Below the pieces are notes generated by a model. The model worked only from the letters and a program-made list of their open reading frames with translations, did no database searches and had not been told where the DNA came from. A stretch of DNA of 51,355 nt from Parcubacteria group bacterium CG10_big_fil_rev_8_21_14_0_10_36_14. GTDB taxonomy: Bacteria; Patescibacteriota; Patescibacteriia; GCA-002772895. Shown in pieces: positions 1 to 51,355 of this stretch; the first letter of the stretch is position 1; the number at the start of each line of letters is the position of its first letter. The stretch is from the NCBI GenBank assembly GCA_002772895.1, contig PFCS01000042.1, forward strand, positions 51,538 to 102,892. The letters are read 5' to 3'. A program made the position numbers and the translations under genes.

Positions 1-10
1 TGGGCGGATA

Positions 11-82
11 TGCTCCCGGAGGGATTCGAACCCCCAATAACTGGTCCGAAGCCAGTCGTGATATCCATTTCACTACGAGAGC
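11..82 (-). tRNA. tRNA-Arg (anticodon TCG)
   Basis: The reverse complement folds as a 72-nt cloverleaf. The acceptor stem GCTCTCG pairs with CGGGAGC, the discriminator is A, and the T-arm carries GGTTCGAATCC. The anticodon stem ACTGG/CCAGT encloses the loop CTTCGGA, giving anticodon TCG, which reads CGA and probably other CGN Arg codons. No CCA is encoded, so a CCA-adding enzyme is needed. It is transcribed leftward, away from the next gene. Confidence 0.95.
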
Positions 83-177
83 GTGATTATAATCTATATT
101 ATAGCCTATTTTAGTAAAAAAATCAAGAGGCATAATTTAAGTAAAATTAGCAATTTTTTAATTTTTATAAGAGAAAC

Positions 178-206
178 TTGACAAAACCGCTAAAATATGC
201 TAATAT
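178..206 (+). promoter_or_regulatory. Sigma70-type promoter for the barrel/MopE unit
   Basis: TTGACA (178-183), a 17-nt spacer and TAATAT (201-206) lie about 70 nt upstream of the first gene, leaving a leader that contains an AAGGAG SD. This consensus-like layout recurs before most SD-bearing genes in the window. Confidence 0.75.
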
Positions 207-276
207 ATAGCAACCCTTAGATCTTTGACAACAACCAAAAACCGTTCCACAAAATGGAACAAAAAAAGGAGAAACA

Positions 277-1146
277 ATGAGAAAGATTCTACCTTTTTTG
301 GTTATTTTTCTTTTTACCTTTACCGCTTATGGAGAAGAGGGCTTTGGCGCAGCAGAAAGAGATAGATGCAAACCGACTCCAGAACAAAGATGTCTTTCAC
401 GAGGCGGAAAATGGGAAAACGGTCTTTGTATGAAAACGAAGTTGCAGGTCAAGTATCGCCGTCGTCGGCAAGTGAAGCCAAGAGTTTCCAATGAGCTTCG
501 TTGTTTTCGGCGCGGAGGCGAATGGCGCGATGAAATGTGTCATGCGCGAGAAAAGCCACCGGTGTTAAAGCCGGAGACAAGAGTCGTCAGGATTCCGGCA
601 AAATCGGTGCCAGTAGCTAGCCCCGTTGTTAATGTCAACCAGCAGGTTGGCGTTCAGCATGAAACAGAAAAAAAAGAGCCTGTCAAAACTCCTCCACTTT
701 CTTCAAAAAAAGAAGAGCCTAAAAAGTGGTGGTGGATTGGCCCGGGCGCTTTTACCCTGGGGCTTTATATGTCCGATAAAAAGGAGTTCTTAACAGGCGT
801 GGAAGGCAAATTGACTTTTGCTTTGAATGACCGTTTCCGTGTAAACGGACTTACGGGGTATTCTTTTTGGCAAGAGTCGAACGTTCTCTTGGGTGTTGGC
901 TTTGATGTCCGCATCTGGCAGGCGCTTTTCACGACATTTACCTTTGATTCGCTTTGGGGCGGATTTGATGATTTTACCGTCAAACGCCGCACTTGGCTTT
1001 TGGGAACTGGGCTAACTTATTGGTTTGGCAATCGCGCCGATATTTCTTTGCGTTTTATTTTTGGAGTAAAGAACGAAGTCGGCACTTGCGACACCTATGA
1101 TTACTTTGTTGGCGGTTCTGTATTTTCTGTTCACGTCTACTTTTAG
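277..1146 (+). CDS. Exported beta-barrel-like protein of unknown function
   Basis: I do not recognise this 289-residue protein as a named family. Residues 1-19 form a classic signal peptide (basic start, hydrophobic core, cleavage near AYG). Residues 38-51 and 75-88 are a duplicated Cys module (RCLSRGGKWENGLC and RCFRRGGEWRDEMC). A Pro/Lys-rich linker follows (about 95-150). The C-terminal ~140 residues show alternating aromatic/hydrophobic strands (GPGAFTLGLYM, LLGVGFDVRIW, TWLLGTGLTYWF) and end in Phe, the usual signature of outer-membrane barrels. An AAGGAG SD precedes the ATG. The next gene starts 20 nt downstream, so the two form an operon. By eye the base composition is GC-richer than the core genes. 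The barrel call is structural inference only. Confidence 0.7.
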   Translation: MRKILPFLVIFLFTFTAYGEEGFGAAERDRCKPTPEQRCLSRGGKWENGLCMKTKLQVKYRRRRQVKPRVSNELRCFRRGGEWRDEMCHAREKPPVLKPETRVVRIPAKSVPVASPVVNVNQQVGVQHETEKKEPVKTPPLSSKKEEPKKWWWIGPGAFTLGLYMSDKKEFLTGVEGKLTFALNDRFRVNGLTGYSFWQESNVLLGVGFDVRIWQALFTTFTFDSLWGGFDDFTVKRRTWLLGTGLTYWFGNRADISLRFIFGVKNEVGTCDTYDYFVGGSVFSVHVYF

Positions 1147-1166
1147 AAAGCGAAAGGAACAAACAA

Positions 1167-3947
1167 ATGAAGACACGCATCAGTATCATCCTTCTGGCGA
1201 TTTGGATGTCTGCTTGTACGATGGCAGCTCCTGATTTGGCAAACTGTGACTCTTGCGTTGATAGCGGTCTAGACAACGGGCTCGTGCCCGACCAGCACGT
1301 TACTGATGGCAAGAGCAGAGATTCCACTGACGACTCAAAAGTTGTTTGGCCGGACAATGACAACGACGGCTACAGAGAAAATGTGGATTGCGACGACAAC
1401 GATCCGGCGAGATATCCCGGAGCCAAAGAAATATGCGATAACAAAGATAATGACTGTGACGGCGAAATCGACAACCGGCTAACGGATGTCGGAGGCGTCT
1501 GCGGTTCCGCGATTGGCGAATGCAACCAAGGCATAACGGTTTGCTTTAACGGCAAATTGGAATGCGACGGTCCTACACTAGTACTTCCGAAGAACGAACT
1601 TTGTGATGGAAAAGACAATGACTGCGACGGAAAGACTGATGAAGACTGGTCTTTGCTTGGCACGATTTGTGAAGTAGGTCTTGGTGAATGCGCGCAGAGC
1701 GGATATTGGCAGTGCAATGGCTCGGCGACTAAACTGACTTGCAGTGCCAGTCCTCTTCAGCCGATAATTGAAGGACCACCAGGTTCTTCAATCTGTTATG
1801 ATAACAAGGATAATGATTGTGATGGGTTGACTGACTTGCAAGATACTTCGTGTATTGCTTGCGTGTCAGATTCGGAATGCGATGACGGGAATAAGTGCAC
1901 AAACGATCAATGTTTGGGCGGTATTTGTCAGAATGCCGCTTTATCTAACAATACTTCTTGCACCGATGAGCTTTATTGCAACGGTGTCGAGAAATGTATT
2001 TCCGGCGTTTGCACTTCCGGCATCAAGGTTTTGTGTGACGACGGCAACGCTTGCACGCAGGACAACTGTGATGAATTAGGAAAAAAGTGCGTTTTTGTCG
2101 CTTTGCCATCTTCTGGTAAAGAAGGTTTTCCCGGCGCCACCGAGTGTTTGGACGGCCAGGACAATGACTGTGATGGAAGCATTGACTTGTTGGATTCAGA
2201 CTGCCAAGGATGCCAAAATGATCTTGAGTGCGACGACAATAACTCGTGCACTTACGACGTTTGCAATTCCAGTAAGGTTTGTGTTAATACGCCGAAGTCG
2301 GATGGAACAAGTTGTTCTGACGGACTTTATTGTAATGGCGCAGAAACTTGCCAATCGGGCAGTTGCCAATATGGGACGCAAATTACGTGTAATGATAACA
2401 ATACCTGTACTGGCGATAAATGCGACGAAGTATTAAAGTCTTGTTCTTTTACCCCTATTCAGGGATGCAAGTCCTGTACGATTGCAAGCGATTGCGATGA
2501 TGGGAATACTTGCACGGCCGATTCTTGCACCGGCGGAAAATGTTACAATTCCGATAAGCCAAATGGAAGTCTTTGCGATGACGGCCAATGGTGTACCTCG
2601 GTTGACCAATGTCAGGACGGATCTTGTCAGGGGACTCTGCGTGACTGTTCAAGTTTTGCAGATTCTTGCAACCAGGCATTCTGCGACGAATCGCTTAATG
2701 CTTGCAAGCAAATTCCAAAGGCAAATGGAACAGCCTGCGATGACGTGCTTTATTGCAATGGGCATGAGTCATGTCAGAGTGGCGTTTGTTTGTCTGGGAC
2801 ACTGATTTTCTGCACAAGCACAGATGTATGCAAATTGGCTTCTTGCGATGAATCGCAGGATAAATGTGTTCTTACGCAAAATCCAAACTCAGGCGCTGAG
2901 TCTTGGACCATTTCCGGAACCTGTTCCGATGGCAAGGACAATGACTGCGACGGACTTCTGGATTATGCTGACCCAGATTGTCATCAATGCCAATATCATG
3001 CCGATTGCAATGATGGAAATTCTTGTACGCAAGATACTTGCAATAGCACAACTTGGAAATGTGAGCACCAGAATCTAACCGGCGCTTGTGATGACGGCAA
3101 GTGGTGCACGGTAAATGATTATTGCTCAAACGGTTTGTGTATTTCTGGTTCTTCGCGCGACTGCGGAACAGGATATTCTTGTGACGAGTTGCAAGACCAG
3201 TGTCTTTATAAGGAATGCACGACCGGTTCTGATTGCAATGATAACAATACCTGTACTACGGATGCTTGCAATAGCGCGACTTGGAAGTGCGAGCACTTCG
3301 CTCTTTCCGGTAACTCTTGTGACGATGGTCTTTATTGCACAATTGGAGACTATTGTGTTTCCGGCACCTGTGTATCAGGTGGCGCACGCAATTGTTCACC
3401 CGGTTACTGTGATGAGGCTCAGGACAAGTGTGTGGGTTCTTACACCTATGGCTATGGATGCGCAGACGGCACGCGTGAGGGATTTGTCGTTGCCACCGAT
3501 TTTCCCAACATCGCGGGTTGTTCTGGCACATGGTCAAATCCGGGATTGCAGAACGCATCCTATCTTTGTGAGTCCGGATGGCACATCTGTCAGGACTACC
3601 AAGATGTGGCGCAGAATATGCCATATGGCAAGGACTGTACGCATTGTTGGAACGGTACGGATAAGAGATTTTTTGCAACGCTTCAGCCATCAAGCGGATT
3701 CGGTTATTGCAACACTTCCGGAACAAACGACATTTTCGGGTGTGGCAATTTCGGCGATCCTCCGCAGCCTAGTTCTTGCGGGTTGCTGAATTATTTTTCC
3801 AGCGAGGATTGTATGGCGATCAAATATCCATATACCGGCGCGCCAGAAACATGGAGATGTGGCGACACCAGCGATTCTTCAAACGAGCTTACGACAGTTG
3901 TAAAGTTCCAGGCAATCGGTGGTGGCGTTCTCTGTTGCAAGTTGTAA
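1167..3947 (+). CDS. Cys-rich MopE-type metal-binding surface lipoprotein
   Basis: This is a 926-residue protein. Its N-terminus is a lipoprotein signal with a lipobox-like WMSAC (Cys17), followed by an acidic Ser/Asp spacer. Five copies of the MopE-like putative metal-binding motif D-x-x-DNDCDG occur near residues 91, 147, 212, 329 and 588. They alternate with many CDDGxxCT/CDDGLYCNGxE-type repeats (spaced Cys and Asp, probably disulfide- and Ca-stabilised). The last ~165 residues form a separate Cys/Trp/Gly-rich module beginning near YGYGCADGTREGF that I cannot assign. MopE motifs are known from a Methylococcus surface Cu-binding protein and are frequent in myxobacterial secreted proteins. 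An AAAGGA SD and a 20-nt gap to the barrel gene suggest co-expression. The ligand and the true cell-surface location are unproven. Confidence 0.8.
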   Translation: MKTRISIILLAIWMSACTMAAPDLANCDSCVDSGLDNGLVPDQHVTDGKSRDSTDDSKVVWPDNDNDGYRENVDCDDNDPARYPGAKEICDNKDNDCDGEIDNRLTDVGGVCGSAIGECNQGITVCFNGKLECDGPTLVLPKNELCDGKDNDCDGKTDEDWSLLGTICEVGLGECAQSGYWQCNGSATKLTCSASPLQPIIEGPPGSSICYDNKDNDCDGLTDLQDTSCIACVSDSECDDGNKCTNDQCLGGICQNAALSNNTSCTDELYCNGVEKCISGVCTSGIKVLCDDGNACTQDNCDELGKKCVFVALPSSGKEGFPGATECLDGQDNDCDGSIDLLDSDCQGCQNDLECDDNNSCTYDVCNSSKVCVNTPKSDGTSCSDGLYCNGAETCQSGSCQYGTQITCNDNNTCTGDKCDEVLKSCSFTPIQGCKSCTIASDCDDGNTCTADSCTGGKCYNSDKPNGSLCDDGQWCTSVDQCQDGSCQGTLRDCSSFADSCNQAFCDESLNACKQIPKANGTACDDVLYCNGHESCQSGVCLSGTLIFCTSTDVCKLASCDESQDKCVLTQNPNSGAESWTISGTCSDGKDNDCDGLLDYADPDCHQCQYHADCNDGNSCTQDTCNSTTWKCEHQNLTGACDDGKWCTVNDYCSNGLCISGSSRDCGTGYSCDELQDQCLYKECTTGSDCNDNNTCTTDACNSATWKCEHFALSGNSCDDGLYCTIGDYCVSGTCVSGGARNCSPGYCDEAQDKCVGSYTYGYGCADGTREGFVVATDFPNIAGCSGTWSNPGLQNASYLCESGWHICQDYQDVAQNMPYGKDCTHCWNGTDKRFFATLQPSSGFGYCNTSGTNDIFGCGNFGDPPQPSSCGLLNYFSSEDCMAIKYPYTGAPETWRCGDTSDSSNELTTVVKFQAIGGGVLCCKL

Positions 3948-3977
3948 ATAATAGTTCATTTTTCTTAACATAAAAAT

Positions 3978-4007
3978 AACCCCTGTCTAATACGGACAGG
4001 GGTTTTA
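3978..4007 (+). terminator. Hairpin terminator, usable in both directions
   Basis: CCCCTGTC (3980-3987) pairs with GACAGGGG (3995-4002) and is followed by TTTT. It sits between the convergent mopE-like gene (+) and mtnP (-). Confidence 0.8.
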
Positions 4008-4026
4008 TATTTGGTAAAATCAAAAT

Positions 4027-4812
4027 TTAGTTAAATTTTGATTGAAGCATTTTTTCCTCGCAACGCGGACATTCGCTCATGTCTACGTTTTTGATAATTT
4101 CAAATATAACACGTTTCACATTGTCTATATTTTTATTGAAAGTTTCGATAATTTCTTGCGCTGATGATTCTTTTATATCTTTTTCATTATGCGACCAAGC
4201 GTCATAATCTGTCGCAAGTGAGATATTGGCAATGCTAATTCCAAGTTCATTTGCTAATACAACTTCCGGATAAGCTGTCATGCCGATAACGCCAGCAAAA
4301 GTGCTGAATAGTTTACTTTCGGTAATCGTAGAAAATCGCGGACCGTTTATTACGACGATTGTTCCATGTTCTACAACCGGAACGCCAAGTTTTTTGCACG
4401 CTTTTATTGCGGTTTGACGCAAGTTCTCACAATATGGATCGACGCTCGTCATATGGCGAACTTCGGGACCTTCAAAAAAAGTGTCAGTTCTCCCACGCGT
4501 CCTGTCAAAATAAGAATCACAAATAACAAAAGTTCCCGGCGCGATATCACGATGCAAGCTTCCAACCGCGCAAGGAGAAATTATTTTTGTTACGCCCAGT
4601 TCTTTCATTGCCCAAAGATTTGCTCGATATGGAATTTTGTGAGGCGGAATTTTATGACCACGTCCATGACGTGGCAAAAATGCAACTTTACGGTCACAAA
4701 ATTCACCGACCATAAATTTATCAGAAGGCAAGCCGTATGGAGTGCCAACCTCAATTTCTTTTAAGTTGTCTAAGAGTTCATAAAATCCCGAACCGCCAAA
4801 AATTCCTAGCAT
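4027..4812 (-). CDS. mtnP: S-methyl-5'-thioadenosine phosphorylase
   Basis: This 261-residue protein belongs to the MTAP/PNP family 2. It splits methylthioadenosine with phosphate into adenine and methylthioribose-1-phosphate in the cytoplasm. Visible motifs are the N-terminal phosphate site GGSGFYELL, the RHGRGHKIPPHKI segment, MTAYPEVVLANELG and the base-site sequence SLATDYDAW. Length is normal. It lies 1 nt downstream of apt (apt transcribed first), so the released adenine can be salvaged to AMP by the neighbouring enzyme. An MTIP or inosine/guanosine phosphorylase specificity cannot be excluded from sequence alone. Confidence 0.9.
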   Translation of the reverse strand: MLGIFGGSGFYELLDNLKEIEVGTPYGLPSDKFMVGEFCDRKVAFLPRHGRGHKIPPHKIPYRANLWAMKELGVTKIISPCAVGSLHRDIAPGTFVICDSYFDRTRGRTDTFFEGPEVRHMTSVDPYCENLRQTAIKACKKLGVPVVEHGTIVVINGPRFSTITESKLFSTFAGVIGMTAYPEVVLANELGISIANISLATDYDAWSHNEKDIKESSAQEIIETFNKNIDNVKRVIFEIIKNVDMSECPRCEEKMLQSKFN

Positions 4813-4813
4813 A

Positions 4814-5326
4814 TTAGTAGTGGACGAGCGTTTTGACGTTGTTTTCCTCCAGTTTGTTTCGACCTTGTAAAAAATCTAACTCTATTAAAAATCCTATTCC
4901 TGCTATTTCCCCACCCAATTTTTTTACCATCTTGCACGTTGCTTCCATCGTTCCACCGGTTGCCAGGACATCATCAATAATCAGAACATTTTGCCCGGGT
5001 TCTATTGCGTCCTCATGAATTTCTAAGGCATTACTTCCATATTCCAAATCATAGCTTTCACCAATTGATTTGCGTGGGAGCTTGCCGGGTTTTCTAACGA
5101 TAGCGATTCCTTTCCTTAGTTTGTATGCGACAGGCGCGGCCAATAAAAATCCGCGTGCGTCAATTCCTAATACAATGTCAATTTGTCTATCGGAAAATAA
5201 TTCTGCAAGTTTATCAATAGCGTATTTAAAGGCCTCGCCATTTCCTAAAAGGGGAGTAATATCTTTAAAAACTACGCCGACTTTAGGATAGTCGGTCACA
5301 TCTTTTATATATTGAGTTAAATCCAT
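4814..5326 (-). CDS. apt: Adenine phosphoribosyltransferase
   Basis: This 170-residue protein converts adenine and PRPP to AMP. The PRPP-binding motif VLIIDDVLATGGTMEA, the GIDARGFLLAAPVAYKL segment and the N-terminal DYPKVGVVFKDITPLL are all present, and the length is typical. It is the first gene of the apt-mtnP pair. No SD precedes the ATG; TATAAA-like boxes lie within 20 nt upstream, so the leader is probably very short. The divergent proS is 135 nt away. Confidence 0.95.
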   Translation of the reverse strand: MDLTQYIKDVTDYPKVGVVFKDITPLLGNGEAFKYAIDKLAELFSDRQIDIVLGIDARGFLLAAPVAYKLRKGIAIVRKPGKLPRKSIGESYDLEYGSNALEIHEDAIEPGQNVLIIDDVLATGGTMEATCKMVKKLGGEIAGIGFLIELDFLQGRNKLEENNVKTLVHY

Positions 5327-5461
5327 AAATTTATAGTTATTTTATAATGATTTTATATTAACAAACATATTATTAAAATTCAAACTATTGAGTTTCTATT
5401 ATATTCCTGCTACTATTTATTATATAGTTTATCCTAATTACTAAACGTTAAACGTTGTTTT
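5327..5461. promoter_or_regulatory. AT-rich divergent promoter region, apt / proS
   Basis: This 135-nt spacer between divergent apt and proS is rich in TATAAT-like words on both strands and has no SD for either gene. I could not choose a single promoter with confidence. An ACTAAACGTTAAACGTTG reiteration lies just before proS. Confidence 0.4.
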
Positions 5462-6685
5462 ATGCTATATTCCAAATTATTTCCGAAAGCATTGCGCCAG
5501 GCGCCAAAGGACACAGAGTCGGCTAATGCTAAATATTTAACACAAGGCGGATTTGTCCATCAGGAAATGGCTGGAGTTTATTCTTGGCTTCCTTTGGGTT
5601 TCCGCGTTTTACAAAAAGTGGAAAATATTATTCGTGAAGAAATAAACGCACTTGGCGCGCAAGAAATTTTGATGTCCGGTTTACAACCAAAAGAAAACTG
5701 GTCAATCACTGGTAGGTGGGATGACCTAGATGTCTTGTTTAAATTAAAATCAAAAATCGGCGGAGAAGTTGCTCTGGGTCCAACAGCAGAGGAGATCGTT
5801 ACCCCTTTAGTAAAGACATATCTAAACTCTTATCAAGATTTTCCAATAGCTTTATATCAGATTCAAAATAAATACCGTGACGAGCTTCGGGCAAAATCTG
5901 GAGTACTTCGTGGCCGTGAGTTTGGAATGAAAGATTTGTATAGTTTTCATAAAGACGAAAATGACATGGAAAATTTTTATGAAAAAACCGCTCGTGCTTA
6001 TGCAAAAATTTTTAAGCGCTGTGGTTTGCAGGCCGTTCGCGTTCGCGCAGGCGGTGGGACTTTTTCAAAATTTTCCGACGAATTTCAGGTTATTACCCCG
6101 TCAGGAGAGGATACGATTTTTTATTGTTCAAAATGTAAGATACATTATAATAATGAATTGGTAAAAGTCGGCAAGTGTCCGGAATGTAAGAGTAGCTTAA
6201 CCAAAGGAGAAAAGGCAATAGAGGTTGGAAATATTTTTCAATTAAAAACAAAATATAGCAAAGCTTTTGATTTTAAATATACTGATAAAAACGGTAAAGA
6301 AAAACCAGTTTTAATGGGTTGTTATGGGATTGGCACCACTCGGCTTGTTGGCGCAATAGTTGAAGCAAACCATGATGAGCGTGGAATTTTTTGGCCTCAA
6401 GATGTAGCACCGTATAACATTCATTTAATTGCTCTTTTTGGGAAAGATAAAAAAATAAATAAAAAAGTAAAGTCAGCCTCTTTGTTATTTATGAAAAAAC
6501 AGGAGTCTGATGGTAAGAATGTTTTATTTGATGATCGTGAAGACATATCGGCAGGAGAAAAATTTGCCACTGCAGATTTATTGGGAATACCAGAGCGAAT
6601 TATTATTTCTGAAAAGACACTGGCAAAAAATAATATAGAGATTAAAAATAGAAAAACAGGTAAAGTAACGATGAAAAAATCATAA
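5462..6685 (+). CDS. proS: Prolyl-tRNA synthetase, mini form without editing insertion
   Basis: This class II synthetase charges tRNA-Pro. It has 407 residues, while the common bacterial ProRS is about 570. The usual start (KALRQAPKDTESANAKYLTQ), motif 2 with TAEEIVTPLV and YRDELRAKSGVLRGREF, and motif 3 (GCYGIGTTRLVGAIVE) are present. In place of the ~180-residue INS (YbaK-like) editing domain there is a short CSKC...CPEC zinc-ribbon-like loop near residues 225-245. Editing of mischarged Ala-tRNA-Pro in cis is therefore probably absent. The C-terminal anticodon-binding domain is present. No SD is seen. A small SD-bearing gene starts 17 nt downstream. Confidence 0.93.
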   Translation: MLYSKLFPKALRQAPKDTESANAKYLTQGGFVHQEMAGVYSWLPLGFRVLQKVENIIREEINALGAQEILMSGLQPKENWSITGRWDDLDVLFKLKSKIGGEVALGPTAEEIVTPLVKTYLNSYQDFPIALYQIQNKYRDELRAKSGVLRGREFGMKDLYSFHKDENDMENFYEKTARAYAKIFKRCGLQAVRVRAGGGTFSKFSDEFQVITPSGEDTIFYCSKCKIHYNNELVKVGKCPECKSSLTKGEKAIEVGNIFQLKTKYSKAFDFKYTDKNGKEKPVLMGCYGIGTTRLVGAIVEANHDERGIFWPQDVAPYNIHLIALFGKDKKINKKVKSASLLFMKKQESDGKNVLFDDREDISAGEKFATADLLGIPERIIISEKTLAKNNIEIKNRKTGKVTMKKS

Positions 6686-6702
6686 GCAACAAGGAGGAGG
6701 AA

Positions 6703-7017
6703 ATGAATAAAAAATCACGGCAAAAGATTCGCGCGTATATTGCAAATTTATTTCGGAGTCATCAGGACATTGTGTGGTGTGATTATTGGAGCGAAAAAGA
6801 GCAAGACGTTGAGTTAAAGTCAGCTTTGAAAATAGTAAAAAATAGTTATGCGAGAGATCCGGATGTAGTTGGTCATTATTACAATGCTACTCGTAAATTA
6901 CAAAACAATAAATACGAAACTGTTCTGGAACGCGAGGTATTGGAGGCTTTTCGCGATGTAGCCAGCCGTATTCTTGAAGAGGCTGAGTATAAGGCAATGA
7001 TAAACCGTCAAATTTAA
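6703..7017 (+). CDS. Small hypothetical protein (104 aa)
   Basis: I do not recognise this protein. It is charged and apparently helical (KKSRQKIRAYIANLFRSH; VLEREVLEAFRDVASRILEE), with no signal peptide or membrane segment. A perfect AAGGAGGAGG lies just before the ATG, in contrast to the SD-less proS 17 nt upstream with which it may be co-transcribed. The terminator stem begins inside its last codons. Confidence 0.7.
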   Translation: MNKKSRQKIRAYIANLFRSHQDIVWCDYWSEKEQDVELKSALKIVKNSYARDPDVVGHYYNATRKLQNNKYETVLEREVLEAFRDVASRILEEAEYKAMINRQI

Positions 7018-7030
7018 TAGGCGGTTTTTT
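7002..7030 (+). terminator. Terminator overlapping the stop of the 104-aa gene
   Basis: AAACCG (7002-7007) pairs with CGGTTT (7022-7027), followed by a T-run. The 5' arm lies inside the coding sequence. The same stop-codon overlap recurs in other small genes of the window. Confidence 0.6.
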
Positions 7031-7037
7031 TAAATTA

Positions 7038-7062
7038 AAAAGCCACGCGTTAGTCGCGTGAG
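7038..7062 (-). terminator. Terminator of pepF
   Basis: On the minus strand CACGCG (7060-7055) pairs with CGCGTG (7049-7044), followed by a run of T. It lies just after the pepF stop. Confidence 0.65.
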
Positions 7063-7068
7063 TTTTAT

Positions 7069-8859
7069 TTAGATTTTGTCAGGCACGAGCGCGTCAAAAG
7101 CGTCGAGCCACTCCTCAAATTTTTTCATTAAAGCCAAAAGGTAATCGGATTTGCTTACATCAAGACCTGCATTTTTCAGAAGAATTGCCGGGTAGTCGGA
7201 ACCACCGGCGCGAAGCAATTTCATATATGCTTCAAGCGCGTTTGGTTCGCCGGATAAGATTTTTTCGCTAAAGAACGTAGCGCAAGAAAGGCCTGTGGCA
7301 TACTGATAAACATAAAAGTTGTAAAAGAAATGGGGAATAAAAGACCACTCATGGCGGATGACTTCATTTATCATAGTATCTGGGCCGTAATAGCGCTGAT
7401 TCAGTTTAAAGTATGCCTCTTCCAAATCGTCTGCAGAAAGTTGTTCGCCATTCCACGTTCTTTCATAAAGCATTGCTTCAAATTCCGCAAACATTACCTG
7501 CCTGAAAAATGTTGTTCGGACACTCTCTAACTGGTTATTAATTATGTAGGAGCGTAATGTGTCGTTGGCGTCACGTAATAGATACTCGCTAAGGAGATTC
7601 TCATTCAACGTGGAAGCAATTTCGGCGATAAAGATTGTGTAGTCATAACGCGGAAAGGGTTGGGCATTCATCGCTAGGTAACTATGCATTGAGTGTCCGG
7701 CTTCATGAGCCAGCGTAGAAACATCTTCTAATCTGTCCCTATAACTCATCAGAATAAATGGCTTGCCGTTATAGGTGCCGGCAGAATATGCGCCACTTCT
7801 TTTTCCTTTGTTTGGGATTCTATCAACCCAACGTTCGGTTGTGAGGCCTTGCCTTAAAGTTGCAACATATTCTTTGCCTAACGGCTCTATTGCCGCAAGT
7901 ACTATTTCTACTGCTTTGTCATATTCAAATTTATAATCTATAGAGCTAAGAATCGGAACATACAAATCATGCCAGAAAAGTTTTTTCAATCCAAGCTTTC
8001 TTCTTCTGATGTCAGAGTAGCGGTGCAAGAGATGTAGATGTTCATTTGCTACTTGAAATAAAGTTTTGTAAACAGTGGAGCCCATGCCTTTATTATGCAG
8101 AAAATAATCCATAATGAACTGATGTTTTCGTGCGCGTGCCTCAGTTACGTTATATTTTATATGTGCTATAAGGGTTGTGGCTAGAGTTGTTCGGAAATTC
8201 TTATATGTTCCAAAATATTTTTCTGTTGTTGCTTTTCTAACTTTCCGGTCGGGGTGTTCTCTTAAGACACCGAAGTTTGAATTTGAAACTTCAACTCTTT
8301 TTCCATCAACCAAAATTTTTGGGAATTGCATATCAGCGTCGCGGAGTTTCTCGGCAATAAGTTTTGGCACTCCAAGTGTTTCGGATAAGCTTGCCAAAAG
8401 CTCTTCTTGCTCGGTTAGCAGAAGATGTTTTTTACCTCGCGATAATTTCTTTAGATATAAAACATAGTCGGTGAAGTCAGGCTCAAGAGACAATTGCGCC
8501 AAGAATTCATCTGATTGATTTGACAACTCAGGGTCAATAAATGCCTTGGCAGTTGCTAGTTTAGACAAAAGCTCATATATTTTGCCTGCTCTTTTTATTG
8601 ATATGCCATTTGCAGTATCTTCATCTTCTTTTCTCATTGCAAAATCATATAGACGCTCAAAAATTTGTTCAATTGATGAATGCAATCTCAGACATTCCAA
8701 GATCGTTTCCGAATTATTCAGCGCACCCTTGTATTTCAGAAGTTCTTCAGAAAGATGCATGACTTTTTCATAATCTTCGTTCCAGGTTTTGTTATTGGTA
8801 TAAAGGGATTCAATATCCCAGCAGTCACAAATCGGCATATTCTTTCGTTCTACTGTCAT
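7069..8859 (-). CDS. pepF: Oligoendopeptidase F (M3 family zinc peptidase)
   Basis: This is a cytoplasmic M3B metallopeptidase that degrades oligopeptides. The zinc motif HEAGH (within LAHEAGHSMHSYLAM) and the downstream Glu ligand region (IFIAEIASTLNENLL) are intact. The C-terminal PepF block ending near FNFYVYQYATGLS is also present. The reading frame extends 9 codons further upstream, but AAAGGAGAGG sits immediately before the ATG at 8859, so I start there (596 aa, normal for PepF). A promoter lies at 8891-8919, divergent from the broken M29 aminopeptidase, which also acts on peptides. The two probably formed a peptide-use locus. Confidence 0.92.
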   Translation of the reverse strand: MTVERKNMPICDCWDIESLYTNNKTWNEDYEKVMHLSEELLKYKGALNNSETILECLRLHSSIEQIFERLYDFAMRKEDEDTANGISIKRAGKIYELLSKLATAKAFIDPELSNQSDEFLAQLSLEPDFTDYVLYLKKLSRGKKHLLLTEQEELLASLSETLGVPKLIAEKLRDADMQFPKILVDGKRVEVSNSNFGVLREHPDRKVRKATTEKYFGTYKNFRTTLATTLIAHIKYNVTEARARKHQFIMDYFLHNKGMGSTVYKTLFQVANEHLHLLHRYSDIRRRKLGLKKLFWHDLYVPILSSIDYKFEYDKAVEIVLAAIEPLGKEYVATLRQGLTTERWVDRIPNKGKRSGAYSAGTYNGKPFILMSYRDRLEDVSTLAHEAGHSMHSYLAMNAQPFPRYDYTIFIAEIASTLNENLLSEYLLRDANDTLRSYIINNQLESVRTTFFRQVMFAEFEAMLYERTWNGEQLSADDLEEAYFKLNQRYYGPDTMINEVIRHEWSFIPHFFYNFYVYQYATGLSCATFFSEKILSGEPNALEAYMKLLRAGGSDYPAILLKNAGLDVSKSDYLLALMKKFEEWLDAFDALVPDKI

Positions 8860-8890
8860 ACCCCTCTCCTTTTTGTAATGAGCCATTGCT

Positions 8891-8919
8891 ATATTAGTAG
8901 ATAACTCGGATTTTGTAAA
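8891..8919 (-). promoter_or_regulatory. Promoter of pepF
   Basis: On the minus strand: TTTACA (8919-8914), 17-nt spacer, TAATAT (8896-8891). It lies back to back with the promoter of the M29 gene. Confidence 0.65.
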
Positions 8920-8922
8920 GAG

Positions 8923-8951
8923 TTGACATATCTCATAAAGTTTTTTAAGAT
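8923..8951 (+). promoter_or_regulatory. Promoter of the M29 aminopeptidase pseudogene
   Basis: TTGACA (8923-8928), 17-nt spacer, TAAGAT (8946-8951). It is followed by GGAAGGAGAG before the ATG at 8985. The expression signals look intact although the gene is broken. Confidence 0.7.
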
Positions 8952-8984
8952 AGTGTTAGTTTTTTTAGGGAAGGAGAGACGGAG

Positions 8985-10114
8985 ATGGATCCGAGAATCA
9001 GATAATTGGCAAAAAATCTTATCCAAAATTCTGTTTGTCTTAAGCCGGGTGAGAGATTGATGATTGATGCCGCTGGTTCCGACTCTTATCCATTGGTTGA
9101 GGCGCTGATTGACGAGGCCTATGCCGTGGGTGCAGAGCCATACTATCAGCTTGATTTTGAGTATGGAACGGATGCACGACTTTTGCGTGTATTTTTGCGC
9201 GGAGCAAATCAAGAACAGCTAAGATTTTATTCCGAGATTTTTTTGAGGTTCATTTTTCAATCCGATGCCTATATTCGTTTTTATGCTAAAAATAATGCTT
9301 TTGAAATGTCCGATGTTCCAGAAGAGAAAATGGCCGCTTTTAATAAGGTAATGAAAAAAGGCCTAGATTATCGTGTAGGCCAGACTCGTTGGTGCGTGCT
9401 TCGTTGGCCGACACCCTCAATGGCACAGTCCGCAGAAATGTCCACTGAGGCCTTTGAAGATTTTTATTTCAAATGCTGTTTGCTGAATTATGATAAGATG
9501 AGTAAGGCTATGGATCCTTTGGTTGAATTGATGAATAAAACAGATAGAGTCAGAATCGTCGATCCTAGAACTGATTTGAATTTTTCAATCAAAGGAATTC
9601 CGGCAATAAAATGTGATGGGAAATTAAATATTCCCGATGGCGAGGTTTACACTGCGCCAGTTCGCAATTCGGTGAATGGGACGCTTTATCATGTGCCGGT
9701 GACGATGTATGAGGTAGGAGATTTTCCGGAATATCTTTGGAATTTAAAGAGGGAAAGATTGTGAGCGCTTCTTGTGGGCAAGGAGGCGACGAAGATCTCA
9801 ATGTTATTTTAGATAGAGACGATGGCGCGCGTTATATTGGCGAGTTTGCTCTTGGCGTCAACCCATATATTCTAAAGCCGATGATGAGTATTTTGTTTGA
9901 TGAAAAAATTTCCGGCTCGTTTCATTTTACTCCGGGCGATAGTTATGACGATGCGCCGAATGGGAATAAATCAACTGTTCACTGGGGCATAGTTTCGGTC
10001 CAAACGCCGGAATACGGGGGAGGAGCGATTTTGTTTGATGATGTCCTTATCCGTAAAGACGGACTATTTGTTCTTCCAGAATTGTTTTGTTTGAATCCAA
10101 AAAATTTGAAGTAA
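8985..10114 (+). pseudogene. M29 family aminopeptidase, broken by an early stop and a frameshift
   Basis: The full reading (about 376 codons, right for M29) starts at ATG 8985 with a good SD: MDPRIR, then TAA at 9003-9005, then LAKNLIQNSVCLKPGERL. CAA (Gln) would be the simplest ancestral codon. The frame runs to 9764 but loses homology after GDFPEY near 9731-9737. The family sequence resumes in frame +2 as [12 protein letters not shown] and continues to [15 protein letters not shown] single missing base near 9733 explains this. The metal-ligand region reads STVHWG, where M29 enzymes usually have H-x-D, a possible third lesion. A TTG at 9006 could restart translation after the stop, but the frameshift would still truncate the product. 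Metagenome consensus errors are the alternative explanation. Confidence 0.85.
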
Positions 10115-10125
10115 TCTTTAAAAAA

Positions 10126-10149
10126 CTCCGCTTACGCGGAGATTTTTTT
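10126..10149 (+). terminator. Terminator after the M29 pseudogene
   Basis: CTCCGC (10126-10131), loop TTAC, GCGGAG (10136-10141), then seven T. Confidence 0.8.
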
Positions 10150-10161
10150 ATAACAAAAAAA

Positions 10162-11442
10162 TTAGACTATATTTTTACAAGCAGTATAAATATTTTCAAA
10201 AAGAAGAGGAATATTTTTTAAATTAACGCTTGAAAAAGCGATTCTTATACAGCCTGAAGTAGTTACGACCCCAGTATCATAATCCAATAATAATTTTTTT
10301 CTAACTTTTTCAATATCTATATTTTTATTCAATTCCAAGCACATAAAATATCCGGAATTAAACGGTAATGCGTTAAAGTACTCATTAAATTTAGGATTTT
10401 TTAGAACTTCTTTTATCGCGTTATATCTTAATTTTAATATTTCTTGTTTTTCTTGTTTTTCTTGTGAATAGTCAGGAGAGTTTAATGATTTTAGCACTAA
10501 ACTTTGAGAAAGGTTGGAGACGTTAGATATATTTCTTGCTACCGTGCCAACTATTTTTTCTTCTAAGGCTTTACATACACTTTTGGTCATTCCTTTATAG
10601 CCAAAAGTTAAAAATCCCACGCGTAATCCCCAAGCAAAATTTTCTTTTGTTGCCCCGTCTATTTTTATTGCTAAAATATTTTCATGAATATTGGAGAGAG
10701 GAGCAAATAATGATTCTTTATAAACATTATCTTCATATGTCAATCCAAAATAAGCATCATCGCAAACGGCCAATATTCTGTCGCCCATGTCTGCCCGTTT
10801 TTTTATAATTTCAAGTATTCTTTGGACCTCCTTATTGGTAGGAGAATATCCGGTTGGATTATTTGGATAATTTAGGAGCAATATTTTTTTTCCAATGTTT
10901 TGACCGAATGCATCTTCAAGCGCATCAATATCTAACCCTCCTTCTGAAAATGTTTTGTATGATTTAAAAATTGGTTCTTGCGTGCTGAAAATAACATTGT
11001 AGTTACTCCATGACTTATCGCTTAATAAAATAATATCTTCTGGATCTATAAATAATTGCGCCGTAACGCTTACGCCGTGGGTTAGGGCATTAGTCACAAC
11101 GGGTGTACTTATGAGACTTTTTAATGAAGGATTTTTTTCATATATTGATTGTTGCCAAAGTTTCCTAAGTTCAGGTTTTCCAGGCATAGGCACATATGGA
11201 AAAATATCCTGAGGTTCCAGCAAAATATATTTAGTAATGCTTTTTAGATGCATGATAGATCCATCTTCCTCAAGGGCTATCCCAATTGTGGCATTAAGTT
11301 CTGTTTGTTTTGCCTGCAATGACTGCGCGAAGATACCTGTTTTTGAAAAATATGTTTTTTTTCCGGTTTCCGAAAGAAGCCCATAGATAAGCGGGCTCTC
11401 TTTTTTTATTATTTCATTTAGTTCCATCGCTTCTTTGTGCAT
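10162..11442 (-). CDS. PLP-dependent class I/II aminotransferase
   Basis: This 426-residue protein has the fold-type I aminotransferase signature. LLNYPNNPTGYSPT holds the conserved Asn/Pro loop and CDDAYFGLTYED the Asp and Tyr that hold the cofactor. KIDGATKENFAWGLRVGF contains the Schiff-base Lys, and a C-terminal Arg region follows (SGCIRIAFSS). Substrates are unknown; aspartate- or aromatic-type amino acids are plausible. No convincing SD is seen, and a start at the internal ATG 11427 is possible. It lies downstream of hup on the same strand but after a terminator, so it is probably a separate unit. Confidence 0.85.
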   Translation of the reverse strand: MHKEAMELNEIIKKESPLIYGLLSETGKKTYFSKTGIFAQSLQAKQTELNATIGIALEEDGSIMHLKSITKYILLEPQDIFPYVPMPGKPELRKLWQQSIYEKNPSLKSLISTPVVTNALTHGVSVTAQLFIDPEDIILLSDKSWSNYNVIFSTQEPIFKSYKTFSEGGLDIDALEDAFGQNIGKKILLLNYPNNPTGYSPTNKEVQRILEIIKKRADMGDRILAVCDDAYFGLTYEDNVYKESLFAPLSNIHENILAIKIDGATKENFAWGLRVGFLTFGYKGMTKSVCKALEEKIVGTVARNISNVSNLSQSLVLKSLNSPDYSQEKQEKQEILKLRYNAIKEVLKNPKFNEYFNALPFNSGYFMCLELNKNIDIEKVRKKLLLDYDTGVVTTSGCIRIAFSSVNLKNIPLLFENIYTACKNIV

Positions 11443-11504
11443 AGCAATATCTTATCATATCGAAGGCTTATTTAAAACTTTTTCTTTGATTTGGATAACA
11501 AAAA

Positions 11505-11525
11505 ATAGCCCGTAGGCTATCTTTT
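11505..11525 (-). terminator. Terminator of hup
   Basis: On the minus strand ATAGCC (11520-11515) pairs with GGCTAT (11510-11505), followed by TTTTTTG. It separates hup from the aminotransferase gene. Confidence 0.7.
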
Positions 11526-11527
11526 GT

Positions 11528-11932
11528 TTAATATTGATTTTCCTCTGTTGGCTTCTCGGTTATTTCTGCAGAAGTTTCCGGTAAAGTTTCAGCCATTTCG
11601 TTTTTTATAGTTTCATCTGAAGATGGATTTTCTGGCATTGGTGTTCGGTCGGAACGTTTCAAGGCATCTTTTAGATTTTTTCCAGGTTTGAATTTTGCTA
11701 CTTTTACACTTGGTATTTCTATTTGTTCTTTTATATTTCTTGGATTTACACCGATTCTACCTTTCCTTTTTCTGGAAGAAAATGCTCCAAACCCCGCTAT
11801 CGTAATATCTTCGCCTGCAATAAGACGTTCGGTTATAACGCGTGTAAGTTCTTCAAGCATTTTTTCTGTTTGAGCGCGCGAAACACCTCCTACGCGACCT
11901 GATAGTTCATCTGCCAACTGTTGTTTATTCAT
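11528..11932 (-). CDS. hup: HU-family DNA-binding protein with acidic tail
   Basis: This nucleoid-associated protein bends DNA as a dimer. Residues 1-90 are a normal HU (MNKQQLADEL; TERLIAGEDITIAGFGAFSS; GRIGVNPRN; the KFKPGKNLKDAL end). About 44 extra residues follow, rich in Glu, Pro, Ser and Thr (ending TEKPTEENQY), making 134 aa against the usual ~90. A disordered acidic tail is unusual for HU and could modulate DNA binding. It lies downstream of ymdB, with a 110-nt spacer holding a hairpin element. Confidence 0.92.
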   Translation of the reverse strand: MNKQQLADELSGRVGGVSRAQTEKMLEELTRVITERLIAGEDITIAGFGAFSSRKRKGRIGVNPRNIKEQIEIPSVKVAKFKPGKNLKDALKRSDRTPMPENPSSDETIKNEMAETLPETSAEITEKPTEENQY

Positions 11933-11944
11933 ATGATTAGCTTT

Positions 11945-12030
11945 TTTTGGAAAGTAACTATTTAGCCGGTTAGGATTTGTCCCGCAAAGCGAGACAGGAT
12001 AAAATCCTAAAAAGCTAAAAAGCTAAGTAG
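11945..12030 (-). other. Intergenic hairpin element upstream of hup
   Basis: The hup-ymdB spacer carries a hairpin in which TGTCTCGC pairs imperfectly with GCGGGACA around loop TTT. It is flanked by reiterated words (AGCTTTTTAGCTTTTTAGGA). Similar hairpin-plus-word elements precede infB, comEC, the peptide-binding protein gene and rplT. Confidence 0.45.
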
Positions 12031-12042
12031 CCACGATCCTTT

Positions 12043-12882
12043 TTATGTTATTACTTCTTCTAATACTTGTTGTATTTTTATTGTACGTAGTATTTTGGAG
12101 TTTGGCAAGTTTTTACCTAATTCTACATAAATACCCTGGATTACTGCAGGGCCATTTTCTAATAAGCTATGTTTTAATTTTATATTTTTTTTCATCATTG
12201 AAGAGACAACTTCTTCTTTATTATCTCCAATAACAGAATCACGTGCGCCACACATTCCTAGGTCGGTTATATATCCTGTGCCGTCAGGAAGTATCTGGGC
12301 GTCAGCTGTTGGAATATGCGTGTGCGTTCCCCACACAAGAGACGCTTTGCCATTTAGAGCCCAACCCATTGCGCGTTTTTCGGAAGTTGCTTCTGTATGT
12401 AAATCTAATAAAATGGCATCCACGGATTTCTTTTTGTATTCATCTAAAATTTTTAATGCGGCAGGAATTGGAAGAGTCACTTTGTCGGCTTCTCCTTTCA
12501 TAAAAACTCTACCCAAAATATTTATTACTAATATGCGTTTTCCGCCAGCTTTTATTATTTTGTGACCCTTTCCTGGTTTACGGTATATTTTTTTATAATT
12601 TGACGGGCGAATAATTATACTACGTAAGACGTTATCTTCCATAACGCGTTTAAATTCTATCTCTTTATTCCATACGTGGTTTCCAGTCGTAAAGAAATCT
12701 ACTCCGGCTTTATGCACTTCGTGTAAAGTTTTGGTTGTTACCCCAAGTCCGTGAGCGATATTTTCTCCGTTTGCGATTACTAAGTCGGGTTTATATTTTT
12801 TACGCAAATCCGAGAGCTTTTTTACAAGCGCTTTTCTTCCAACTTTTCCCATTATATCGCCGAGAATCAAAATTTTTAACAT
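12043..12882 (-). CDS. ymdB: YmdB-family metallophosphoesterase
   Basis: This 279-residue calcineurin-like phosphoesterase is of the YmdB/TIGR00282 type, known in Bacillus and Deinococcus as a 2',3'-cyclic nucleotide phosphodiesterase. The metal-binding motifs appear in order: GDIMGKVGR, NGENIAHGLG, TGNHVWN, LDLHTEATSEK and VWGTHTHIPTAD. Length is normal. It starts 27 nt after rny on the same strand, the same pairing as in Firmicutes. This supports a role linked to RNA decay or cyclic-nucleotide signalling. Confidence 0.92.
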   Translation of the reverse strand: MLKILILGDIMGKVGRKALVKKLSDLRKKYKPDLVIANGENIAHGLGVTTKTLHEVHKAGVDFFTTGNHVWNKEIEFKRVMEDNVLRSIIIRPSNYKKIYRKPGKGHKIIKAGGKRILVINILGRVFMKGEADKVTLPIPAALKILDEYKKKSVDAILLDLHTEATSEKRAMGWALNGKASLVWGTHTHIPTADAQILPDGTGYITDLGMCGARDSVIGDNKEEVVSSMMKKNIKLKHSLLENGPAVIQGIYVELGKNLPNSKILRTIKIQQVLEEVIT

Positions 12883-12909
12883 AATATATTGTGTTTCAAG
12901 TTACGTTAA

Positions 12910-14442
12910 TTATTTTGCGTATTCTATAATTCTTTTTTCTCTGATTACCATAACTTTTATTTCCCCAGGATATTTCAAATCAGCTTCAATCTGGTTGGCA
13001 ATATTTTTTGCCAGCTCATGAGCGGAGTAGTCGTCAATCTGGTCGGGTTTTACGAAAACGCGGATTTCCCGCCCTGCTTGTATCGCGTACGCTTTATCAA
13101 CGCCCTGGAATGCTTTTGCGATTCCTTCCAATTCTTCGAGACGTTTTACATATTGTTCAAAGCTGTCTTTTCTTGCGCCTATTCTTGCGCCGGAGATTGC
13201 ATCGGCGACTTTAACAATAACCGCTTCTAATGTCTTTGGATGATCTTCGTGATGTCCTAAGGCGATATAAGCGACATCTTCGGCGATTCCGAACTTCTTT
13301 AATATATTATACCCTATTTCCGGATGTCCACCTTGAATATCCTGATCCATTGCTTTTCCGATGTCATGTAATAATCCGCCTTTTTTAGCAATCGTAACAT
13401 CAGCGCCAAGTTCTTCAGCAAGCATAGTGGCTATGTTTGCAACCTCTATTGAATGTAAAAGAATATTCTGTCCATAACTGGTACGGAATTTTAGTCGGCC
13501 AACGATTTGCACTAATTTTTGATCAAAGCCCGTAAGCCCTAGTTTATAGAGAGCGTCTTCGCCGGCTTTAGTAATTTCTATTGCTAATTCTTTTTTAACA
13601 TTTTGAATAGTTTCTTCAATGCGCGCCGGTTGAATTCTGCCATCGGCAATAAGTTTATCTAATACGCGTTTTGCAAGTTGTCGTCTTATTGGGCTAAAAG
13701 ATGAGATTGTAATTACCTCAGGCGTTTCGTCAATTAGAATTTCTGTTCCGGTAAGTTGTTCAATAACTTTGATATTCCTACCTTCTTTTCCGATTATTCT
13801 TCCTTTCATTTCATCGCTAGGTAAATCAACGTTTATAGTTGTTGATTCTGCAACTACCGAACCGGCCATTCTTTCTATAACCGGCATAAGCACTTCTCGT
13901 GCTTTTTTTTCAAGCTCTTCGGAATTCTGATTTTCTAATTTTTTGCGAAGCGACATCAGCTCTTCCCCGCTGTCTTTAGAAACCAAATCCATAAGCTCGT
14001 GCTTTGCCCCTTCCGGAGAAAGGCCGGCAATCTGCTGAAGTTTTTTTATTTCTTCGTCGCGGAGATTTTGTATTTCTTTTTTTACTTCTTCAAGGCGTGT
14101 TGCCTTTTCCAGAAGCTTTTGCTGTTTTTCTTGAAAGTCCAAAAGTTTTTGATCAAAAACACTTTCGCGATTTTCCAGGCGTTTTTGGAGGTTTTGGATT
14201 TCTTTGCGTCTTAATGACTCATCCTTCTTGGTGTCGTCGATGAGCTTAAGGGCTCTTTCTTTTACTTTGACAAGATATTCCTGTCCTTTATTTTTTGCTT
14301 CGGTTAGGATTTTTTCTGCTTTTATTTCAGCAGAGCCAACTTGTCCTTTGGCAATGAGTTTATGAAGATAATAGCCAACTGCAAATCCTACAATCGTACC
14401 GAAGACTGCTACGGCTAAAATCAAAATAATTGCTGTTTGCAT
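12910..14442 (-). CDS. rny: Ribonuclease Y
   Basis: This membrane-anchored endoribonuclease initiates mRNA decay. Its 510 residues show an N-terminal transmembrane helix (about 4-27), a long Lys/Glu coiled coil (about 30-185) and a KH domain (GRIIGKEGRNIKVIEQLTG, near 215). An HD domain follows with HSIEVANIATMLAEELG and LLHDIGKAMD, then GHHEDHP. All catalytic motifs are intact and the length is normal. It is the first gene of rny-ymdB. No SD precedes the ATG. Together with RNase J (38867) it gives the cell both decay nucleases. Confidence 0.96.
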   Translation of the reverse strand: MQTAIILILAVAVFGTIVGFAVGYYLHKLIAKGQVGSAEIKAEKILTEAKNKGQEYLVKVKERALKLIDDTKKDESLRRKEIQNLQKRLENRESVFDQKLLDFQEKQQKLLEKATRLEEVKKEIQNLRDEEIKKLQQIAGLSPEGAKHELMDLVSKDSGEELMSLRKKLENQNSEELEKKAREVLMPVIERMAGSVVAESTTINVDLPSDEMKGRIIGKEGRNIKVIEQLTGTEILIDETPEVITISSFSPIRRQLAKRVLDKLIADGRIQPARIEETIQNVKKELAIEITKAGEDALYKLGLTGFDQKLVQIVGRLKFRTSYGQNILLHSIEVANIATMLAEELGADVTIAKKGGLLHDIGKAMDQDIQGGHPEIGYNILKKFGIAEDVAYIALGHHEDHPKTLEAVIVKVADAISGARIGARKDSFEQYVKRLEELEGIAKAFQGVDKAYAIQAGREIRVFVKPDQIDDYSAHELAKNIANQIEADLKYPGEIKVMVIREKRIIEYAK

Positions 14443-14648
14443 ACATGTTTTACAGCAAAATGAAAAGAGGATTCTCTGAATCTCTAGAATCTGTATTTTT
14501 TGTGATAGATTGTGAGATTAAAGGTAAAATTAGCGAATTAATCATATAAATCCATTACAGCAATTTGGTGGAATGCTCTTTTTTTGCTTTAAAATATTAA
14601 TTTAAATACAATGATACTGTACCATAAATATTAAAGTTTGGCAAGACC

Positions 14649-14676
14649 TTGACTTTTTGGCAGATTTTATTATATT
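14649..14676 (+). promoter_or_regulatory. Promoter of the 26-codon unit
   Basis: TTGACT (14649-14654), 16-nt spacer, TATATT (14671-14676). It lies only a few nt upstream of AAAGGAGG, so the leader would be very short but would still contain the SD. Confidence 0.6.
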
Positions 14677-14694
14677 TATTAAAGGAGGACGAAA

Positions 14695-14775
14695 ATGTGG
14701 AAAATCAAACTCGGGTTTCTTCTGAAGATTTGGGATGAGATTTTGAAAAATTTGTCTTTCAACGTATATAAATAA
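14695..14775 (+). CDS. 26-aa amphipathic micropeptide
   Basis: ATG at 14695 follows a near-perfect SD (AAAGGAGGACGAAA-ATG) and opens a 26-codon frame ending at TAA 14773. The product starts MWKIKLGFLLKIWDEIL and ends KNLSFNVYK. It is a short, Lys-rich, Leu/Ile/Trp/Phe-rich amphipathic segment, suggesting a membrane-active or membrane-associated peptide. It has its own promoter and its own terminator 4 nt after the stop, isolated between divergent rny and convergent truB. The function is unknown. The small size means a chance ORF is possible, but the three coordinated signals argue against that. Confidence 0.6.
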   Translation: MWKIKLGFLLKIWDEILKNLSFNVYK

Positions 14776-14779
14776 AAAA

Positions 14780-14802
14780 CTCCGATTAATGTCGGAGATT
14801 TT
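14780..14802 (+). terminator. Terminator of the micropeptide unit
   Basis: CTCCGA (14780-14785) and TCGGAG (14792-14797), followed by ATTTTT. It may also serve truB from the opposite side. Confidence 0.7.
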
Positions 14803-14824
14803 TAATATAATTTTTTTAAGTAAA

Positions 14825-15508
14825 CTATTTTTGAAATAAGCATTTTTCCCAATTATCCCTAGTTATTTTTTTTAGCTCATTAGCGCGAGTGAGGTTGTAG
14901 TCTCCAATTGATGTTCTTTCTAATTCTTCCAAATATGCTCCGCATCCAAGTTTTTTTCCGATATCATATGCGAGCGCGCGGATATATGTGCCGGAGGAAA
15001 CGCGGGTTTCTATTTTCAGATACGGCCACTTATAATCAAGTATCTTTATGTATTCAATATCTATATCAACCGGTTCACGCACAATTTCTTCGCCCTTCCG
15101 CGCCAGTTCATATAATTTTTTTCCACCTACTTTTTTAGCGGAGAACATCGGTGGAATTTGTTTTTGTTTACCCTCAAACTCTTTCAATATTTTTTCAATT
15201 TCTTTACTCCCTAATTCTTGATTCATCATTCCTGATTCCTGGATATTTCCCGTTTTATCATATGTATCCGATATTGCTCCGAGATGAAGTTTTGCTAAAT
15301 ATACTTTGTCTTGCTTTACGAAGCGGGAAATATTTTTAGTCGCCTCTCGTCCGACAGCTATAATTAAAAGTCCGCTGGCAAATGGATCCAACGTTCCTGC
15401 ATGACCTATTTTTCTTATTCCTGTAATACGTCTTAGCTCATCAATAACATCGTGTGACGTGGGTCCGGACGGTTTATCTATAAGTAAAAATCCGCTATTA
15501 ATGCTCAT
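14825..15508 (-). CDS. truB: tRNA pseudouridine-55 synthase
   Basis: This 227-residue protein makes pseudouridine 55 in the tRNA T-loop. The N-terminal GFLLIDKPSGPTSHDVI, the catalytic-Asp motif GHAGTLDPFASGLLI and the SSGTYIRALAYDIGKKLG segment are all present. It is shorter than E. coli TruB (about 314 aa) because most of the C-terminal PUA-like part is absent, as is common in reduced genomes. It is divergent from infB. No SD is seen. Confidence 0.94.
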   Translation of the reverse strand: MSINSGFLLIDKPSGPTSHDVIDELRRITGIRKIGHAGTLDPFASGLLIIAVGREATKNISRFVKQDKVYLAKLHLGAISDTYDKTGNIQESGMMNQELGSKEIEKILKEFEGKQKQIPPMFSAKKVGGKKLYELARKGEEIVREPVDIDIEYIKILDYKWPYLKIETRVSSGTYIRALAYDIGKKLGCGAYLEELERTSIGDYNLTRANELKKITRDNWEKCLFQK

Positions 15509-15612
15509 ACTTGATTTTTATGCTATAATAATGTAGTGTAAGAAGCATATAGCGTTTAGTGAGGCAAGGAATGCACTAATTAACTAACCGCTAGTTGCTA
15601 ATAGCTATTATT
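15509..15612 (+). other. truB/infB spacer with hairpin element
   Basis: A TATAAT lies at about 15521-15526, read toward infB. It is followed by a hairpin (TAGTG...GCA with TGC...CACTA, about 15557-15577) and AT-rich reiterated words (CTAATTAACTAACCGCTAGTTGCTAATAGC) up to the ATG. There is no SD. Confidence 0.4.
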
Positions 15613-17592
15613 ATGAATATATCAGAACTTTCTAGAAAATTAAAGGTAGATCCAAATCGTCTGCGTGGAATGCTCCCGCAGATGGGTTTTGATATTGGTA
15701 GAAAAGCCATAAAGATTGATGATAGAACAGCTCACCATATTATAAATAATTGGCGTACTCTTTTTCGTGAATGGGAATTAGAATATGTAAAAACAGAAGA
15801 AGACGAGCAAAAGACAGAACTTGCGCCTGAAGAAAAAAAAGAAATAAGAATACCAAAAATTATCACTGTCAGAGAATTTGCAAATAGAATAGACACGCCT
15901 ATAAATAGTTTAATGAAAATATTGATGAAAAACGGTATTTTGGCATCATTGAATGATAAGATTGATTTTGATTCCGCTATGATTATTGGAGATGACCTTG
16001 GCTGGAAAGTTTTGCCGTTAGAAGGAGATCTGGAACTTGAATCGGGAAGCGAAGAAACTATCCGCGAAACGGTTAAGAAAAGCGGAAATACTACCGAAAG
16101 GCCACCGGTTATTGTTGTTATGGGTCATGTTGATCACGGAAAAACAAAAATTTTAGATTCAATCCGAAGTACAAATGTTATGGAGGGCGAAGCTGGTGGA
16201 ATCACACAGCACATCGGCGCATATGAAGTAGAAAAAAATGGAAGAAATATAACATTTATCGATACTCCCGGGCATGAAGCTTTTACTGCGATGCGTTCTC
16301 GTGGAGCAAAGATTGCCGATATTGCGATAATAGTTGTTGCTGCCGACGACGGTGTTCAGCCTCAAACTCGCGAAGTAATAGATATCGTTAATGCCGCCAA
16401 GATACCATTTGTTGTTGCTATAAATAAAATAGACAAAGAGTCGGCTGATCCGGAACGAGTAAAACGAGAACTCGCAGAATTAAATTTAATATCTGAGGAT
16501 TGGGGCGGAAAAACTATCTGTGTTCCTGTCTCAGCAAAAACAGGTCAGGGAATAGAAAATCTTTTGGACACCATTTTGTTTGTGGCAGATATGGAAAAAG
16601 AAGAACTTGTTGCTGACTCCAACGGAGAAGTTATAGCAAGTGTTATAGAATCACACATAGATAAATTTAAGGGCGTAGTTTCTACAGTCCTTATTCAAAA
16701 TGGCACATTGGTTGTAAATAATTATTTGAAAATAGGAAATGTTTTATATGGGAGAGTGCGTTCTATGGAAAATTGGAAGGGTGAAAAATTGGATAAAGCC
16801 AGACCTTCTGTCCCCGTTCGTATTTTGGGATTAAAGCTTGCCCCTGAAGTAGGTGATGTTTTGCTTGCTACAGACAACACAAAAGGATTGGAAAGAGACT
16901 CAAAGCGCCAAGAATCCGGTAGACCGTTTGACCTCGCGTATGAAAAAAATACATCCGAAGATCATTCGGGAAAAGATATTCTAAAAATTATTTTGAAAAC
17001 AGACGTTTTAGGTTCTGCGGAAGCTTTGCTCGGATCTTTGGAACAATTTAAACATTCCAAAGTTGGTATAAAGGTTATTCATAGCGGATTAGGAAACATA
17101 ACAGAGGCTGATATTGATAGAGCTTTTTCGGGAGACGCTATCATTTATGGATTTAATGTCCGTATGGATGCTAAAATGGAAGAGGCCGCGCGCGAAAAAA
17201 ATGTGGAAACAGAAACCTATCAAATAATTTACGATTTATTAGATTCAATCAAAGAACGCCTCCTAAAAAAATTAGCCGGTGAAGTAAAAAGAGTGGATTG
17301 CGGAAAACTGAAGGTTTTAGCAATATTCAAACGCGACAAAGACGGTCAAATTATTGGAGGAAAAGTAATTGAAGGAAAAATAATAAATGATTCAAAATTT
17401 GATTTAATGAGACAAAATGTTAAAATTGACGAAGGAGAAATAGTCCAGCTCCAATCAGGCAAACAAGACGTTGGAGAGGTTGTAAATCCTAATGAATGTG
17501 GTATGAAAGCAAAGATTGGACACGAAATTAATGAGGGTGATATACTACTTGTATACAAAGAAGAGTTTGAAAAAGTAAAGATAGAATTGTAA
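15613..17592 (+). CDS. infB: Translation initiation factor IF-2
   Basis: This GTPase brings fMet-tRNA to the 30S subunit. The GTPase motifs appear in order from about residue 170: [22 protein letters not shown] and a SAKTGQG loop. IF-2 domains II-IV follow and end at [20 protein letters not shown]. Two short N-terminal IF2_N-like helical modules ([31 protein letters not shown]) precede the G domain. The open frame extends 6 codons upstream from a TTG, but ATG 15613 fits the family start (659 aa). trxA and trxB follow closely. Confidence 0.96.
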
Positions 17593-17611
17593 TTTATAAA
17601 AAAATAAATTT

Positions 17612-17932
17612 ATGCTAAAAGATGTCACAACAAAAAATTTTAAACGCGAAGTTTTAGAGGCTACAAGGCCGGTACTTATTGATTTTTATGCTGAATGGTG
17701 CGGGCCATGCAAGATGATGTCCCCGGTTGTTGATGAAATAGCAGAAGAAATGAAAAAGGATCTCAAAGTTTTTAAAATCAATATTGAAAAAGAAGAGGAT
17801 CTAGCCAGTAAATATGGAATAATGTCTATACCAACTTTTCTAATTTTTAAAAAAGGAAAAGTTATAGAACAAATAATGGGAGCAATGGCAAAAGATAGAT
17901 TGGAAAAGACTATAAAAAAAGCAATAAAATAA
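17612..17932 (+). CDS. trxA: Thioredoxin
   Basis: This 106-residue thioredoxin has the active site EWCGPCKMM and the cis-Pro loop MSIPTFLIF, both intact, and normal length. It is a cytoplasmic disulfide reductant and follows infB by 19 nt. Its reductase starts 12 nt downstream, so trxA-trxB form a working pair. Confidence 0.96.
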   Translation: MLKDVTTKNFKREVLEATRPVLIDFYAEWCGPCKMMSPVVDEIAEEMKKDLKVFKINIEKEEDLASKYGIMSIPTFLIFKKGKVIEQIMGAMAKDRLEKTIKKAIK

Positions 17933-17944
17933 TTTATCGGCGAT

Positions 17945-18865
17945 ATGGTTCATAAAGTTATAATCATTGGTTCCGGGCCGGCGGGTCTTACGTCGGCTAT
18001 TTATACATCAAGAGCTAACTTAGCTCCTGTTTTGTTTGAGGGTGCTCTTCCGGGCGGACCATTGATGACAACTACAGTTATAGAAAACTATCCTGGTTTT
18101 CCAGAGGGGGTTAATGGTCCGGATTTAATTATGTCAATGCGACGCCAGGCAGAAAATTTTGGAACAAAAATAATTTCAAAAAATATTACAAAAGTTGATT
18201 TTAGTATAAGACCTTTTATAGTTTGGGCGGATGATGAAAAATATGAAGCAGAAACAATAATAATTGCAACCGGTACAGAAGCAAGAAATCTTGGGTTAGA
18301 TTCGGAAAAGCGTCTTACCGGCAAGGGGATTTCTTATTGTGCTACCTGTGACGGTCCATTATTTAAAAATAAAAAATTAATTGTTGTCGGAGGCGGAGAT
18401 GCCGCAATGGAAGAGGCTATTTTTCTTTCGAAACTTGCCGAAGAAGTAGTAATCATAAATCGTAGTGAAAAGTTTAAAGCATCTGATATTATGTATGAGA
18501 GGGTAAAAAAGAATCCGAAAATAAAATGGTTACCCAATACCGAAATAAAAGAGTTTGTCGGTGAAAGCCATTTAGAGAAGGTGAAGATTATTAATAATAA
18601 GACGAATGAGGAAAGTGAAGAAAAGGCAGATGGCGCATTTATTGCAATTGGAAGAATCCCTAATACAAAAATGTTTGAAGGAAAGTTAAAAATGAATAAG
18701 GGATATATTATTACAGAACCAGATAGCGCAAAAACAAGTGTAGAGGGCGTATTTGCTGCTGGTGACGCAAGTGAATGGAAATATTGGCAGGCAATAACTG
18801 CCGCAGGTAAGGGATGTATGGCGGCAAAAGATGCGGATAGATACCTAGATGAAAACACAAAATAA
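17945..18865 (+). CDS. trxB: Thioredoxin reductase
   Basis: This 306-residue flavoprotein reduces thioredoxin with NAD(P)H. It shows the FAD-binding GSGPAGLTSAIYTSRA, the redox motif CATCDG, the second dinucleotide motif VVGGGDAAMEEA and the C-terminal GVFAAGDAS. The position after VVGGGDA usually sets NADPH preference through a later HRR motif. Here the segment reads VIINRSEKF, lacking the HRR arginines, so NADH or another electron donor is possible. It follows trxA by 12 nt. Confidence 0.94.
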   Translation: MVHKVIIIGSGPAGLTSAIYTSRANLAPVLFEGALPGGPLMTTTVIENYPGFPEGVNGPDLIMSMRRQAENFGTKIISKNITKVDFSIRPFIVWADDEKYEAETIIIATGTEARNLGLDSEKRLTGKGISYCATCDGPLFKNKKLIVVGGGDAAMEEAIFLSKLAEEVVIINRSEKFKASDIMYERVKKNPKIKWLPNTEIKEFVGESHLEKVKIINNKTNEESEEKADGAFIAIGRIPNTKMFEGKLKMNKGYIITEPDSAKTSVEGVFAAGDASEWKYWQAITAAGKGCMAAKDADRYLDENTK

Positions 18866-19011
18866 GCAAGTTTTTTAAAAAGACGGGAATGTTTTTTGTA
18901 GCAGATCCAAGGTATTGGTGATACAGAAAATATTTTTGTCTTTTTTAGTTGCAAGAAATTTTTATATATGGTAAATTAATTATTAATTATTAATTATTAA
19001 TTAACTATTTT

Positions 19012-20151
19012 ATGAGCTTAAAAGAAGAAGCATTAGAATTTCATAGAAAAAATAAAGGCAAGTTAGAAATTAAAAGTATGATTCCTCTAAAAACCAGAGA
19101 AGATTTGTCTTTAGCATATACGCCGGGCGTTGCTTTTGCCTGTCAGGAAATTGCAGCTAACAAAGAGATGGTTTACGAGTATACGTCAAAGGGTAGATTG
19201 GTCGCAATAGTAACCGATGGGAGCGCAGTTTTGGGATTAGGAAATATAGGCGCAGAAGCCAGTTTGCCTGTAATGGAAGGTAAAGCGCAATTATTTAAAG
19301 AATTTGGCGGAGTTGATGCTTTCCCAATTGCTCTAAAAACCCAAGACACTGAAGAGATTATTAAAATCGTTAAAAATATTTCCCCGGTTTTTGGTGGTAT
19401 CAATTTGGAAGATATCTCTGCGCCCAGATGTTTTGAAATTGAAGAAAGATTAATTAATGAATTAAATATACCGGTTTTTCATGATGACCAACATGGAACA
19501 GCCATCGTAGTTTTGGCAGGTCTTACAAATGCATCAAAATTGGCAAATAAAAAAATCAGCGAGATGAAAATCGTTATAAACGGTGCTGGAGCTGCAGGAA
19601 TGGCAGTAGCTAAAATACTTTTTGCCGGCGGAGCAAAAAACATAATATTGCTTGATTCTCGAGGTATCATCTGGGACGGTCGGGAAGAAGGAATGAATAA
19701 AGTAAAAGACGAAATGGCAAAAATAACAAATATGGAAAAACTGGAAGGTGGCTTGGCCGAAGCCGTAAAAGGATCAGATGTGTTTATTGGTGTTAGCCAG
19801 CCAAATATTTTAACAAAAGAGATGGTGCGCTCAATGAATGATAATCCGATTATTTTTGCAATGGCAAACCCGATACCAGAAATAATGCCGGACGAAGCCC
19901 ATGAAGCAGGCGCAAATTTGATAGCAACAGGCAGAAGTGATTTTCCAAATCAAATAAATAATGTTTTAGCCTTTCCTGGATTATTTAGAGGAGTTTTGCA
20001 AAATGGGATAAAAAAAATAACAATGGAGATGAAATTATCCGCTGCCAAAGCCTTGGCGGATTATATAAAAGAGCCGACTTCGGAGTATTTTATTCCGGGA
20101 CCTTTTGATGAGGGAGTCGCAGAAGCTGTTGCCAAATCAATCATTAATTAA
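19012..20151 (+). CDS. Malic enzyme (malate dehydrogenase, decarboxylating)
   Basis: This 379-residue small-form malic enzyme converts malate to pyruvate, CO2 and NAD(P)H. Visible motifs are the catalytic Tyr region LAYTPGVAFACQEIA, DGSAVLGLGNIG, the metal/substrate-site FHDDQHGTAIV and the Rossmann motif INGAGAAGMAVAKIL. Cofactor preference cannot be decided. The upstream 146-nt spacer ends in reiterated TTAATTA words and holds no SD. The dehydrogenase gene follows 6 nt downstream; the pair links pyruvate and 2-oxoacid/glutamate metabolism with reducing power. Confidence 0.92.
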   Translation: MSLKEEALEFHRKNKGKLEIKSMIPLKTREDLSLAYTPGVAFACQEIAANKEMVYEYTSKGRLVAIVTDGSAVLGLGNIGAEASLPVMEGKAQLFKEFGGVDAFPIALKTQDTEEIIKIVKNISPVFGGINLEDISAPRCFEIEERLINELNIPVFHDDQHGTAIVVLAGLTNASKLANKKISEMKIVINGAGAAGMAVAKILFAGGAKNIILLDSRGIIWDGREEGMNKVKDEMAKITNMEKLEGGLAEAVKGSDVFIGVSQPNILTKEMVRSMNDNPIIFAMANPIPEIMPDEAHEAGANLIATGRSDFPNQINNVLAFPGLFRGVLQNGIKKITMEMKLSAAKALADYIKEPTSEYFIPGPFDEGVAEAVAKSIIN

Positions 20152-20157
20152 TTTTTT

Positions 20158-21384
20158 ATGAATATATTTCAAAATGCGATAAAGCAATTAGAAGACGTTA
20201 AGACGATTATTAATATTTCACCCGAAGTTTACAAATTATTAGAAACACCACAAAGAATTTTACAAGTAAATATTCCGATTAAGATGGATAGCGGAGAATC
20301 GCGTATTTTTGAAGGGTGCAGAGTTCAGTACAATAATTGGCGCGGACCCTATAAGGGTGGAATTAGATTTAATGATGGAGTAGATATTGATGAAGTTAAG
20401 GCACTTGCTTTCTGGATGACTATAAAGTGCGCTATTGTAAATATTCCAATGGGTGGTGGTAAGGGCGGAGTAAGGATAAATCCAAAAAATTTAAGCAAAG
20501 GAGAATTAGAAAAATTATCACGAGGATATATGAGAGCGCTTTTTTCAGACTTAGGCCCGCAAAAAGATATTCCTGCTCCTGACATGAATACCACACCAGA
20601 AATAATGGCTTGGATGGCAGATGAATATGAAAAATTAAATGGTGCGCCTGAACCGGCGGTAATTACTGGAAAGCCGATAGAAATAGGCGGTTCTTTAGGC
20701 AGAGGAACATCAACGGCTAAGGGCGGATTTATGGTTTTAGATAGTTTGCTTTTGAAGATGAATATAGAAAATCCGCGTATTATTATTCAGGGTTTTGGAA
20801 ACGCTGGAATGAATATGGCAAAGTTTTGCGTAGAAAATGGATATAAAGTAGTCGCTGTCTCTGACTCAAGGGGAGGCGCTTATAATCCCGATGGATTAAA
20901 CATTAACGAACTTATAGAATTTAAAAAATTAAATGGAACGCTTTTTGGCGCGCCAAGAACGGAACTCTTAACCAATCAGTCTATTCTGGAACTTGATGCC
21001 GAAGTCCTCATTCCAAGCGCTTTAGAAAATCAAATAACCGAAGAGAATGCCGGGCGTATAAAAGCAAGGATTATACTTGAGCTAGCAAATGGTCCGGTGA
21101 CTCCGAAAGCTGATAAAATTTTGGAAGATAAAGATGTTGTAGTTATTCCGGATGTTTTGGCAAATGCAGGTGGAGTTATCGTTTCATATTTTGAATGGGA
21201 TCAAAATTTAAAAAAAGAAAAATGGAGCGAAGGGGAAGTATTTAATAAATTATATAATCTGATAATGCCTAATTTTGAAAAGATGCTCGAGCTTTCCCGC
21301 GACGCCAATATTTCGTTACGCAAGTCAGCATTCGCAATTGCGCTAAAACGTCTACAAGAAGCATATAATTCACAAAATATTTAA
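20158..21384 (+). CDS. gdhA: Glu/Leu/Phe/Val-type amino-acid dehydrogenase, probably glutamate dehydrogenase
   Basis: This 408-residue protein reversibly deaminates an amino acid, most likely glutamate. Motifs: QYNNWRGPYKGGIRF, GGGKGGVRINPK with the catalytic-site Lys, PAPDMNTTPEIMAWMADEY and the Rossmann IQGFGNAGMNMAKF. VIVSYFEWDQN near the end is typical of GDH rather than Leu/Phe dehydrogenases. Length matches hexameric GDH of the ~420-aa class. It is translated 6 nt after the malic enzyme gene and closed by a strong terminator. Confidence 0.9.
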   Translation: MNIFQNAIKQLEDVKTIINISPEVYKLLETPQRILQVNIPIKMDSGESRIFEGCRVQYNNWRGPYKGGIRFNDGVDIDEVKALAFWMTIKCAIVNIPMGGGKGGVRINPKNLSKGELEKLSRGYMRALFSDLGPQKDIPAPDMNTTPEIMAWMADEYEKLNGAPEPAVITGKPIEIGGSLGRGTSTAKGGFMVLDSLLLKMNIENPRIIIQGFGNAGMNMAKFCVENGYKVVAVSDSRGGAYNPDGLNINELIEFKKLNGTLFGAPRTELLTNQSILELDAEVLIPSALENQITEENAGRIKARIILELANGPVTPKADKILEDKDVVVIPDVLANAGGVIVSYFEWDQNLKKEKWSEGEVFNKLYNLIMPNFEKMLELSRDANISLRKSAFAIALKRLQEAYNSQNI

Positions 21385-21403
21385 CATTTCCCCAATTAAA
21401 AGA

Positions 21404-21428
21404 CCACCCTGAATTTGGGTGGTTTTTT
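21404..21428 (+). terminator. Terminator of malic enzyme-gdhA
   Basis: CCACCC (21404-21409), loop TGAATTT, GGGTGG (21417-21422), then TTTTTT. Confidence 0.85.
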
Positions 21429-21439
21429 GTGCCAATTTT

Positions 21440-21646
21440 TTATGATTTGATTCGTTTGTTTTGTTTTACGAAGTCATCCCAATTTTTATATCCCTTGCTT
21501 CTCGCGGCTTTATTCAGAGTTTTGATAAGTCCGATTCTTCCAAGAAGATAGCTACCGCTTAAGAGAAGCCCGAACGGACTGGAAATTGCCAAAACGATTG
21601 AGGTCGCAAATCCTATGCCGATATCTACCTTATGTCTTGTTTTCGT
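21440..21646 (-). pseudogene. 68-codon small membrane protein whose start codon is ACG
   Basis: A clean minus-strand frame of 68 codons ends at TAA 21442-21440. It reads KTRHKVDIGIGFATSIVLA, then a Gly/Leu-rich membrane-like segment ISSPFGLLLSGSYLLGRI, then a basic tail ending VKQNKRIKS. The codon at the expected start is ACG (21646-21644), exactly 6 nt after AAAGGAG that directly follows the stop of the barrel gene. The leader AGGAGCACGAA matches the AGGAG-(N)ACGAA leaders of other genes here, so ACG occupies the ATG position. No in-frame ATG, GTG or TTG exists upstream. It is either a lost start (ATG to ACG), a rare non-canonical start or a base error. I do not recognise the family. Confidence 0.65.
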
Positions 21647-21657
21647 TTCGTGCTCCT

Positions 21658-22614
21658 TTATTTGTTGCCTTCGATAATAAAGGAAGCAGAACCATAATAA
21701 ATTGGGTGTTGAGACGGAACCATTGTGCCTTCAATATTGATGTGCAATCGTTTATAGATTCGAAACTTCAGACTCAGCATTCCAAAAGCGCTACTTTCAT
21801 CAATTACTAAACGATTCGGGACAATATTTCTTGGACCGTTATTTGTTAAAAACCGTATTTGTTCCGCCAGCTCTTCATCGATATTTATTTTTATGGTTGC
21901 GTCCAACCAGATGTATCCGACATAGGCCGATGCATGTAACCATGAGAAGAAACTATAACTAATAATTCCCCCGCATTCGTATCGTCTGATGTCATAGCTG
22001 GCATCCAGATGATCAACAACCTGATCGTAAAGGTCAACCTCTTCTTTATTTATTGTGAGCATTGCGCTTTCAAGTGTTGCATCGCTTAGTGAGCTTGCCT
22101 GAAATTGCGCATAACCATAAAGATGCAAGCGTCGCCAACCAATTACAAAGACTTGCAACCCGGCGCCGTACGAAGGATTTCCAACAGAAGTAAGCCTTGT
22201 GCGCATTGAAATGTTATATGCGCCTGCTTTATAGTCAGCCAAGTCATAATCAATTCGTGAACTATCCAAAGAAAAAATTAGATATGGCTGGAGATATTTT
22301 TCCAAAATAGCCCACTTAAGTTTTACAAATGGCTCTATTCTTGTAAAACTCCAATTTTCTTGTTCGGTACTATATGCCAAAACGCCCCACTCAAATTGAA
22401 TTTTTGGCGCTTCGCTGTCTTTGAATTTGAATGCATTCCAAAAAAATGACCAACTGCTTACTTTTTTGTTTTTATCCAAAATATCTTTTTTCTCATTTTT
22501 TTGTTGAGAATTTATTTTTTGTGTATCGTTATTCGAAGAAAGCTTTTTATTTTCTTTAGCTTCTACAGAAAAACTTAAAAAACAAATACTAACTACGAGA
22601 AGGATTTTTTTCAT
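21658..22614 (-). CDS. Exported beta-barrel-like protein of unknown function
   Basis: The protein has 318 aa when started at ATG 22614, which has CAGGAG six nt upstream; the open frame upstream (7 codons) is not needed. The signal peptide MKKILLVVSICFLSFSVEA is followed by a Lys/Asn/Gln-rich spacer (about 20-55). Then come ~260 residues of alternating amphipathic strands, rich in Tyr, Trp and Phe (APKIQFEWGVLAYSTEQ, LQPYLIFSLDS, HLYGYAQFQ, LHASAYVGYIWLDA). I recognise no named family. It is the middle gene of a three-gene minus-strand unit with its own promoter. It is the second barrel-like exported protein of the window; the barrel fold is inferred. Confidence 0.75.
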   Translation of the reverse strand: MKKILLVVSICFLSFSVEAKENKKLSSNNDTQKINSQQKNEKKDILDKNKKVSSWSFFWNAFKFKDSEAPKIQFEWGVLAYSTEQENWSFTRIEPFVKLKWAILEKYLQPYLIFSLDSSRIDYDLADYKAGAYNISMRTRLTSVGNPSYGAGLQVFVIGWRRLHLYGYAQFQASSLSDATLESAMLTINKEEVDLYDQVVDHLDASYDIRRYECGGIISYSFFSWLHASAYVGYIWLDATIKINIDEELAEQIRFLTNNGPRNIVPNRLVIDESSAFGMLSLKFRIYKRLHINIEGTMVPSQHPIYYGSASFIIEGNK

Positions 22615-22631
22615 TTTCGTCTCCTGTCTTT

Positions 22632-22832
22632 TCAAAGAACCGGGGTATGTTTTAAGCTTTGTTTCATTATTTGTAGTAGATCGTCCAACTTTTTCGATCT
22701 ATCTTTTAGTTCAACAATAATGAGAACGGCTGCTTGCTCATCAAGATTCTTTATTACTTTTTTTGCCAATGATTTGACGTCATCCGGCACAGGAAGGGAA
22801 TCAACAAGTCCGTTTAACCGTGTCTTTCCCAT
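22632..22832 (-). CDS. Small hypothetical protein (66 aa)
   Basis: I do not recognise this 66-aa protein, which is predicted helical and charged (DDVKSLAKKVIKNLDEQ; LKDRSKKLDDLLQIMKQSL). It has no signal peptide. The SD AAGGAGG precedes the ATG. It heads the unit that continues into the barrel-like protein 17 nt downstream, so a cytosolic partner or regulator of that export unit is possible. Confidence 0.7.
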   Translation of the reverse strand: MGKTRLNGLVDSLPVPDDVKSLAKKVIKNLDEQAAVLIIVELKDRSKKLDDLLQIMKQSLKHTPVL

Positions 22833-22853
22833 TCAGCCTCCTTGCATAGCTAA

Positions 22854-22882
22854 ACATTAGCATGAAAGACGTAATCGGTCAA
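22854..22882 (-). promoter_or_regulatory. Promoter of the three-gene barrel unit
   Basis: On the minus strand: TTGACC (22882-22877), 17-nt spacer, TAATGT (22859-22854). It partly overlaps the leuS promoter region on the other strand. Confidence 0.65.
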
Positions 22883-22885
22883 TAC

Positions 22886-22914
22886 TTGCGATTTTTATAA
22901 AAAAGCTTTAAAAT
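22886..22914 (+). promoter_or_regulatory. Promoter of leuS, near-leaderless
   Basis: TTGCGA (22886-22891), 17-nt spacer, TAAAAT (22909-22914). Only 11 nt separate the -10 box from the ATG, so the leader would be about 4-5 nt, with no SD. Confidence 0.55.
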
Positions 22915-22925
22915 AAACATATACT

Positions 22926-25325
22926 ATGGAATACCAACCAAACAAAATAGAAGCTAAATGGCAGAAAAAATGGGAAGAATGGGGTTTGTATAAAGCGGAA
23001 GATAGCTCCAAAAAACCAAAAAAATATATTTTGGTAGAATTTCCATATCCATCGGGAGATGGTTTGCATGTCGGTCATTGCAGAAGCTTTACTGCGCTTG
23101 ATATTGTCAGTCGAAAAATGCGTATGGACGGAAATAACGTTCTCTATCCGATGGGGTGGGACGCTTTTGGGCTTCCAACAGAAAATTATGCCATAAAAAC
23201 CGGCAAGCATCCACGCGAAGTAACCAAAACAAATACAGATAATTTTCGCCGTCAGATGAAGTCCCTCGGTTTTTCTTTTGATTGGTCGCGTGAGATAAAT
23301 ACAACAGACTCGGCGTATTACAAATGGACACAATGGATATTTTTGCAATTTTATAAGAAGGGTTTAGCATATAAAGAAAGAAGTTTTATTAATTGGTGCC
23401 CGTCTTGCAAAATTGGGCTGGCTAATGAAGAGGTGGTTGACGGCAAGTGTGAGCGTTGCGGAACAGAAGCCCTGCGCCGTGAGATGGAGCAATGGATGTT
23501 AAAGATTACCGCCTATGCCGATAAATTAATAGAAGGATTAAAAGACGTTGATTATCCGGAAAGAGTAAAGGATCAACAGATAAATTGGATTGGGAAAAGC
23601 GAGGGCGCGGAAATTGATTTTTGTGGAACAGTCATGGAGAAAGAATATTGTATTTCTGTATTTACAACTCGCATTGATACAATTTATGGAGTGTCAGCTT
23701 TGGTTTTGGCGCCAGAGCATTCTTTGGTTTCCAAACTCACGATAGACGAAAATAAAAAGCAGGTTAAAAATTATTTAAAAAAAGTAAGCAAAAAATCCGA
23801 ACTGGAAAGAAAATCTGAGAATCAAGAAAAAACAGGTGTGTCTTTGGGTTCTTGGGCGTTAAATCCTTTTACCGGCGAGAAAGTTCCGATTTGGATTGCC
23901 GATTATGTTTTGGCAAGCTATGGAACAGGCGCTGTAATGACGGTGCCGGCACACGATAGTCGTGATTTTGAATTTGCCAAGCGTCATGGGCTGGATATAA
24001 AAGAAGTGGTAGCACCGGTAGAATTGGGAAAAGGCACAAAGACACTAGCAGAAGCCTATACGGAAGATGGAGTTTTGATAAATTCTAAAGAATTTAACGG
24101 ACTAACAAGTTCTGACGCGCGTATTAAAATGGTAAGCTTTGCAGAGAGTAAAAAATTTGGACGCAGACAGACCAATTATCATTTACGCGATTGGATATTT
24201 AGTCGTCAGCATTATTGGGGAGAACCGATACCTATTTTATATTGCGAAAAATGCGGAACCGTTCCTGTTCTGGAAAAAGATTTGCCGATAGAACTTCCAG
24301 AAGTTAAAAAATACGAACCGACAGAAACAGGGGAGTCTCCTTTGGCAAATATAACTTCATGGGTAAATACAAAGTGCTCAAAGTGCGGTGGTAAAGCTCG
24401 CCGTGAAACAGATACAATGCCAAATTGGGCCGGTTCCAGCTGGTACTATTTGCGATACATTGATCCAAAAAATGATAAAGTATTTGCAGATAAAAAATTA
24501 TTAAAATATTGGTTGCCTATTGATATTTATAATGGCGGAATGGAGCACACTACTTTGCATCTTTTATATTCACGATTTTGGCACAAGTTTTTATATGATG
24601 AAGGGTTCTTGCCGTACGGCATGCAGTATGGCGAGCCATATGGCAAGCGAACTTCGCATGGTATGGTCTTGGGTGAAGGCGGAATAAAAATGAGCAAATC
24701 CCGCGGAAATGTTATAAATCCCGATGACGTGGTGAAAGAATACGGCGCAGATACTTTGCGCTTGTATGAAATGTTTATGGGCCCGTATGGCGAAGCAATA
24801 CCATGGGATACTAAAGGTGTAGTGGGAGTTAAAAGATTTTTAGAAAAAGTATGGAATCTAAAAGATGGCGCTGAGGATAGCGATGAAAAATTATTGCATA
24901 AAACAATAAAAGGTATAACAGAAGATATCAATAATTTTAAATTTAACACCGCGATTTCTAAAATGATGATTTTTGTAAATAAAGCAGGTAATTTATCAAA
25001 AAATAGTTTCGAAAAGTTTCTTAAAATATTATCTCCTTTTGCCCCACATATTGCAGAAGAACTTTGGGAGAAATTAGGTCATGAAAAATCTATTACACTG
25101 GAAAAGTGGCCGGCTTATGATAAAGACTTGGCAAAAGATGAAGAAATACAATTGATAATTCAAGTAAATGGCAAAGTCCGCGATAAAATTTTGGTAAGTG
25201 CCGGTATTAGCGAAGATGAGGCTAAGGAATATGCGCTCTCAAGCGAAAATGTAAAAAAATATATGGAAGGGAAGAAAATAAAAAAATTTATTTTTACAGG
25301 AAAGCTGGTGAATATAGTAATATAA
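22926..25325 (+). CDS. leuS: Leucyl-tRNA synthetase
   Basis: This class I synthetase charges tRNA-Leu (one such tRNA lies at 38762). In its 799 residues the HIGH-type motif lies in PYPSGDGLHVGHCRSF. Zn-ribbon Cys pairs follow (CPSC...CERC; CEKC...CSKC). The CP1 editing domain carries TTRIDTIYGVSALV and VPAHDSRDFEFA, and the KMSKS motif is in IKMSKSRGNVINPDD. It is somewhat shorter than E. coli LeuRS (860), mostly in the C-terminal part. No SD and a near-leaderless promoter. The trailing comEC unit starts 58 nt downstream. Confidence 0.96.
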   Translation: MEYQPNKIEAKWQKKWEEWGLYKAEDSSKKPKKYILVEFPYPSGDGLHVGHCRSFTALDIVSRKMRMDGNNVLYPMGWDAFGLPTENYAIKTGKHPREVTKTNTDNFRRQMKSLGFSFDWSREINTTDSAYYKWTQWIFLQFYKKGLAYKERSFINWCPSCKIGLANEEVVDGKCERCGTEALRREMEQWMLKITAYADKLIEGLKDVDYPERVKDQQINWIGKSEGAEIDFCGTVMEKEYCISVFTTRIDTIYGVSALVLAPEHSLVSKLTIDENKKQVKNYLKKVSKKSELERKSENQEKTGVSLGSWALNPFTGEKVPIWIADYVLASYGTGAVMTVPAHDSRDFEFAKRHGLDIKEVVAPVELGKGTKTLAEAYTEDGVLINSKEFNGLTSSDARIKMVSFAESKKFGRRQTNYHLRDWIFSRQHYWGEPIPILYCEKCGTVPVLEKDLPIELPEVKKYEPTETGESPLANITSWVNTKCSKCGGKARRETDTMPNWAGSSWYYLRYIDPKNDKVFADKKLLKYWLPIDIYNGGMEHTTLHLLYSRFWHKFLYDEGFLPYGMQYGEPYGKRTSHGMVLGEGGIKMSKSRGNVINPDDVVKEYGADTLRLYEMFMGPYGEAIPWDTKGVVGVKRFLEKVWNLKDGAEDSDEKLLHKTIKGITEDINNFKFNTAISKMMIFVNKAGNLSKNSFEKFLKILSPFAPHIAEELWEKLGHEKSITLEKWPAYDKDLAKDEEIQLIIQVNGKVRDKILVSAGISEDEAKEYALSSENVKKYMEGKKIKKFIFTGKLVNIVI

Positions 25326-25383
25326 GTATTTAGTATCGAGTATTATGTATTAAGTATGGGCGGGCTTTGTCCGTCTTTAAAAT
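25326..25383 (+). other. Intergenic hairpin element upstream of comEC
   Basis: Reiterated words (AGTATTATGTATTAAGTAT) precede the short hairpin CGGGC-TTT-GTCCG. It resembles the elements before hup, infB, the peptide-binding protein gene and rplT. There is no SD before the comEC start. Confidence 0.4.
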
Positions 25384-26883
25384 ATGGAATTTTTGCGCGA
25401 GATAGCAAGGAGGTGTTTGGAGCGGAAATCGTATATTGTAGTGATTGCCTGTTCTGGGTTTATTGGCGGTATTCTCGTGCATAGTTTTATCAACTTTAAA
25501 TTTAATTTTTTTTGGATTTATAATGCTCTGCTTTTATCCGGAGTTTTAATTTTACTTTTTTGGCGGGATAAAAAAATACGTTTGATTTTATTAAGCGTAT
25601 TTTTTATTATTTTTGGGTTTACAAGGTTTAATTTGGGGATAGAGGAAAATAAAATTTTTCCAAATTATTATGATAAAGAAATCAAAGTTATTGGGATTGT
25701 AGCGGATGAGCCGATAAATAAAATAGACAAGCAACAATTAATAATTAAGCCGATAAAAATTGGAAGAGATGTTTTTAACGGAAAAGAAAAAATTTTATTA
25801 GCAACAAATCTTTATCCAAAATATCAATATGGCGATGGATTGGAAATTTATTGTAAATTTCAAGAGCCAAAGGTTTTTGACGATTTTGACTATGCGCGTT
25901 ATCTTTCAATGCAAAATATTTATGGATTATGTTATTGGCCTACAATAACACGAACAAGCATAGATGATGTAAGAATAAATATAATTATAGAAAAGCTTTT
26001 GTTAGTAAAAAGTTTTTTGATTGAAAAAATAAATAAAAATCTTCATGAGCCCATATCAAGTTTTTTAGCAGGATTAACGGTGGGTGCTAGAAATGCAATT
26101 CCGCTAGAACTTTTAAATAATTTTCAACGAACCGGAACGACGCATATTATTGCAATTTCCGGTTGGAATATAAGCTTTTTGGGGGCAATGTTTCTTCCGA
26201 TTCTTTTTGCTTTGAGTTTGTCACGCAAACCGGCATTTTATGTTATGCTGGGACTAATATTTTTGTTTGTTATTTTTGTGGGAGCCGGATCATCTGTTAT
26301 TCGTGCCGGTATTATGGGCTCCTTGGCATTATATGCTTTAGCTTATGGCAGATACAATAATGCCGGCAGAGCTCTTCTCTACAGTATCTGCGCTATGTTT
26401 TTGATTAATTCGCACATTATTTATGACGCCGGTTTTTGGTTGTCGGTTTCAGCTACTTTCGGACTAATATATTTTTCACCAATAGTAGATAAGTACTTAA
26501 AAATTAAGATCAAGATTTTGAAAGAAACTTTGGTGCCGACAATTTCCGCGATAATTTTTACTCTGCCGATTTCCTCTTATATTTTTGGTCATATATCGTT
26601 ATGGTCTTTGCCGGTAAATATTATTATTCTGCCTTTTGTTGCCTATGCCATTATTTTTACTTTGCCGTTACTGCCATTTTTAATATTTTTTTCGCAGGGC
26701 ATAGGGCAGATTTTATTTTTGCCAAGCGCAGTAATTCTAAATTTTATTGTGAAAGTTATAAATTTTTTTGGAAATATGCCCTTTGGCTATCTTCCTTTAA
26801 AAATTAATTTTTTTATAATGCTTGCTTTATATGGTCTAATTTTATATTTTACTTTTTGGAAGCTGAATCAACATGAAGAATAA
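25384..26883 (+). CDS. comEC: ComEC/Rec2 membrane channel, N-terminal half
   Basis: This 499-residue polytopic membrane protein matches the N-terminal (DUF4131-like) and competence domains of ComEC, the channel carrying single-stranded DNA into the cell. The competence core shows FLAGLTVGARNAIPLELLNN, TGTTHIIAISGWNISFLGAM and GAGSSVIRAGIMGSLALYA. It is followed by many transmembrane helices. The usual C-terminal metallo-beta-lactamase (MBL) domain is missing from this ORF and is encoded by the next gene, overlapping by 11 nt, so ComEC is split. The pilin and DsbA-like genes about 7 kb away may belong to the same uptake machinery. Confidence 0.9.
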   Translation: MEFLREIARRCLERKSYIVVIACSGFIGGILVHSFINFKFNFFWIYNALLLSGVLILLFWRDKKIRLILLSVFFIIFGFTRFNLGIEENKIFPNYYDKEIKVIGIVADEPINKIDKQQLIIKPIKIGRDVFNGKEKILLATNLYPKYQYGDGLEIYCKFQEPKVFDDFDYARYLSMQNIYGLCYWPTITRTSIDDVRINIIIEKLLLVKSFLIEKINKNLHEPISSFLAGLTVGARNAIPLELLNNFQRTGTTHIIAISGWNISFLGAMFLPILFALSLSRKPAFYVMLGLIFLFVIFVGAGSSVIRAGIMGSLALYALAYGRYNNAGRALLYSICAMFLINSHIIYDAGFWLSVSATFGLIYFSPIVDKYLKIKIKILKETLVPTISAIIFTLPISSYIFGHISLWSLPVNIIILPFVAYAIIFTLPLLPFLIFFSQGIGQILFLPSAVILNFIVKVINFFGNMPFGYLPLKINFFIMLALYGLILYFTFWKLNQHEE

Positions 26884-27682
26884 AGAAAAAATATTTATTA
26901 TTTGTTGCACACTTTTATTTATCAGCGATTTTTCTGTAGAAGATATTTTTATACGCCAAAAAAGCAGGGCGGTCTTTTGCGATGTCGGGCAAGGCGACGG
27001 GATTTTTATAAATTTGAAGGACGGAGTACAGATATTGGTTGATGGCGGACCGGATAATAAATTTGTTGGATGTGTCGGCAATAATTTGCCCTATTTTGAC
27101 CACAGAATAGAATATATGATTATTAGCCATCCGGACAAAGACCATTTTGTCGGCGCAGTTGAAATTTTGAGAAGATATGACGTGGGCAAGGTTTTTATAA
27201 GTGGCGATAGTTCGGATATTTCGGAATATCAAGAATTTTTGCGCTTAGCTAAAAATAAATTGGAAGTTGCCACCAAAGATTCTGACATTAATTTTGAAAA
27301 TGGAAAAATTGATTTTATGCATCTAGGAGGATACAAAGATAGTAATGATAGTTCTTTGATATTCAAATTGATTTATAATGGAAAATCAATTCTTTTTACC
27401 GGCGATGCGCCAGTTAAGATTGAAGATGATTTAATAAATAGTAACGCTGATTTAAAGGCGGATATCCTGAAGGTTGGACACCACGGGAGCAAAAATTCAA
27501 CGAGTGAAGAATTTCTGCGCGCTATTTCGCCATTTTTGGCAATAATTAGTGTTGGCGAAAATAATTACGGACACCCATCATATCGGGTAATAAAGAATTT
27601 GGAAAATGCCGATATAAAATATAAACGTACAGACGAGGAGGGAGATATAGCGATACAATTGCCAATTATCAATGATAAATGA
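26873..27682 (+). CDS. ComEC-type metallo-beta-lactamase domain protein
   Basis: This 269-residue protein has an N-terminal hydrophobic segment (KIFIICCTLLFISDF) and then a ComEC-type MBL domain. It contains FCDVGQGDGIFINLKDG, VDGGPDN and the metal motif ISHPDKDHFVG (variant of HxHxDH), then LFTGDAP and VGHHGSKNSTSEEFL. It is the detached C-terminal half of ComEC and probably a nuclease or phosphodiesterase acting outside the membrane. The start overlaps the end of comEC by 11 nt. It ends with TGA, showing that UGA is a stop codon in this organism. Confidence 0.88.
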   Translation: MKNKEKIFIICCTLLFISDFSVEDIFIRQKSRAVFCDVGQGDGIFINLKDGVQILVDGGPDNKFVGCVGNNLPYFDHRIEYMIISHPDKDHFVGAVEILRRYDVGKVFISGDSSDISEYQEFLRLAKNKLEVATKDSDINFENGKIDFMHLGGYKDSNDSSLIFKLIYNGKSILFTGDAPVKIEDDLINSNADLKADILKVGHHGSKNSTSEEFLRAISPFLAIISVGENNYGHPSYRVIKNLENADIKYKRTDEEGDIAIQLPIINDK

Positions 27683-27708
27683 AGGTGTCACTATGCGACA
27701 AATTATTA

Positions 27709-27736
27709 TTGACAAAATATATGTTTCTGGTATAAG
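27709..27736 (+). promoter_or_regulatory. Promoter of the broken zinc-finger gene
   Basis: TTGACA (27709-27714), 16-nt spacer, TATAAG (27731-27736). It is followed by AGAGGAGGACGAA before ATG 27758. Confidence 0.65.
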
Positions 27737-27757
27737 CTTTTTGTAGAGGAGGACGAA

Positions 27758-28210
27758 ATGTCGAAGCAGATAGTTGCATAGAAATGTCAGATTTGTAGGC
27801 GCGTCTTTTTTACAGAAGAAGATGCGCAAAATTGTGAAAATAAGCATGCTAAATTTTTAAAAGTACATACTGACATAATGCAATTGTTTAATGATTTTTT
27901 TCCTGTTGTAGCTATAAGGAGATATTTTATATATGCATACGGAAGTTACTCTGATGAAAAAATAGTTATACTTGGTTATAGTTGTAATTATTTTGATTTT
28001 GCGAGAGGAGTATTAAACCTAAGTTTGAAAATGTTGATTAGAGATCGGGTTCATACATATGCATGCGAGTCGGCAATTGAGGTTCTGTGTGAAGACCCGC
28101 TTCAGACAGTTAGGGAGTTTGTAGCAGGCAAGAAAGATAAATTGAGATTTAAACATCCGGATAGAACGCATTCAAACGCCTACGATTGGCTTGCTCTGCC
28201 ATCAAAATAA
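27758..28210 (+). pseudogene. Small zinc-finger-containing protein with TAG at codon 8
   Basis: ATG 27758, behind the strong SD GAGGAGGACGAA, opens MSKQIVA and then meets TAG at 27779-27781. The same frame continues without a stop for about 142 codons: KCQICRRVFFTEEDAQNCEN-KH, then DIMQLFNDFFPVVAIRRYF and on to DWLALPSK. The segment C-x2-C-x13-C-x3-H is a C2H2-like zinc finger that begins right after the stop. Tyr (TAT/TAC) at codon 8 would be natural (YKCxxC). Restart could only occur at an internal codon such as ATG 27878, losing the finger. A nonsense mutation, readthrough or a consensus error remain possible. I do not recognise the C-terminal part. Confidence 0.75.
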
Positions 28211-28215
28211 TATAG

Positions 28216-28239
28216 CCGTCCAAATAAGGACGGTTTTTT
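28216..28239 (+). terminator. Terminator of the zinc-finger gene
   Basis: CCGTCC (28216-28221), loop AAATAA, GGACGG (28228-28233), then TTTTTT. The T-run merges with the -35 box of the next gene. Confidence 0.8.
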
Positions 28240-28265
28240 GATTTATATCTATATTCTGATAATAT
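28238..28265 (+). promoter_or_regulatory. Promoter of the site-2 protease gene
   Basis: TTGATT (28238-28243), 16-nt spacer, TAATAT (28260-28265), then AAGGAGG before ATG 28285. The leader is short but holds an SD. Confidence 0.6.
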
Positions 28266-28284
28266 GTTAATAAGGAGGTAAAAG

Positions 28285-29025
28285 ATGTGGAAACGAATTA
28301 AGGATATTGCTATAAAATATCCAAAGTTGACATCTCTCGTAACTTTTATTTTGTTCTTTTTATCAATAGAATATATTTTAAAGGGCGGGTGGCAATTGGC
28401 TCTTATTATTTCACTTTCTCTAGCAGTTCATGAGTATAGCCATGTGTTAGCAATGAAGATTTATAAGATTCCTGTAAAAGGCGTTATATTTATTCCTTTC
28501 TTAGGCGCTGTTGCCATTGGTGGAACAAAAGGGAAAATATGGACTAGGCAACAAGAATGTTTTATTGCTCTTGCGGGTCCAGTAATGGGGTATCTCACCG
28601 CGCTTCCTCTTTGGCTTTTGTGGAAGACGACAGATAATCTATTATATATCTATGGTATGGGGTTTGTTATTTTTCTTAATCTTTTCAATATGTTGCCAAT
28701 GAGTCCGTTAGATGGCGGGAGAGTCATAAAGTCACTTTTAATGAGTATCTCATGGAAGTATAGGAAAATCGGATTTTTTATTTGGGGAATTCTGGTTCTC
28801 GGTTCGCTACTATTATTTGCAAAGTTGTTCCTTAGAAGCAGTTACGGAATCATGATGATGGTTTTATTGGGATGGTTTGGGTTTCAGGAAATCAGATTTG
28901 AATGGCATTATTACAGAGCCGGGCAAATGATTAATTGGCCTCTTTCCAAAAAAGCTATTATCGGCTTCTTGTTTGCCTATCTGGTGCTTGCCAGCTGGCC
29001 ATTTTTGCTCATTGTTTATCTTTAG
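28285..29025 (+). CDS. Site-2 protease family (M50) intramembrane metalloprotease
   Basis: This 246-residue polytopic protein has the zinc motif HEYSH in LSLAVHEYSHVLAMKIYK and the distal Asp motif in MLPMSPLDGGRVIKSL. Six or so hydrophobic segments span the chain, and there is no PDZ or CBS domain. It belongs to the small M50 group that cleaves membrane proteins within the bilayer, often to release regulators. The substrate is unknown. Strong SD AAGGAGGT, own promoter and own terminator make it monocistronic. Confidence 0.9.
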   Translation: MWKRIKDIAIKYPKLTSLVTFILFFLSIEYILKGGWQLALIISLSLAVHEYSHVLAMKIYKIPVKGVIFIPFLGAVAIGGTKGKIWTRQQECFIALAGPVMGYLTALPLWLLWKTTDNLLYIYGMGFVIFLNLFNMLPMSPLDGGRVIKSLLMSISWKYRKIGFFIWGILVLGSLLLFAKLFLRSSYGIMMMVLLGWFGFQEIRFEWHYYRAGQMINWPLSKKAIIGFLFAYLVLASWPFLLIVYL

Positions 29026-29031
29026 AAATCA

Positions 29032-29084
29032 AACCCCGCACCGTTCTTCGTTAAAATTACGAAGGATAAACTGTGGGGTTTTTG
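29032..29084 (+). terminator. Two-part hairpin terminator
   Basis: An outer stem AACCCC (29032-29037) with GGGGTT (29075-29080) encloses an inner stem CTTCGT/ACGAAG. A T-run follows. Confidence 0.7.
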
Positions 29085-29141
29085 CATTTTTTTATAAATG
29101 TGGTAATATTTGTTATATATTTATAATTAAATTAATAAAGT

Positions 29142-29606
29142 ATGGAAAGAACATTAGTCATCGTAAAACCTGACGCGCTTCAGCGTAATTTAATGGGGGA
29201 GATATTTGGACGTTTTGAGAGAAAGGGTTTAAAGGTTGTTGGACTAAAGATGATGCAATTAGAAGATTTAATGCTTGACGAGCACTATTCACATCACAAA
29301 GATAAGCCATTTTTTGATGGTCTTAAAAAGTTTATGAAGAGTGCACCGGTCGTAGTTGCGGTCTTGGAAGGATTGGAAGCGATAAGCGCAGTTCGTCTTA
29401 TTGTTGGACCAACAAAAGGCAGAGCTGCTGATGCCGGAAGTATTAGGGGCGACCTTGGAATGAGTGGACAAGCAAACCTTGTTCATGCGTCAGACAGTTT
29501 GGAAAATGCGGAAGCAGAAGTTAAGAGATTTTTTAAGGACGAAGAATTATTTGAATATACAAAGGGTGATTGGGAATGGGTATATGGAGAGGAAGAAAGA
29601 GAATAG
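29142..29606 (+). CDS. ndk: Nucleoside diphosphate kinase
   Basis: This 154-residue protein transfers phosphate from ATP to NDPs. The start MERTLVIVKPDALQRNLMGE and KMMQLEDLMLDEHYSHHKDKPFF are typical. The phospho-His lies in ANLVHASDSLENAEAEV, where the family usually has HGSDS (a Gly to Ala change). No SD is seen. A TATAAT at 29122-29127 implies a leader of only a few nt. It is convergent with rplS across a shared terminator. Confidence 0.96.
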   Translation: MERTLVIVKPDALQRNLMGEIFGRFERKGLKVVGLKMMQLEDLMLDEHYSHHKDKPFFDGLKKFMKSAPVVVAVLEGLEAISAVRLIVGPTKGRAADAGSIRGDLGMSGQANLVHASDSLENAEAEVKRFFKDEELFEYTKGDWEWVYGEEERE

Positions 29607-29628
29607 TTATTAATTGCATTATACAAAA

Positions 29629-29656
29629 CAACCCGCCAAATTGGCGGGTTGTTTTT
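29629..29656. terminator. Bidirectional terminator between ndk and rplS
   Basis: CAACCCGCCAA (29629-29639) pairs with TTGGCGGGTTG (29641-29651). There is a T-run on the plus strand and A/T-rich sequence on the other side. Confidence 0.85.
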
Positions 29657-29664
29657 ATTAGTTT

Positions 29665-30234
29665 TTATTTAGAGACTTTTCTTTCTTTCAGTCTTTTCTT
29701 GTGGTCGCGTAAGTAATAAAGTTTGGCGCGTCTTACCTTTGCTTGTTTTACCGGTTCTATTTTTGCAATCGTTGGAAGATGTAATGGAAATATTTTTTCT
29801 ACACCGATGCTATCAGAAACTTTTCTTACAGTAATCGTTTTGCTTATTCCTTTATTTTTGATAGCGAGTATCATTCCTTCAAAAATTTGAATTCTTTCTT
29901 TTGCTTCTCCCTTTTTTCCAACTTCTTGAATTTTTTGATGAACCCTTACAGTCATGCCGGGTTTAAGATTTGAAAAATCTTTTAATACTTTATCTTCGGC
30001 ACCTTCGGTAGAAGATAGTTCTTCTGTTTTGTCCGAAATTTTTTCGGCTGTCTCCTCTAGGATTTTTTTTACTTCTGGCTCTACTTCTGTATTTGTAGTT
30101 TCTACAGATGGAGATTCGGCAGGAGCTTCTTCTGGTTTTGGTTCGTTAGGAGTCGAAACTACTGGTTTTGCTTCTGTTTCTTCGTGCTCTTTTTGTTTTT
30201 CGGCAGAGGAAGAGGTATTCTTTTCGTCAGTCAT
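29665..30234 (-). CDS. rplS: Ribosomal protein L19 with long acidic N-terminal extension
   Basis: The C-terminal ~105 residues are a normal L19: FSNLKPGMTVRVHQKI, RIQIFEGMILAIKNKG, GVEKIFPLHLPTIAKIE and the final RRAKLYYLRDHKKRLKE. Residues 1-85 form an extra low-complexity domain rich in Glu, Pro, Ser and Thr with no predicted fold. Total length is 189 against about 115. The in-frame ATG at the far end follows TATAAA-like sequence with no SD, and I see no better internal ATG before the L19 core. An acidic tail on a ribosomal protein at the subunit interface is unusual. Confidence 0.92.
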   Translation of the reverse strand: MTDEKNTSSSAEKQKEHEETEAKPVVSTPNEPKPEEAPAESPSVETTNTEVEPEVKKILEETAEKISDKTEELSSTEGAEDKVLKDFSNLKPGMTVRVHQKIQEVGKKGEAKERIQIFEGMILAIKNKGISKTITVRKVSDSIGVEKIFPLHLPTIAKIEPVKQAKVRRAKLYYLRDHKKRLKERKVSK

Positions 30235-30311
30235 ATGTTTAGATTTTATTTTTTAACTCTTTATATTTTGCCATATTTTATTAGTTTTGTCAAGAGTGGC
30301 CACGCTTTGGT

Positions 30312-33116
30312 TTATAGATATTGGCCTGTTATTGATTTTTTGCTTTGTTTTATCTCTTCAGGCGTGCCTTCCGCTATAATCTCTCCGCCCTTATCTCCAC
30401 CATCCGGGCCAATGTCAATAACCCAGTCCGCGCTTCTGATAACGTCTACATTATGCTCAATTATAACAACGGTATTTCCTTTATCAACTAATAGGTTTAA
30501 TACATTCAGTAATCTGCGAATATCTTCAAAGTGTAGTCCTGTCGTCGGCTCGTCTAAAATATAAAAAGTTTTACCCGTTTCTCGGCGCGAGAGTTCTGTT
30601 GCAAGTTTTACTCTCTGGGCTTCTCCACCGGAGAGTTTATTAGCAGGCTGACCTAGGCGCAAGTATCCCAATCCTACATCATAGAGGACAGAGAGTTTGT
30701 CGTATATTAATTGCTGGTCAGTAAAAAATTCTCTTGCTTCTTGTACGGACATTTCAAGAACATCTGCTATGGTTTTCCCTTTATAATGAATTTCCAAAGC
30801 TTCTTTATTATATCTTTTTCCATTACAATCTTTACACTCAATAAAAACATCAGGCAAGAATTGCATTTCTATTTTCATATATCCTTCACCGCCACACGTT
30901 TCGCATCTTCCGCCTCCTTTGACATTAAAAGAAAATTTTCCCGCATCATAACCTTTCATTTTTGCCTCCGGAACCTCTGTGAATAAATCGCGGATTGCCG
31001 TAAAGACACTGGTATAAGTCGCGGGATTGGAGCGTGGAGTTTTTCCAATAGGTGATTGGTCGATAGAAATAACTTTATCAATATTTTCGATTCCTTTAAT
31101 ACTTTTATGGCTTGCCGGTAAATCTTTACTTCTATAAAAATGGGCGGAAAGAGCTTTTGCTAATGTATCAATAACTAGCGTTGATTTTCCGGAGCCTGAT
31201 ACTCCTGTAACGCATATCAATTTACCCAAAGGAAATTTAGCGGTGACATTTTGAAGGTTATTTCCAGAAGCACCAAGAATAGAGAGGGTTTTTTTGTTTC
31301 CTAATCTGCGTTTTTCCGGAGCTTTTATTTTTTTGGTGCCGGTAAGACATCCTGCGGTAATAGATTTTTTATTTTTTTTAATTTCTAGAACTGTTCCCTC
31401 GGCAATAATTTCTCCGCCATATTCTCCAGCGCCCGGACCGATATCAACAACCCAGTCAGCAGATTTTATTGTGGTAATATCATGCTCAACAGTAATAACC
31501 GTATTGCCATTATCGCGCAATTTTTTTAAAGTAGCTAAAAGCTTACTTGTATCTCGTTCATGCAGTCCAACTGTTGGTTCGTCTAAAATATAGATTACTC
31601 CTGACAGGTCGGAACTGATTTGAGTGGAAAGGCGAACGCGTTGAGCTTCTCCACCGGAAAGCGTTGTAATTGATCGGTCAAGCATAAGATATCCAAGACC
31701 TACATCAATAAGATTTTGTAATCTAATTATTATTTCTTTAATTGCCAAATTAGATATCTTTTTTTGGTTTTCGTCTAAGTCGGCGCTAAGTTTTTTGAAA
31801 ACCGATACTGTTTTTTCAAGAGATAAGTTGACTAAGTCGGCGATGTTATATTTATCTATAGTGACCAAGAGCGCAACTGCGTTTAGACGTTTAGCAAGAC
31901 ATGTCGGGCAAGTCATTTTTCGCATATATCCTTCTATCTCTTTGCGCATATAGTCAGAATTGCTCTCTTTATATCTTTGCTCCAAGTTTTTAGATACGCC
32001 AGGAAATGTAGTTTTTTTATCATTTACTTCATACTCTTGTTCCCCGGTTCCCTCCATAATAATATCAACGGCTTTTTTTGATAATTCTGAAACTGGAACA
32101 TTAATACTAAAATTATATTTTTCTGCAACAGCCGCAATTAGCTTGCTGTAGTAGGCGCTATTACCAGAAATTCTTGTCCATGGCTTGATGGCTCCTTGCG
32201 CCAAAGTTAATTTTTTGTTCGGTATTGCTAAATCCACATCTACTACCTGTCGGATGCCAAGGCCTGTGCAGGCGGGGCATGCTCCATAAGGATTATTAAA
32301 CGAAAAGAAGCGTGGTTCTAATTCTTTTATAGTAAAATGGCACTTTGGACAACTTAGGTTTTCCGAAAGAATTATATTTTCATTTTTTTCTGGATTATAA
32401 ATACTTATTATTCCGTTTCCCCAATCAAGATACATTCTTATCATTTTCAAAAATTCTTCATCCTGGTAGTTAACGCTTTTATTCAGCTCCAAAATAACAG
32501 CTTCAAGATTATGTATTGTCCCTTGTGGTGCTTCTTCTTTTATAAAATCTTCAATCGGATAAAACTTGTCGTTGAAGCGAATTTCTTTTACACCGTTTTT
32601 CATCATTTCTCGAACTGTACGCTTATGGTCTTTTCTGTCTTTATGAAAAAGAGGAACCAAGAGTTTTATATTTTCTTTCTGCGCTATTTTTTTTATTTTA
32701 TGAGCAATATCAATAATTTCAAGTTGACCCAGAGGCTGACCATCATTTGGACAGTGTGGAGTTCCGATGCGCGCGAAAAGGAGACGCAAGTAATCATAAA
32801 TTTCTGTAATGGTTCCGACGGTTGAGCGAGGATTTGAAGAGATGCTTCGCTGATCGATGGCAATGGTAGGGGAGAGTCCTGTGATTTCGTCTACGTCGGG
32901 CTTGTCTTGTGTTTCCAAAAATTGCCGCGCATAAGATGAGAGCGATTCCATATATCTGCGCTGACCTTCGGCATAGATTGTATCAAAAGCTAAAGAAGAT
33001 TTTCCCGAACCCGAGAGTCCGGTTATCACGACAAACTTATTTTTTGGAAGTTTGACGTTAATATTTTTCAAATTATTAACTCGCGCGCCTTTGATGTTTA
33101 TGTATTCGTTTGGCAT
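30312..33116 (-). CDS. uvrA: UvrABC excinuclease subunit A
   Basis: This 934-residue ABC-type ATPase detects bulky DNA lesions. Both Walker A motifs are present ([18 protein letters not shown] and [19 protein letters not shown]). Two ABC signatures ([15 protein letters not shown] and [16 protein letters not shown]), the Zn-binding Cys pairs (CPKC...CPAC and [11 protein letters not shown]...CKDC) and Walker B segments with ILDEPT are also present. Length is normal. It is divergent from the repeat-protein gene. uvrB and uvrC are not in the window. Confidence 0.97.
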
Positions 33117-33211
33117 AAGTTTTTATAAAAAAAGGAAGTGCTTTCTTACTCCCATTAATATACTATATAATTGTCAATCGTGCAAGAGGGGCAGGATAAA
33201 TCGCGCTTCTC

Positions 33212-33240
33212 TTGACAAAAAGGCAAATTTATGCTATGCT
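33212..33240 (+). promoter_or_regulatory. Near-consensus promoter of the repeat/membrane protein
   Basis: TTGACA (33212-33217), 17-nt spacer, TATGCT (33235-33240). The -10 box lies inside the longest open frame, which proves that frame's first codons are not translated from this promoter. Confidence 0.8.
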
Positions 33241-33263
33241 ACGGCTTAATAAAGGAGAGCATG

Positions 33264-34001
33264 ATGCAAGGCGCAGAGCACTATACGGGTGATGGATTAT
33301 TAGGTAGGTCATACAGAGGCTCTGTTGGTCACACCGATCATTATTCTGCAAATGGCGGATGGCTTGGCAGCTCATATATCAAGCCTAATGGCCGTGTTGA
33401 CTACTATTCAGAAAATGGAGAAAGATTAGGGGGCTCTTTTACAAGAATTAATGGCGAGGCAACGTACTATGATGACAATGGTAAGTTGGCCGGTAGGTTA
33501 TATAAAAAAGCCGATGACTCTACTGAACATTGGTTTGCAAATGGCGGACGGCTTGGCAGGTCATATTACGGTAATAGCAGTTATTTCACAATGTTTGGAC
33601 ATAAGCAGAAAAAAGAAAAAATTCAGGATAATGTTTGCTCATTTGGCGTTGCCGATGGAGGCAGAGGCGATGGAGGCGCGGCTATAGATATGGAGTTGGG
33701 TTTTGTCGGTATGGCGGCGATAGTAATAGTCGCAGTTGGATTTTTGGTGGTTTATAGTGTTGCCCATGTTGCCATAGATGTATATAAGGGTACTATAGAA
33801 TTTTTGCAAGAGTGGGATAATGAGATAGAAAAAGAGTGTTACAAAAAAAGAAAAAATAATTTACGACACTATGATATGATAACAGGTGTCACGGATATGT
33901 CTGACATAGAGGAAGAGATATCAGAAGCTAAAAAATATAAGTATGTTACTTTTTTCTTTACTATTTTATTTTTTATTTTTCTCTCCAAGATATTTTTTTA
34001 A
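33264..34001 (+). CDS. MORN-like repeat protein with C-terminal membrane segments
   Basis: The protein has 245 aa when started at ATG 33264, 6 nt after AAAGGAG (an adjacent ATG at 33261 would leave only 3 nt). Residues 8-105 hold about four and a half imperfect ~22-residue repeats of the type YYSENGERLGGSFTRINGEA, with conserved NG-x-x-LG-x-S and paired aromatic residues. They resemble MORN-type repeats. There is no signal peptide. A Lys-rich linker follows, then a transmembrane helix (GMAAIVIVAVGFLVVYSVA), an acidic/basic helical stretch and a final hydrophobic helix (VTFFFTILFFIFLSKIFF). The repeats probably face the cytoplasm. I know no named family. Confidence 0.7.
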   Translation: MQGAEHYTGDGLLGRSYRGSVGHTDHYSANGGWLGSSYIKPNGRVDYYSENGERLGGSFTRINGEATYYDDNGKLAGRLYKKADDSTEHWFANGGRLGRSYYGNSSYFTMFGHKQKKEKIQDNVCSFGVADGGRGDGGAAIDMELGFVGMAAIVIVAVGFLVVYSVAHVAIDVYKGTIEFLQEWDNEIEKECYKKRKNNLRHYDMITGVTDMSDIEEEISEAKKYKYVTFFFTILFFIFLSKIFF

Positions 34002-34007
34002 AAAAGC

Positions 34008-34030
34008 TTCCAATTTATTGGAACCTTTTT
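34008..34030 (+). terminator. Weak terminator after the repeat protein
   Basis: TTCCAA (34008-34013), loop TTTA, TTGGAA (34018-34023), followed by CCTTTTT. Confidence 0.5.
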
Positions 34031-34071
34031 AAGATATCTCTATTCTTTATTGATTATATAAAGGATATGAC

Positions 34072-35604
34072 TTATGGTTGCTGTATTGCAGTATCTTTTC
34101 CTAAGCAAACACTGTCACTTTTAATGAGGGTTGCATAATAAGCTTTACAAAAATTTTCATTTGTTGAGCAAGGTACTGCAGAATAGTTTGCTCCAGTGGC
34201 AAACCATTTACTATCGTAGCTAAATGCACATATATAATTTGTTTTACATTGTTTTTCTCCTGATGAGCACTCTAGTTTTGCTATGTCGTTATCAGGACCA
34301 ACTCCGGTTATACAACAAAGTGCTCCTTCGCTTCCATTTGAGCATAGTCCGTTTTTTGTCACTTCACCCGTAGTCTTATCCTTTAATACTCCAATACATT
34401 CCCATTCACCAGGAACTGTACCAGCATTAGTGCAATCAATATTAGATCTACAAGAAGTACCTATTGAAACAGGATCTCCTGCGCAGCTACCAATATTTCC
34501 TAATTTTTCTTCTGATAGTTCCTTTCCCGTAGTGAGGTCTATACACTTTCCACTTATGCAATTAGAATTAAATGCGCATAATCCAAACGCCGGTATACTT
34601 TTTTTTGCTAGTTTCACACAGATGCCATTTGAAACAGATTTAGTTGCAGGACCTGAATCTCCCAAGCTACTTACTACCATATAAGCGCCTACGCCTGTAG
34701 CAGTATCTACAGGGTTGGCTATGACGAATTTACCTAACGTTTTAGCTATTGGTTTCAGTACATTCAAAGCGCCTCTTATAATATATTGCCCAGCAGAAGC
34801 AACGTTAGAGGCTCCAGCCACAGCTCCTCCGGTTACAGCAGTTGCGCTCCAAACAACAACCTTAGATGCTGCTATTATTTGTCCAGCTTCTCCCCCAACT
34901 TCCTCACATGTATCTCCAGTAAAACAATCACAATCATTACTACAGTTTGTTAAGGCAACTTTGCCTGTTTTTTGCGGAGAATCGGCAGGACAGTCTCCGT
35001 TTTTTGAATTTAGCACTGTTAGCACTGACCGCCTCACCATTTTTATTTCTGGAAGTTTTAGTTGGGTAAGTGCTGGGTTTATCGTATTTAATAAGAAATA
35101 TGAACCAAGCGTTAAGAAGAGTCCTACGATTGCGCCCAATATTCTTTCTTTTGCAGAATTGATAGCTCCGGGGTTTCCGCCTTTTGCAGAACTGATAGCT
35201 CTGGGGTTTCCGACTGATGTTAGGTATTGGAGCCCGCCTATCATAATCATAATTACAGCAACGATGCTGACGATAGAAACTAAATAAGTATAAATTCGCG
35301 GTATATAATCTAGTAGTCCCTTTACTTGTGTTCCGCCGATTGATACCTGAAGACTTACGGTTGGCGGAGGCGCGTAACAATAAGCTGTTGTTTTTCCATC
35401 AAAAGTGGTACATTCTTTTTTTGATGAAGCGGTTTCTGTCCAAATACCACTTTTTTGTTTACATAAGTCTTGTGGCCAGCATTGCATTGGCGGTTCTTTG
35501 GCTGTGTTACCGGTAGTCTGCGCGAAAACAAAAATTGGCAAGGCATAAACTCCTATTAATAATAGTAGGGTAAATAGGACAAAAATTTTTTTAAAAAAAG
35601 ACAT
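34072..35604 (-). CDS. Mbov_0395/VirB2-like pilin precursor with Cys-rich ectodomain
   Basis: This 510-residue exported protein has a signal peptide at residues 1-28 (FFKKIFVLFTLLLLIGVYALPIF). Residues ~100-170 hold the two-helix pilin-like unit common in CPR (YTYLVSIVSIVAVIMIMIGG; ILGAIVGLFLTLGSYFLLN) with the loop SVGNPRAISSAK. That loop is duplicated: a second GGNPGAINSAK follows directly. The long C-terminal part is Cys-rich (CPADSPQ, CSNDCDCFTG, CISGKCIDL, CSSGEKQCKTNYIC) and probably disulfide-bonded outside. It lies next to a DsbA-like gene (40 nt), which could oxidise it. The link to ComEC-type DNA uptake is inference. Confidence 0.8.
   Translation of the reverse strand: MSFFKKIFVLFTLLLLIGVYALPIFVFAQTTGNTAKEPPMQCWPQDLCKQKSGIWTETASSKKECTTFDGKTTAYCYAPPPTVSLQVSIGGTQVKGLLDYIPRIYTYLVSIVSIVAVIMIMIGGLQYLTSVGNPRAISSAKGGNPGAINSAKERILGAIVGLFLTLGSYFLLNTINPALTQLKLPEIKMVRRSVLTVLNSKNGDCPADSPQKTGKVALTNCSNDCDCFTGDTCEEVGGEAGQIIAASKVVVWSATAVTGGAVAGASNVASAGQYIIRGALNVLKPIAKTLGKFVIANPVDTATGVGAYMVVSSLGDSGPATKSVSNGICVKLAKKSIPAFGLCAFNSNCISGKCIDLTTGKELSEEKLGNIGSCAGDPVSIGTSCRSNIDCTNAGTVPGEWECIGVLKDKTTGEVTKNGLCSNGSEGALCCITGVGPDNDIAKLECSSGEKQCKTNYICAFSYDSKWFATGANYSAVPCSTNENFCKAYYATLIKSDSVCLGKDTAIQQP
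35148..35213. repeat. Tandem 33-nt duplication inside the pilin gene
   Basis: Positions 35148-35180 and 35181-35213 are head-to-tail copies differing at three positions, by eye. They duplicate 11 codons (GNPRAISSAK-type) in the loop between the two membrane helices without breaking the frame. Confidence 0.9.
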
Positions 35605-35644
35605 ATTATTTATATAACTAAATTATCAATAAAAGATATAGAAA

Positions 35645-36346
35645 TTATTCTAATAATTTATCTATCAGTTGCTTAAATGTTTCTTTTGGTATGGCGCCTT
35701 CTACTCGTATCGGTTTGTCCTCATATCCTTTTTTTATGAAAAAGAATGTCGGCGTTCCGCGCACGTTATTATTCAACCCTGCGGATAAATCCGCTTCTAT
35801 ACTTTTTAAATAACGTTTTTCGCTAACGCAGGACCAAAATTTATTTTCATCAATAGCAATTTGTTTAATTGCTTTTTGTGGATCAATATCCGATTGATAA
35901 AGTTTGTCATGGAGTTGCCAAAATGCGCTTTGTTCATTTGCGCATTTGCCAATTAAAGCAAGCGCGCTTGATTCCGGATAAAGCTCATCAATCGGAAATT
36001 CTCGGTAAATAAAATTTATTTTATCTTGGTATTGCAACATCATTTCGCGGGCAATACTTGAAACATCTTTTGAAAATGGGCAGGAAAAGCTGGCAAATTC
36101 TATAATTGTAAGCTCCGGCAAGTCTGCGCCAAAGGCTGGCGCATCCATATCTATAATTTCTCTTGCATTATATTTTTGTTCTGTGGCATTCGATTTAATC
36201 GCGGAAAAGCTCCCACCCTCTTGTATAGAGATTGCCCCGGTTTTTATTTGAAAATAATATCTGCCAACTTGAATTAAAAAAATTACCAATCCAAGAATAA
36301 GCAAAATACTAAGGAGCTTTAAAATAAATTTTGCGCTAGAATTCAT
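35645..36346 (-). CDS. DsbA-like membrane-anchored thioredoxin-fold protein, CPFS active site
   Basis: This 233-residue protein has an N-terminal membrane anchor (ILKLLSILLILGLVIFLIQVG). A Thioredoxin_4/DsbA domain follows: LTIIEFASFSCPFSKDV, INFIYREFPI, the inserted helical part with CANEQSAFWQLHDKLYQ, and the cis-Pro loop RGTPTFFFIKKG. The active site is C-P-F-S where the family has C-P-x-C, so only one catalytic Cys remains. That favours an isomerase- or glutathione-like monothiol reaction, or loss of oxidase activity. It lies upstream of the Cys-rich pilin on the same strand, suggesting that protein as substrate. Confidence 0.85.
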   Translation of the reverse strand: MNSSAKFILKLLSILLILGLVIFLIQVGRYYFQIKTGAISIQEGGSFSAIKSNATEQKYNAREIIDMDAPAFGADLPELTIIEFASFSCPFSKDVSSIAREMMLQYQDKINFIYREFPIDELYPESSALALIGKCANEQSAFWQLHDKLYQSDIDPQKAIKQIAIDENKFWSCVSEKRYLKSIEADLSAGLNNNVRGTPTFFFIKKGYEDKPIRVEGAIPKETFKQLIDKLLE

Positions 36347-36372
36347 ATATATTATTATAACATCTTTTATGC

Positions 36373-36378
36373 TATACT
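36373..36378 (+). promoter_or_regulatory. Extended -10 promoter giving a leaderless start
   Basis: TGC-TATACT (the -10 hexamer at 36373-36378 with an upstream TG) ends 9 nt before the ATG at 36388, so transcription should start at or next to the A of ATG. No -35 is evident. Confidence 0.5.
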
Positions 36379-36387
36379 TATAATAGT

Positions 36388-36504
36388 ATGAAAAAAATTA
36401 GAGCCGAAAAAAGAGAAGAGAAAAGACAAAAGAAAAAAGGTCACAAAGTGTCAGGTGGCAGAGTTCGGGCATTAGCAAGGTTAATAGAGGATAAGGCAAA
36501 GTAG
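36388..36504 (+). CDS. 38-aa very basic microprotein
   Basis: ATG 36388 to TAG 36502 encodes 38 residues. The first half is almost entirely charged (KKIRAEKREEKRQKKKGHK); the rest reads VSGGRVRALARLIEDKAK. No SD is present, but an extended -10 box predicts a leaderless mRNA, as for secG next door. The composition suggests RNA or ribosome binding. I do not recognise it as a known ribosomal protein. The short length leaves some doubt. Confidence 0.5.
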   Translation: MKKIRAEKREEKRQKKKGHKVSGGRVRALARLIEDKAK

Positions 36505-36558
36505 TAAACAGATGATGAATACGAGAATGTTCTGAGATTTTATCTCTCTGGACAAGTA

Positions 36559-36587
36559 TTGACAAATATAGCCGAATATGCTATACT
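36559..36587 (+). promoter_or_regulatory. Promoter of secG, leaderless
   Basis: TTGACA (36559-36564), 17-nt spacer, TATACT (36582-36587). Only 8 nt separate the -10 box from the ATG at 36596, the distance to the transcription start itself. Confidence 0.75.
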
Positions 36588-36595
36588 ATTGATAT

Positions 36596-36820
36596 ATGAA
36601 CGTGAAATTCATCATAAATATAGTGCAAATTGTTTTAGCGATTTTTTTAATTATTGCTATTATTTTGCAGGCTCGCGGTTCCGGACTTGGCTCTGCTTTT
36701 GGTGGAGACAATATGGTTTTCAGAACAAAGCGCGGAGTTGAAAAAATTCTTCATACTATTACTATTGTTTTGGCCATTATCTTTCTTGGCCTCTCTCTCG
36801 GTTTAATTTTTATAAAATAA
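36596..36820 (+). CDS. secG: Preprotein translocase subunit SecG
   Basis: This 74-residue protein has two membrane helices (about 4-24 and 52-72) joined by the SecG loop ILQARGSGLGSAFGGDN-MVFRTKRG. It is an accessory subunit of SecYEG in the cytoplasmic membrane. Length is normal. It has a consensus promoter with no room for a 5' leader, so translation must start on a leaderless mRNA. Confidence 0.93.
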   Translation: MNVKFIINIVQIVLAIFLIIAIILQARGSGLGSAFGGDNMVFRTKRGVEKILHTITIVLAIIFLGLSLGLIFIK

Positions 36821-36829
36821 AATTCAAAG

Positions 36830-36909
36830 TATTACGAAGTAAGAGGATAGCCATATGTCGCAAAGCGACACGATATTATTCGTAATTCATAATTCGTAAT
36901 TTTTTTTGT
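36830..36909 (+). other. Intergenic hairpin element upstream of the peptide-binding protein
   Basis: A perfect hairpin TGTCGC-AAA-GCGACA is flanked by reiterated words (ATTACGAAGTAAGAGG; TTCGTAATTCATAATTCGTAAT). It belongs to the same group as the elements before hup, infB, comEC and rplT. Confidence 0.5.
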
Positions 36910-38736
36910 GTGCCTCAGAAGATATACCAATTTTTATTAAATATTTATAAGGAGGTAAAAAATCGCCTCGCTTATATTAAGAATGTCAAAAGACGAATAA
37001 AGATGGTAAACGTTGAAAAAAAAGCTATTTTAGATTTATTCAAAAGAAAGCGTTTTCCTCGTCCATCACAATTTCGTTATTTGCCTCGTTTTTTAAATAA
37101 AAAAGAAAAAACTTTTTTGGTTATTTTTTCAATACTGACTTTCTCGGGTATCGTTGGGCTTGTATCTCTTTTGTATTTCAATAATACCGTAGAAGTAGCT
37201 GCGCGCGGAGGCGAATATACCGAAGGTATTGTTGGCTATACGCGTTTTATTAATCCTCTATACAGTCAAAATAACGAAGTTGATAAGGATTTAACAGCTC
37301 TTATTTATTCCGGACTTACAAAAAGAAATGAGCGATTAAACATGGTCATGGATTTGGCAGAGAGCTACGAAGTTAATGAAGAAGAGACAATTTATACTTT
37401 CAAATTAAAAGAAAATATACTTTGGCATGATGGCAAATCATTTACCGCTGATGACATAGTTTTCACGATTAACGCCATAAAAGACCAAAATTATAACAGT
37501 CCGTTACGAACGAGCTGGTCAGCCGTAGAGGTTACCAAGATTAATGATTTTTCGGTTCAATTTAAATTAAAAAAATCTTTTGGCAATTTTTTAGCTCTTA
37601 CTACTGTTGGGATTTTGCCAAAACATATTTGGGAAAAAGTCCCTGTTGCTAATATTAATCTTGCAGAGGCCAATAATAAACCGGTTGGAACAGGACCTTA
37701 CAAGTTTAAATCATTTACAAAAGATAAGGTTGGTGCGATAAAAGCATATGAACTTATAGCAAACGAAAAATATTATGGTGAGAAACCAAATTTGGAAAAA
37801 CTTATATTAAAATTTTATCCAGAATACATTTCTGCGATAAACGCACTGGATAACAGACAGATAGATGGCTTAGCCTTTGTTTCAACAGAGGGGATGAAAG
37901 ATTTGAAATTAAGAGGACGCCTCAATTTTTATGATATTCGTCTTCCGCAATATACCGCTTTATTTTTTAATGAGGGCAACAACGTTATATTAAAGGATAT
38001 CAACATAAGACAAGCATTAGCTTTGGCGATAGATAGAAAAAGAATTGTCAAAGAAGCGCTTTTAGAAGATGGCGCTCTTATAGAAAGTCCGATTCTTCCA
38101 GGATATTTTGGGTTGGAAGAAGATACTTCTCATTTGGTACATAACGAAGCAGATGCGCAAAAAATTTTAGTAGATGATGATTGGGTACTGAAAGATGGTA
38201 ATAAATACAGAATAAAAGGAACTACACAATTGAAAATAGTTTTAACTACAATAGAAAAGGGACAAAATGTAAAAGCAGCAGGAATTATAAAAGAAAATTG
38301 GGAAGCAATAGGCATCCAAGTTGAATTAAAAATTATTTCAACTTCAAATTTGAATGTTCTTTTAACCGATAGAAGTTATGAGGTTTTTCTTTTTGGACAA
38401 ATGTATGGAACTGATTTAGACCCATACGCTTATTGGCATAGTTCCGCAATAAAATATCCAGGATTAAATCTTGCCGGATACGGAGAGCGTAAAGCAGATG
38501 CTCTTCTAGAACAGGCAAGAAAAACAGTTGATAAGGTTGTAAAACAACAAAAATATCAAGAATTTGAAGCGTTGTTAGTCGAAAATTTTCCAGCTATATT
38601 TTTATGGGAACCAAAGTATAATTATTTGATTGATAAAAAAATAAAAGGACTTAAGATTAATAATCTCGTTACTCCATCAGATAGATTTACAAATCTTTTC
38701 TCAGCTTATATTAAAACAAAACGCATATTTAGATAA
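36910..38736 (+). CDS. Membrane-anchored peptide-type solute-binding protein (SBP_bac_5)
   Basis: The open frame from GTG gives 608 residues; ATG 37003 (577 aa) is an equally possible start. A basic cytoplasmic N-terminus (about 90 residues) precedes one membrane helix (FLVIFSILTFSGIVGLVSLLY). A full family-5 extracellular binding domain follows: YTRFINPLYSQNNEVDKDL, LIYSGLTKRNE, DGKSFTADDIVFTI and VGTGPYKFKSF. A transmembrane anchor replaces the usual lipobox. No permease or ATPase genes are adjacent, so it is an orphan here; peptide capture feeding PepF is a guess. Confidence 0.85.
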   Translation: MPQKIYQFLLNIYKEVKNRLAYIKNVKRRIKMVNVEKKAILDLFKRKRFPRPSQFRYLPRFLNKKEKTFLVIFSILTFSGIVGLVSLLYFNNTVEVAARGGEYTEGIVGYTRFINPLYSQNNEVDKDLTALIYSGLTKRNERLNMVMDLAESYEVNEEETIYTFKLKENILWHDGKSFTADDIVFTINAIKDQNYNSPLRTSWSAVEVTKINDFSVQFKLKKSFGNFLALTTVGILPKHIWEKVPVANINLAEANNKPVGTGPYKFKSFTKDKVGAIKAYELIANEKYYGEKPNLEKLILKFYPEYISAINALDNRQIDGLAFVSTEGMKDLKLRGRLNFYDIRLPQYTALFFNEGNNVILKDINIRQALALAIDRKRIVKEALLEDGALIESPILPGYFGLEEDTSHLVHNEADAQKILVDDDWVLKDGNKYRIKGTTQLKIVLTTIEKGQNVKAAGIIKENWEAIGIQVELKIISTSNLNVLLTDRSYEVFLFGQMYGTDLDPYAYWHSSAIKYPGLNLAGYGERKADALLEQARKTVDKVVKQQKYQEFEALLVENFPAIFLWEPKYNYLIDKKIKGLKINNLVTPSDRFTNLFSAYIKTKRIFR

Positions 38737-38761
38737 ATCTCAGATTTTAGATTTATAGTAC

Positions 38762-38843
38762 GCCTGAGTGGTGAAACTGGTATACACGCATGATTCAGGT
38801 TCATGTGCCGTAAGGCGTGAGGGTTCGACTCCCTCCTCAGGCA
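38762..38843 (+). tRNA. tRNA-Leu (anticodon CAG)
   Basis: An 82-nt class II tRNA. The acceptor GCCTGAG pairs with CTCAGGC, the discriminator is A and no CCA is encoded. Anticodon stem CATGA/TCATG encloses loop TTCAGGT, giving CAG (reads CTG). A long variable arm (GCC-GTAA-GGC) fits tRNA-Leu. It lies 23 nt before rnj on the same strand and is perhaps co-transcribed. Confidence 0.95.
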
Positions 38844-38866
38844 TTTAAGATAATTGATTAATTTTT

Positions 38867-40609
38867 ATGGTAGAAAGAAAAAAAATAAACAAAAGACCTA
38901 GACGACAAAGAATACAAAGACCATTTGATAAAAAAAATATTGAAAATATCAAAAAACTGCGTATTATTCCTTTGGGCGGATTAGAAGAAATTGGTAGAAA
39001 CTGTACCCTTTTTGAATATGGCGATGATATTGTCATAGTCGATATGGGACTCCAGTTTCCCGAAGAAGATATGCCGGGGATTGATTACATAATTCCCAAT
39101 TTTGATTACTTAAAAAATAAAAGTAAAAAAATTAAAGGTATAATCATAACTCATGGTCACTATGACCATATTGGGGGAATACCTCATCTAATGGCAAAAA
39201 TTGGAAACCCAATAATTTATACAGCCCCCCTTACCGCCGGTATAATCAAAAAAAGACAAGAAGAGTTCCATGATGCGCCTCCTCTAAAAATACAAACTGT
39301 AAAAATAGGAGATACGATAAAGCTCGGAGTTTTTACTTTTGAGCCGTATCATATAAATCATAATATTTTTGATGCTTTTGGCGTAGCTTTGGATACCCCT
39401 TTGGGTTATATCATCACGACCGGAGATTTCAAATTTGATTTTACTCCTGTAAATGACGAACCGGCAGATCTTACGCAAATTGCGATGTATGGAACAAAAA
39501 AAGTTTTAGTGCTTATGTCGGATAGCACAAACGCTGAAAGTCCTGGTTATCAAATTTCCGAAGGCGAAATAAATCATGATATGGACAAAATTTTTGAAGA
39601 TGCGAAGAGCCGAATTATTATTGGTACATTCTCATCTCTTTTAACTCGTGTTCAACAGCTTATTTCTTTGGCGGAAAAGTATAATAGACGCGTTCTGATT
39701 CAAGGCAGAAGTATGAAGAGTAATATTGAGATTGCTCATAGCCTCGGATATATGAAAGTAAAACCACACACGATCATAGAAGAGAAAGATTTTAAAAATA
39801 TTCCGGATGAAAAGCTTATCGTTATTTGTACCGGAGCGCAGGGTGAAAAAAATGCCGTCTTAATGCGCGTAGCAAATAATGAACACCGTCTTATAAGAAT
39901 ACAAAAAGGAGATACTATTGTTTTTTCGTCTTCTGTAATTCCCGGCAATGAAAGAACGGTTCAACACCTGAAAGACACTCTTGTTCGTCATGGAGCAAAA
40001 GTTATTCATTATCAAATGATGGATGTTCATGCTGGAGGTCATGCCAAGCAAGAAGACTTAAAATTAATGATGCGTCTTATAAAACCGGAATATTTTATTC
40101 CAATTCATGGAAACAGATATCTTCTTGAAATGCATGGAAATTTGGCAGAGAAAACCGGCATACCGAGAGAAAAAATATTTATCGCTTCAAATGGTCAGGT
40201 TATAACCTTTGATAAACGTGGCGGACGACTGACGCAGGAAAAAGTTCCGAATGATTATGTAATGATTGATGGGCTCGGTTATGCCGATTCAAATGAAGTG
40301 GTGCTTCGCGACAGAAGACAGCTGGCAGAAGATGGAATGTTCGTTGTTATTGTTACGATAGACACAAAAACTAGCGAACTTATCGGCAATCCTGACATTA
40401 TTTCGCGTGGGTTTGTTTATTTAAAAGAACATAAGCCACTAATTGAACAAGCCAGAACAAAAGTTAAGCTTTTATTAAAAGATACCGACCCTGCTTCGCC
40501 GGCATTTGAGGATTATCTAAAGAATAAAATAAGGAATGAAATTGGACAATTTTTATGGAAAAGAACAAAAAAACGTCCAATGGTTTTGCCGGTGTTAATA
40601 GAGGTTTAA
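38867..40609 (+). CDS. rnj: Ribonuclease J
   Basis: This 580-residue metallo-beta-lactamase/beta-CASP nuclease has 5' exonuclease and endonuclease activity on RNA. After a very basic tail (residues 1-25) come RIIPLGGLEEIGRNCTLFEY, the metal motif THGHYDHIGGIPHL and MSDSTNAESPGYQ. IQGRSMKSNIEIA, DVHAGGHAKQED and IPIHGNRYLL follow, then the C-terminal domain. All metal ligands look present. It complements RNase Y. A strong terminator follows. Confidence 0.96.
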   Translation: MVERKKINKRPRRQRIQRPFDKKNIENIKKLRIIPLGGLEEIGRNCTLFEYGDDIVIVDMGLQFPEEDMPGIDYIIPNFDYLKNKSKKIKGIIITHGHYDHIGGIPHLMAKIGNPIIYTAPLTAGIIKKRQEEFHDAPPLKIQTVKIGDTIKLGVFTFEPYHINHNIFDAFGVALDTPLGYIITTGDFKFDFTPVNDEPADLTQIAMYGTKKVLVLMSDSTNAESPGYQISEGEINHDMDKIFEDAKSRIIIGTFSSLLTRVQQLISLAEKYNRRVLIQGRSMKSNIEIAHSLGYMKVKPHTIIEEKDFKNIPDEKLIVICTGAQGEKNAVLMRVANNEHRLIRIQKGDTIVFSSSVIPGNERTVQHLKDTLVRHGAKVIHYQMMDVHAGGHAKQEDLKLMMRLIKPEYFIPIHGNRYLLEMHGNLAEKTGIPREKIFIASNGQVITFDKRGGRLTQEKVPNDYVMIDGLGYADSNEVVLRDRRQLAEDGMFVVIVTIDTKTSELIGNPDIISRGFVYLKEHKPLIEQARTKVKLLLKDTDPASPAFEDYLKNKIRNEIGQFLWKRTKKRPMVLPVLIEV

Positions 40610-40647
40610 AATCTAAATTTTTCAATCAATAGTTTCTAACTTACAAA

Positions 40648-40684
40648 TTTTAGAAACCCTGCATTGCGGGGTTTCTAAAATTTT
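40648..40684 (+). terminator. Strong terminator of rnj
   Basis: A 12-bp stem TTTTAGAAACCC (40648-40659) with GGGTTTCTAAAA (40669-40680), then TTTT. The trpS -10 box starts right after it. Confidence 0.85.
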
Positions 40685-40686
40685 GA

Positions 40687-40692
40687 TAATAT
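40687..40692 (+). promoter_or_regulatory. -10 box of trpS, leaderless
   Basis: TAATAT (40687-40692) ends 8 nt before ATG 40701. No good -35 is visible because that position falls in the terminator stem. Confidence 0.5.
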
Positions 40693-40700
40693 AAGAATAT

Positions 40701-41711
40701 ATGACGGTAAAAAAACAATCTCAGCAAATCATCTATTCCGGGATTCAGCCGACCGGCCTGCTTCATATTGGCAATTATTTTGGCGCGCTGAAAAATTTTG
40801 TCGTATTACAAAGTCAATATAAATGTTATTTTACTATCGTTGATTTGCATTCTCTTGCTACAAACTTTGATCCGAAAGAGAAACCTAAACAAATTTTATC
40901 TTTAGCGATGGATTATTTGGCGCTTGGGCTTGATCCGAAAAAATGTACAATTTTTGTTCAGTCGCATGTGCCGGAGGTAACAGAGCTTGCTTGGATTTTT
41001 AATTGTATTACACCGGTAAAAGAGTTGGAACGTATGACGCAGTTTAAAGACAAAGCGGTTCATCAAAAAAAGAATGTGAATATGGGACTTTTTGATTATC
41101 CGGTTTTACAAGCCGCGGATATTTTACTTTTTAAATCAGGGTTAGTGCCAGTTGGCGAAGATCAAGCTCAGCATATTGAACTTACTCGCGATATTGCCAA
41201 ATGGTTTAACGCTCGTTTTGGCGAAACATTTCCTTTGCCCGAAGCGCTCCTTACGGAGTCGCCAAGAGTTATGAGCCTGTCAGATCCTTTTAAAAAAATG
41301 AGTAAAAGCATGGGGGAAAAATCTTATATTGCGCTTACAGATGATAGCAAAATCATAAAAGACAAGATTTCTAAGGCCGTGACAGAACCGTCTGGTATAA
41401 TTGATGAGAAAAAAATAAAAGATAATCCTGGGATGATGGGAGCGTATAATCTTTTAGAGATGTTGCGTCTTTTAGGAAATAAAAAACAATACGACAGATT
41501 TAAAAAAATAAAAAAAATAAGTTATAAAGATTTGAAAGAAGCCGTAGCTCACGAACTTGCCAATCATTTTGAGCTTTTTAGAAAACACAGGGCAGTTCTC
41601 CAAAAAAACGAAGGAAAAGTTCAAAAGATTTTGGAAGCCGGCGCTAAGAAAGCGAGAATAGAAGCATTGAAAACAATAGAGGATGTTAGAAAGAGAGTAG
41701 GGATTAGATAG
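40701..41711 (+). CDS. trpS: Tryptophanyl-tRNA synthetase
   Basis: This 336-residue class I synthetase has the HIGH-type motif in YSGIQPTGLLHIGNYFGAL, DLHSLATNFD, the GEDQAQHIELTRDIA segment and KMSKS in DPFKKMSKSMGEKSY. Length is normal. It is read from a probably leaderless mRNA. Two small SD-bearing genes follow at 41744 and 42009. Confidence 0.96.
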   Translation: MTVKKQSQQIIYSGIQPTGLLHIGNYFGALKNFVVLQSQYKCYFTIVDLHSLATNFDPKEKPKQILSLAMDYLALGLDPKKCTIFVQSHVPEVTELAWIFNCITPVKELERMTQFKDKAVHQKKNVNMGLFDYPVLQAADILLFKSGLVPVGEDQAQHIELTRDIAKWFNARFGETFPLPEALLTESPRVMSLSDPFKKMSKSMGEKSYIALTDDSKIIKDKISKAVTEPSGIIDEKKIKDNPGMMGAYNLLEMLRLLGNKKQYDRFKKIKKISYKDLKEAVAHELANHFELFRKHRAVLQKNEGKVQKILEAGAKKARIEALKTIEDVRKRVGIR

Positions 41712-41743
41712 TTTATTTAAAAACATGAAACAAGGAGGAAAAA

Positions 41744-41941
41744 ATGAAAGCGAAAGAGATCACACCAAGAGAAGTTAGTATATTGGCTCTTTTTAAGCAG
41801 AGATTATATAACCCTACAAAAGAAGATATACTGGTCGTTGAAAATGACTTAAAGGAGATGGGTGTATCAATAGAAGTAGAGAGGATACTAAAATTAATGT
41901 TGAAAGAGGCTCAAAATAAAATAAATAAAAAAATCGAGTAA
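41744..41941 (+). CDS. Small hypothetical protein (65 aa), paralog of the next gene
   Basis: The start ATG has AAGGAGGAAAAA directly upstream. The product is helical and charged (KEITPREVSILALFKQRLY; DILVVENDLKEMGVSIEVE). Its N-terminal core xIxxxEVSILAxxxQ matches ISGLEASILAYYAQ in the gene at 42009, so the two are probably distant paralogs. No known family. It trails trpS by 32 nt. The terminator overlaps its stop codon. Confidence 0.65.
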   Translation: MKAKEITPREVSILALFKQRLYNPTKEDILVVENDLKEMGVSIEVERILKLMLKEAQNKINKKIE

Positions 41942-41957
41942 AACGCTCGGATTTTTT
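41934..41957 (+). terminator. Terminator overlapping the stop of the 65-aa gene
   Basis: TCGAG (41934-41938) pairs with CTCGG (41946-41950), then ATTTTTT. The stop codon TAA lies in the loop. Confidence 0.6.
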
Positions 41958-42008
41958 GTATATTGTATTTTTTTGTGCTAACATAAGTTTAGTCCTTTGG
42001 AGGGAAAA

Positions 42009-42233
42009 ATGAGAAAAATTAGTGGACTGGAAGCGAGCATTCTGGCATATTATGCGCAATACGCAGAGTTTATAGAACGCGATAATGAAAATTTGGAGGA
42101 TCGATTGGGTGTAGAATCCCGTAAAATATTGAGAGAAATGAGAAAGATTTGGAGAGGAAAAAAAATTAAAAAAAGTGTATCAGGAATGTCCGCGCAGGCC
42201 ATTTGGGATTGGGCAAACAAAAAAACCGAGTAA
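42009..42233 (+). CDS. Small hypothetical protein (74 aa)
   Basis: I start at ATG 42009, preceded by GGAGGG; the frame is open four codons further to a TTG. The product is basic and helical (MRKISGLEASILAYYAQYAEF; VESRKILREMRKIWRGKKI) and related to the preceding small gene in its first ~20 residues. A TTGTAT-N17-TAACAT promoter may lie at 41956-41984. Its function is unknown. Confidence 0.65.
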   Translation: MRKISGLEASILAYYAQYAEFIERDNENLEDRLGVESRKILREMRKIWRGKKIKKSVSGMSAQAIWDWANKKTE

Positions 42234-42249
42234 AATACTCGGTTTTTTT
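42222..42249 (+). terminator. Terminator overlapping the stop of the 74-aa gene
   Basis: AAAACCGAGTA (42222-42232) pairs with TACTCGGTTTT (42236-42246), then TTT. The stop codon is inside the hairpin. Confidence 0.8.
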
Positions 42250-42250
42250 A

Positions 42251-42680
42251 ATATTCAGGTAAACAAATAAGCCGAATTTTGTTCCCATTATTCGTCAGTT
42301 GACGGAGATGGGGGTGATTATCTATCTAGACTTTGCATTACTGCAAAGTTCGAGCGGCCTACCATTTCCCTTGCGGGAACCTTGGCCTTGCACCGGGCAG
42401 GGTTTACCGTCCTCGGCTGTCGCCAGCCGGGAAGAGAAGTAGCAATTTCGTAATATACGAAACACACCTTCTAACTTTTCACATTTGGCTCCCGAAGGAG
42501 CTTTAATCGTCTCTGTGGCACTTTCCCTAAATTTCATAAATGAAAATTTCTCGCGAGAGGTAATTTCCATATATTTATATTGGTCGACGTTATCGACTGC
42601 CCATAATTCTGTTAAAGAAATGGTGTTCGGACTTTCCTCTCCCGACAAGTCGGGAGTAACCACCTTGCTTACCTGAATAG
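42251..42680 (-). ncRNA. rnpB: RNase P RNA (bacterial type A-like)
   Basis: On the minus strand the conserved 5' P4 block GAGGAAAGTCCGAACACC occurs near 42640. The distal conserved block AGATAGATAATCACCCCC lies near 42320 and ACAAAATTCGGCTTAT near the 3' end. The ends pair as P1 (ATTCAGGTAA near 42680-42670 with TTACCTGAAT near 42252-42262). Length is about 430 nt, slightly longer than E. coli (377). This RNA is the catalytic part of RNase P, which trims tRNA 5' ends. The exact ends are approximate. Confidence 0.93.
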
Positions 42681-42722
42681 ATACAATATAGCACATTTTA
42701 GTTTTTTTGTCAAGTGCCTGCC

Positions 42723-42751
42723 TTGAAATTTTAGTTAAATAATGGTAATTT
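42723..42751 (+). promoter_or_regulatory. Promoter of the glycan cluster, leaderless
   Basis: TTGAAA (42723-42728), 17-nt spacer, TAATTT (42746-42751). Eight nt separate it from ATG 42760, the same distance as in secG. An upstream in-frame ATG (42742) would lie before the transcription start. Confidence 0.55.
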
Positions 42752-42759
42752 GGAAGTGT

Positions 42760-44172
42760 ATGAAGATGCGATTATTTTTTACTACAATTCAGTTGCCGGT
42801 AGATTATGTAATGTTGGTTTCCGCTGCCCTGGCGTCTTATTTTATCCGCTTTGGATCAGCCTATGCGGATTTGGAACCGGCTGTTTCCATCATTCCATAT
42901 AATTGGTATTTTTTATTATCTTTTACCATTCCTCTAGTATGGCTTTTGATATTTGCTTTAAACGGTTTATATAAGATAAAAGAAAGAAAATTTTTTGATG
43001 ATATCCCAAAAATTATTTTTGCCTGTTCAACCGGGATAGTATTTGTTATTGCTCTTATATTTTTCAAGCGCGAATTTTTTGCTTCACGTTTTATTATTTT
43101 AGCGGCATGGGTATTATCTATTGTTTTTGTTTCGTTTGGGAGAATAATAATAAAATTTATTTATTACTTATTCAAGAAAAAGGGGATAGGTGTTTTACGA
43201 GTGGCCGTAATTGGAAGCGGAAAAGCATATGACGCCATAAAAAATGAATTTTTAGAAAATCCGGTTTTAGGAAGAAAAACAGTTGCTTTTTTTGTTGTTC
43301 TTGATGAAATGGCAAAGTATGCTTTAAAAAACTTAAAGTCAGAAAAGAAGCTTGATGAAATAATTTATGCTGGTATTCCAACAAGAGATGCTCATATTGA
43401 GCTGTTAAGGTTTTGTGAAGAAAATAGAATCAATTTTAAATATAGCGCGGATTTTTTTTCAACCACTTTGAAGAATATAGAAATGACTACGGTTGCCGGC
43501 ATACCCATGGTAGAAGTAAAAAGAACTCGTCTTGATGGCTGGGCAAAAGTATATAAAAGATTTTTTGATATTATTGGTTCCTTTTTTTTGATAATATTAT
43601 TTTTTCCAATAATGCTTGTGGTTGCGATTGCTATAAAATTTGATAAATCAGCTCCGGGTCCCATTTTTTGGTCGCATCTTGATGATGGCAAAAAAGCTAA
43701 GAGAATCGGAGAAGATGGTAAGCCATTTAATTATTTTAAATTTCGTTCAATGAAAACCAATACTCATAATATGAGATACGAAGAGTTGGCGGGACTTAAT
43801 GAACGACTAGGTACGCCAATGGTAAAAATAAAAAACGATCCTCGTGTCGGTAGGGTCGGAAAATTTATTAGACAGTATAGTTTGGATGAATTACCGGAAT
43901 TTTTTTTAGTCTTTAAGGGAGACATGAGTTTGGTTGGACCTCGTCCGCATTTACCGGAAGAAGTTTCAAGTTATAGCGGACACCACAAACACATTCTTTC
44001 AATTAAACCCGGGATAACCGGATTAGCTCAGATTTCTGGCAGAGCTGACCTTGGTTTTGAAGAAGAGGTAAAGCTTGATAAATATTATATGGAAAACTGG
44101 TCGATGTGGATGGACTTGTATATTTTACTCAAGACTCCATTTGTTGTTTTGAGTAAAAAGGGAGCATATTAA
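42760..44172 (+). CDS. Polyprenyl-phosphate sugar-1-phosphate transferase (WbaP/WcaJ type)
   Basis: This 470-residue membrane enzyme transfers a sugar phosphate to undecaprenyl phosphate, the first step of a surface glycan. Four N-terminal membrane helices and a Rossmann-like middle part (LRVAVIGSGKAYDAI) lead to the catalytic bacterial sugar-transferase domain. That domain contains YKRFFDIIGSFFLIILFFP, FKFRSMKTNT, RQYSLDELPEF, SLVGPRPHLPEEV and KPGITGLAQISGRADL. The start is chosen from the promoter spacing; ATG 42742 would add 6 residues. It heads a run of three glycosyltransferases. Confidence 0.9.
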   Translation: MKMRLFFTTIQLPVDYVMLVSAALASYFIRFGSAYADLEPAVSIIPYNWYFLLSFTIPLVWLLIFALNGLYKIKERKFFDDIPKIIFACSTGIVFVIALIFFKREFFASRFIILAAWVLSIVFVSFGRIIIKFIYYLFKKKGIGVLRVAVIGSGKAYDAIKNEFLENPVLGRKTVAFFVVLDEMAKYALKNLKSEKKLDEIIYAGIPTRDAHIELLRFCEENRINFKYSADFFSTTLKNIEMTTVAGIPMVEVKRTRLDGWAKVYKRFFDIIGSFFLIILFFPIMLVVAIAIKFDKSAPGPIFWSHLDDGKKAKRIGEDGKPFNYFKFRSMKTNTHNMRYEELAGLNERLGTPMVKIKNDPRVGRVGKFIRQYSLDELPEFFLVFKGDMSLVGPRPHLPEEVSSYSGHHKHILSIKPGITGLAQISGRADLGFEEEVKLDKYYMENWSMWMDLYILLKTPFVVLSKKGAY

Positions 44173-44184
44173 ATTAGGTATTAT

Positions 44185-45267
44185 ATGAAAATAGCCTTAA
44201 TTCATGATTATCTATCCCAGCAAGGAGGAGCTGAGAAAGTTTTAAAAACGTTTACCGAGATTTGGCCGGAAGCGCCGATTTTTACTTTATTTTATGATGA
44301 GGAAAAAATGGGCAAAGAGTTTCATGGAACAAAAGTTATCACATCTCCGCTTCAAAAGGCGCCCAGTATAAAAAGCTATTATCAGTGGTATTTGCCTTTT
44401 ATGCCTTTGGCGACAGAGAGCTATGACTTATTGGGTTATGACGTTGTTTTATCTTCCACCTCAGCTTTTGCCAAAGGGATTTTAACGCGTCCGGGAAGCA
44501 CGCATTTTTCGTATTGCCATACTCCGACTCGTTATCTTTGGAGCGAGACCCATTCTTATGTTAGTGAGTTAAATATTCCGAAACCGATTAAATGGGTGCT
44601 ACCTCCGGTTTTAAGCAAATTACGCCTTTGGGATAGATCGGCTGCCGACAGAGTTGATTATTTTATCGCCAATTCTGATGCAGTTGCAGAACGTATTAAT
44701 AAATATTATCATCGCAGAAGCGAGGTTATATATCCACCGATAGAAACTGACAAATTTTATATAAGTAAGCCAGAAGATTTTTATTTAATTGGCGGTCGGC
44801 TAGTAAGCTATAAACGTTATGACGTGGCAATACAAGCATTTAATAAGCTCGGTATCAATCTTTATATTTTTGGCGAAGGGCCAGCGAGTGAATATTTGAA
44901 AAGTATTGCCAAGCCGAATATAAAATTTTTAGGGAAAGTAGGCGAATTGGTAAAACAAGAGCTTTTTAGCAAGTGCCTTGCTTTTCTTCATCCGCAAGAA
45001 GAGGATTTTGGCATTACAGCGGTTGAAGCGATGGCATCAGGCAGGCCGGTTATCGCATATCCAAAGGGCGGAGCGCTTGAAACGGTTGTTCCAGGAGTAA
45101 CCGGAGAGTTTATCGATGAACAGGCGTGGGAAGATATAGTAGGAGAAATAATTAGATTCAAACCGGAAAAATATAATTCACAGACAATTCGAGAACACGC
45201 TAAAAAATTTGATACGAAAATTTTTAAAGAAAAAATTTGCGGATTTATTAATGAGAATTTAAAATAA
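44185..45267 (+). CDS. GT4-family glycosyltransferase
   Basis: This 360-residue GT-B enzyme begins IALIHDYLSQQGGAEKVL (acceptor-side Gly loop). Its donor site reads GEGPASEYLKSIAKPNIKFLG, followed by the EX7E-type region HPQEEDFGITAVEAMASGRPVIAYP. It is probably cytoplasmic or membrane-associated and adds a sugar to the lipid-linked product of the upstream transferase. It starts 12 nt after that gene without an SD. Donor and linkage are unknown. Confidence 0.9.
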   Translation: MKIALIHDYLSQQGGAEKVLKTFTEIWPEAPIFTLFYDEEKMGKEFHGTKVITSPLQKAPSIKSYYQWYLPFMPLATESYDLLGYDVVLSSTSAFAKGILTRPGSTHFSYCHTPTRYLWSETHSYVSELNIPKPIKWVLPPVLSKLRLWDRSAADRVDYFIANSDAVAERINKYYHRRSEVIYPPIETDKFYISKPEDFYLIGGRLVSYKRYDVAIQAFNKLGINLYIFGEGPASEYLKSIAKPNIKFLGKVGELVKQELFSKCLAFLHPQEEDFGITAVEAMASGRPVIAYPKGGALETVVPGVTGEFIDEQAWEDIVGEIIRFKPEKYNSQTIREHAKKFDTKIFKEKICGFINENLK

Positions 45268-45290
45268 TTTTTTATTTATTAAAAATTATT

Positions 45291-46388
45291 ATGATGCATA
45301 ATCCTAATAAAGAAAAAAATATTTGCATAGATGCAAGAGCGCTATTGGGCTCTGGCGGAATTCCACAATATACCAGGCACCTGATTAATAATCTCAATAG
45401 TGAAAATAAAAAAATATATCTTTTTTGCAACTCTTTGCATCGCCTTAAAGAATTTGAGAGCAGATTTTTAAAAGTTTTTTTTCGAGCGCCAAATAAATTA
45501 TTTAATCTTAGCTTACTTTTATTCGGTTTTCCCAATATAAATAAGATGATTGAAAAACGCATTAAAAATAAGATAGATTTATTTTTGTTGCCTAACATAA
45601 ATTTTTGGAAAAGCAAGGGAGATAAAAAAATCGTCATTGCTCATGATTTATCTTTCGCGATTTGTCCAAAATTTTTCAATTTACGTGATCGTATTTGGCA
45701 TTGGATAATAAATCCTAAAAAACTTTATAAAAATTCAGATTTAATAATAGCCGTATCAAATAATACCAAAGAAGACTTAATAAATATTTTTGGGATAAAC
45801 CCTCAAAAAATAAAAGTTGTTTATCCGGGAATAAGCATTGATGCAGGCGAACTCCAAAATAGAAAGGGGAATTATATACTTTATCTTGCCAATCTGGAAC
45901 CAAGAAAAAATATTTTAGGGCTTATTTCGGCTTATGAAAAATGTAATACAGGATTAGATCTTTATATAGCAGGAACAGGAAAGCATAAAAAAATAATTAA
46001 AAAGAGGATTACTAAAAGTGATAAAAAAGATAAGATAAAAATGGTTGGGTATATTAGGGAGAGCGATAAAGCCAGACTTATTTACGAATCTCAACTTTTT
46101 GTTTATCCTAGCTTTTACGAAGGGTTTGGCTTTCCGCCTTTAGAAGCTCAGATTTTGGGAGTGCCGGTTGTTGCCAGCTCTACATCTTCTATGAGCGAAG
46201 TTTTGGGAGATAGCGCGCTTTTGGTCAATCCCTATAATATTAATGAAATATCCAAAGCGATGGAAGATGTTCTAAATAATTTAGAATTAAAAAATAGATT
46301 AATTGAAAAAGGCTGGGAGAATGTAAAAAAATATAGCTGGGAAAAATGCGCCAGGGAAGCGGGAGAAATAATAAATTCATTTTTATGA
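45291..46388 (+). CDS. GT4-family glycosyltransferase
   Basis: This 365-residue GT-B enzyme starts with CIDARALLGSGGIPQYTRHL. The central ILYLANLEPRKNILGLI and the EX7E-type site FVYPSFYEGFGFPPLEAQILG place it in GT4 (mannosyl/rhamnosyl-like). ATG 45291 is followed at once by a second ATG; either may start. It is notably AT- and Lys-rich compared with the preceding GT. It overlaps the next GT gene by ATGA, so the two are translationally coupled. Confidence 0.9.
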   Translation: MMHNPNKEKNICIDARALLGSGGIPQYTRHLINNLNSENKKIYLFCNSLHRLKEFESRFLKVFFRAPNKLFNLSLLLFGFPNINKMIEKRIKNKIDLFLLPNINFWKSKGDKKIVIAHDLSFAICPKFFNLRDRIWHWIINPKKLYKNSDLIIAVSNNTKEDLINIFGINPQKIKVVYPGISIDAGELQNRKGNYILYLANLEPRKNILGLISAYEKCNTGLDLYIAGTGKHKKIIKKRITKSDKKDKIKMVGYIRESDKARLIYESQLFVYPSFYEGFGFPPLEAQILGVPVVASSTSSMSEVLGDSALLVNPYNINEISKAMEDVLNNLELKNRLIEKGWENVKKYSWEKCAREAGEIINSFL

Positions 46389-47539
46389 AAATAATTATTG
46401 ACGCCAGGTTTTTTGGGACAGAAACCGGTATTGGCAGATATGTAAAGGAGGTTGTAGAAAATTTAGAGCAGATTGATAAAACCAATCAATATGTTATTTT
46501 TTTATCGTCAAAAAATTGGGATTTATATAACCCAAAAAATATAAATTTTAAGAAAAAAAAAGTTGATCTAAATTGGTATACATTAAAAGAACAATTGTTT
46601 TTGGGCAAATATATAGATGAAGAAAAGGCTGATATTGCATATCTCCCGCATCTTAATATTCCGTTTTTTTTGAAGACACCTTATGTGATGACTGTCCATG
46701 ATCTTATACTAAAACATTTTAAATCAGTGCGCGCCAGCACCTTGGGTCCGCTAAAATTTTATATAAAATATTTTTTTTATAATTTTATTTTGAGTCGAGG
46801 AGTTCGGCGGGCAAGAAAAATTATTGCCCCAACATATTTTGTAAGGAACGAAATAATTAAAGAGCTTGGAGTAGACCCGGATAAAGTGCGTGTTGTTTAC
46901 GAAGGTCTTTCTGCATTGCCACGAAACATTGATTTAGGCAAAAATTTTCTGCGCGACAAAGGGATTTTATCTCCCTATATATTATATGTAGGCAATGCCT
47001 ACCCTCATAAAAATTTGGATTGTTTGATAGAAGCGTTTCATAAAATAAAAAAAGAACAATCTGATTTACAATTGGTTTTGGTCGGCAAGCGAGATTATTT
47101 TAGTAAGCGGTTGGAAGAAGAATCTAGAAAAAAATATTCACAATTTAATATCAAATATCCAAAAGATATTTTATTTTACGGATACGCCAGCGATGAAGAG
47201 CTTGTGACGCTATACAAATATGCAAAAGTTTATGCCTTTCCTTCGCTAATGGAAGGATTTGGATTGCCACCCTTAGAGGCGCTTTCATTTAATTTGCCCG
47301 TTGTCTGTTCCGACATTCCGGCTTTACATGAAGTCTTGGGAAATGCGGTTTTATATTTTAATCCTTATAATGTTGAGGATATAAAAGAGGTTTTAAAAAA
47401 ATCTTTGATAGGATATAGTACTGACGCTAATGTGAACACTTTGCTTGCGAGATATCAATTTAAAAAAACAGCAGAAGAATATTTGGAAATTTTTTATAAG
47501 AATGTTAATATTAATAAAAAAGACACAAGGAGAAAATGA
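46385..47539 (+). CDS. GT4-family glycosyltransferase
   Basis: This 384-residue protein starts at ATG 46385 (MKIIIDARFFGTETGIGRYV), which overlaps the previous stop as ATGA; the longer open frame lies inside that gene. GT4 features: VGNAYPHKNLDCLIEAF, LVLVGKRDYFSKRLEEE and YAFPSLMEGFGLPPLEALS. It is similar in layout to the preceding GT, so the two may be an old duplication. It ends with TGA, overlapped by the first small gene. Confidence 0.9.
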   Translation: MKIIIDARFFGTETGIGRYVKEVVENLEQIDKTNQYVIFLSSKNWDLYNPKNINFKKKKVDLNWYTLKEQLFLGKYIDEEKADIAYLPHLNIPFFLKTPYVMTVHDLILKHFKSVRASTLGPLKFYIKYFFYNFILSRGVRRARKIIAPTYFVRNEIIKELGVDPDKVRVVYEGLSALPRNIDLGKNFLRDKGILSPYILYVGNAYPHKNLDCLIEAFHKIKKEQSDLQLVLVGKRDYFSKRLEEESRKKYSQFNIKYPKDILFYGYASDEELVTLYKYAKVYAFPSLMEGFGLPPLEALSFNLPVVCSDIPALHEVLGNAVLYFNPYNVEDIKEVLKKSLIGYSTDANVNTLLARYQFKKTAEEYLEIFYKNVNINKKDTRRK

Positions 47540-47790
47540 TGAGTTCTTTTAAAGAAGTCTCTATTAGCGCCGAAATAATTTTTAAAGAATTTTGCGGATA
47601 TATACATAGTGTAAAAGATCAAGAATATATAGCGCTTCTTTTAGCTCGTATTTATAGTTCGGAGACATCTGCCATAGTTCCCGAAGTATCAATTTATTGG
47701 GTATTGCCTTTTCGTTGGATGTTTTTTGGAAAAAAAATTGGACTACCCAAAGAAGATTTTTTAAAATTAATTTATAGCCCGAATCTGTAA
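47539..47790 (+). CDS. Small hypothetical protein (83 aa), member 1 of a three-gene family
   Basis: ATG 47539 is 6 nt after AAGGAG; the adjacent ATG at 47536 would be too close. No known family is recognised. The protein has hydrophobic patches (YIALLLARIYSS; YWVLPFRWMFFG) and a C-terminal GKKIGLPKEDFLKLI that resembles GKNKNITKEEWLKIL in the next gene. It follows the glycosyltransferase with 1-nt overlap. Confidence 0.6.
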   Translation: MSSFKEVSISAEIIFKEFCGYIHSVKDQEYIALLLARIYSSETSAIVPEVSIYWVLPFRWMFFGKKIGLPKEDFLKLIYSPNL

Positions 47791-47801
47791 GGAGAAGAAA
47801 G

Positions 47802-48137
47802 ATGGCAAGAAAAGAAGGAAGTTATTTTTGCTGTACTGTAGATGACCTTTTCCAATTAATTAAGGATATCGCAGGATTTGAACGTTGGAAAAAGCAGGAT
47901 AAAATAGTTTTTAGAACAGCAATTGACGACACATACGAAGATAATGAACTTTCTGTTTTATATGCTTCGTTTTCTTTTTCTGCGCGGGTTCAACAAGCGG
48001 TAAAAATAGTATTAATGGGAAAAAATAAAAATATCACAAAAGAAGAATGGTTAAAAATTCTTGTAAAAGAGTGGGGAGAAGAATGGGGATTTTCTTGGAA
48101 AAACAAGAATAAAGAATTTCTTAAAAAGATATTATGA
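47802..48137 (+). CDS. Small hypothetical protein (111 aa), member 2
   Basis: AAGGAG precedes ATG 47802 by 7-8 nt. The N-terminal GSYFCCTVDDLFQLIKDIAG and the C-terminal half VQQAVKIVLMGKNKNITKEE-W line up, at equal spacing, with member 3. Trp- and Lys-rich end. No signal peptide. It overlaps the following gene by ATGA. Function unknown. Confidence 0.65.
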   Translation: MARKEGSYFCCTVDDLFQLIKDIAGFERWKKQDKIVFRTAIDDTYEDNELSVLYASFSFSARVQQAVKIVLMGKNKNITKEEWLKILVKEWGEEWGFSWKNKNKEFLKKIL

Positions 48138-48427
48138 TGGGTCCCTACAGAGAGCCTGACGGATTCTTTTGTTCCGCAGAAGGACTTTTAGAAATATTTT
48201 TTGTCCTTGAAGGAGATGGTATTCTGAGACATAAAAGTTCTTTAATAAATATCGTAAAAATTGTATATGGAGAAATGATTGAGTTTGATTTTCCTTTTTT
48301 TATTATCCTGATTTTAAGTAATATAAAAATGCAAAAGTTTTGGCAGCTTATAAGTTTTAGTAAAGGGCGCGGAATTCTAAAAAGAGATTGGTTCATGGCG
48401 ATAGAAAAAGTTTTTATAGGTGGTTGA
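48134..48427 (+). CDS. Small hypothetical protein (97 aa), member 3
   Basis: It starts at ATG 48134 (overlapping the previous stop) or the adjacent ATG 48137. No SD of its own, so translation is coupled. DGFFCSAEGLLEIFFVLEGD and MQKFWQLISFSKGRGILKRD match member 2 in pattern. A central hydrophobic run (FDFPFFIILILSNI) could be a membrane segment or a buried helix. It ends with TGA inside a terminator hairpin. Confidence 0.6.
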   Translation: MMGPYREPDGFFCSAEGLLEIFFVLEGDGILRHKSSLINIVKIVYGEMIEFDFPFFIILILSNIKMQKFWQLISFSKGRGILKRDWFMAIEKVFIGG

Positions 48428-48445
48428 TTTTAACCGCCTTTTTTG
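48419..48445 (+). terminator. Terminator overlapping the stop of member 3 and the smpB promoter
   Basis: GGTGGTT (48419-48425), loop GATTTT, AACCGCC (48432-48438), then TTTTTT. The stop codon TGA lies partly in the stem. Confidence 0.75.
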
Positions 48446-48452
48446 ATACATT
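48424..48452 (+). promoter_or_regulatory. smpB promoter embedded in the terminator, leaderless
   Basis: TTGATT (48424-48429), 17-nt spacer, TACATT (48447-48452). Six nt separate it from ATG 48459. The -35 box lies in the hairpin of the upstream terminator. Confidence 0.55.
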
Positions 48453-48458
48453 ATTCTC

Positions 48459-48905
48459 ATGGACAAATCACTATCTGAAAATAAAAAAGCATATCATGAT
48501 TACGAAATACTGGAAAAATACGAAGCCGGTATTGTTTTGTATGGATTTGAGGTGAAAGCGGTAAGAAATGGTAATATGAGCTTAAAAGGCGCATATGTAA
48601 CTTTTCATAATAATGAGGCCTTTCTCACAGGCTCTTACATCGGTAAATATAAACCAGCAGGCGGACTATCGGATTATGAGCCCGAACGTTCAAGAAAGCT
48701 TTTACTTAAAAAGCGTGAAATTCTCTATCTTAAGGGAAAAAGCGAAGTAAAGGGCTTGACAATCCTGCCCCTTTTAGTGTATACTAAGGGAAGCAAGGTA
48801 AAGATTGAGATAGGGATAGGAAAAGGAAAGAAACAGTATGAGAAAAAAGAAATTAAGAAAAAGAAAGATATTGAGCGTGATATCAAAAGAACTTTGAAAT
48901 ATTAG
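48459..48905 (+). CDS. smpB: SsrA-binding protein
   Basis: This 148-residue protein binds tmRNA and guides it into stalled ribosomes. Motifs: NKKAYHDYEILEKYEAGIVL, GFEVKAVRNGNMSLKGAYV, the KRKLL-like SRKLLLKKREI segment and LPLLVYTKGSKVKIEIGIGKGKKQYEKK. The C-terminal Lys-rich tail that enters the mRNA channel is present. It sits 24 nt upstream of ssrA, its partner. No SD is seen. Confidence 0.95.
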   Translation: MDKSLSENKKAYHDYEILEKYEAGIVLYGFEVKAVRNGNMSLKGAYVTFHNNEAFLTGSYIGKYKPAGGLSDYEPERSRKLLLKKREILYLKGKSEVKGLTILPLLVYTKGSKVKIEIGIGKGKKQYEKKEIKKKKDIERDIKRTLKY

Positions 48906-48929
48906 CTTTATATAGCTTATAACTCATTA

Positions 48930-49314
48930 GGGGATGCTAGGCATCGATGGGAATATAAGCAATATGTGCAAGTCGGGGTGAGCACCCCGTAAACAGCTCA
49001 ACCGTACAAGTGCAAACTTAGTACAAAGAGCCAAAAGCGTTTTAGCTAATGCTTTTGCGCCAAGGCTCGCAATGGCTGTCGCTTAATAGCAATAGCCCAT
49101 CCGCTCGGTTGATTCTCGATAAGCCGAATCCGGGTGTCATATTTCGAGATAGGTAATAAGGGTTTGTTCAGCCTGATTTACCAAAACACAAATTGAACTT
49201 TGCGATTGGTTATTTCGCCTACTTTTTAACCGATTGCGAGAAACCAAGTGGGCTAAGCTTGTAGATTGTATTGTGTATTATTTTCAGACGCGGGTTCGAC
49301 TCCCGCCATCTCCA
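48930..49314 (+). ncRNA. ssrA: tmRNA
   Basis: A 385-nt one-piece tmRNA. The 5' GGGGATG pairs with 3' CATCTCC, discriminator A (no CCA encoded), and the T-arm is GGGTTCGACTCCC. The tag frame ends GCA ATG GCT GTC GCT TAA TAG (49069-49089). Read back from the stop it opens at GCA 49012 or GCC 49030. From 49012 the tag is ANLVQRAKSVLANAFAPRLA-MAVA (24 residues). Pseudoknot-forming segments lie on both sides. It works with SmpB upstream. Confidence 0.95.
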
Positions 49315-49372
49315 TTTGTTTTTGAAAAATTCGAAGATAGATGGAGATGATTAATTAATCAAATAAATCAAC

Positions 49373-49981
49373 ATGAGGATTTCGCGCAAAAAGCGTCCGG
49401 AAAAACCGCAAATAAGATTTAAATATAACGAGGGGATAAGAACTCCCCGTCTTAAAATTGTTGATGATGAAGGAAATTTTTTAGGTGAAATGGATACGCG
49501 TGATGCTTTACGCATGGCAGAAGAGCAGGGAAAGGATTTGATAGAAATCGTCCCAAAAGGTGACTTGCATATCGCAAAAATTACTGATTACGGAAGATTT
49601 AGATATCAAAAAGAAAAAGAAATAAAAAGACAAAAGGCTCAGCAAAAAAAGATCGAAGTAAAAGGAATACGTCTTTCTTCCAGAATCGGCAGACATGATA
49701 TTGATTTGCGTATTAGACAGGCACTAAAGTTTTTAGAAGATGGAGATAAGGTCAAGGTGGAACTGATGCTAAAAGGAAGAGAGAAGGGGCATCCGGATAT
49801 TGGAAGAGAAGTTTTAAATAATTTTGTAAAAGAAACTGGAGATAAAACACCGATTAAAATAGAACAGCCTGTATCCAGGCAGGGATGGAAGTTTTTCGTT
49901 ATAATTGCTCCTGGACAAAATAATTTTCAAAATAATCAAGAAAAAGCCGAAGAACAGAAAGAGGATGTTCAAGGCCTTTAA
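49373..49981 (+). CDS. infC: Translation initiation factor IF-3
   Basis: This 202-residue protein stops premature subunit joining and checks initiator tRNA. The N-domain (RFKYNEGIRTPRLKIVDDEG; DLIEIVPKGDLHIAKITDYG) and C-domain (KGIRLSSRIGRHDIDLRIRQA; VELMLKGREKGHPDIG) are intact. About 22 extra acidic/Gln/Asn-rich residues follow the domain (ending KEDVQGL). The ATG is used with no SD. It leads the conserved infC-rpmI-rplT operon. Confidence 0.96.
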   Translation: MRISRKKRPEKPQIRFKYNEGIRTPRLKIVDDEGNFLGEMDTRDALRMAEEQGKDLIEIVPKGDLHIAKITDYGRFRYQKEKEIKRQKAQQKKIEVKGIRLSSRIGRHDIDLRIRQALKFLEDGDKVKVELMLKGREKGHPDIGREVLNNFVKETGDKTPIKIEQPVSRQGWKFFVIIAPGQNNFQNNQEKAEEQKEDVQGL

Positions 49982-49991
49982 ATAAAAAAGT

Positions 49992-50180
49992 ATGGGAAAA
50001 TTAAAAACACATAAAACGGTGACCAAAAGATTTAAGGTTACCAAAACAGGAAAGGTCTTAAAAAGAAAAGCGGGACAAGGTCATTTTAATTCAAGAGAAT
50101 CAAGCAAGACAACGCGTAAAAAACGCAGAGATGTTTCAATGTCTGAAACATTGAATAAAAATATAAAAGAATTAATGTAA
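49992..50180 (+). CDS. rpmI: Ribosomal protein L35
   Basis: This 62-residue very basic protein of the 50S subunit begins GKLKTHKTVTKRFKVTKTGK, with KRKAGQGHFNSRESSKTTRK in the middle. Length is normal. It starts 10 nt after infC in the classic infC-rpmI-rplT order. Confidence 0.95.
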   Translation: MGKLKTHKTVTKRFKVTKTGKVLKRKAGQGHFNSRESSKTTRKKRRDVSMSETLNKNIKELM

Positions 50181-50269
50181 AAAGGTGTCGGGTAATTAGG
50201 AGTTTAGTCCTGCATGGCGGGATAGCTTAGCCTACAACCTAAAACCTACAACCTAAAACTTAAATTATT
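50181..50269 (+). other. Hairpin and 14-nt tandem words between rpmI and rplT
   Basis: The spacer holds CCTGC-ATG-GCGGG (weak hairpin) and two tandem copies of CCTACAACCTAAAA just before rplT. No SD. It resembles the other operon-internal hairpin elements. L20 often autoregulates this operon by binding RNA near here, but I cannot show that the structure matches. Confidence 0.4.
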
Positions 50270-50617
50270 ATGCCAAGAGTAAAAAGAGGTAAAGCCCATG
50301 TAAAACGCAGAAGAAATATCTTACAAAAAGTTAAGGGTTTTAGAGGTGGAAGAAAAAATCTTATTAAACAAGCGAAGACAGCCGGAACAAAAGCCGGAGC
50401 TCACGCTTATCGTGACAGACGAGTTAAGAAAAGAGTTAACCGAGGCTTTCAACAGGTTCGTATCGGCGCAGCATTAAAGGAGCTTGGATGGAGCTACTCA
50501 AAGTTTATGGGAGCCCTAAAAAAATCCGGCTCAGTATTGGACAGAAAAGTTTTATCGGAACTTGCTTCAAAAGAACCCGAGACATTTAAAAAGATTGTTG
50601 AACAAATAAAACAATAA
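50270..50617 (+). CDS. rplT: Ribosomal protein L20
   Basis: This 115-residue protein is needed for early 50S assembly. Family sequence: PRVKRGKAHVKRRRNILQKV, GFRGGRKNLIKQAKTAGTKA and YRDRRVKKRVNRGFQQVRIG. Normal length. It ends the infC-rpmI-rplT operon before a strong terminator. Confidence 0.96.
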   Translation: MPRVKRGKAHVKRRRNILQKVKGFRGGRKNLIKQAKTAGTKAGAHAYRDRRVKKRVNRGFQQVRIGAALKELGWSYSKFMGALKKSGSVLDRKVLSELASKEPETFKKIVEQIKQ

Positions 50618-50636
50618 ATTTTCTACAAATAAAAAA

Positions 50637-50666
50637 TACAGCCCGCAAATTGCGGGCTGTATTTTA
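50637..50666 (+). terminator. Terminator of infC-rpmI-rplT
   Basis: TACAGCCCGCAA (50637-50648) pairs with TTGCGGGCTGTA (50650-50661), then TTTT. Confidence 0.9.
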
Positions 50667-50688
50667 AAAACCGCTGTTAGGCGGTTTT
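50667..50688 (-). terminator. Terminator of the 169-aa gene
   Basis: AAAACCGC (50667-50674) and GCGGTTTT (50681-50688) around TGTTAG. The minus-strand T-run is provided by the A-run on the plus strand. Confidence 0.65.
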
Positions 50689-50693
50689 GTGAT

Positions 50694-51203
50694 TTAGTGA
50701 TGTTCTTTTAATAATTGCGGATCTCGGCTATTTGGCGACTCGGTGAGCATCTGGATTTCCGCTTCAAGTCGTTGGAGCTCAATTTGGATTTGCTCGGATT
50801 GCATTTTTAGTTCTTTGACGCGATCCCTCTTTTTCTCAAGCATAATCGGTTCTTTTGATTTTGCTTGCGGATCAATAAATCTGTAAAAAATTAGAGATGG
50901 CTTGCCAATCAAATTTAAACCATATTTAACAGTCCATCCTTCTTGTCTATATCTTTCAAGAAAAGCTTCAATTTCGCCGTTCTCAGCCAAGATCTTGAGC
51001 GTTGTTTGGTCTTCACATTCATTATAATAGAAATTAGCAATAGCTTTAACCCTTTTTTTAAAAAATCCTACTTTCTTTTTTGAAAGAAACCTTACAATGC
51101 TACTATCAATGGATTTTTCCAACTCTCTTATTCTGTCATCATTTATAGATTTTTTGATGGATTCTTTTTTTTGGGTTTCCGCTTCTCTCAAACTGATCGC
51201 CAT
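50694..51203 (-). CDS. Hypothetical coiled-coil protein (169 aa)
   Basis: I start at ATG 51203, 8 nt after AAAGGAG; the longer open frame runs through the promoter. No known family is recognised. The N-terminal half is Lys/Glu-rich and helical (SLREAETQKKESIKKSIND; IRELEKSIDSSIVRFLSKKK). A possible small domain lies in the middle (AIANFYYNECEDQTTLKILA; ERYRQEGWTVKYGLNLIGKP). A C-terminal coiled coil (VKELKMQSEQIQIELQRLEA) ends the protein, which finishes in HH. No signal or membrane segment. Own promoter, SD and terminator make it a typical accessory unit here. Confidence 0.7.
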   Translation of the reverse strand: MAISLREAETQKKESIKKSINDDRIRELEKSIDSSIVRFLSKKKVGFFKKRVKAIANFYYNECEDQTTLKILAENGEIEAFLERYRQEGWTVKYGLNLIGKPSLIFYRFIDPQAKSKEPIMLEKKRDRVKELKMQSEQIQIELQRLEAEIQMLTESPNSRDPQLLKEHH

Positions 51204-51234
51204 TCGTATTGCTCCTTTGTAAAGATCTATTTTT

Positions 51235-51263
51235 TTAATATCATATTTCCGTGTTTTTGTCAA
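51235..51263 (-). promoter_or_regulatory. Promoter of the 169-aa gene
   Basis: On the minus strand: TTGACA (51263-51258), 17-nt spacer, TATTAA (51240-51235). Confidence 0.7.
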
Positions 51264-51319
51264 GTATCTTTTTATTGTGGCAATAATCTAAACTGAACGC
51301 ACCACCCAATTAGAAAAAT

Positions 51320-51355
51320 ATGGTCAAAACCATTAAAGTGGTGGATATGTCAAAT
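51320..51355 (+). CDS. Possible start of a gene cut by the window edge
   Basis: ATG 51320 opens 12 codons (MVKTIKVVDMSN) that run off the end. No SD is visible. Too short to identify; a chance frame is quite possible. Confidence 0.2.
   Translation, partial: MVKTIKVVDMSN

Follow-up and report, generated by a model that had tools for sequence, protein, structure and literature searches.

Sequence signals at protein starts of an ABY1 patescibacterium point to a U directly before AUG and to a minority of promoters placed for leaderless transcripts

How start codons are chosen in bacteria without Shine-Dalgarno (SD) sequences is an open question, and Patescibacteria represent a large and mostly uncultured bacterial diversity. 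The question is raised here by a 51,355-nucleotide stretch of DNA (the window), in which a preliminary description had noticed several core genes with a −10 box 6 to 9 nt before ATG and had read them as leaderless. The source bacterium is a Magasanikbacteria/Uhrbacteria/Falkowbacteria-type (ABY1) patescibacterium with a very small genome of 64% AT. Start codons were assigned by our own codon-model gene caller. Putative operon-head genes (head genes, n = 409) were analyzed with genes inside operons (internal genes) as the control set, and a strict promoter was defined as a TTGACA-like −35, a 16- to 18-nt spacer, and a TANNNT −10.

The promoter boxes previously listed for secG, a 38-amino-acid (aa) open reading frame (ORF), trpS, the head of a glycan cluster, smpB, and leuS were all present at the spacings given. 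Taken gene by gene, a −10 at 6 to 9 nt was well made out only for secG and the glycan-cluster head (features are on the plus strand unless noted). The secG gene (36596..36820; TIGR00810; T at −1) has the best promoter of the region, with 11 of 12 matches and a TG extension: a −35 TTGACA (36559..36564) is followed after 17 nt by a −10 TATACT (36582..36587), 8 nt from the ATG at 36596. Among 30 secG loci of the class, including this one, T(−1) was found in 25 and an SD in 1, and several carry TTGAC[AC]-N17-TANNNT placed 8 to 11 nt before the ATG, making secG a convincing candidate for a leaderless or near-leaderless gene. The glycan-cluster head, encoding a polyprenyl glycosylphosphotransferase (42760..44172; TIGR03025), is a good leaderless candidate, with a −35 TTGAAA (42723..42728) and, after 17 nt, a −10 TAATTT (42746..42751) 8 nt from the ATG; its start was set at 42760 because, of the in-frame ATGs at 42742, 42760, and 42766, only that one has T(−1). 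The 38-aa basic ORF upstream of secG (36388..36504) is probably coding, since it has homologues in three other class genomes, one of them directly upstream of secG. It makes a weak leaderless case: its extended −10, TGCTATACT (TATACT, 36373..36378), has no −35 and stands 9 nt before the ATG at 36388, a distance that is not enriched in the source genome.

Terminators abut some of the other starts. The trpS gene (40701..41711; TIGR00233; T at −1) has a −10-like TAATAT (40687..40692) 8 nt from the ATG at 40701 without a good consensus −35 (TTGCGG at that place), and it is a plausible leaderless candidate by its position just 3′ of a terminator-like 18-bp hairpin directly upstream (40645..40683; fold −23.6 kcal/mol, z −8.6). 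For smpB (48459..48905; TIGR00086/NF003843; C at −1), an intrinsic terminator (48418..48445; fold −11.6 kcal/mol, z −3.6) has a T-run ending 14 nt before the ATG at 48459, so fewer than 15 nt are left for a leader, and a leaderless mRNA or a very short leader is plausible; the proposed −35 TTGATT (48424-48429) lies within this terminator, with a −10-like TACATT (48447..48452) after 17 nt, 6 nt from the ATG. A terminator ends no more than 35 nt before the ATG in six genes, five of which have a −10 at 6 to 8 nt. The leuS gene (22926..25325; TIGR00396; T at −1) has a −10-like TAAAAT 11 nt from its ATG at 22926, and a divergent thioredoxin-like gene that was absent from the earlier list (35645..36346, minus strand; T at −1) has TATAAT 7 nt before its ATG. 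The −10-to-+1 spacing was calibrated with the tmRNA promoter, TTGAAA-N18-TATAAC (−10 at 48918..48923), which lies 6 nt before the 5′ G of tmRNA at 48930. The TG-extended rnpB promoter, TTGACA-N17-TATATT (42685..42713, minus strand), located 9 nt upstream of where Rfam places the RNase P RNA 5′ end, is a looser calibrator.

Because the genome is 64% AT, most single −10-like hexamers near an ATG prove little. Indeed, −10-only matches (TANNNT, at least four of six) were found 6 to 9 nt before the ATG in 93 of the 409 head genes, and shuffled sequences gave about 63 hits. Plain TANNNT counts peaked at 0, 3, 6, and 9 nt before the ATG, where they are inflated because in-frame TAA and TAG stops match the motif; this tally was dropped and replaced by the stop-free motif TA[TC]NNT and strict −35/−10 pairs. 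In head genes, the stop-free motif was enriched at 6 nt (19 versus 8.8 expected; z 3.7) and 8 nt (21 versus 9.1; z 3.8), but not at 7 and 9 nt, and it was at the background level in internal genes. Strict promoters of head genes formed a near peak at 6 to 9 nt (15 observed versus 1.4 expected) and a roughly 4-fold larger far peak at 20 to 39 nt (60 versus 6.2), neither of which was present in internal genes (2 versus 0.8 at 6 to 9 nt), showing that the −35 requirement separates signal from noise. The near peak was repeated in the class relatives (12 strict promoters versus 1.9 expected, against 1 versus 0.9 in internal genes), and relatives with a GC content of at least 45% had the 8-nt spacing in 9 cases versus 1.9 expected. 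A purine occupied −2 in 86% of the starts with an 8-nt spacing, versus 54%; together with the dip at 7 nt, this excess fits a purine transcription start beside a nearly fixed T(−1).

These promoter positions support a real class of head genes in which the first transcribed nucleotide would be the A of ATG or lie no more than about 2 nt from it, and in this respect the genome-wide tally bore out the preliminary description. Chance spacing, which had been named as grounds for giving up the proposal, was mostly what we saw for plain −10-only hits but not for the stop-free motif at 6 and 8 nt or the strict pairs. Leaderlessness as a general rule was not supported, given the size of the far peak. 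Judged by promoter position, most head genes would have leaders of about 14 to 35 nt, transcripts starting right at the AUG are probably a minority in the source genome, and the leaderless share of promoter-mapped head genes is estimated at 14 to 20% there and 9 to 11% in the relatives.

The lack of SDs calls for another explanation. The 16S rRNA has an intact anti-SD (3′ end GGATCACCTCCTTT), which rules out anti-SD loss as the cause, and a strict SD precedes only 75 of 792 starts (about 9%); among unambiguous starts the frequency is 8% versus a background of 7%, far from an SD before most starts. That leaderlessness accounts for this lack, as the preliminary description implies, was not supported, since operon-internal genes cannot be leaderless and yet are without an SD just as often. 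Its statement that none of the genes has an SD was correct for those it named but not for the region, where ORFs starting at 41744, 42009, 47539, and 47802 have a normally spaced AGGAG or GGAGG. Three of these represent a minority SD start type: two small ORFs with A at −1 (41744..41941, AGGAGG; 42009..42233, GGAGG) and an ORF with G at −1 (47802..48137, AAGGAG). Genes of this type are shorter and less typical in codon usage (p 2e-7), and most of them are probably later imports that kept their donor signals.

A different signal was found at the remaining starts. T(−1) was present at 90% of 228 unambiguous ATG starts, in an A/T-rich context with the codon AUG, and was far stronger than the signal at any other position; at other ATGs, internal or intergenic, it was seen in 32 to 34%. 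It was strongest at the 90 internal-gene starts (94%), and the strict leaderless candidates mostly have it as well. SD and T(−1) were mutually exclusive, T(−1) occurring in 580 of 717 non-SD starts versus 7 of 75 SD starts (p = 4e-36). In class relatives of 36 to 64% GC, T(−1) reached 61 to 85% versus 2 to 45% in the background, with SDs at or near background; a base-composition effect is ruled out, as the preference persists where GC is 64% and the background only 2%. It is not phylum-wide, since 20 phylum samples, which are small, span 9 to 88% of ATG starts and include some heavy SD users. GTG and TTG starts, which are few and uncertain, had no T(−1) preference. A simple model in which UAUG is sufficient predicts that T should be avoided before in-frame internal ATGs; no such avoidance was seen, indicating that U(−1) is insufficient and that other features must select the starts. 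The U(−1) signal is stronger than the leaderless signal in this genome, and the sequences point to an unusual marking of protein starts, in which nearly every SD-free start codon would have a U directly 5′ of AUG. T(−1) as a general start-site feature had been missed by the preliminary description.

The initiator tRNA has C1:A72, GGG/CCC, A37, and C33 (loop CCCATAA). Among genomes matched by an exact-pattern search, which missed most genomes, C33 in place of U33 was found in 11 of 14 of the class and 0 of 40 others, with U33 kept in three class genomes; its occurrence in 11 genomes makes a sequencing accident unlikely. In the leadered non-SD majority, the complex of 30S subunit and initiator tRNA may be positioned by a four-base contact, in which mRNA U(−1)-A-U-G would face anticodon C34-A35-U36 plus A37 and supply the energy that otherwise comes from SD pairing. 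The change from U33 to C33 could, as a conjecture, adapt the P-site loop to this contact. Leaderless mRNAs would be read from their 5′-terminal AUG in the way that is general for leaderless translation in bacteria. IF3 antagonizes leaderless initiation (PMC4611024), and its loss in favor of leaderless mRNA is ruled out by infC in the window; IF3 matches were found in 187 of 192 phylum genomes. Ready initiation by this ribosome on leaderless mRNA was therefore not shown.

Read jointly, these sequences make an account likely in which SDs are rarely used despite an intact anti-SD, starts are of the U(−1)-AUG type and are read through the four-base contact in the leadered majority, and a leaderless minority and a separate SD-using minority exist beside them. 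A more far-reaching proposal, which we offer tentatively and would not call probable, is that one Patescibacteria class has largely swapped SD pairing for UAUG read by an A37/C33 initiator tRNA, keeping the anti-SD for a few mostly imported genes, with one signal per gene, so that the −1 base and SD status would tell native from imported starts.

Other explanations were weighed against these. It seems rather unlikely that the −10-like boxes near ATG arose by chance in AT-rich DNA and that ordinary leaders come from promoters further upstream: the −10-only matches are mostly expected, in-frame stops inflate the distances of 0, 3, 6, and 9 nt, and a consensus-promoter scan of the region gave no excess (47 promoter-like sites versus 53.7 in shuffles), but head genes, unlike internal genes, have an excess of the stop-free motif at 6 and 8 nt, the strict pairs of the near peak number 15 versus 1.4 expected, this peak recurs in relatives including the GC-richer subset, and terminators abut several starts. 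The opposite reading, implied by the preliminary description, makes leaderless initiation the main mode and the reason for the lack of SDs. We consider it very improbable; SDs are rare, several head-gene promoters have leaderless spacing, and the near peak is real, but the leadered peak is about four times larger, internal genes are equally SD-poor with the strongest U(−1), and IF3 is present.

T before A is a preferred transcription initiator context, and T(−1) might mark the transcription starts of leaderless mRNAs (as a −1T/+1A initiator) instead of acting in translation, as its presence in most strict leaderless candidates would allow. This reading was rejected as hardly credible because the signal is strongest in operon-internal genes, where no transcription starts. 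In a Bacteroidia-like situation, the ribosome would sequester the anti-SD, starts would be picked by a Kozak-like context rich in A together with little structure, and T(−1) would be secondary and compositional. This reading is unlikely but deserves more weight. The anti-SD is intact while SDs are rare, the leader is A-rich, and ATG codons are less frequent in codons 1 to 21 (1.2%) than in the gene interior (2.0%). On the other hand, A at −3 (0.45) and −6 (0.50) does not peak above neighboring positions, no other position comes close to T(−1) in strength, well-placed SDs precede about 9% of genes, and no match to bS21, which is involved in Bacteroidia sequestration, was found in the genome itself, while the matches in 13 of 18 relatives were weak.

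In the Bacteroidia, with Flavobacterium johnsoniae as the example, AUGs are depleted around starts and the leader is A-rich (PMC8710568), and anti-SD sequestration involves bS21 (PMC9976891). SD-independent initiation there shares with our genome an intact anti-SD, rare SDs, an A-rich leader, and AUG depletion near starts, and differs in that our genome has U(−1) instead of A at −3/−6, no bS21 match, and a coherent SD-using minority. The TA-led (leaderless) bacterial genes of Zheng et al. 2011, with the first T of TANNNT about 12 bp before the start (PMC3160421), likewise have no SD and a −10 above dinucleotide shuffles at operon heads only, in the same test design; here, such genes are a minority (about 14 to 20% of promoter-mapped heads), SDs are almost absent elsewhere too, and there are two distance peaks. 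We found no report of leaderless genes in Patescibacteria in the literature searched. The leaderless minority adds a candidate lineage for leaderless translation. C33 also replaces the conserved U33 in the initiator tRNA of the eukaryotic cytosol (PMC9023262), again in the initiator only, whereas here C33 sits in a bacterial-type initiator (C1:A72, GGG/CCC) and is confined to one Patescibacteria class among the matched genomes.

A near-universal one-base signal that excludes SDs and accompanies a class-specific initiator tRNA change makes the question of start choice directly testable. Gene callers that expect SDs may misplace starts in genomes of this class, which T(−1) could correct, and an SD combined with a non-T(−1) base may flag imported genes. 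In chloroplasts, Esposito et al. in 2003 reportedly found U(−1) to pair with A37 of the initiator tRNA, with a modest effect at single genes. That extended codon-anticodon system has in common with ours a predicted benefit of U before AUG and an initiator tRNA with A37, but here the U is near-universal, class-wide, and mutually exclusive with SD. Milder T(−1) enrichment was also seen in E. coli (39%) and on a Bacteroides plasmid (57%), indicating that the preference in this class is exaggerated rather than unique.

The window (bases 51538-102892 of contig C42) comes from a 0.93-Mb genome of 65 contigs and 36% GC. By sequence comparison, its RNase J was closest to those of Candidatus Magasanikbacteria (71% identity) and Uhrbacteria, followed by Falkowbacteria, which places the source among the Patescibacteria, in the class for which ABY1 is the usual name. 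RNase J proteins 58% identical to the window's, within the Falkowbacteria range, were also present in loci L121 and L137, titled Lysobacteraceae and Planctomycetota, respectively, which are probably mis-binned or mislabelled MAG contigs. Genes were called on the genome contigs with a codon-pair model blind to the -10 box, the Shine-Dalgarno (SD) motif and the -1 base, and 816 genes were obtained at the threshold used for later counts.

Leaderless genes are a known class in bacteria (PMC3160421). A -10-like hexamer ended 6 to 9 nt before the ATG in 93 of 409 putative head genes of operons, compared with about 63 hits predicted from dinucleotide shuffles. Part of the raw signal at 0, 3, 6, and 9 nt stems from in-frame stop codons, since the motif shares its first two bases with TAA and TAG, and the plain count was therefore replaced. 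With the stop-free motif TA[TC]NNT, head genes were enriched at 6 nt (19 versus 8.8) and 8 nt (21 versus 9.1), with no enrichment at 7 or 9 nt, and internal genes stayed at background level. The same scan gave a further head-gene peak at 18 nt (21 versus 9.0, z = 4.2). Strict promoters were defined as a -10 box paired, across a 16- to 18-nt spacer, with a -35 that departs from TTGACA by no more than one base. In head genes, 15 of them lay at 6-9 nt, 11 at 10-19 nt and 60 at 20-39 nt, where 1.4, 3.3 and 6.2, respectively, were expected; internal genes had 2 at 6-9 nt (0.8 expected). The near peak recurred in same-class relatives (12 versus 1.9). From net counts, leaderless genes make up about 14 to 20% of promoter-mapped heads in this genome and 9 to 11% in the relatives. 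Judged from sequence, leaderless promoters appear to be real but a minority.

The tmRNA promoter (TTGAAA-N18-TATAAC, then 6 nt to the tmRNA 5' G) calibrates the distance from -10 to +1. A 6-nt spacing would accordingly start the transcript at the A of ATG and an 8-nt spacing at -2. Exactly 8 nt was found in 9 of the 15 strict near promoters, and -2 was a purine in 86% of the genes with this spacing, compared with 54% overall. The distance distribution dips at 7 nt, possibly because transcription would then have to begin at -1, where T is fixed. A terminator ended at most 35 nt before the ATG in six genes genome-wide, five of which had a -10 at 6-8 nt.

The preliminary description had proposed five leaderless genes, with leuS as a close case, and all six sites were confirmed in the sequence. 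The class it proposed is supported by the strict promoter counts, but most of the single sites are weak evidence, and leuS, with its spacing of 11 nt, does not belong to the 6-9 nt class. The secG case is strong: its promoter has 11 of 12 consensus matches and a TG extension, and several class orthologues retain TTGAC[AC]-N17-TANNNT 8 to 11 nt before the ATG, so that some of them would carry a very short leader instead of being fully leaderless. A good case can also be made for the glycan head, a polyprenyl glycosylphosphotransferase gene, if it starts at 42760, which alone among its three in-frame ATGs is preceded by a T. Its promoter (plus strand) and that of rnpB (minus strand) diverge within 42685-42760, with starts within about 85 nt. 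The smpB promoter is a weak box match, and its proposed -35 forms part of an intrinsic terminator with a T-run ending 14 nt before the ATG; if working, this terminator implies a very short leader. By similar logic, so would the 18-bp hairpin (-23.6 kcal/mol) ending 17 nt before the trpS ATG, if it works as a terminator. The 38-aa ORF (36388-36504), encoding a basic protein, has only an extended -10, at a distance without enrichment in this genome. The ORF itself is supported by homologues in three other class genomes (L292-L294), in one of which it lies directly upstream of secG.

T preceded the start codon in 90% of the 228 ATG starts that had no rival start codon close by (head genes, 87%; internal genes, 94%), against 32-34% at internal in-frame and intergenic ATGs. 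The GTG and TTG starts, few and less certain, showed no such preference (12-19%). Class relatives of 36 to 64% GC ranged from 61 to 85%, including a 64% GC genome with a background of 2%. In a caller-independent check of 30 class secG loci, our own included, 25 had T(-1) and one an SD. T(-1) was mixed in small samples of the phylum outside the class, and was 39% in E. coli, 57% in a Bacteroides plasmid and 30% in a Deinococcus plasmid. Text searches of the open-licence literature found no report of a U(-1) rule or of leaderless genes in Patescibacteria.

The 16S rRNA 3' end carries a full anti-SD (GGATCACCTCCTTT). SD motifs were at background level in unambiguous starts (8% versus 7%), and class relatives had little or no SD above background. 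A strict SD was found in 75 of 792 starts; T(-1) occurred in 7 of these compared with 580 of the 717 non-SD starts (Fisher p = 4e-36), and the two start types are mutually exclusive. The -1 base of SD starts was A or G in 58 of 75. Under a slightly looser definition, SD-type genes were shorter and less typical in codon usage (p = 2e-7), and strict SD genes were mildly clustered (13 adjacent pairs versus 6.5, sd 2.4). We infer that many SD-type genes may be imports keeping donor signals. Canonical-SD genes, about 9% of all genes, are found in the window at 277, 6703, 21658, 22632, 28285, 33264, 41744, 42009, 47539, and 47802. Runs of small ORFs, several with an SD, occupy 41744-42233 and 47539-48427; two of these ORFs have a hairpin and T-run directly 3', and those at 41744 and 42009 had no NCBIfam match.

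The initiator tRNA, encoded at C65:1051-1126, shows the C1:A72 and GGG/CCC features of bacterial initiators together with A37, but in its anticodon loop, CCCATAA, C33 replaces the conserved U33. This loop was also found in another genome (G008, locus L196) and in further pattern matches. The pattern search matched 54 of 380 phylum genomes and missed most, so these are a sample: C33 was present in 11 and U33 in 3 of the 14 matched class genomes, against 0 and 40, respectively, of the 40 outside the class. C33 is known from eukaryotic initiators (PMC9023262). In the simplest account, starts that do not rely on SD pairing would gain a fourth contact from U(-1), made with the initiator tRNA at A37. 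The avoidance of UAUG inside genes that this account predicts was not found, and U(-1) therefore seems to help start choice but cannot be sufficient alone. ATG as such is less frequent close to starts in this genome, as reported for Bacteroidia (PMC8710568).

IF3 is encoded in the window, and 187 of 192 genomes of the phylum gave a match to it. The genome also encodes an S1-like protein, scoring under the curated rpsA cut-off, and gave no match for bS21. Within 48459-50617, the order is smpB, tmRNA, infC, and two small ORFs (49992 and 50270) at the positions where one would expect to find rpmI and rplT.
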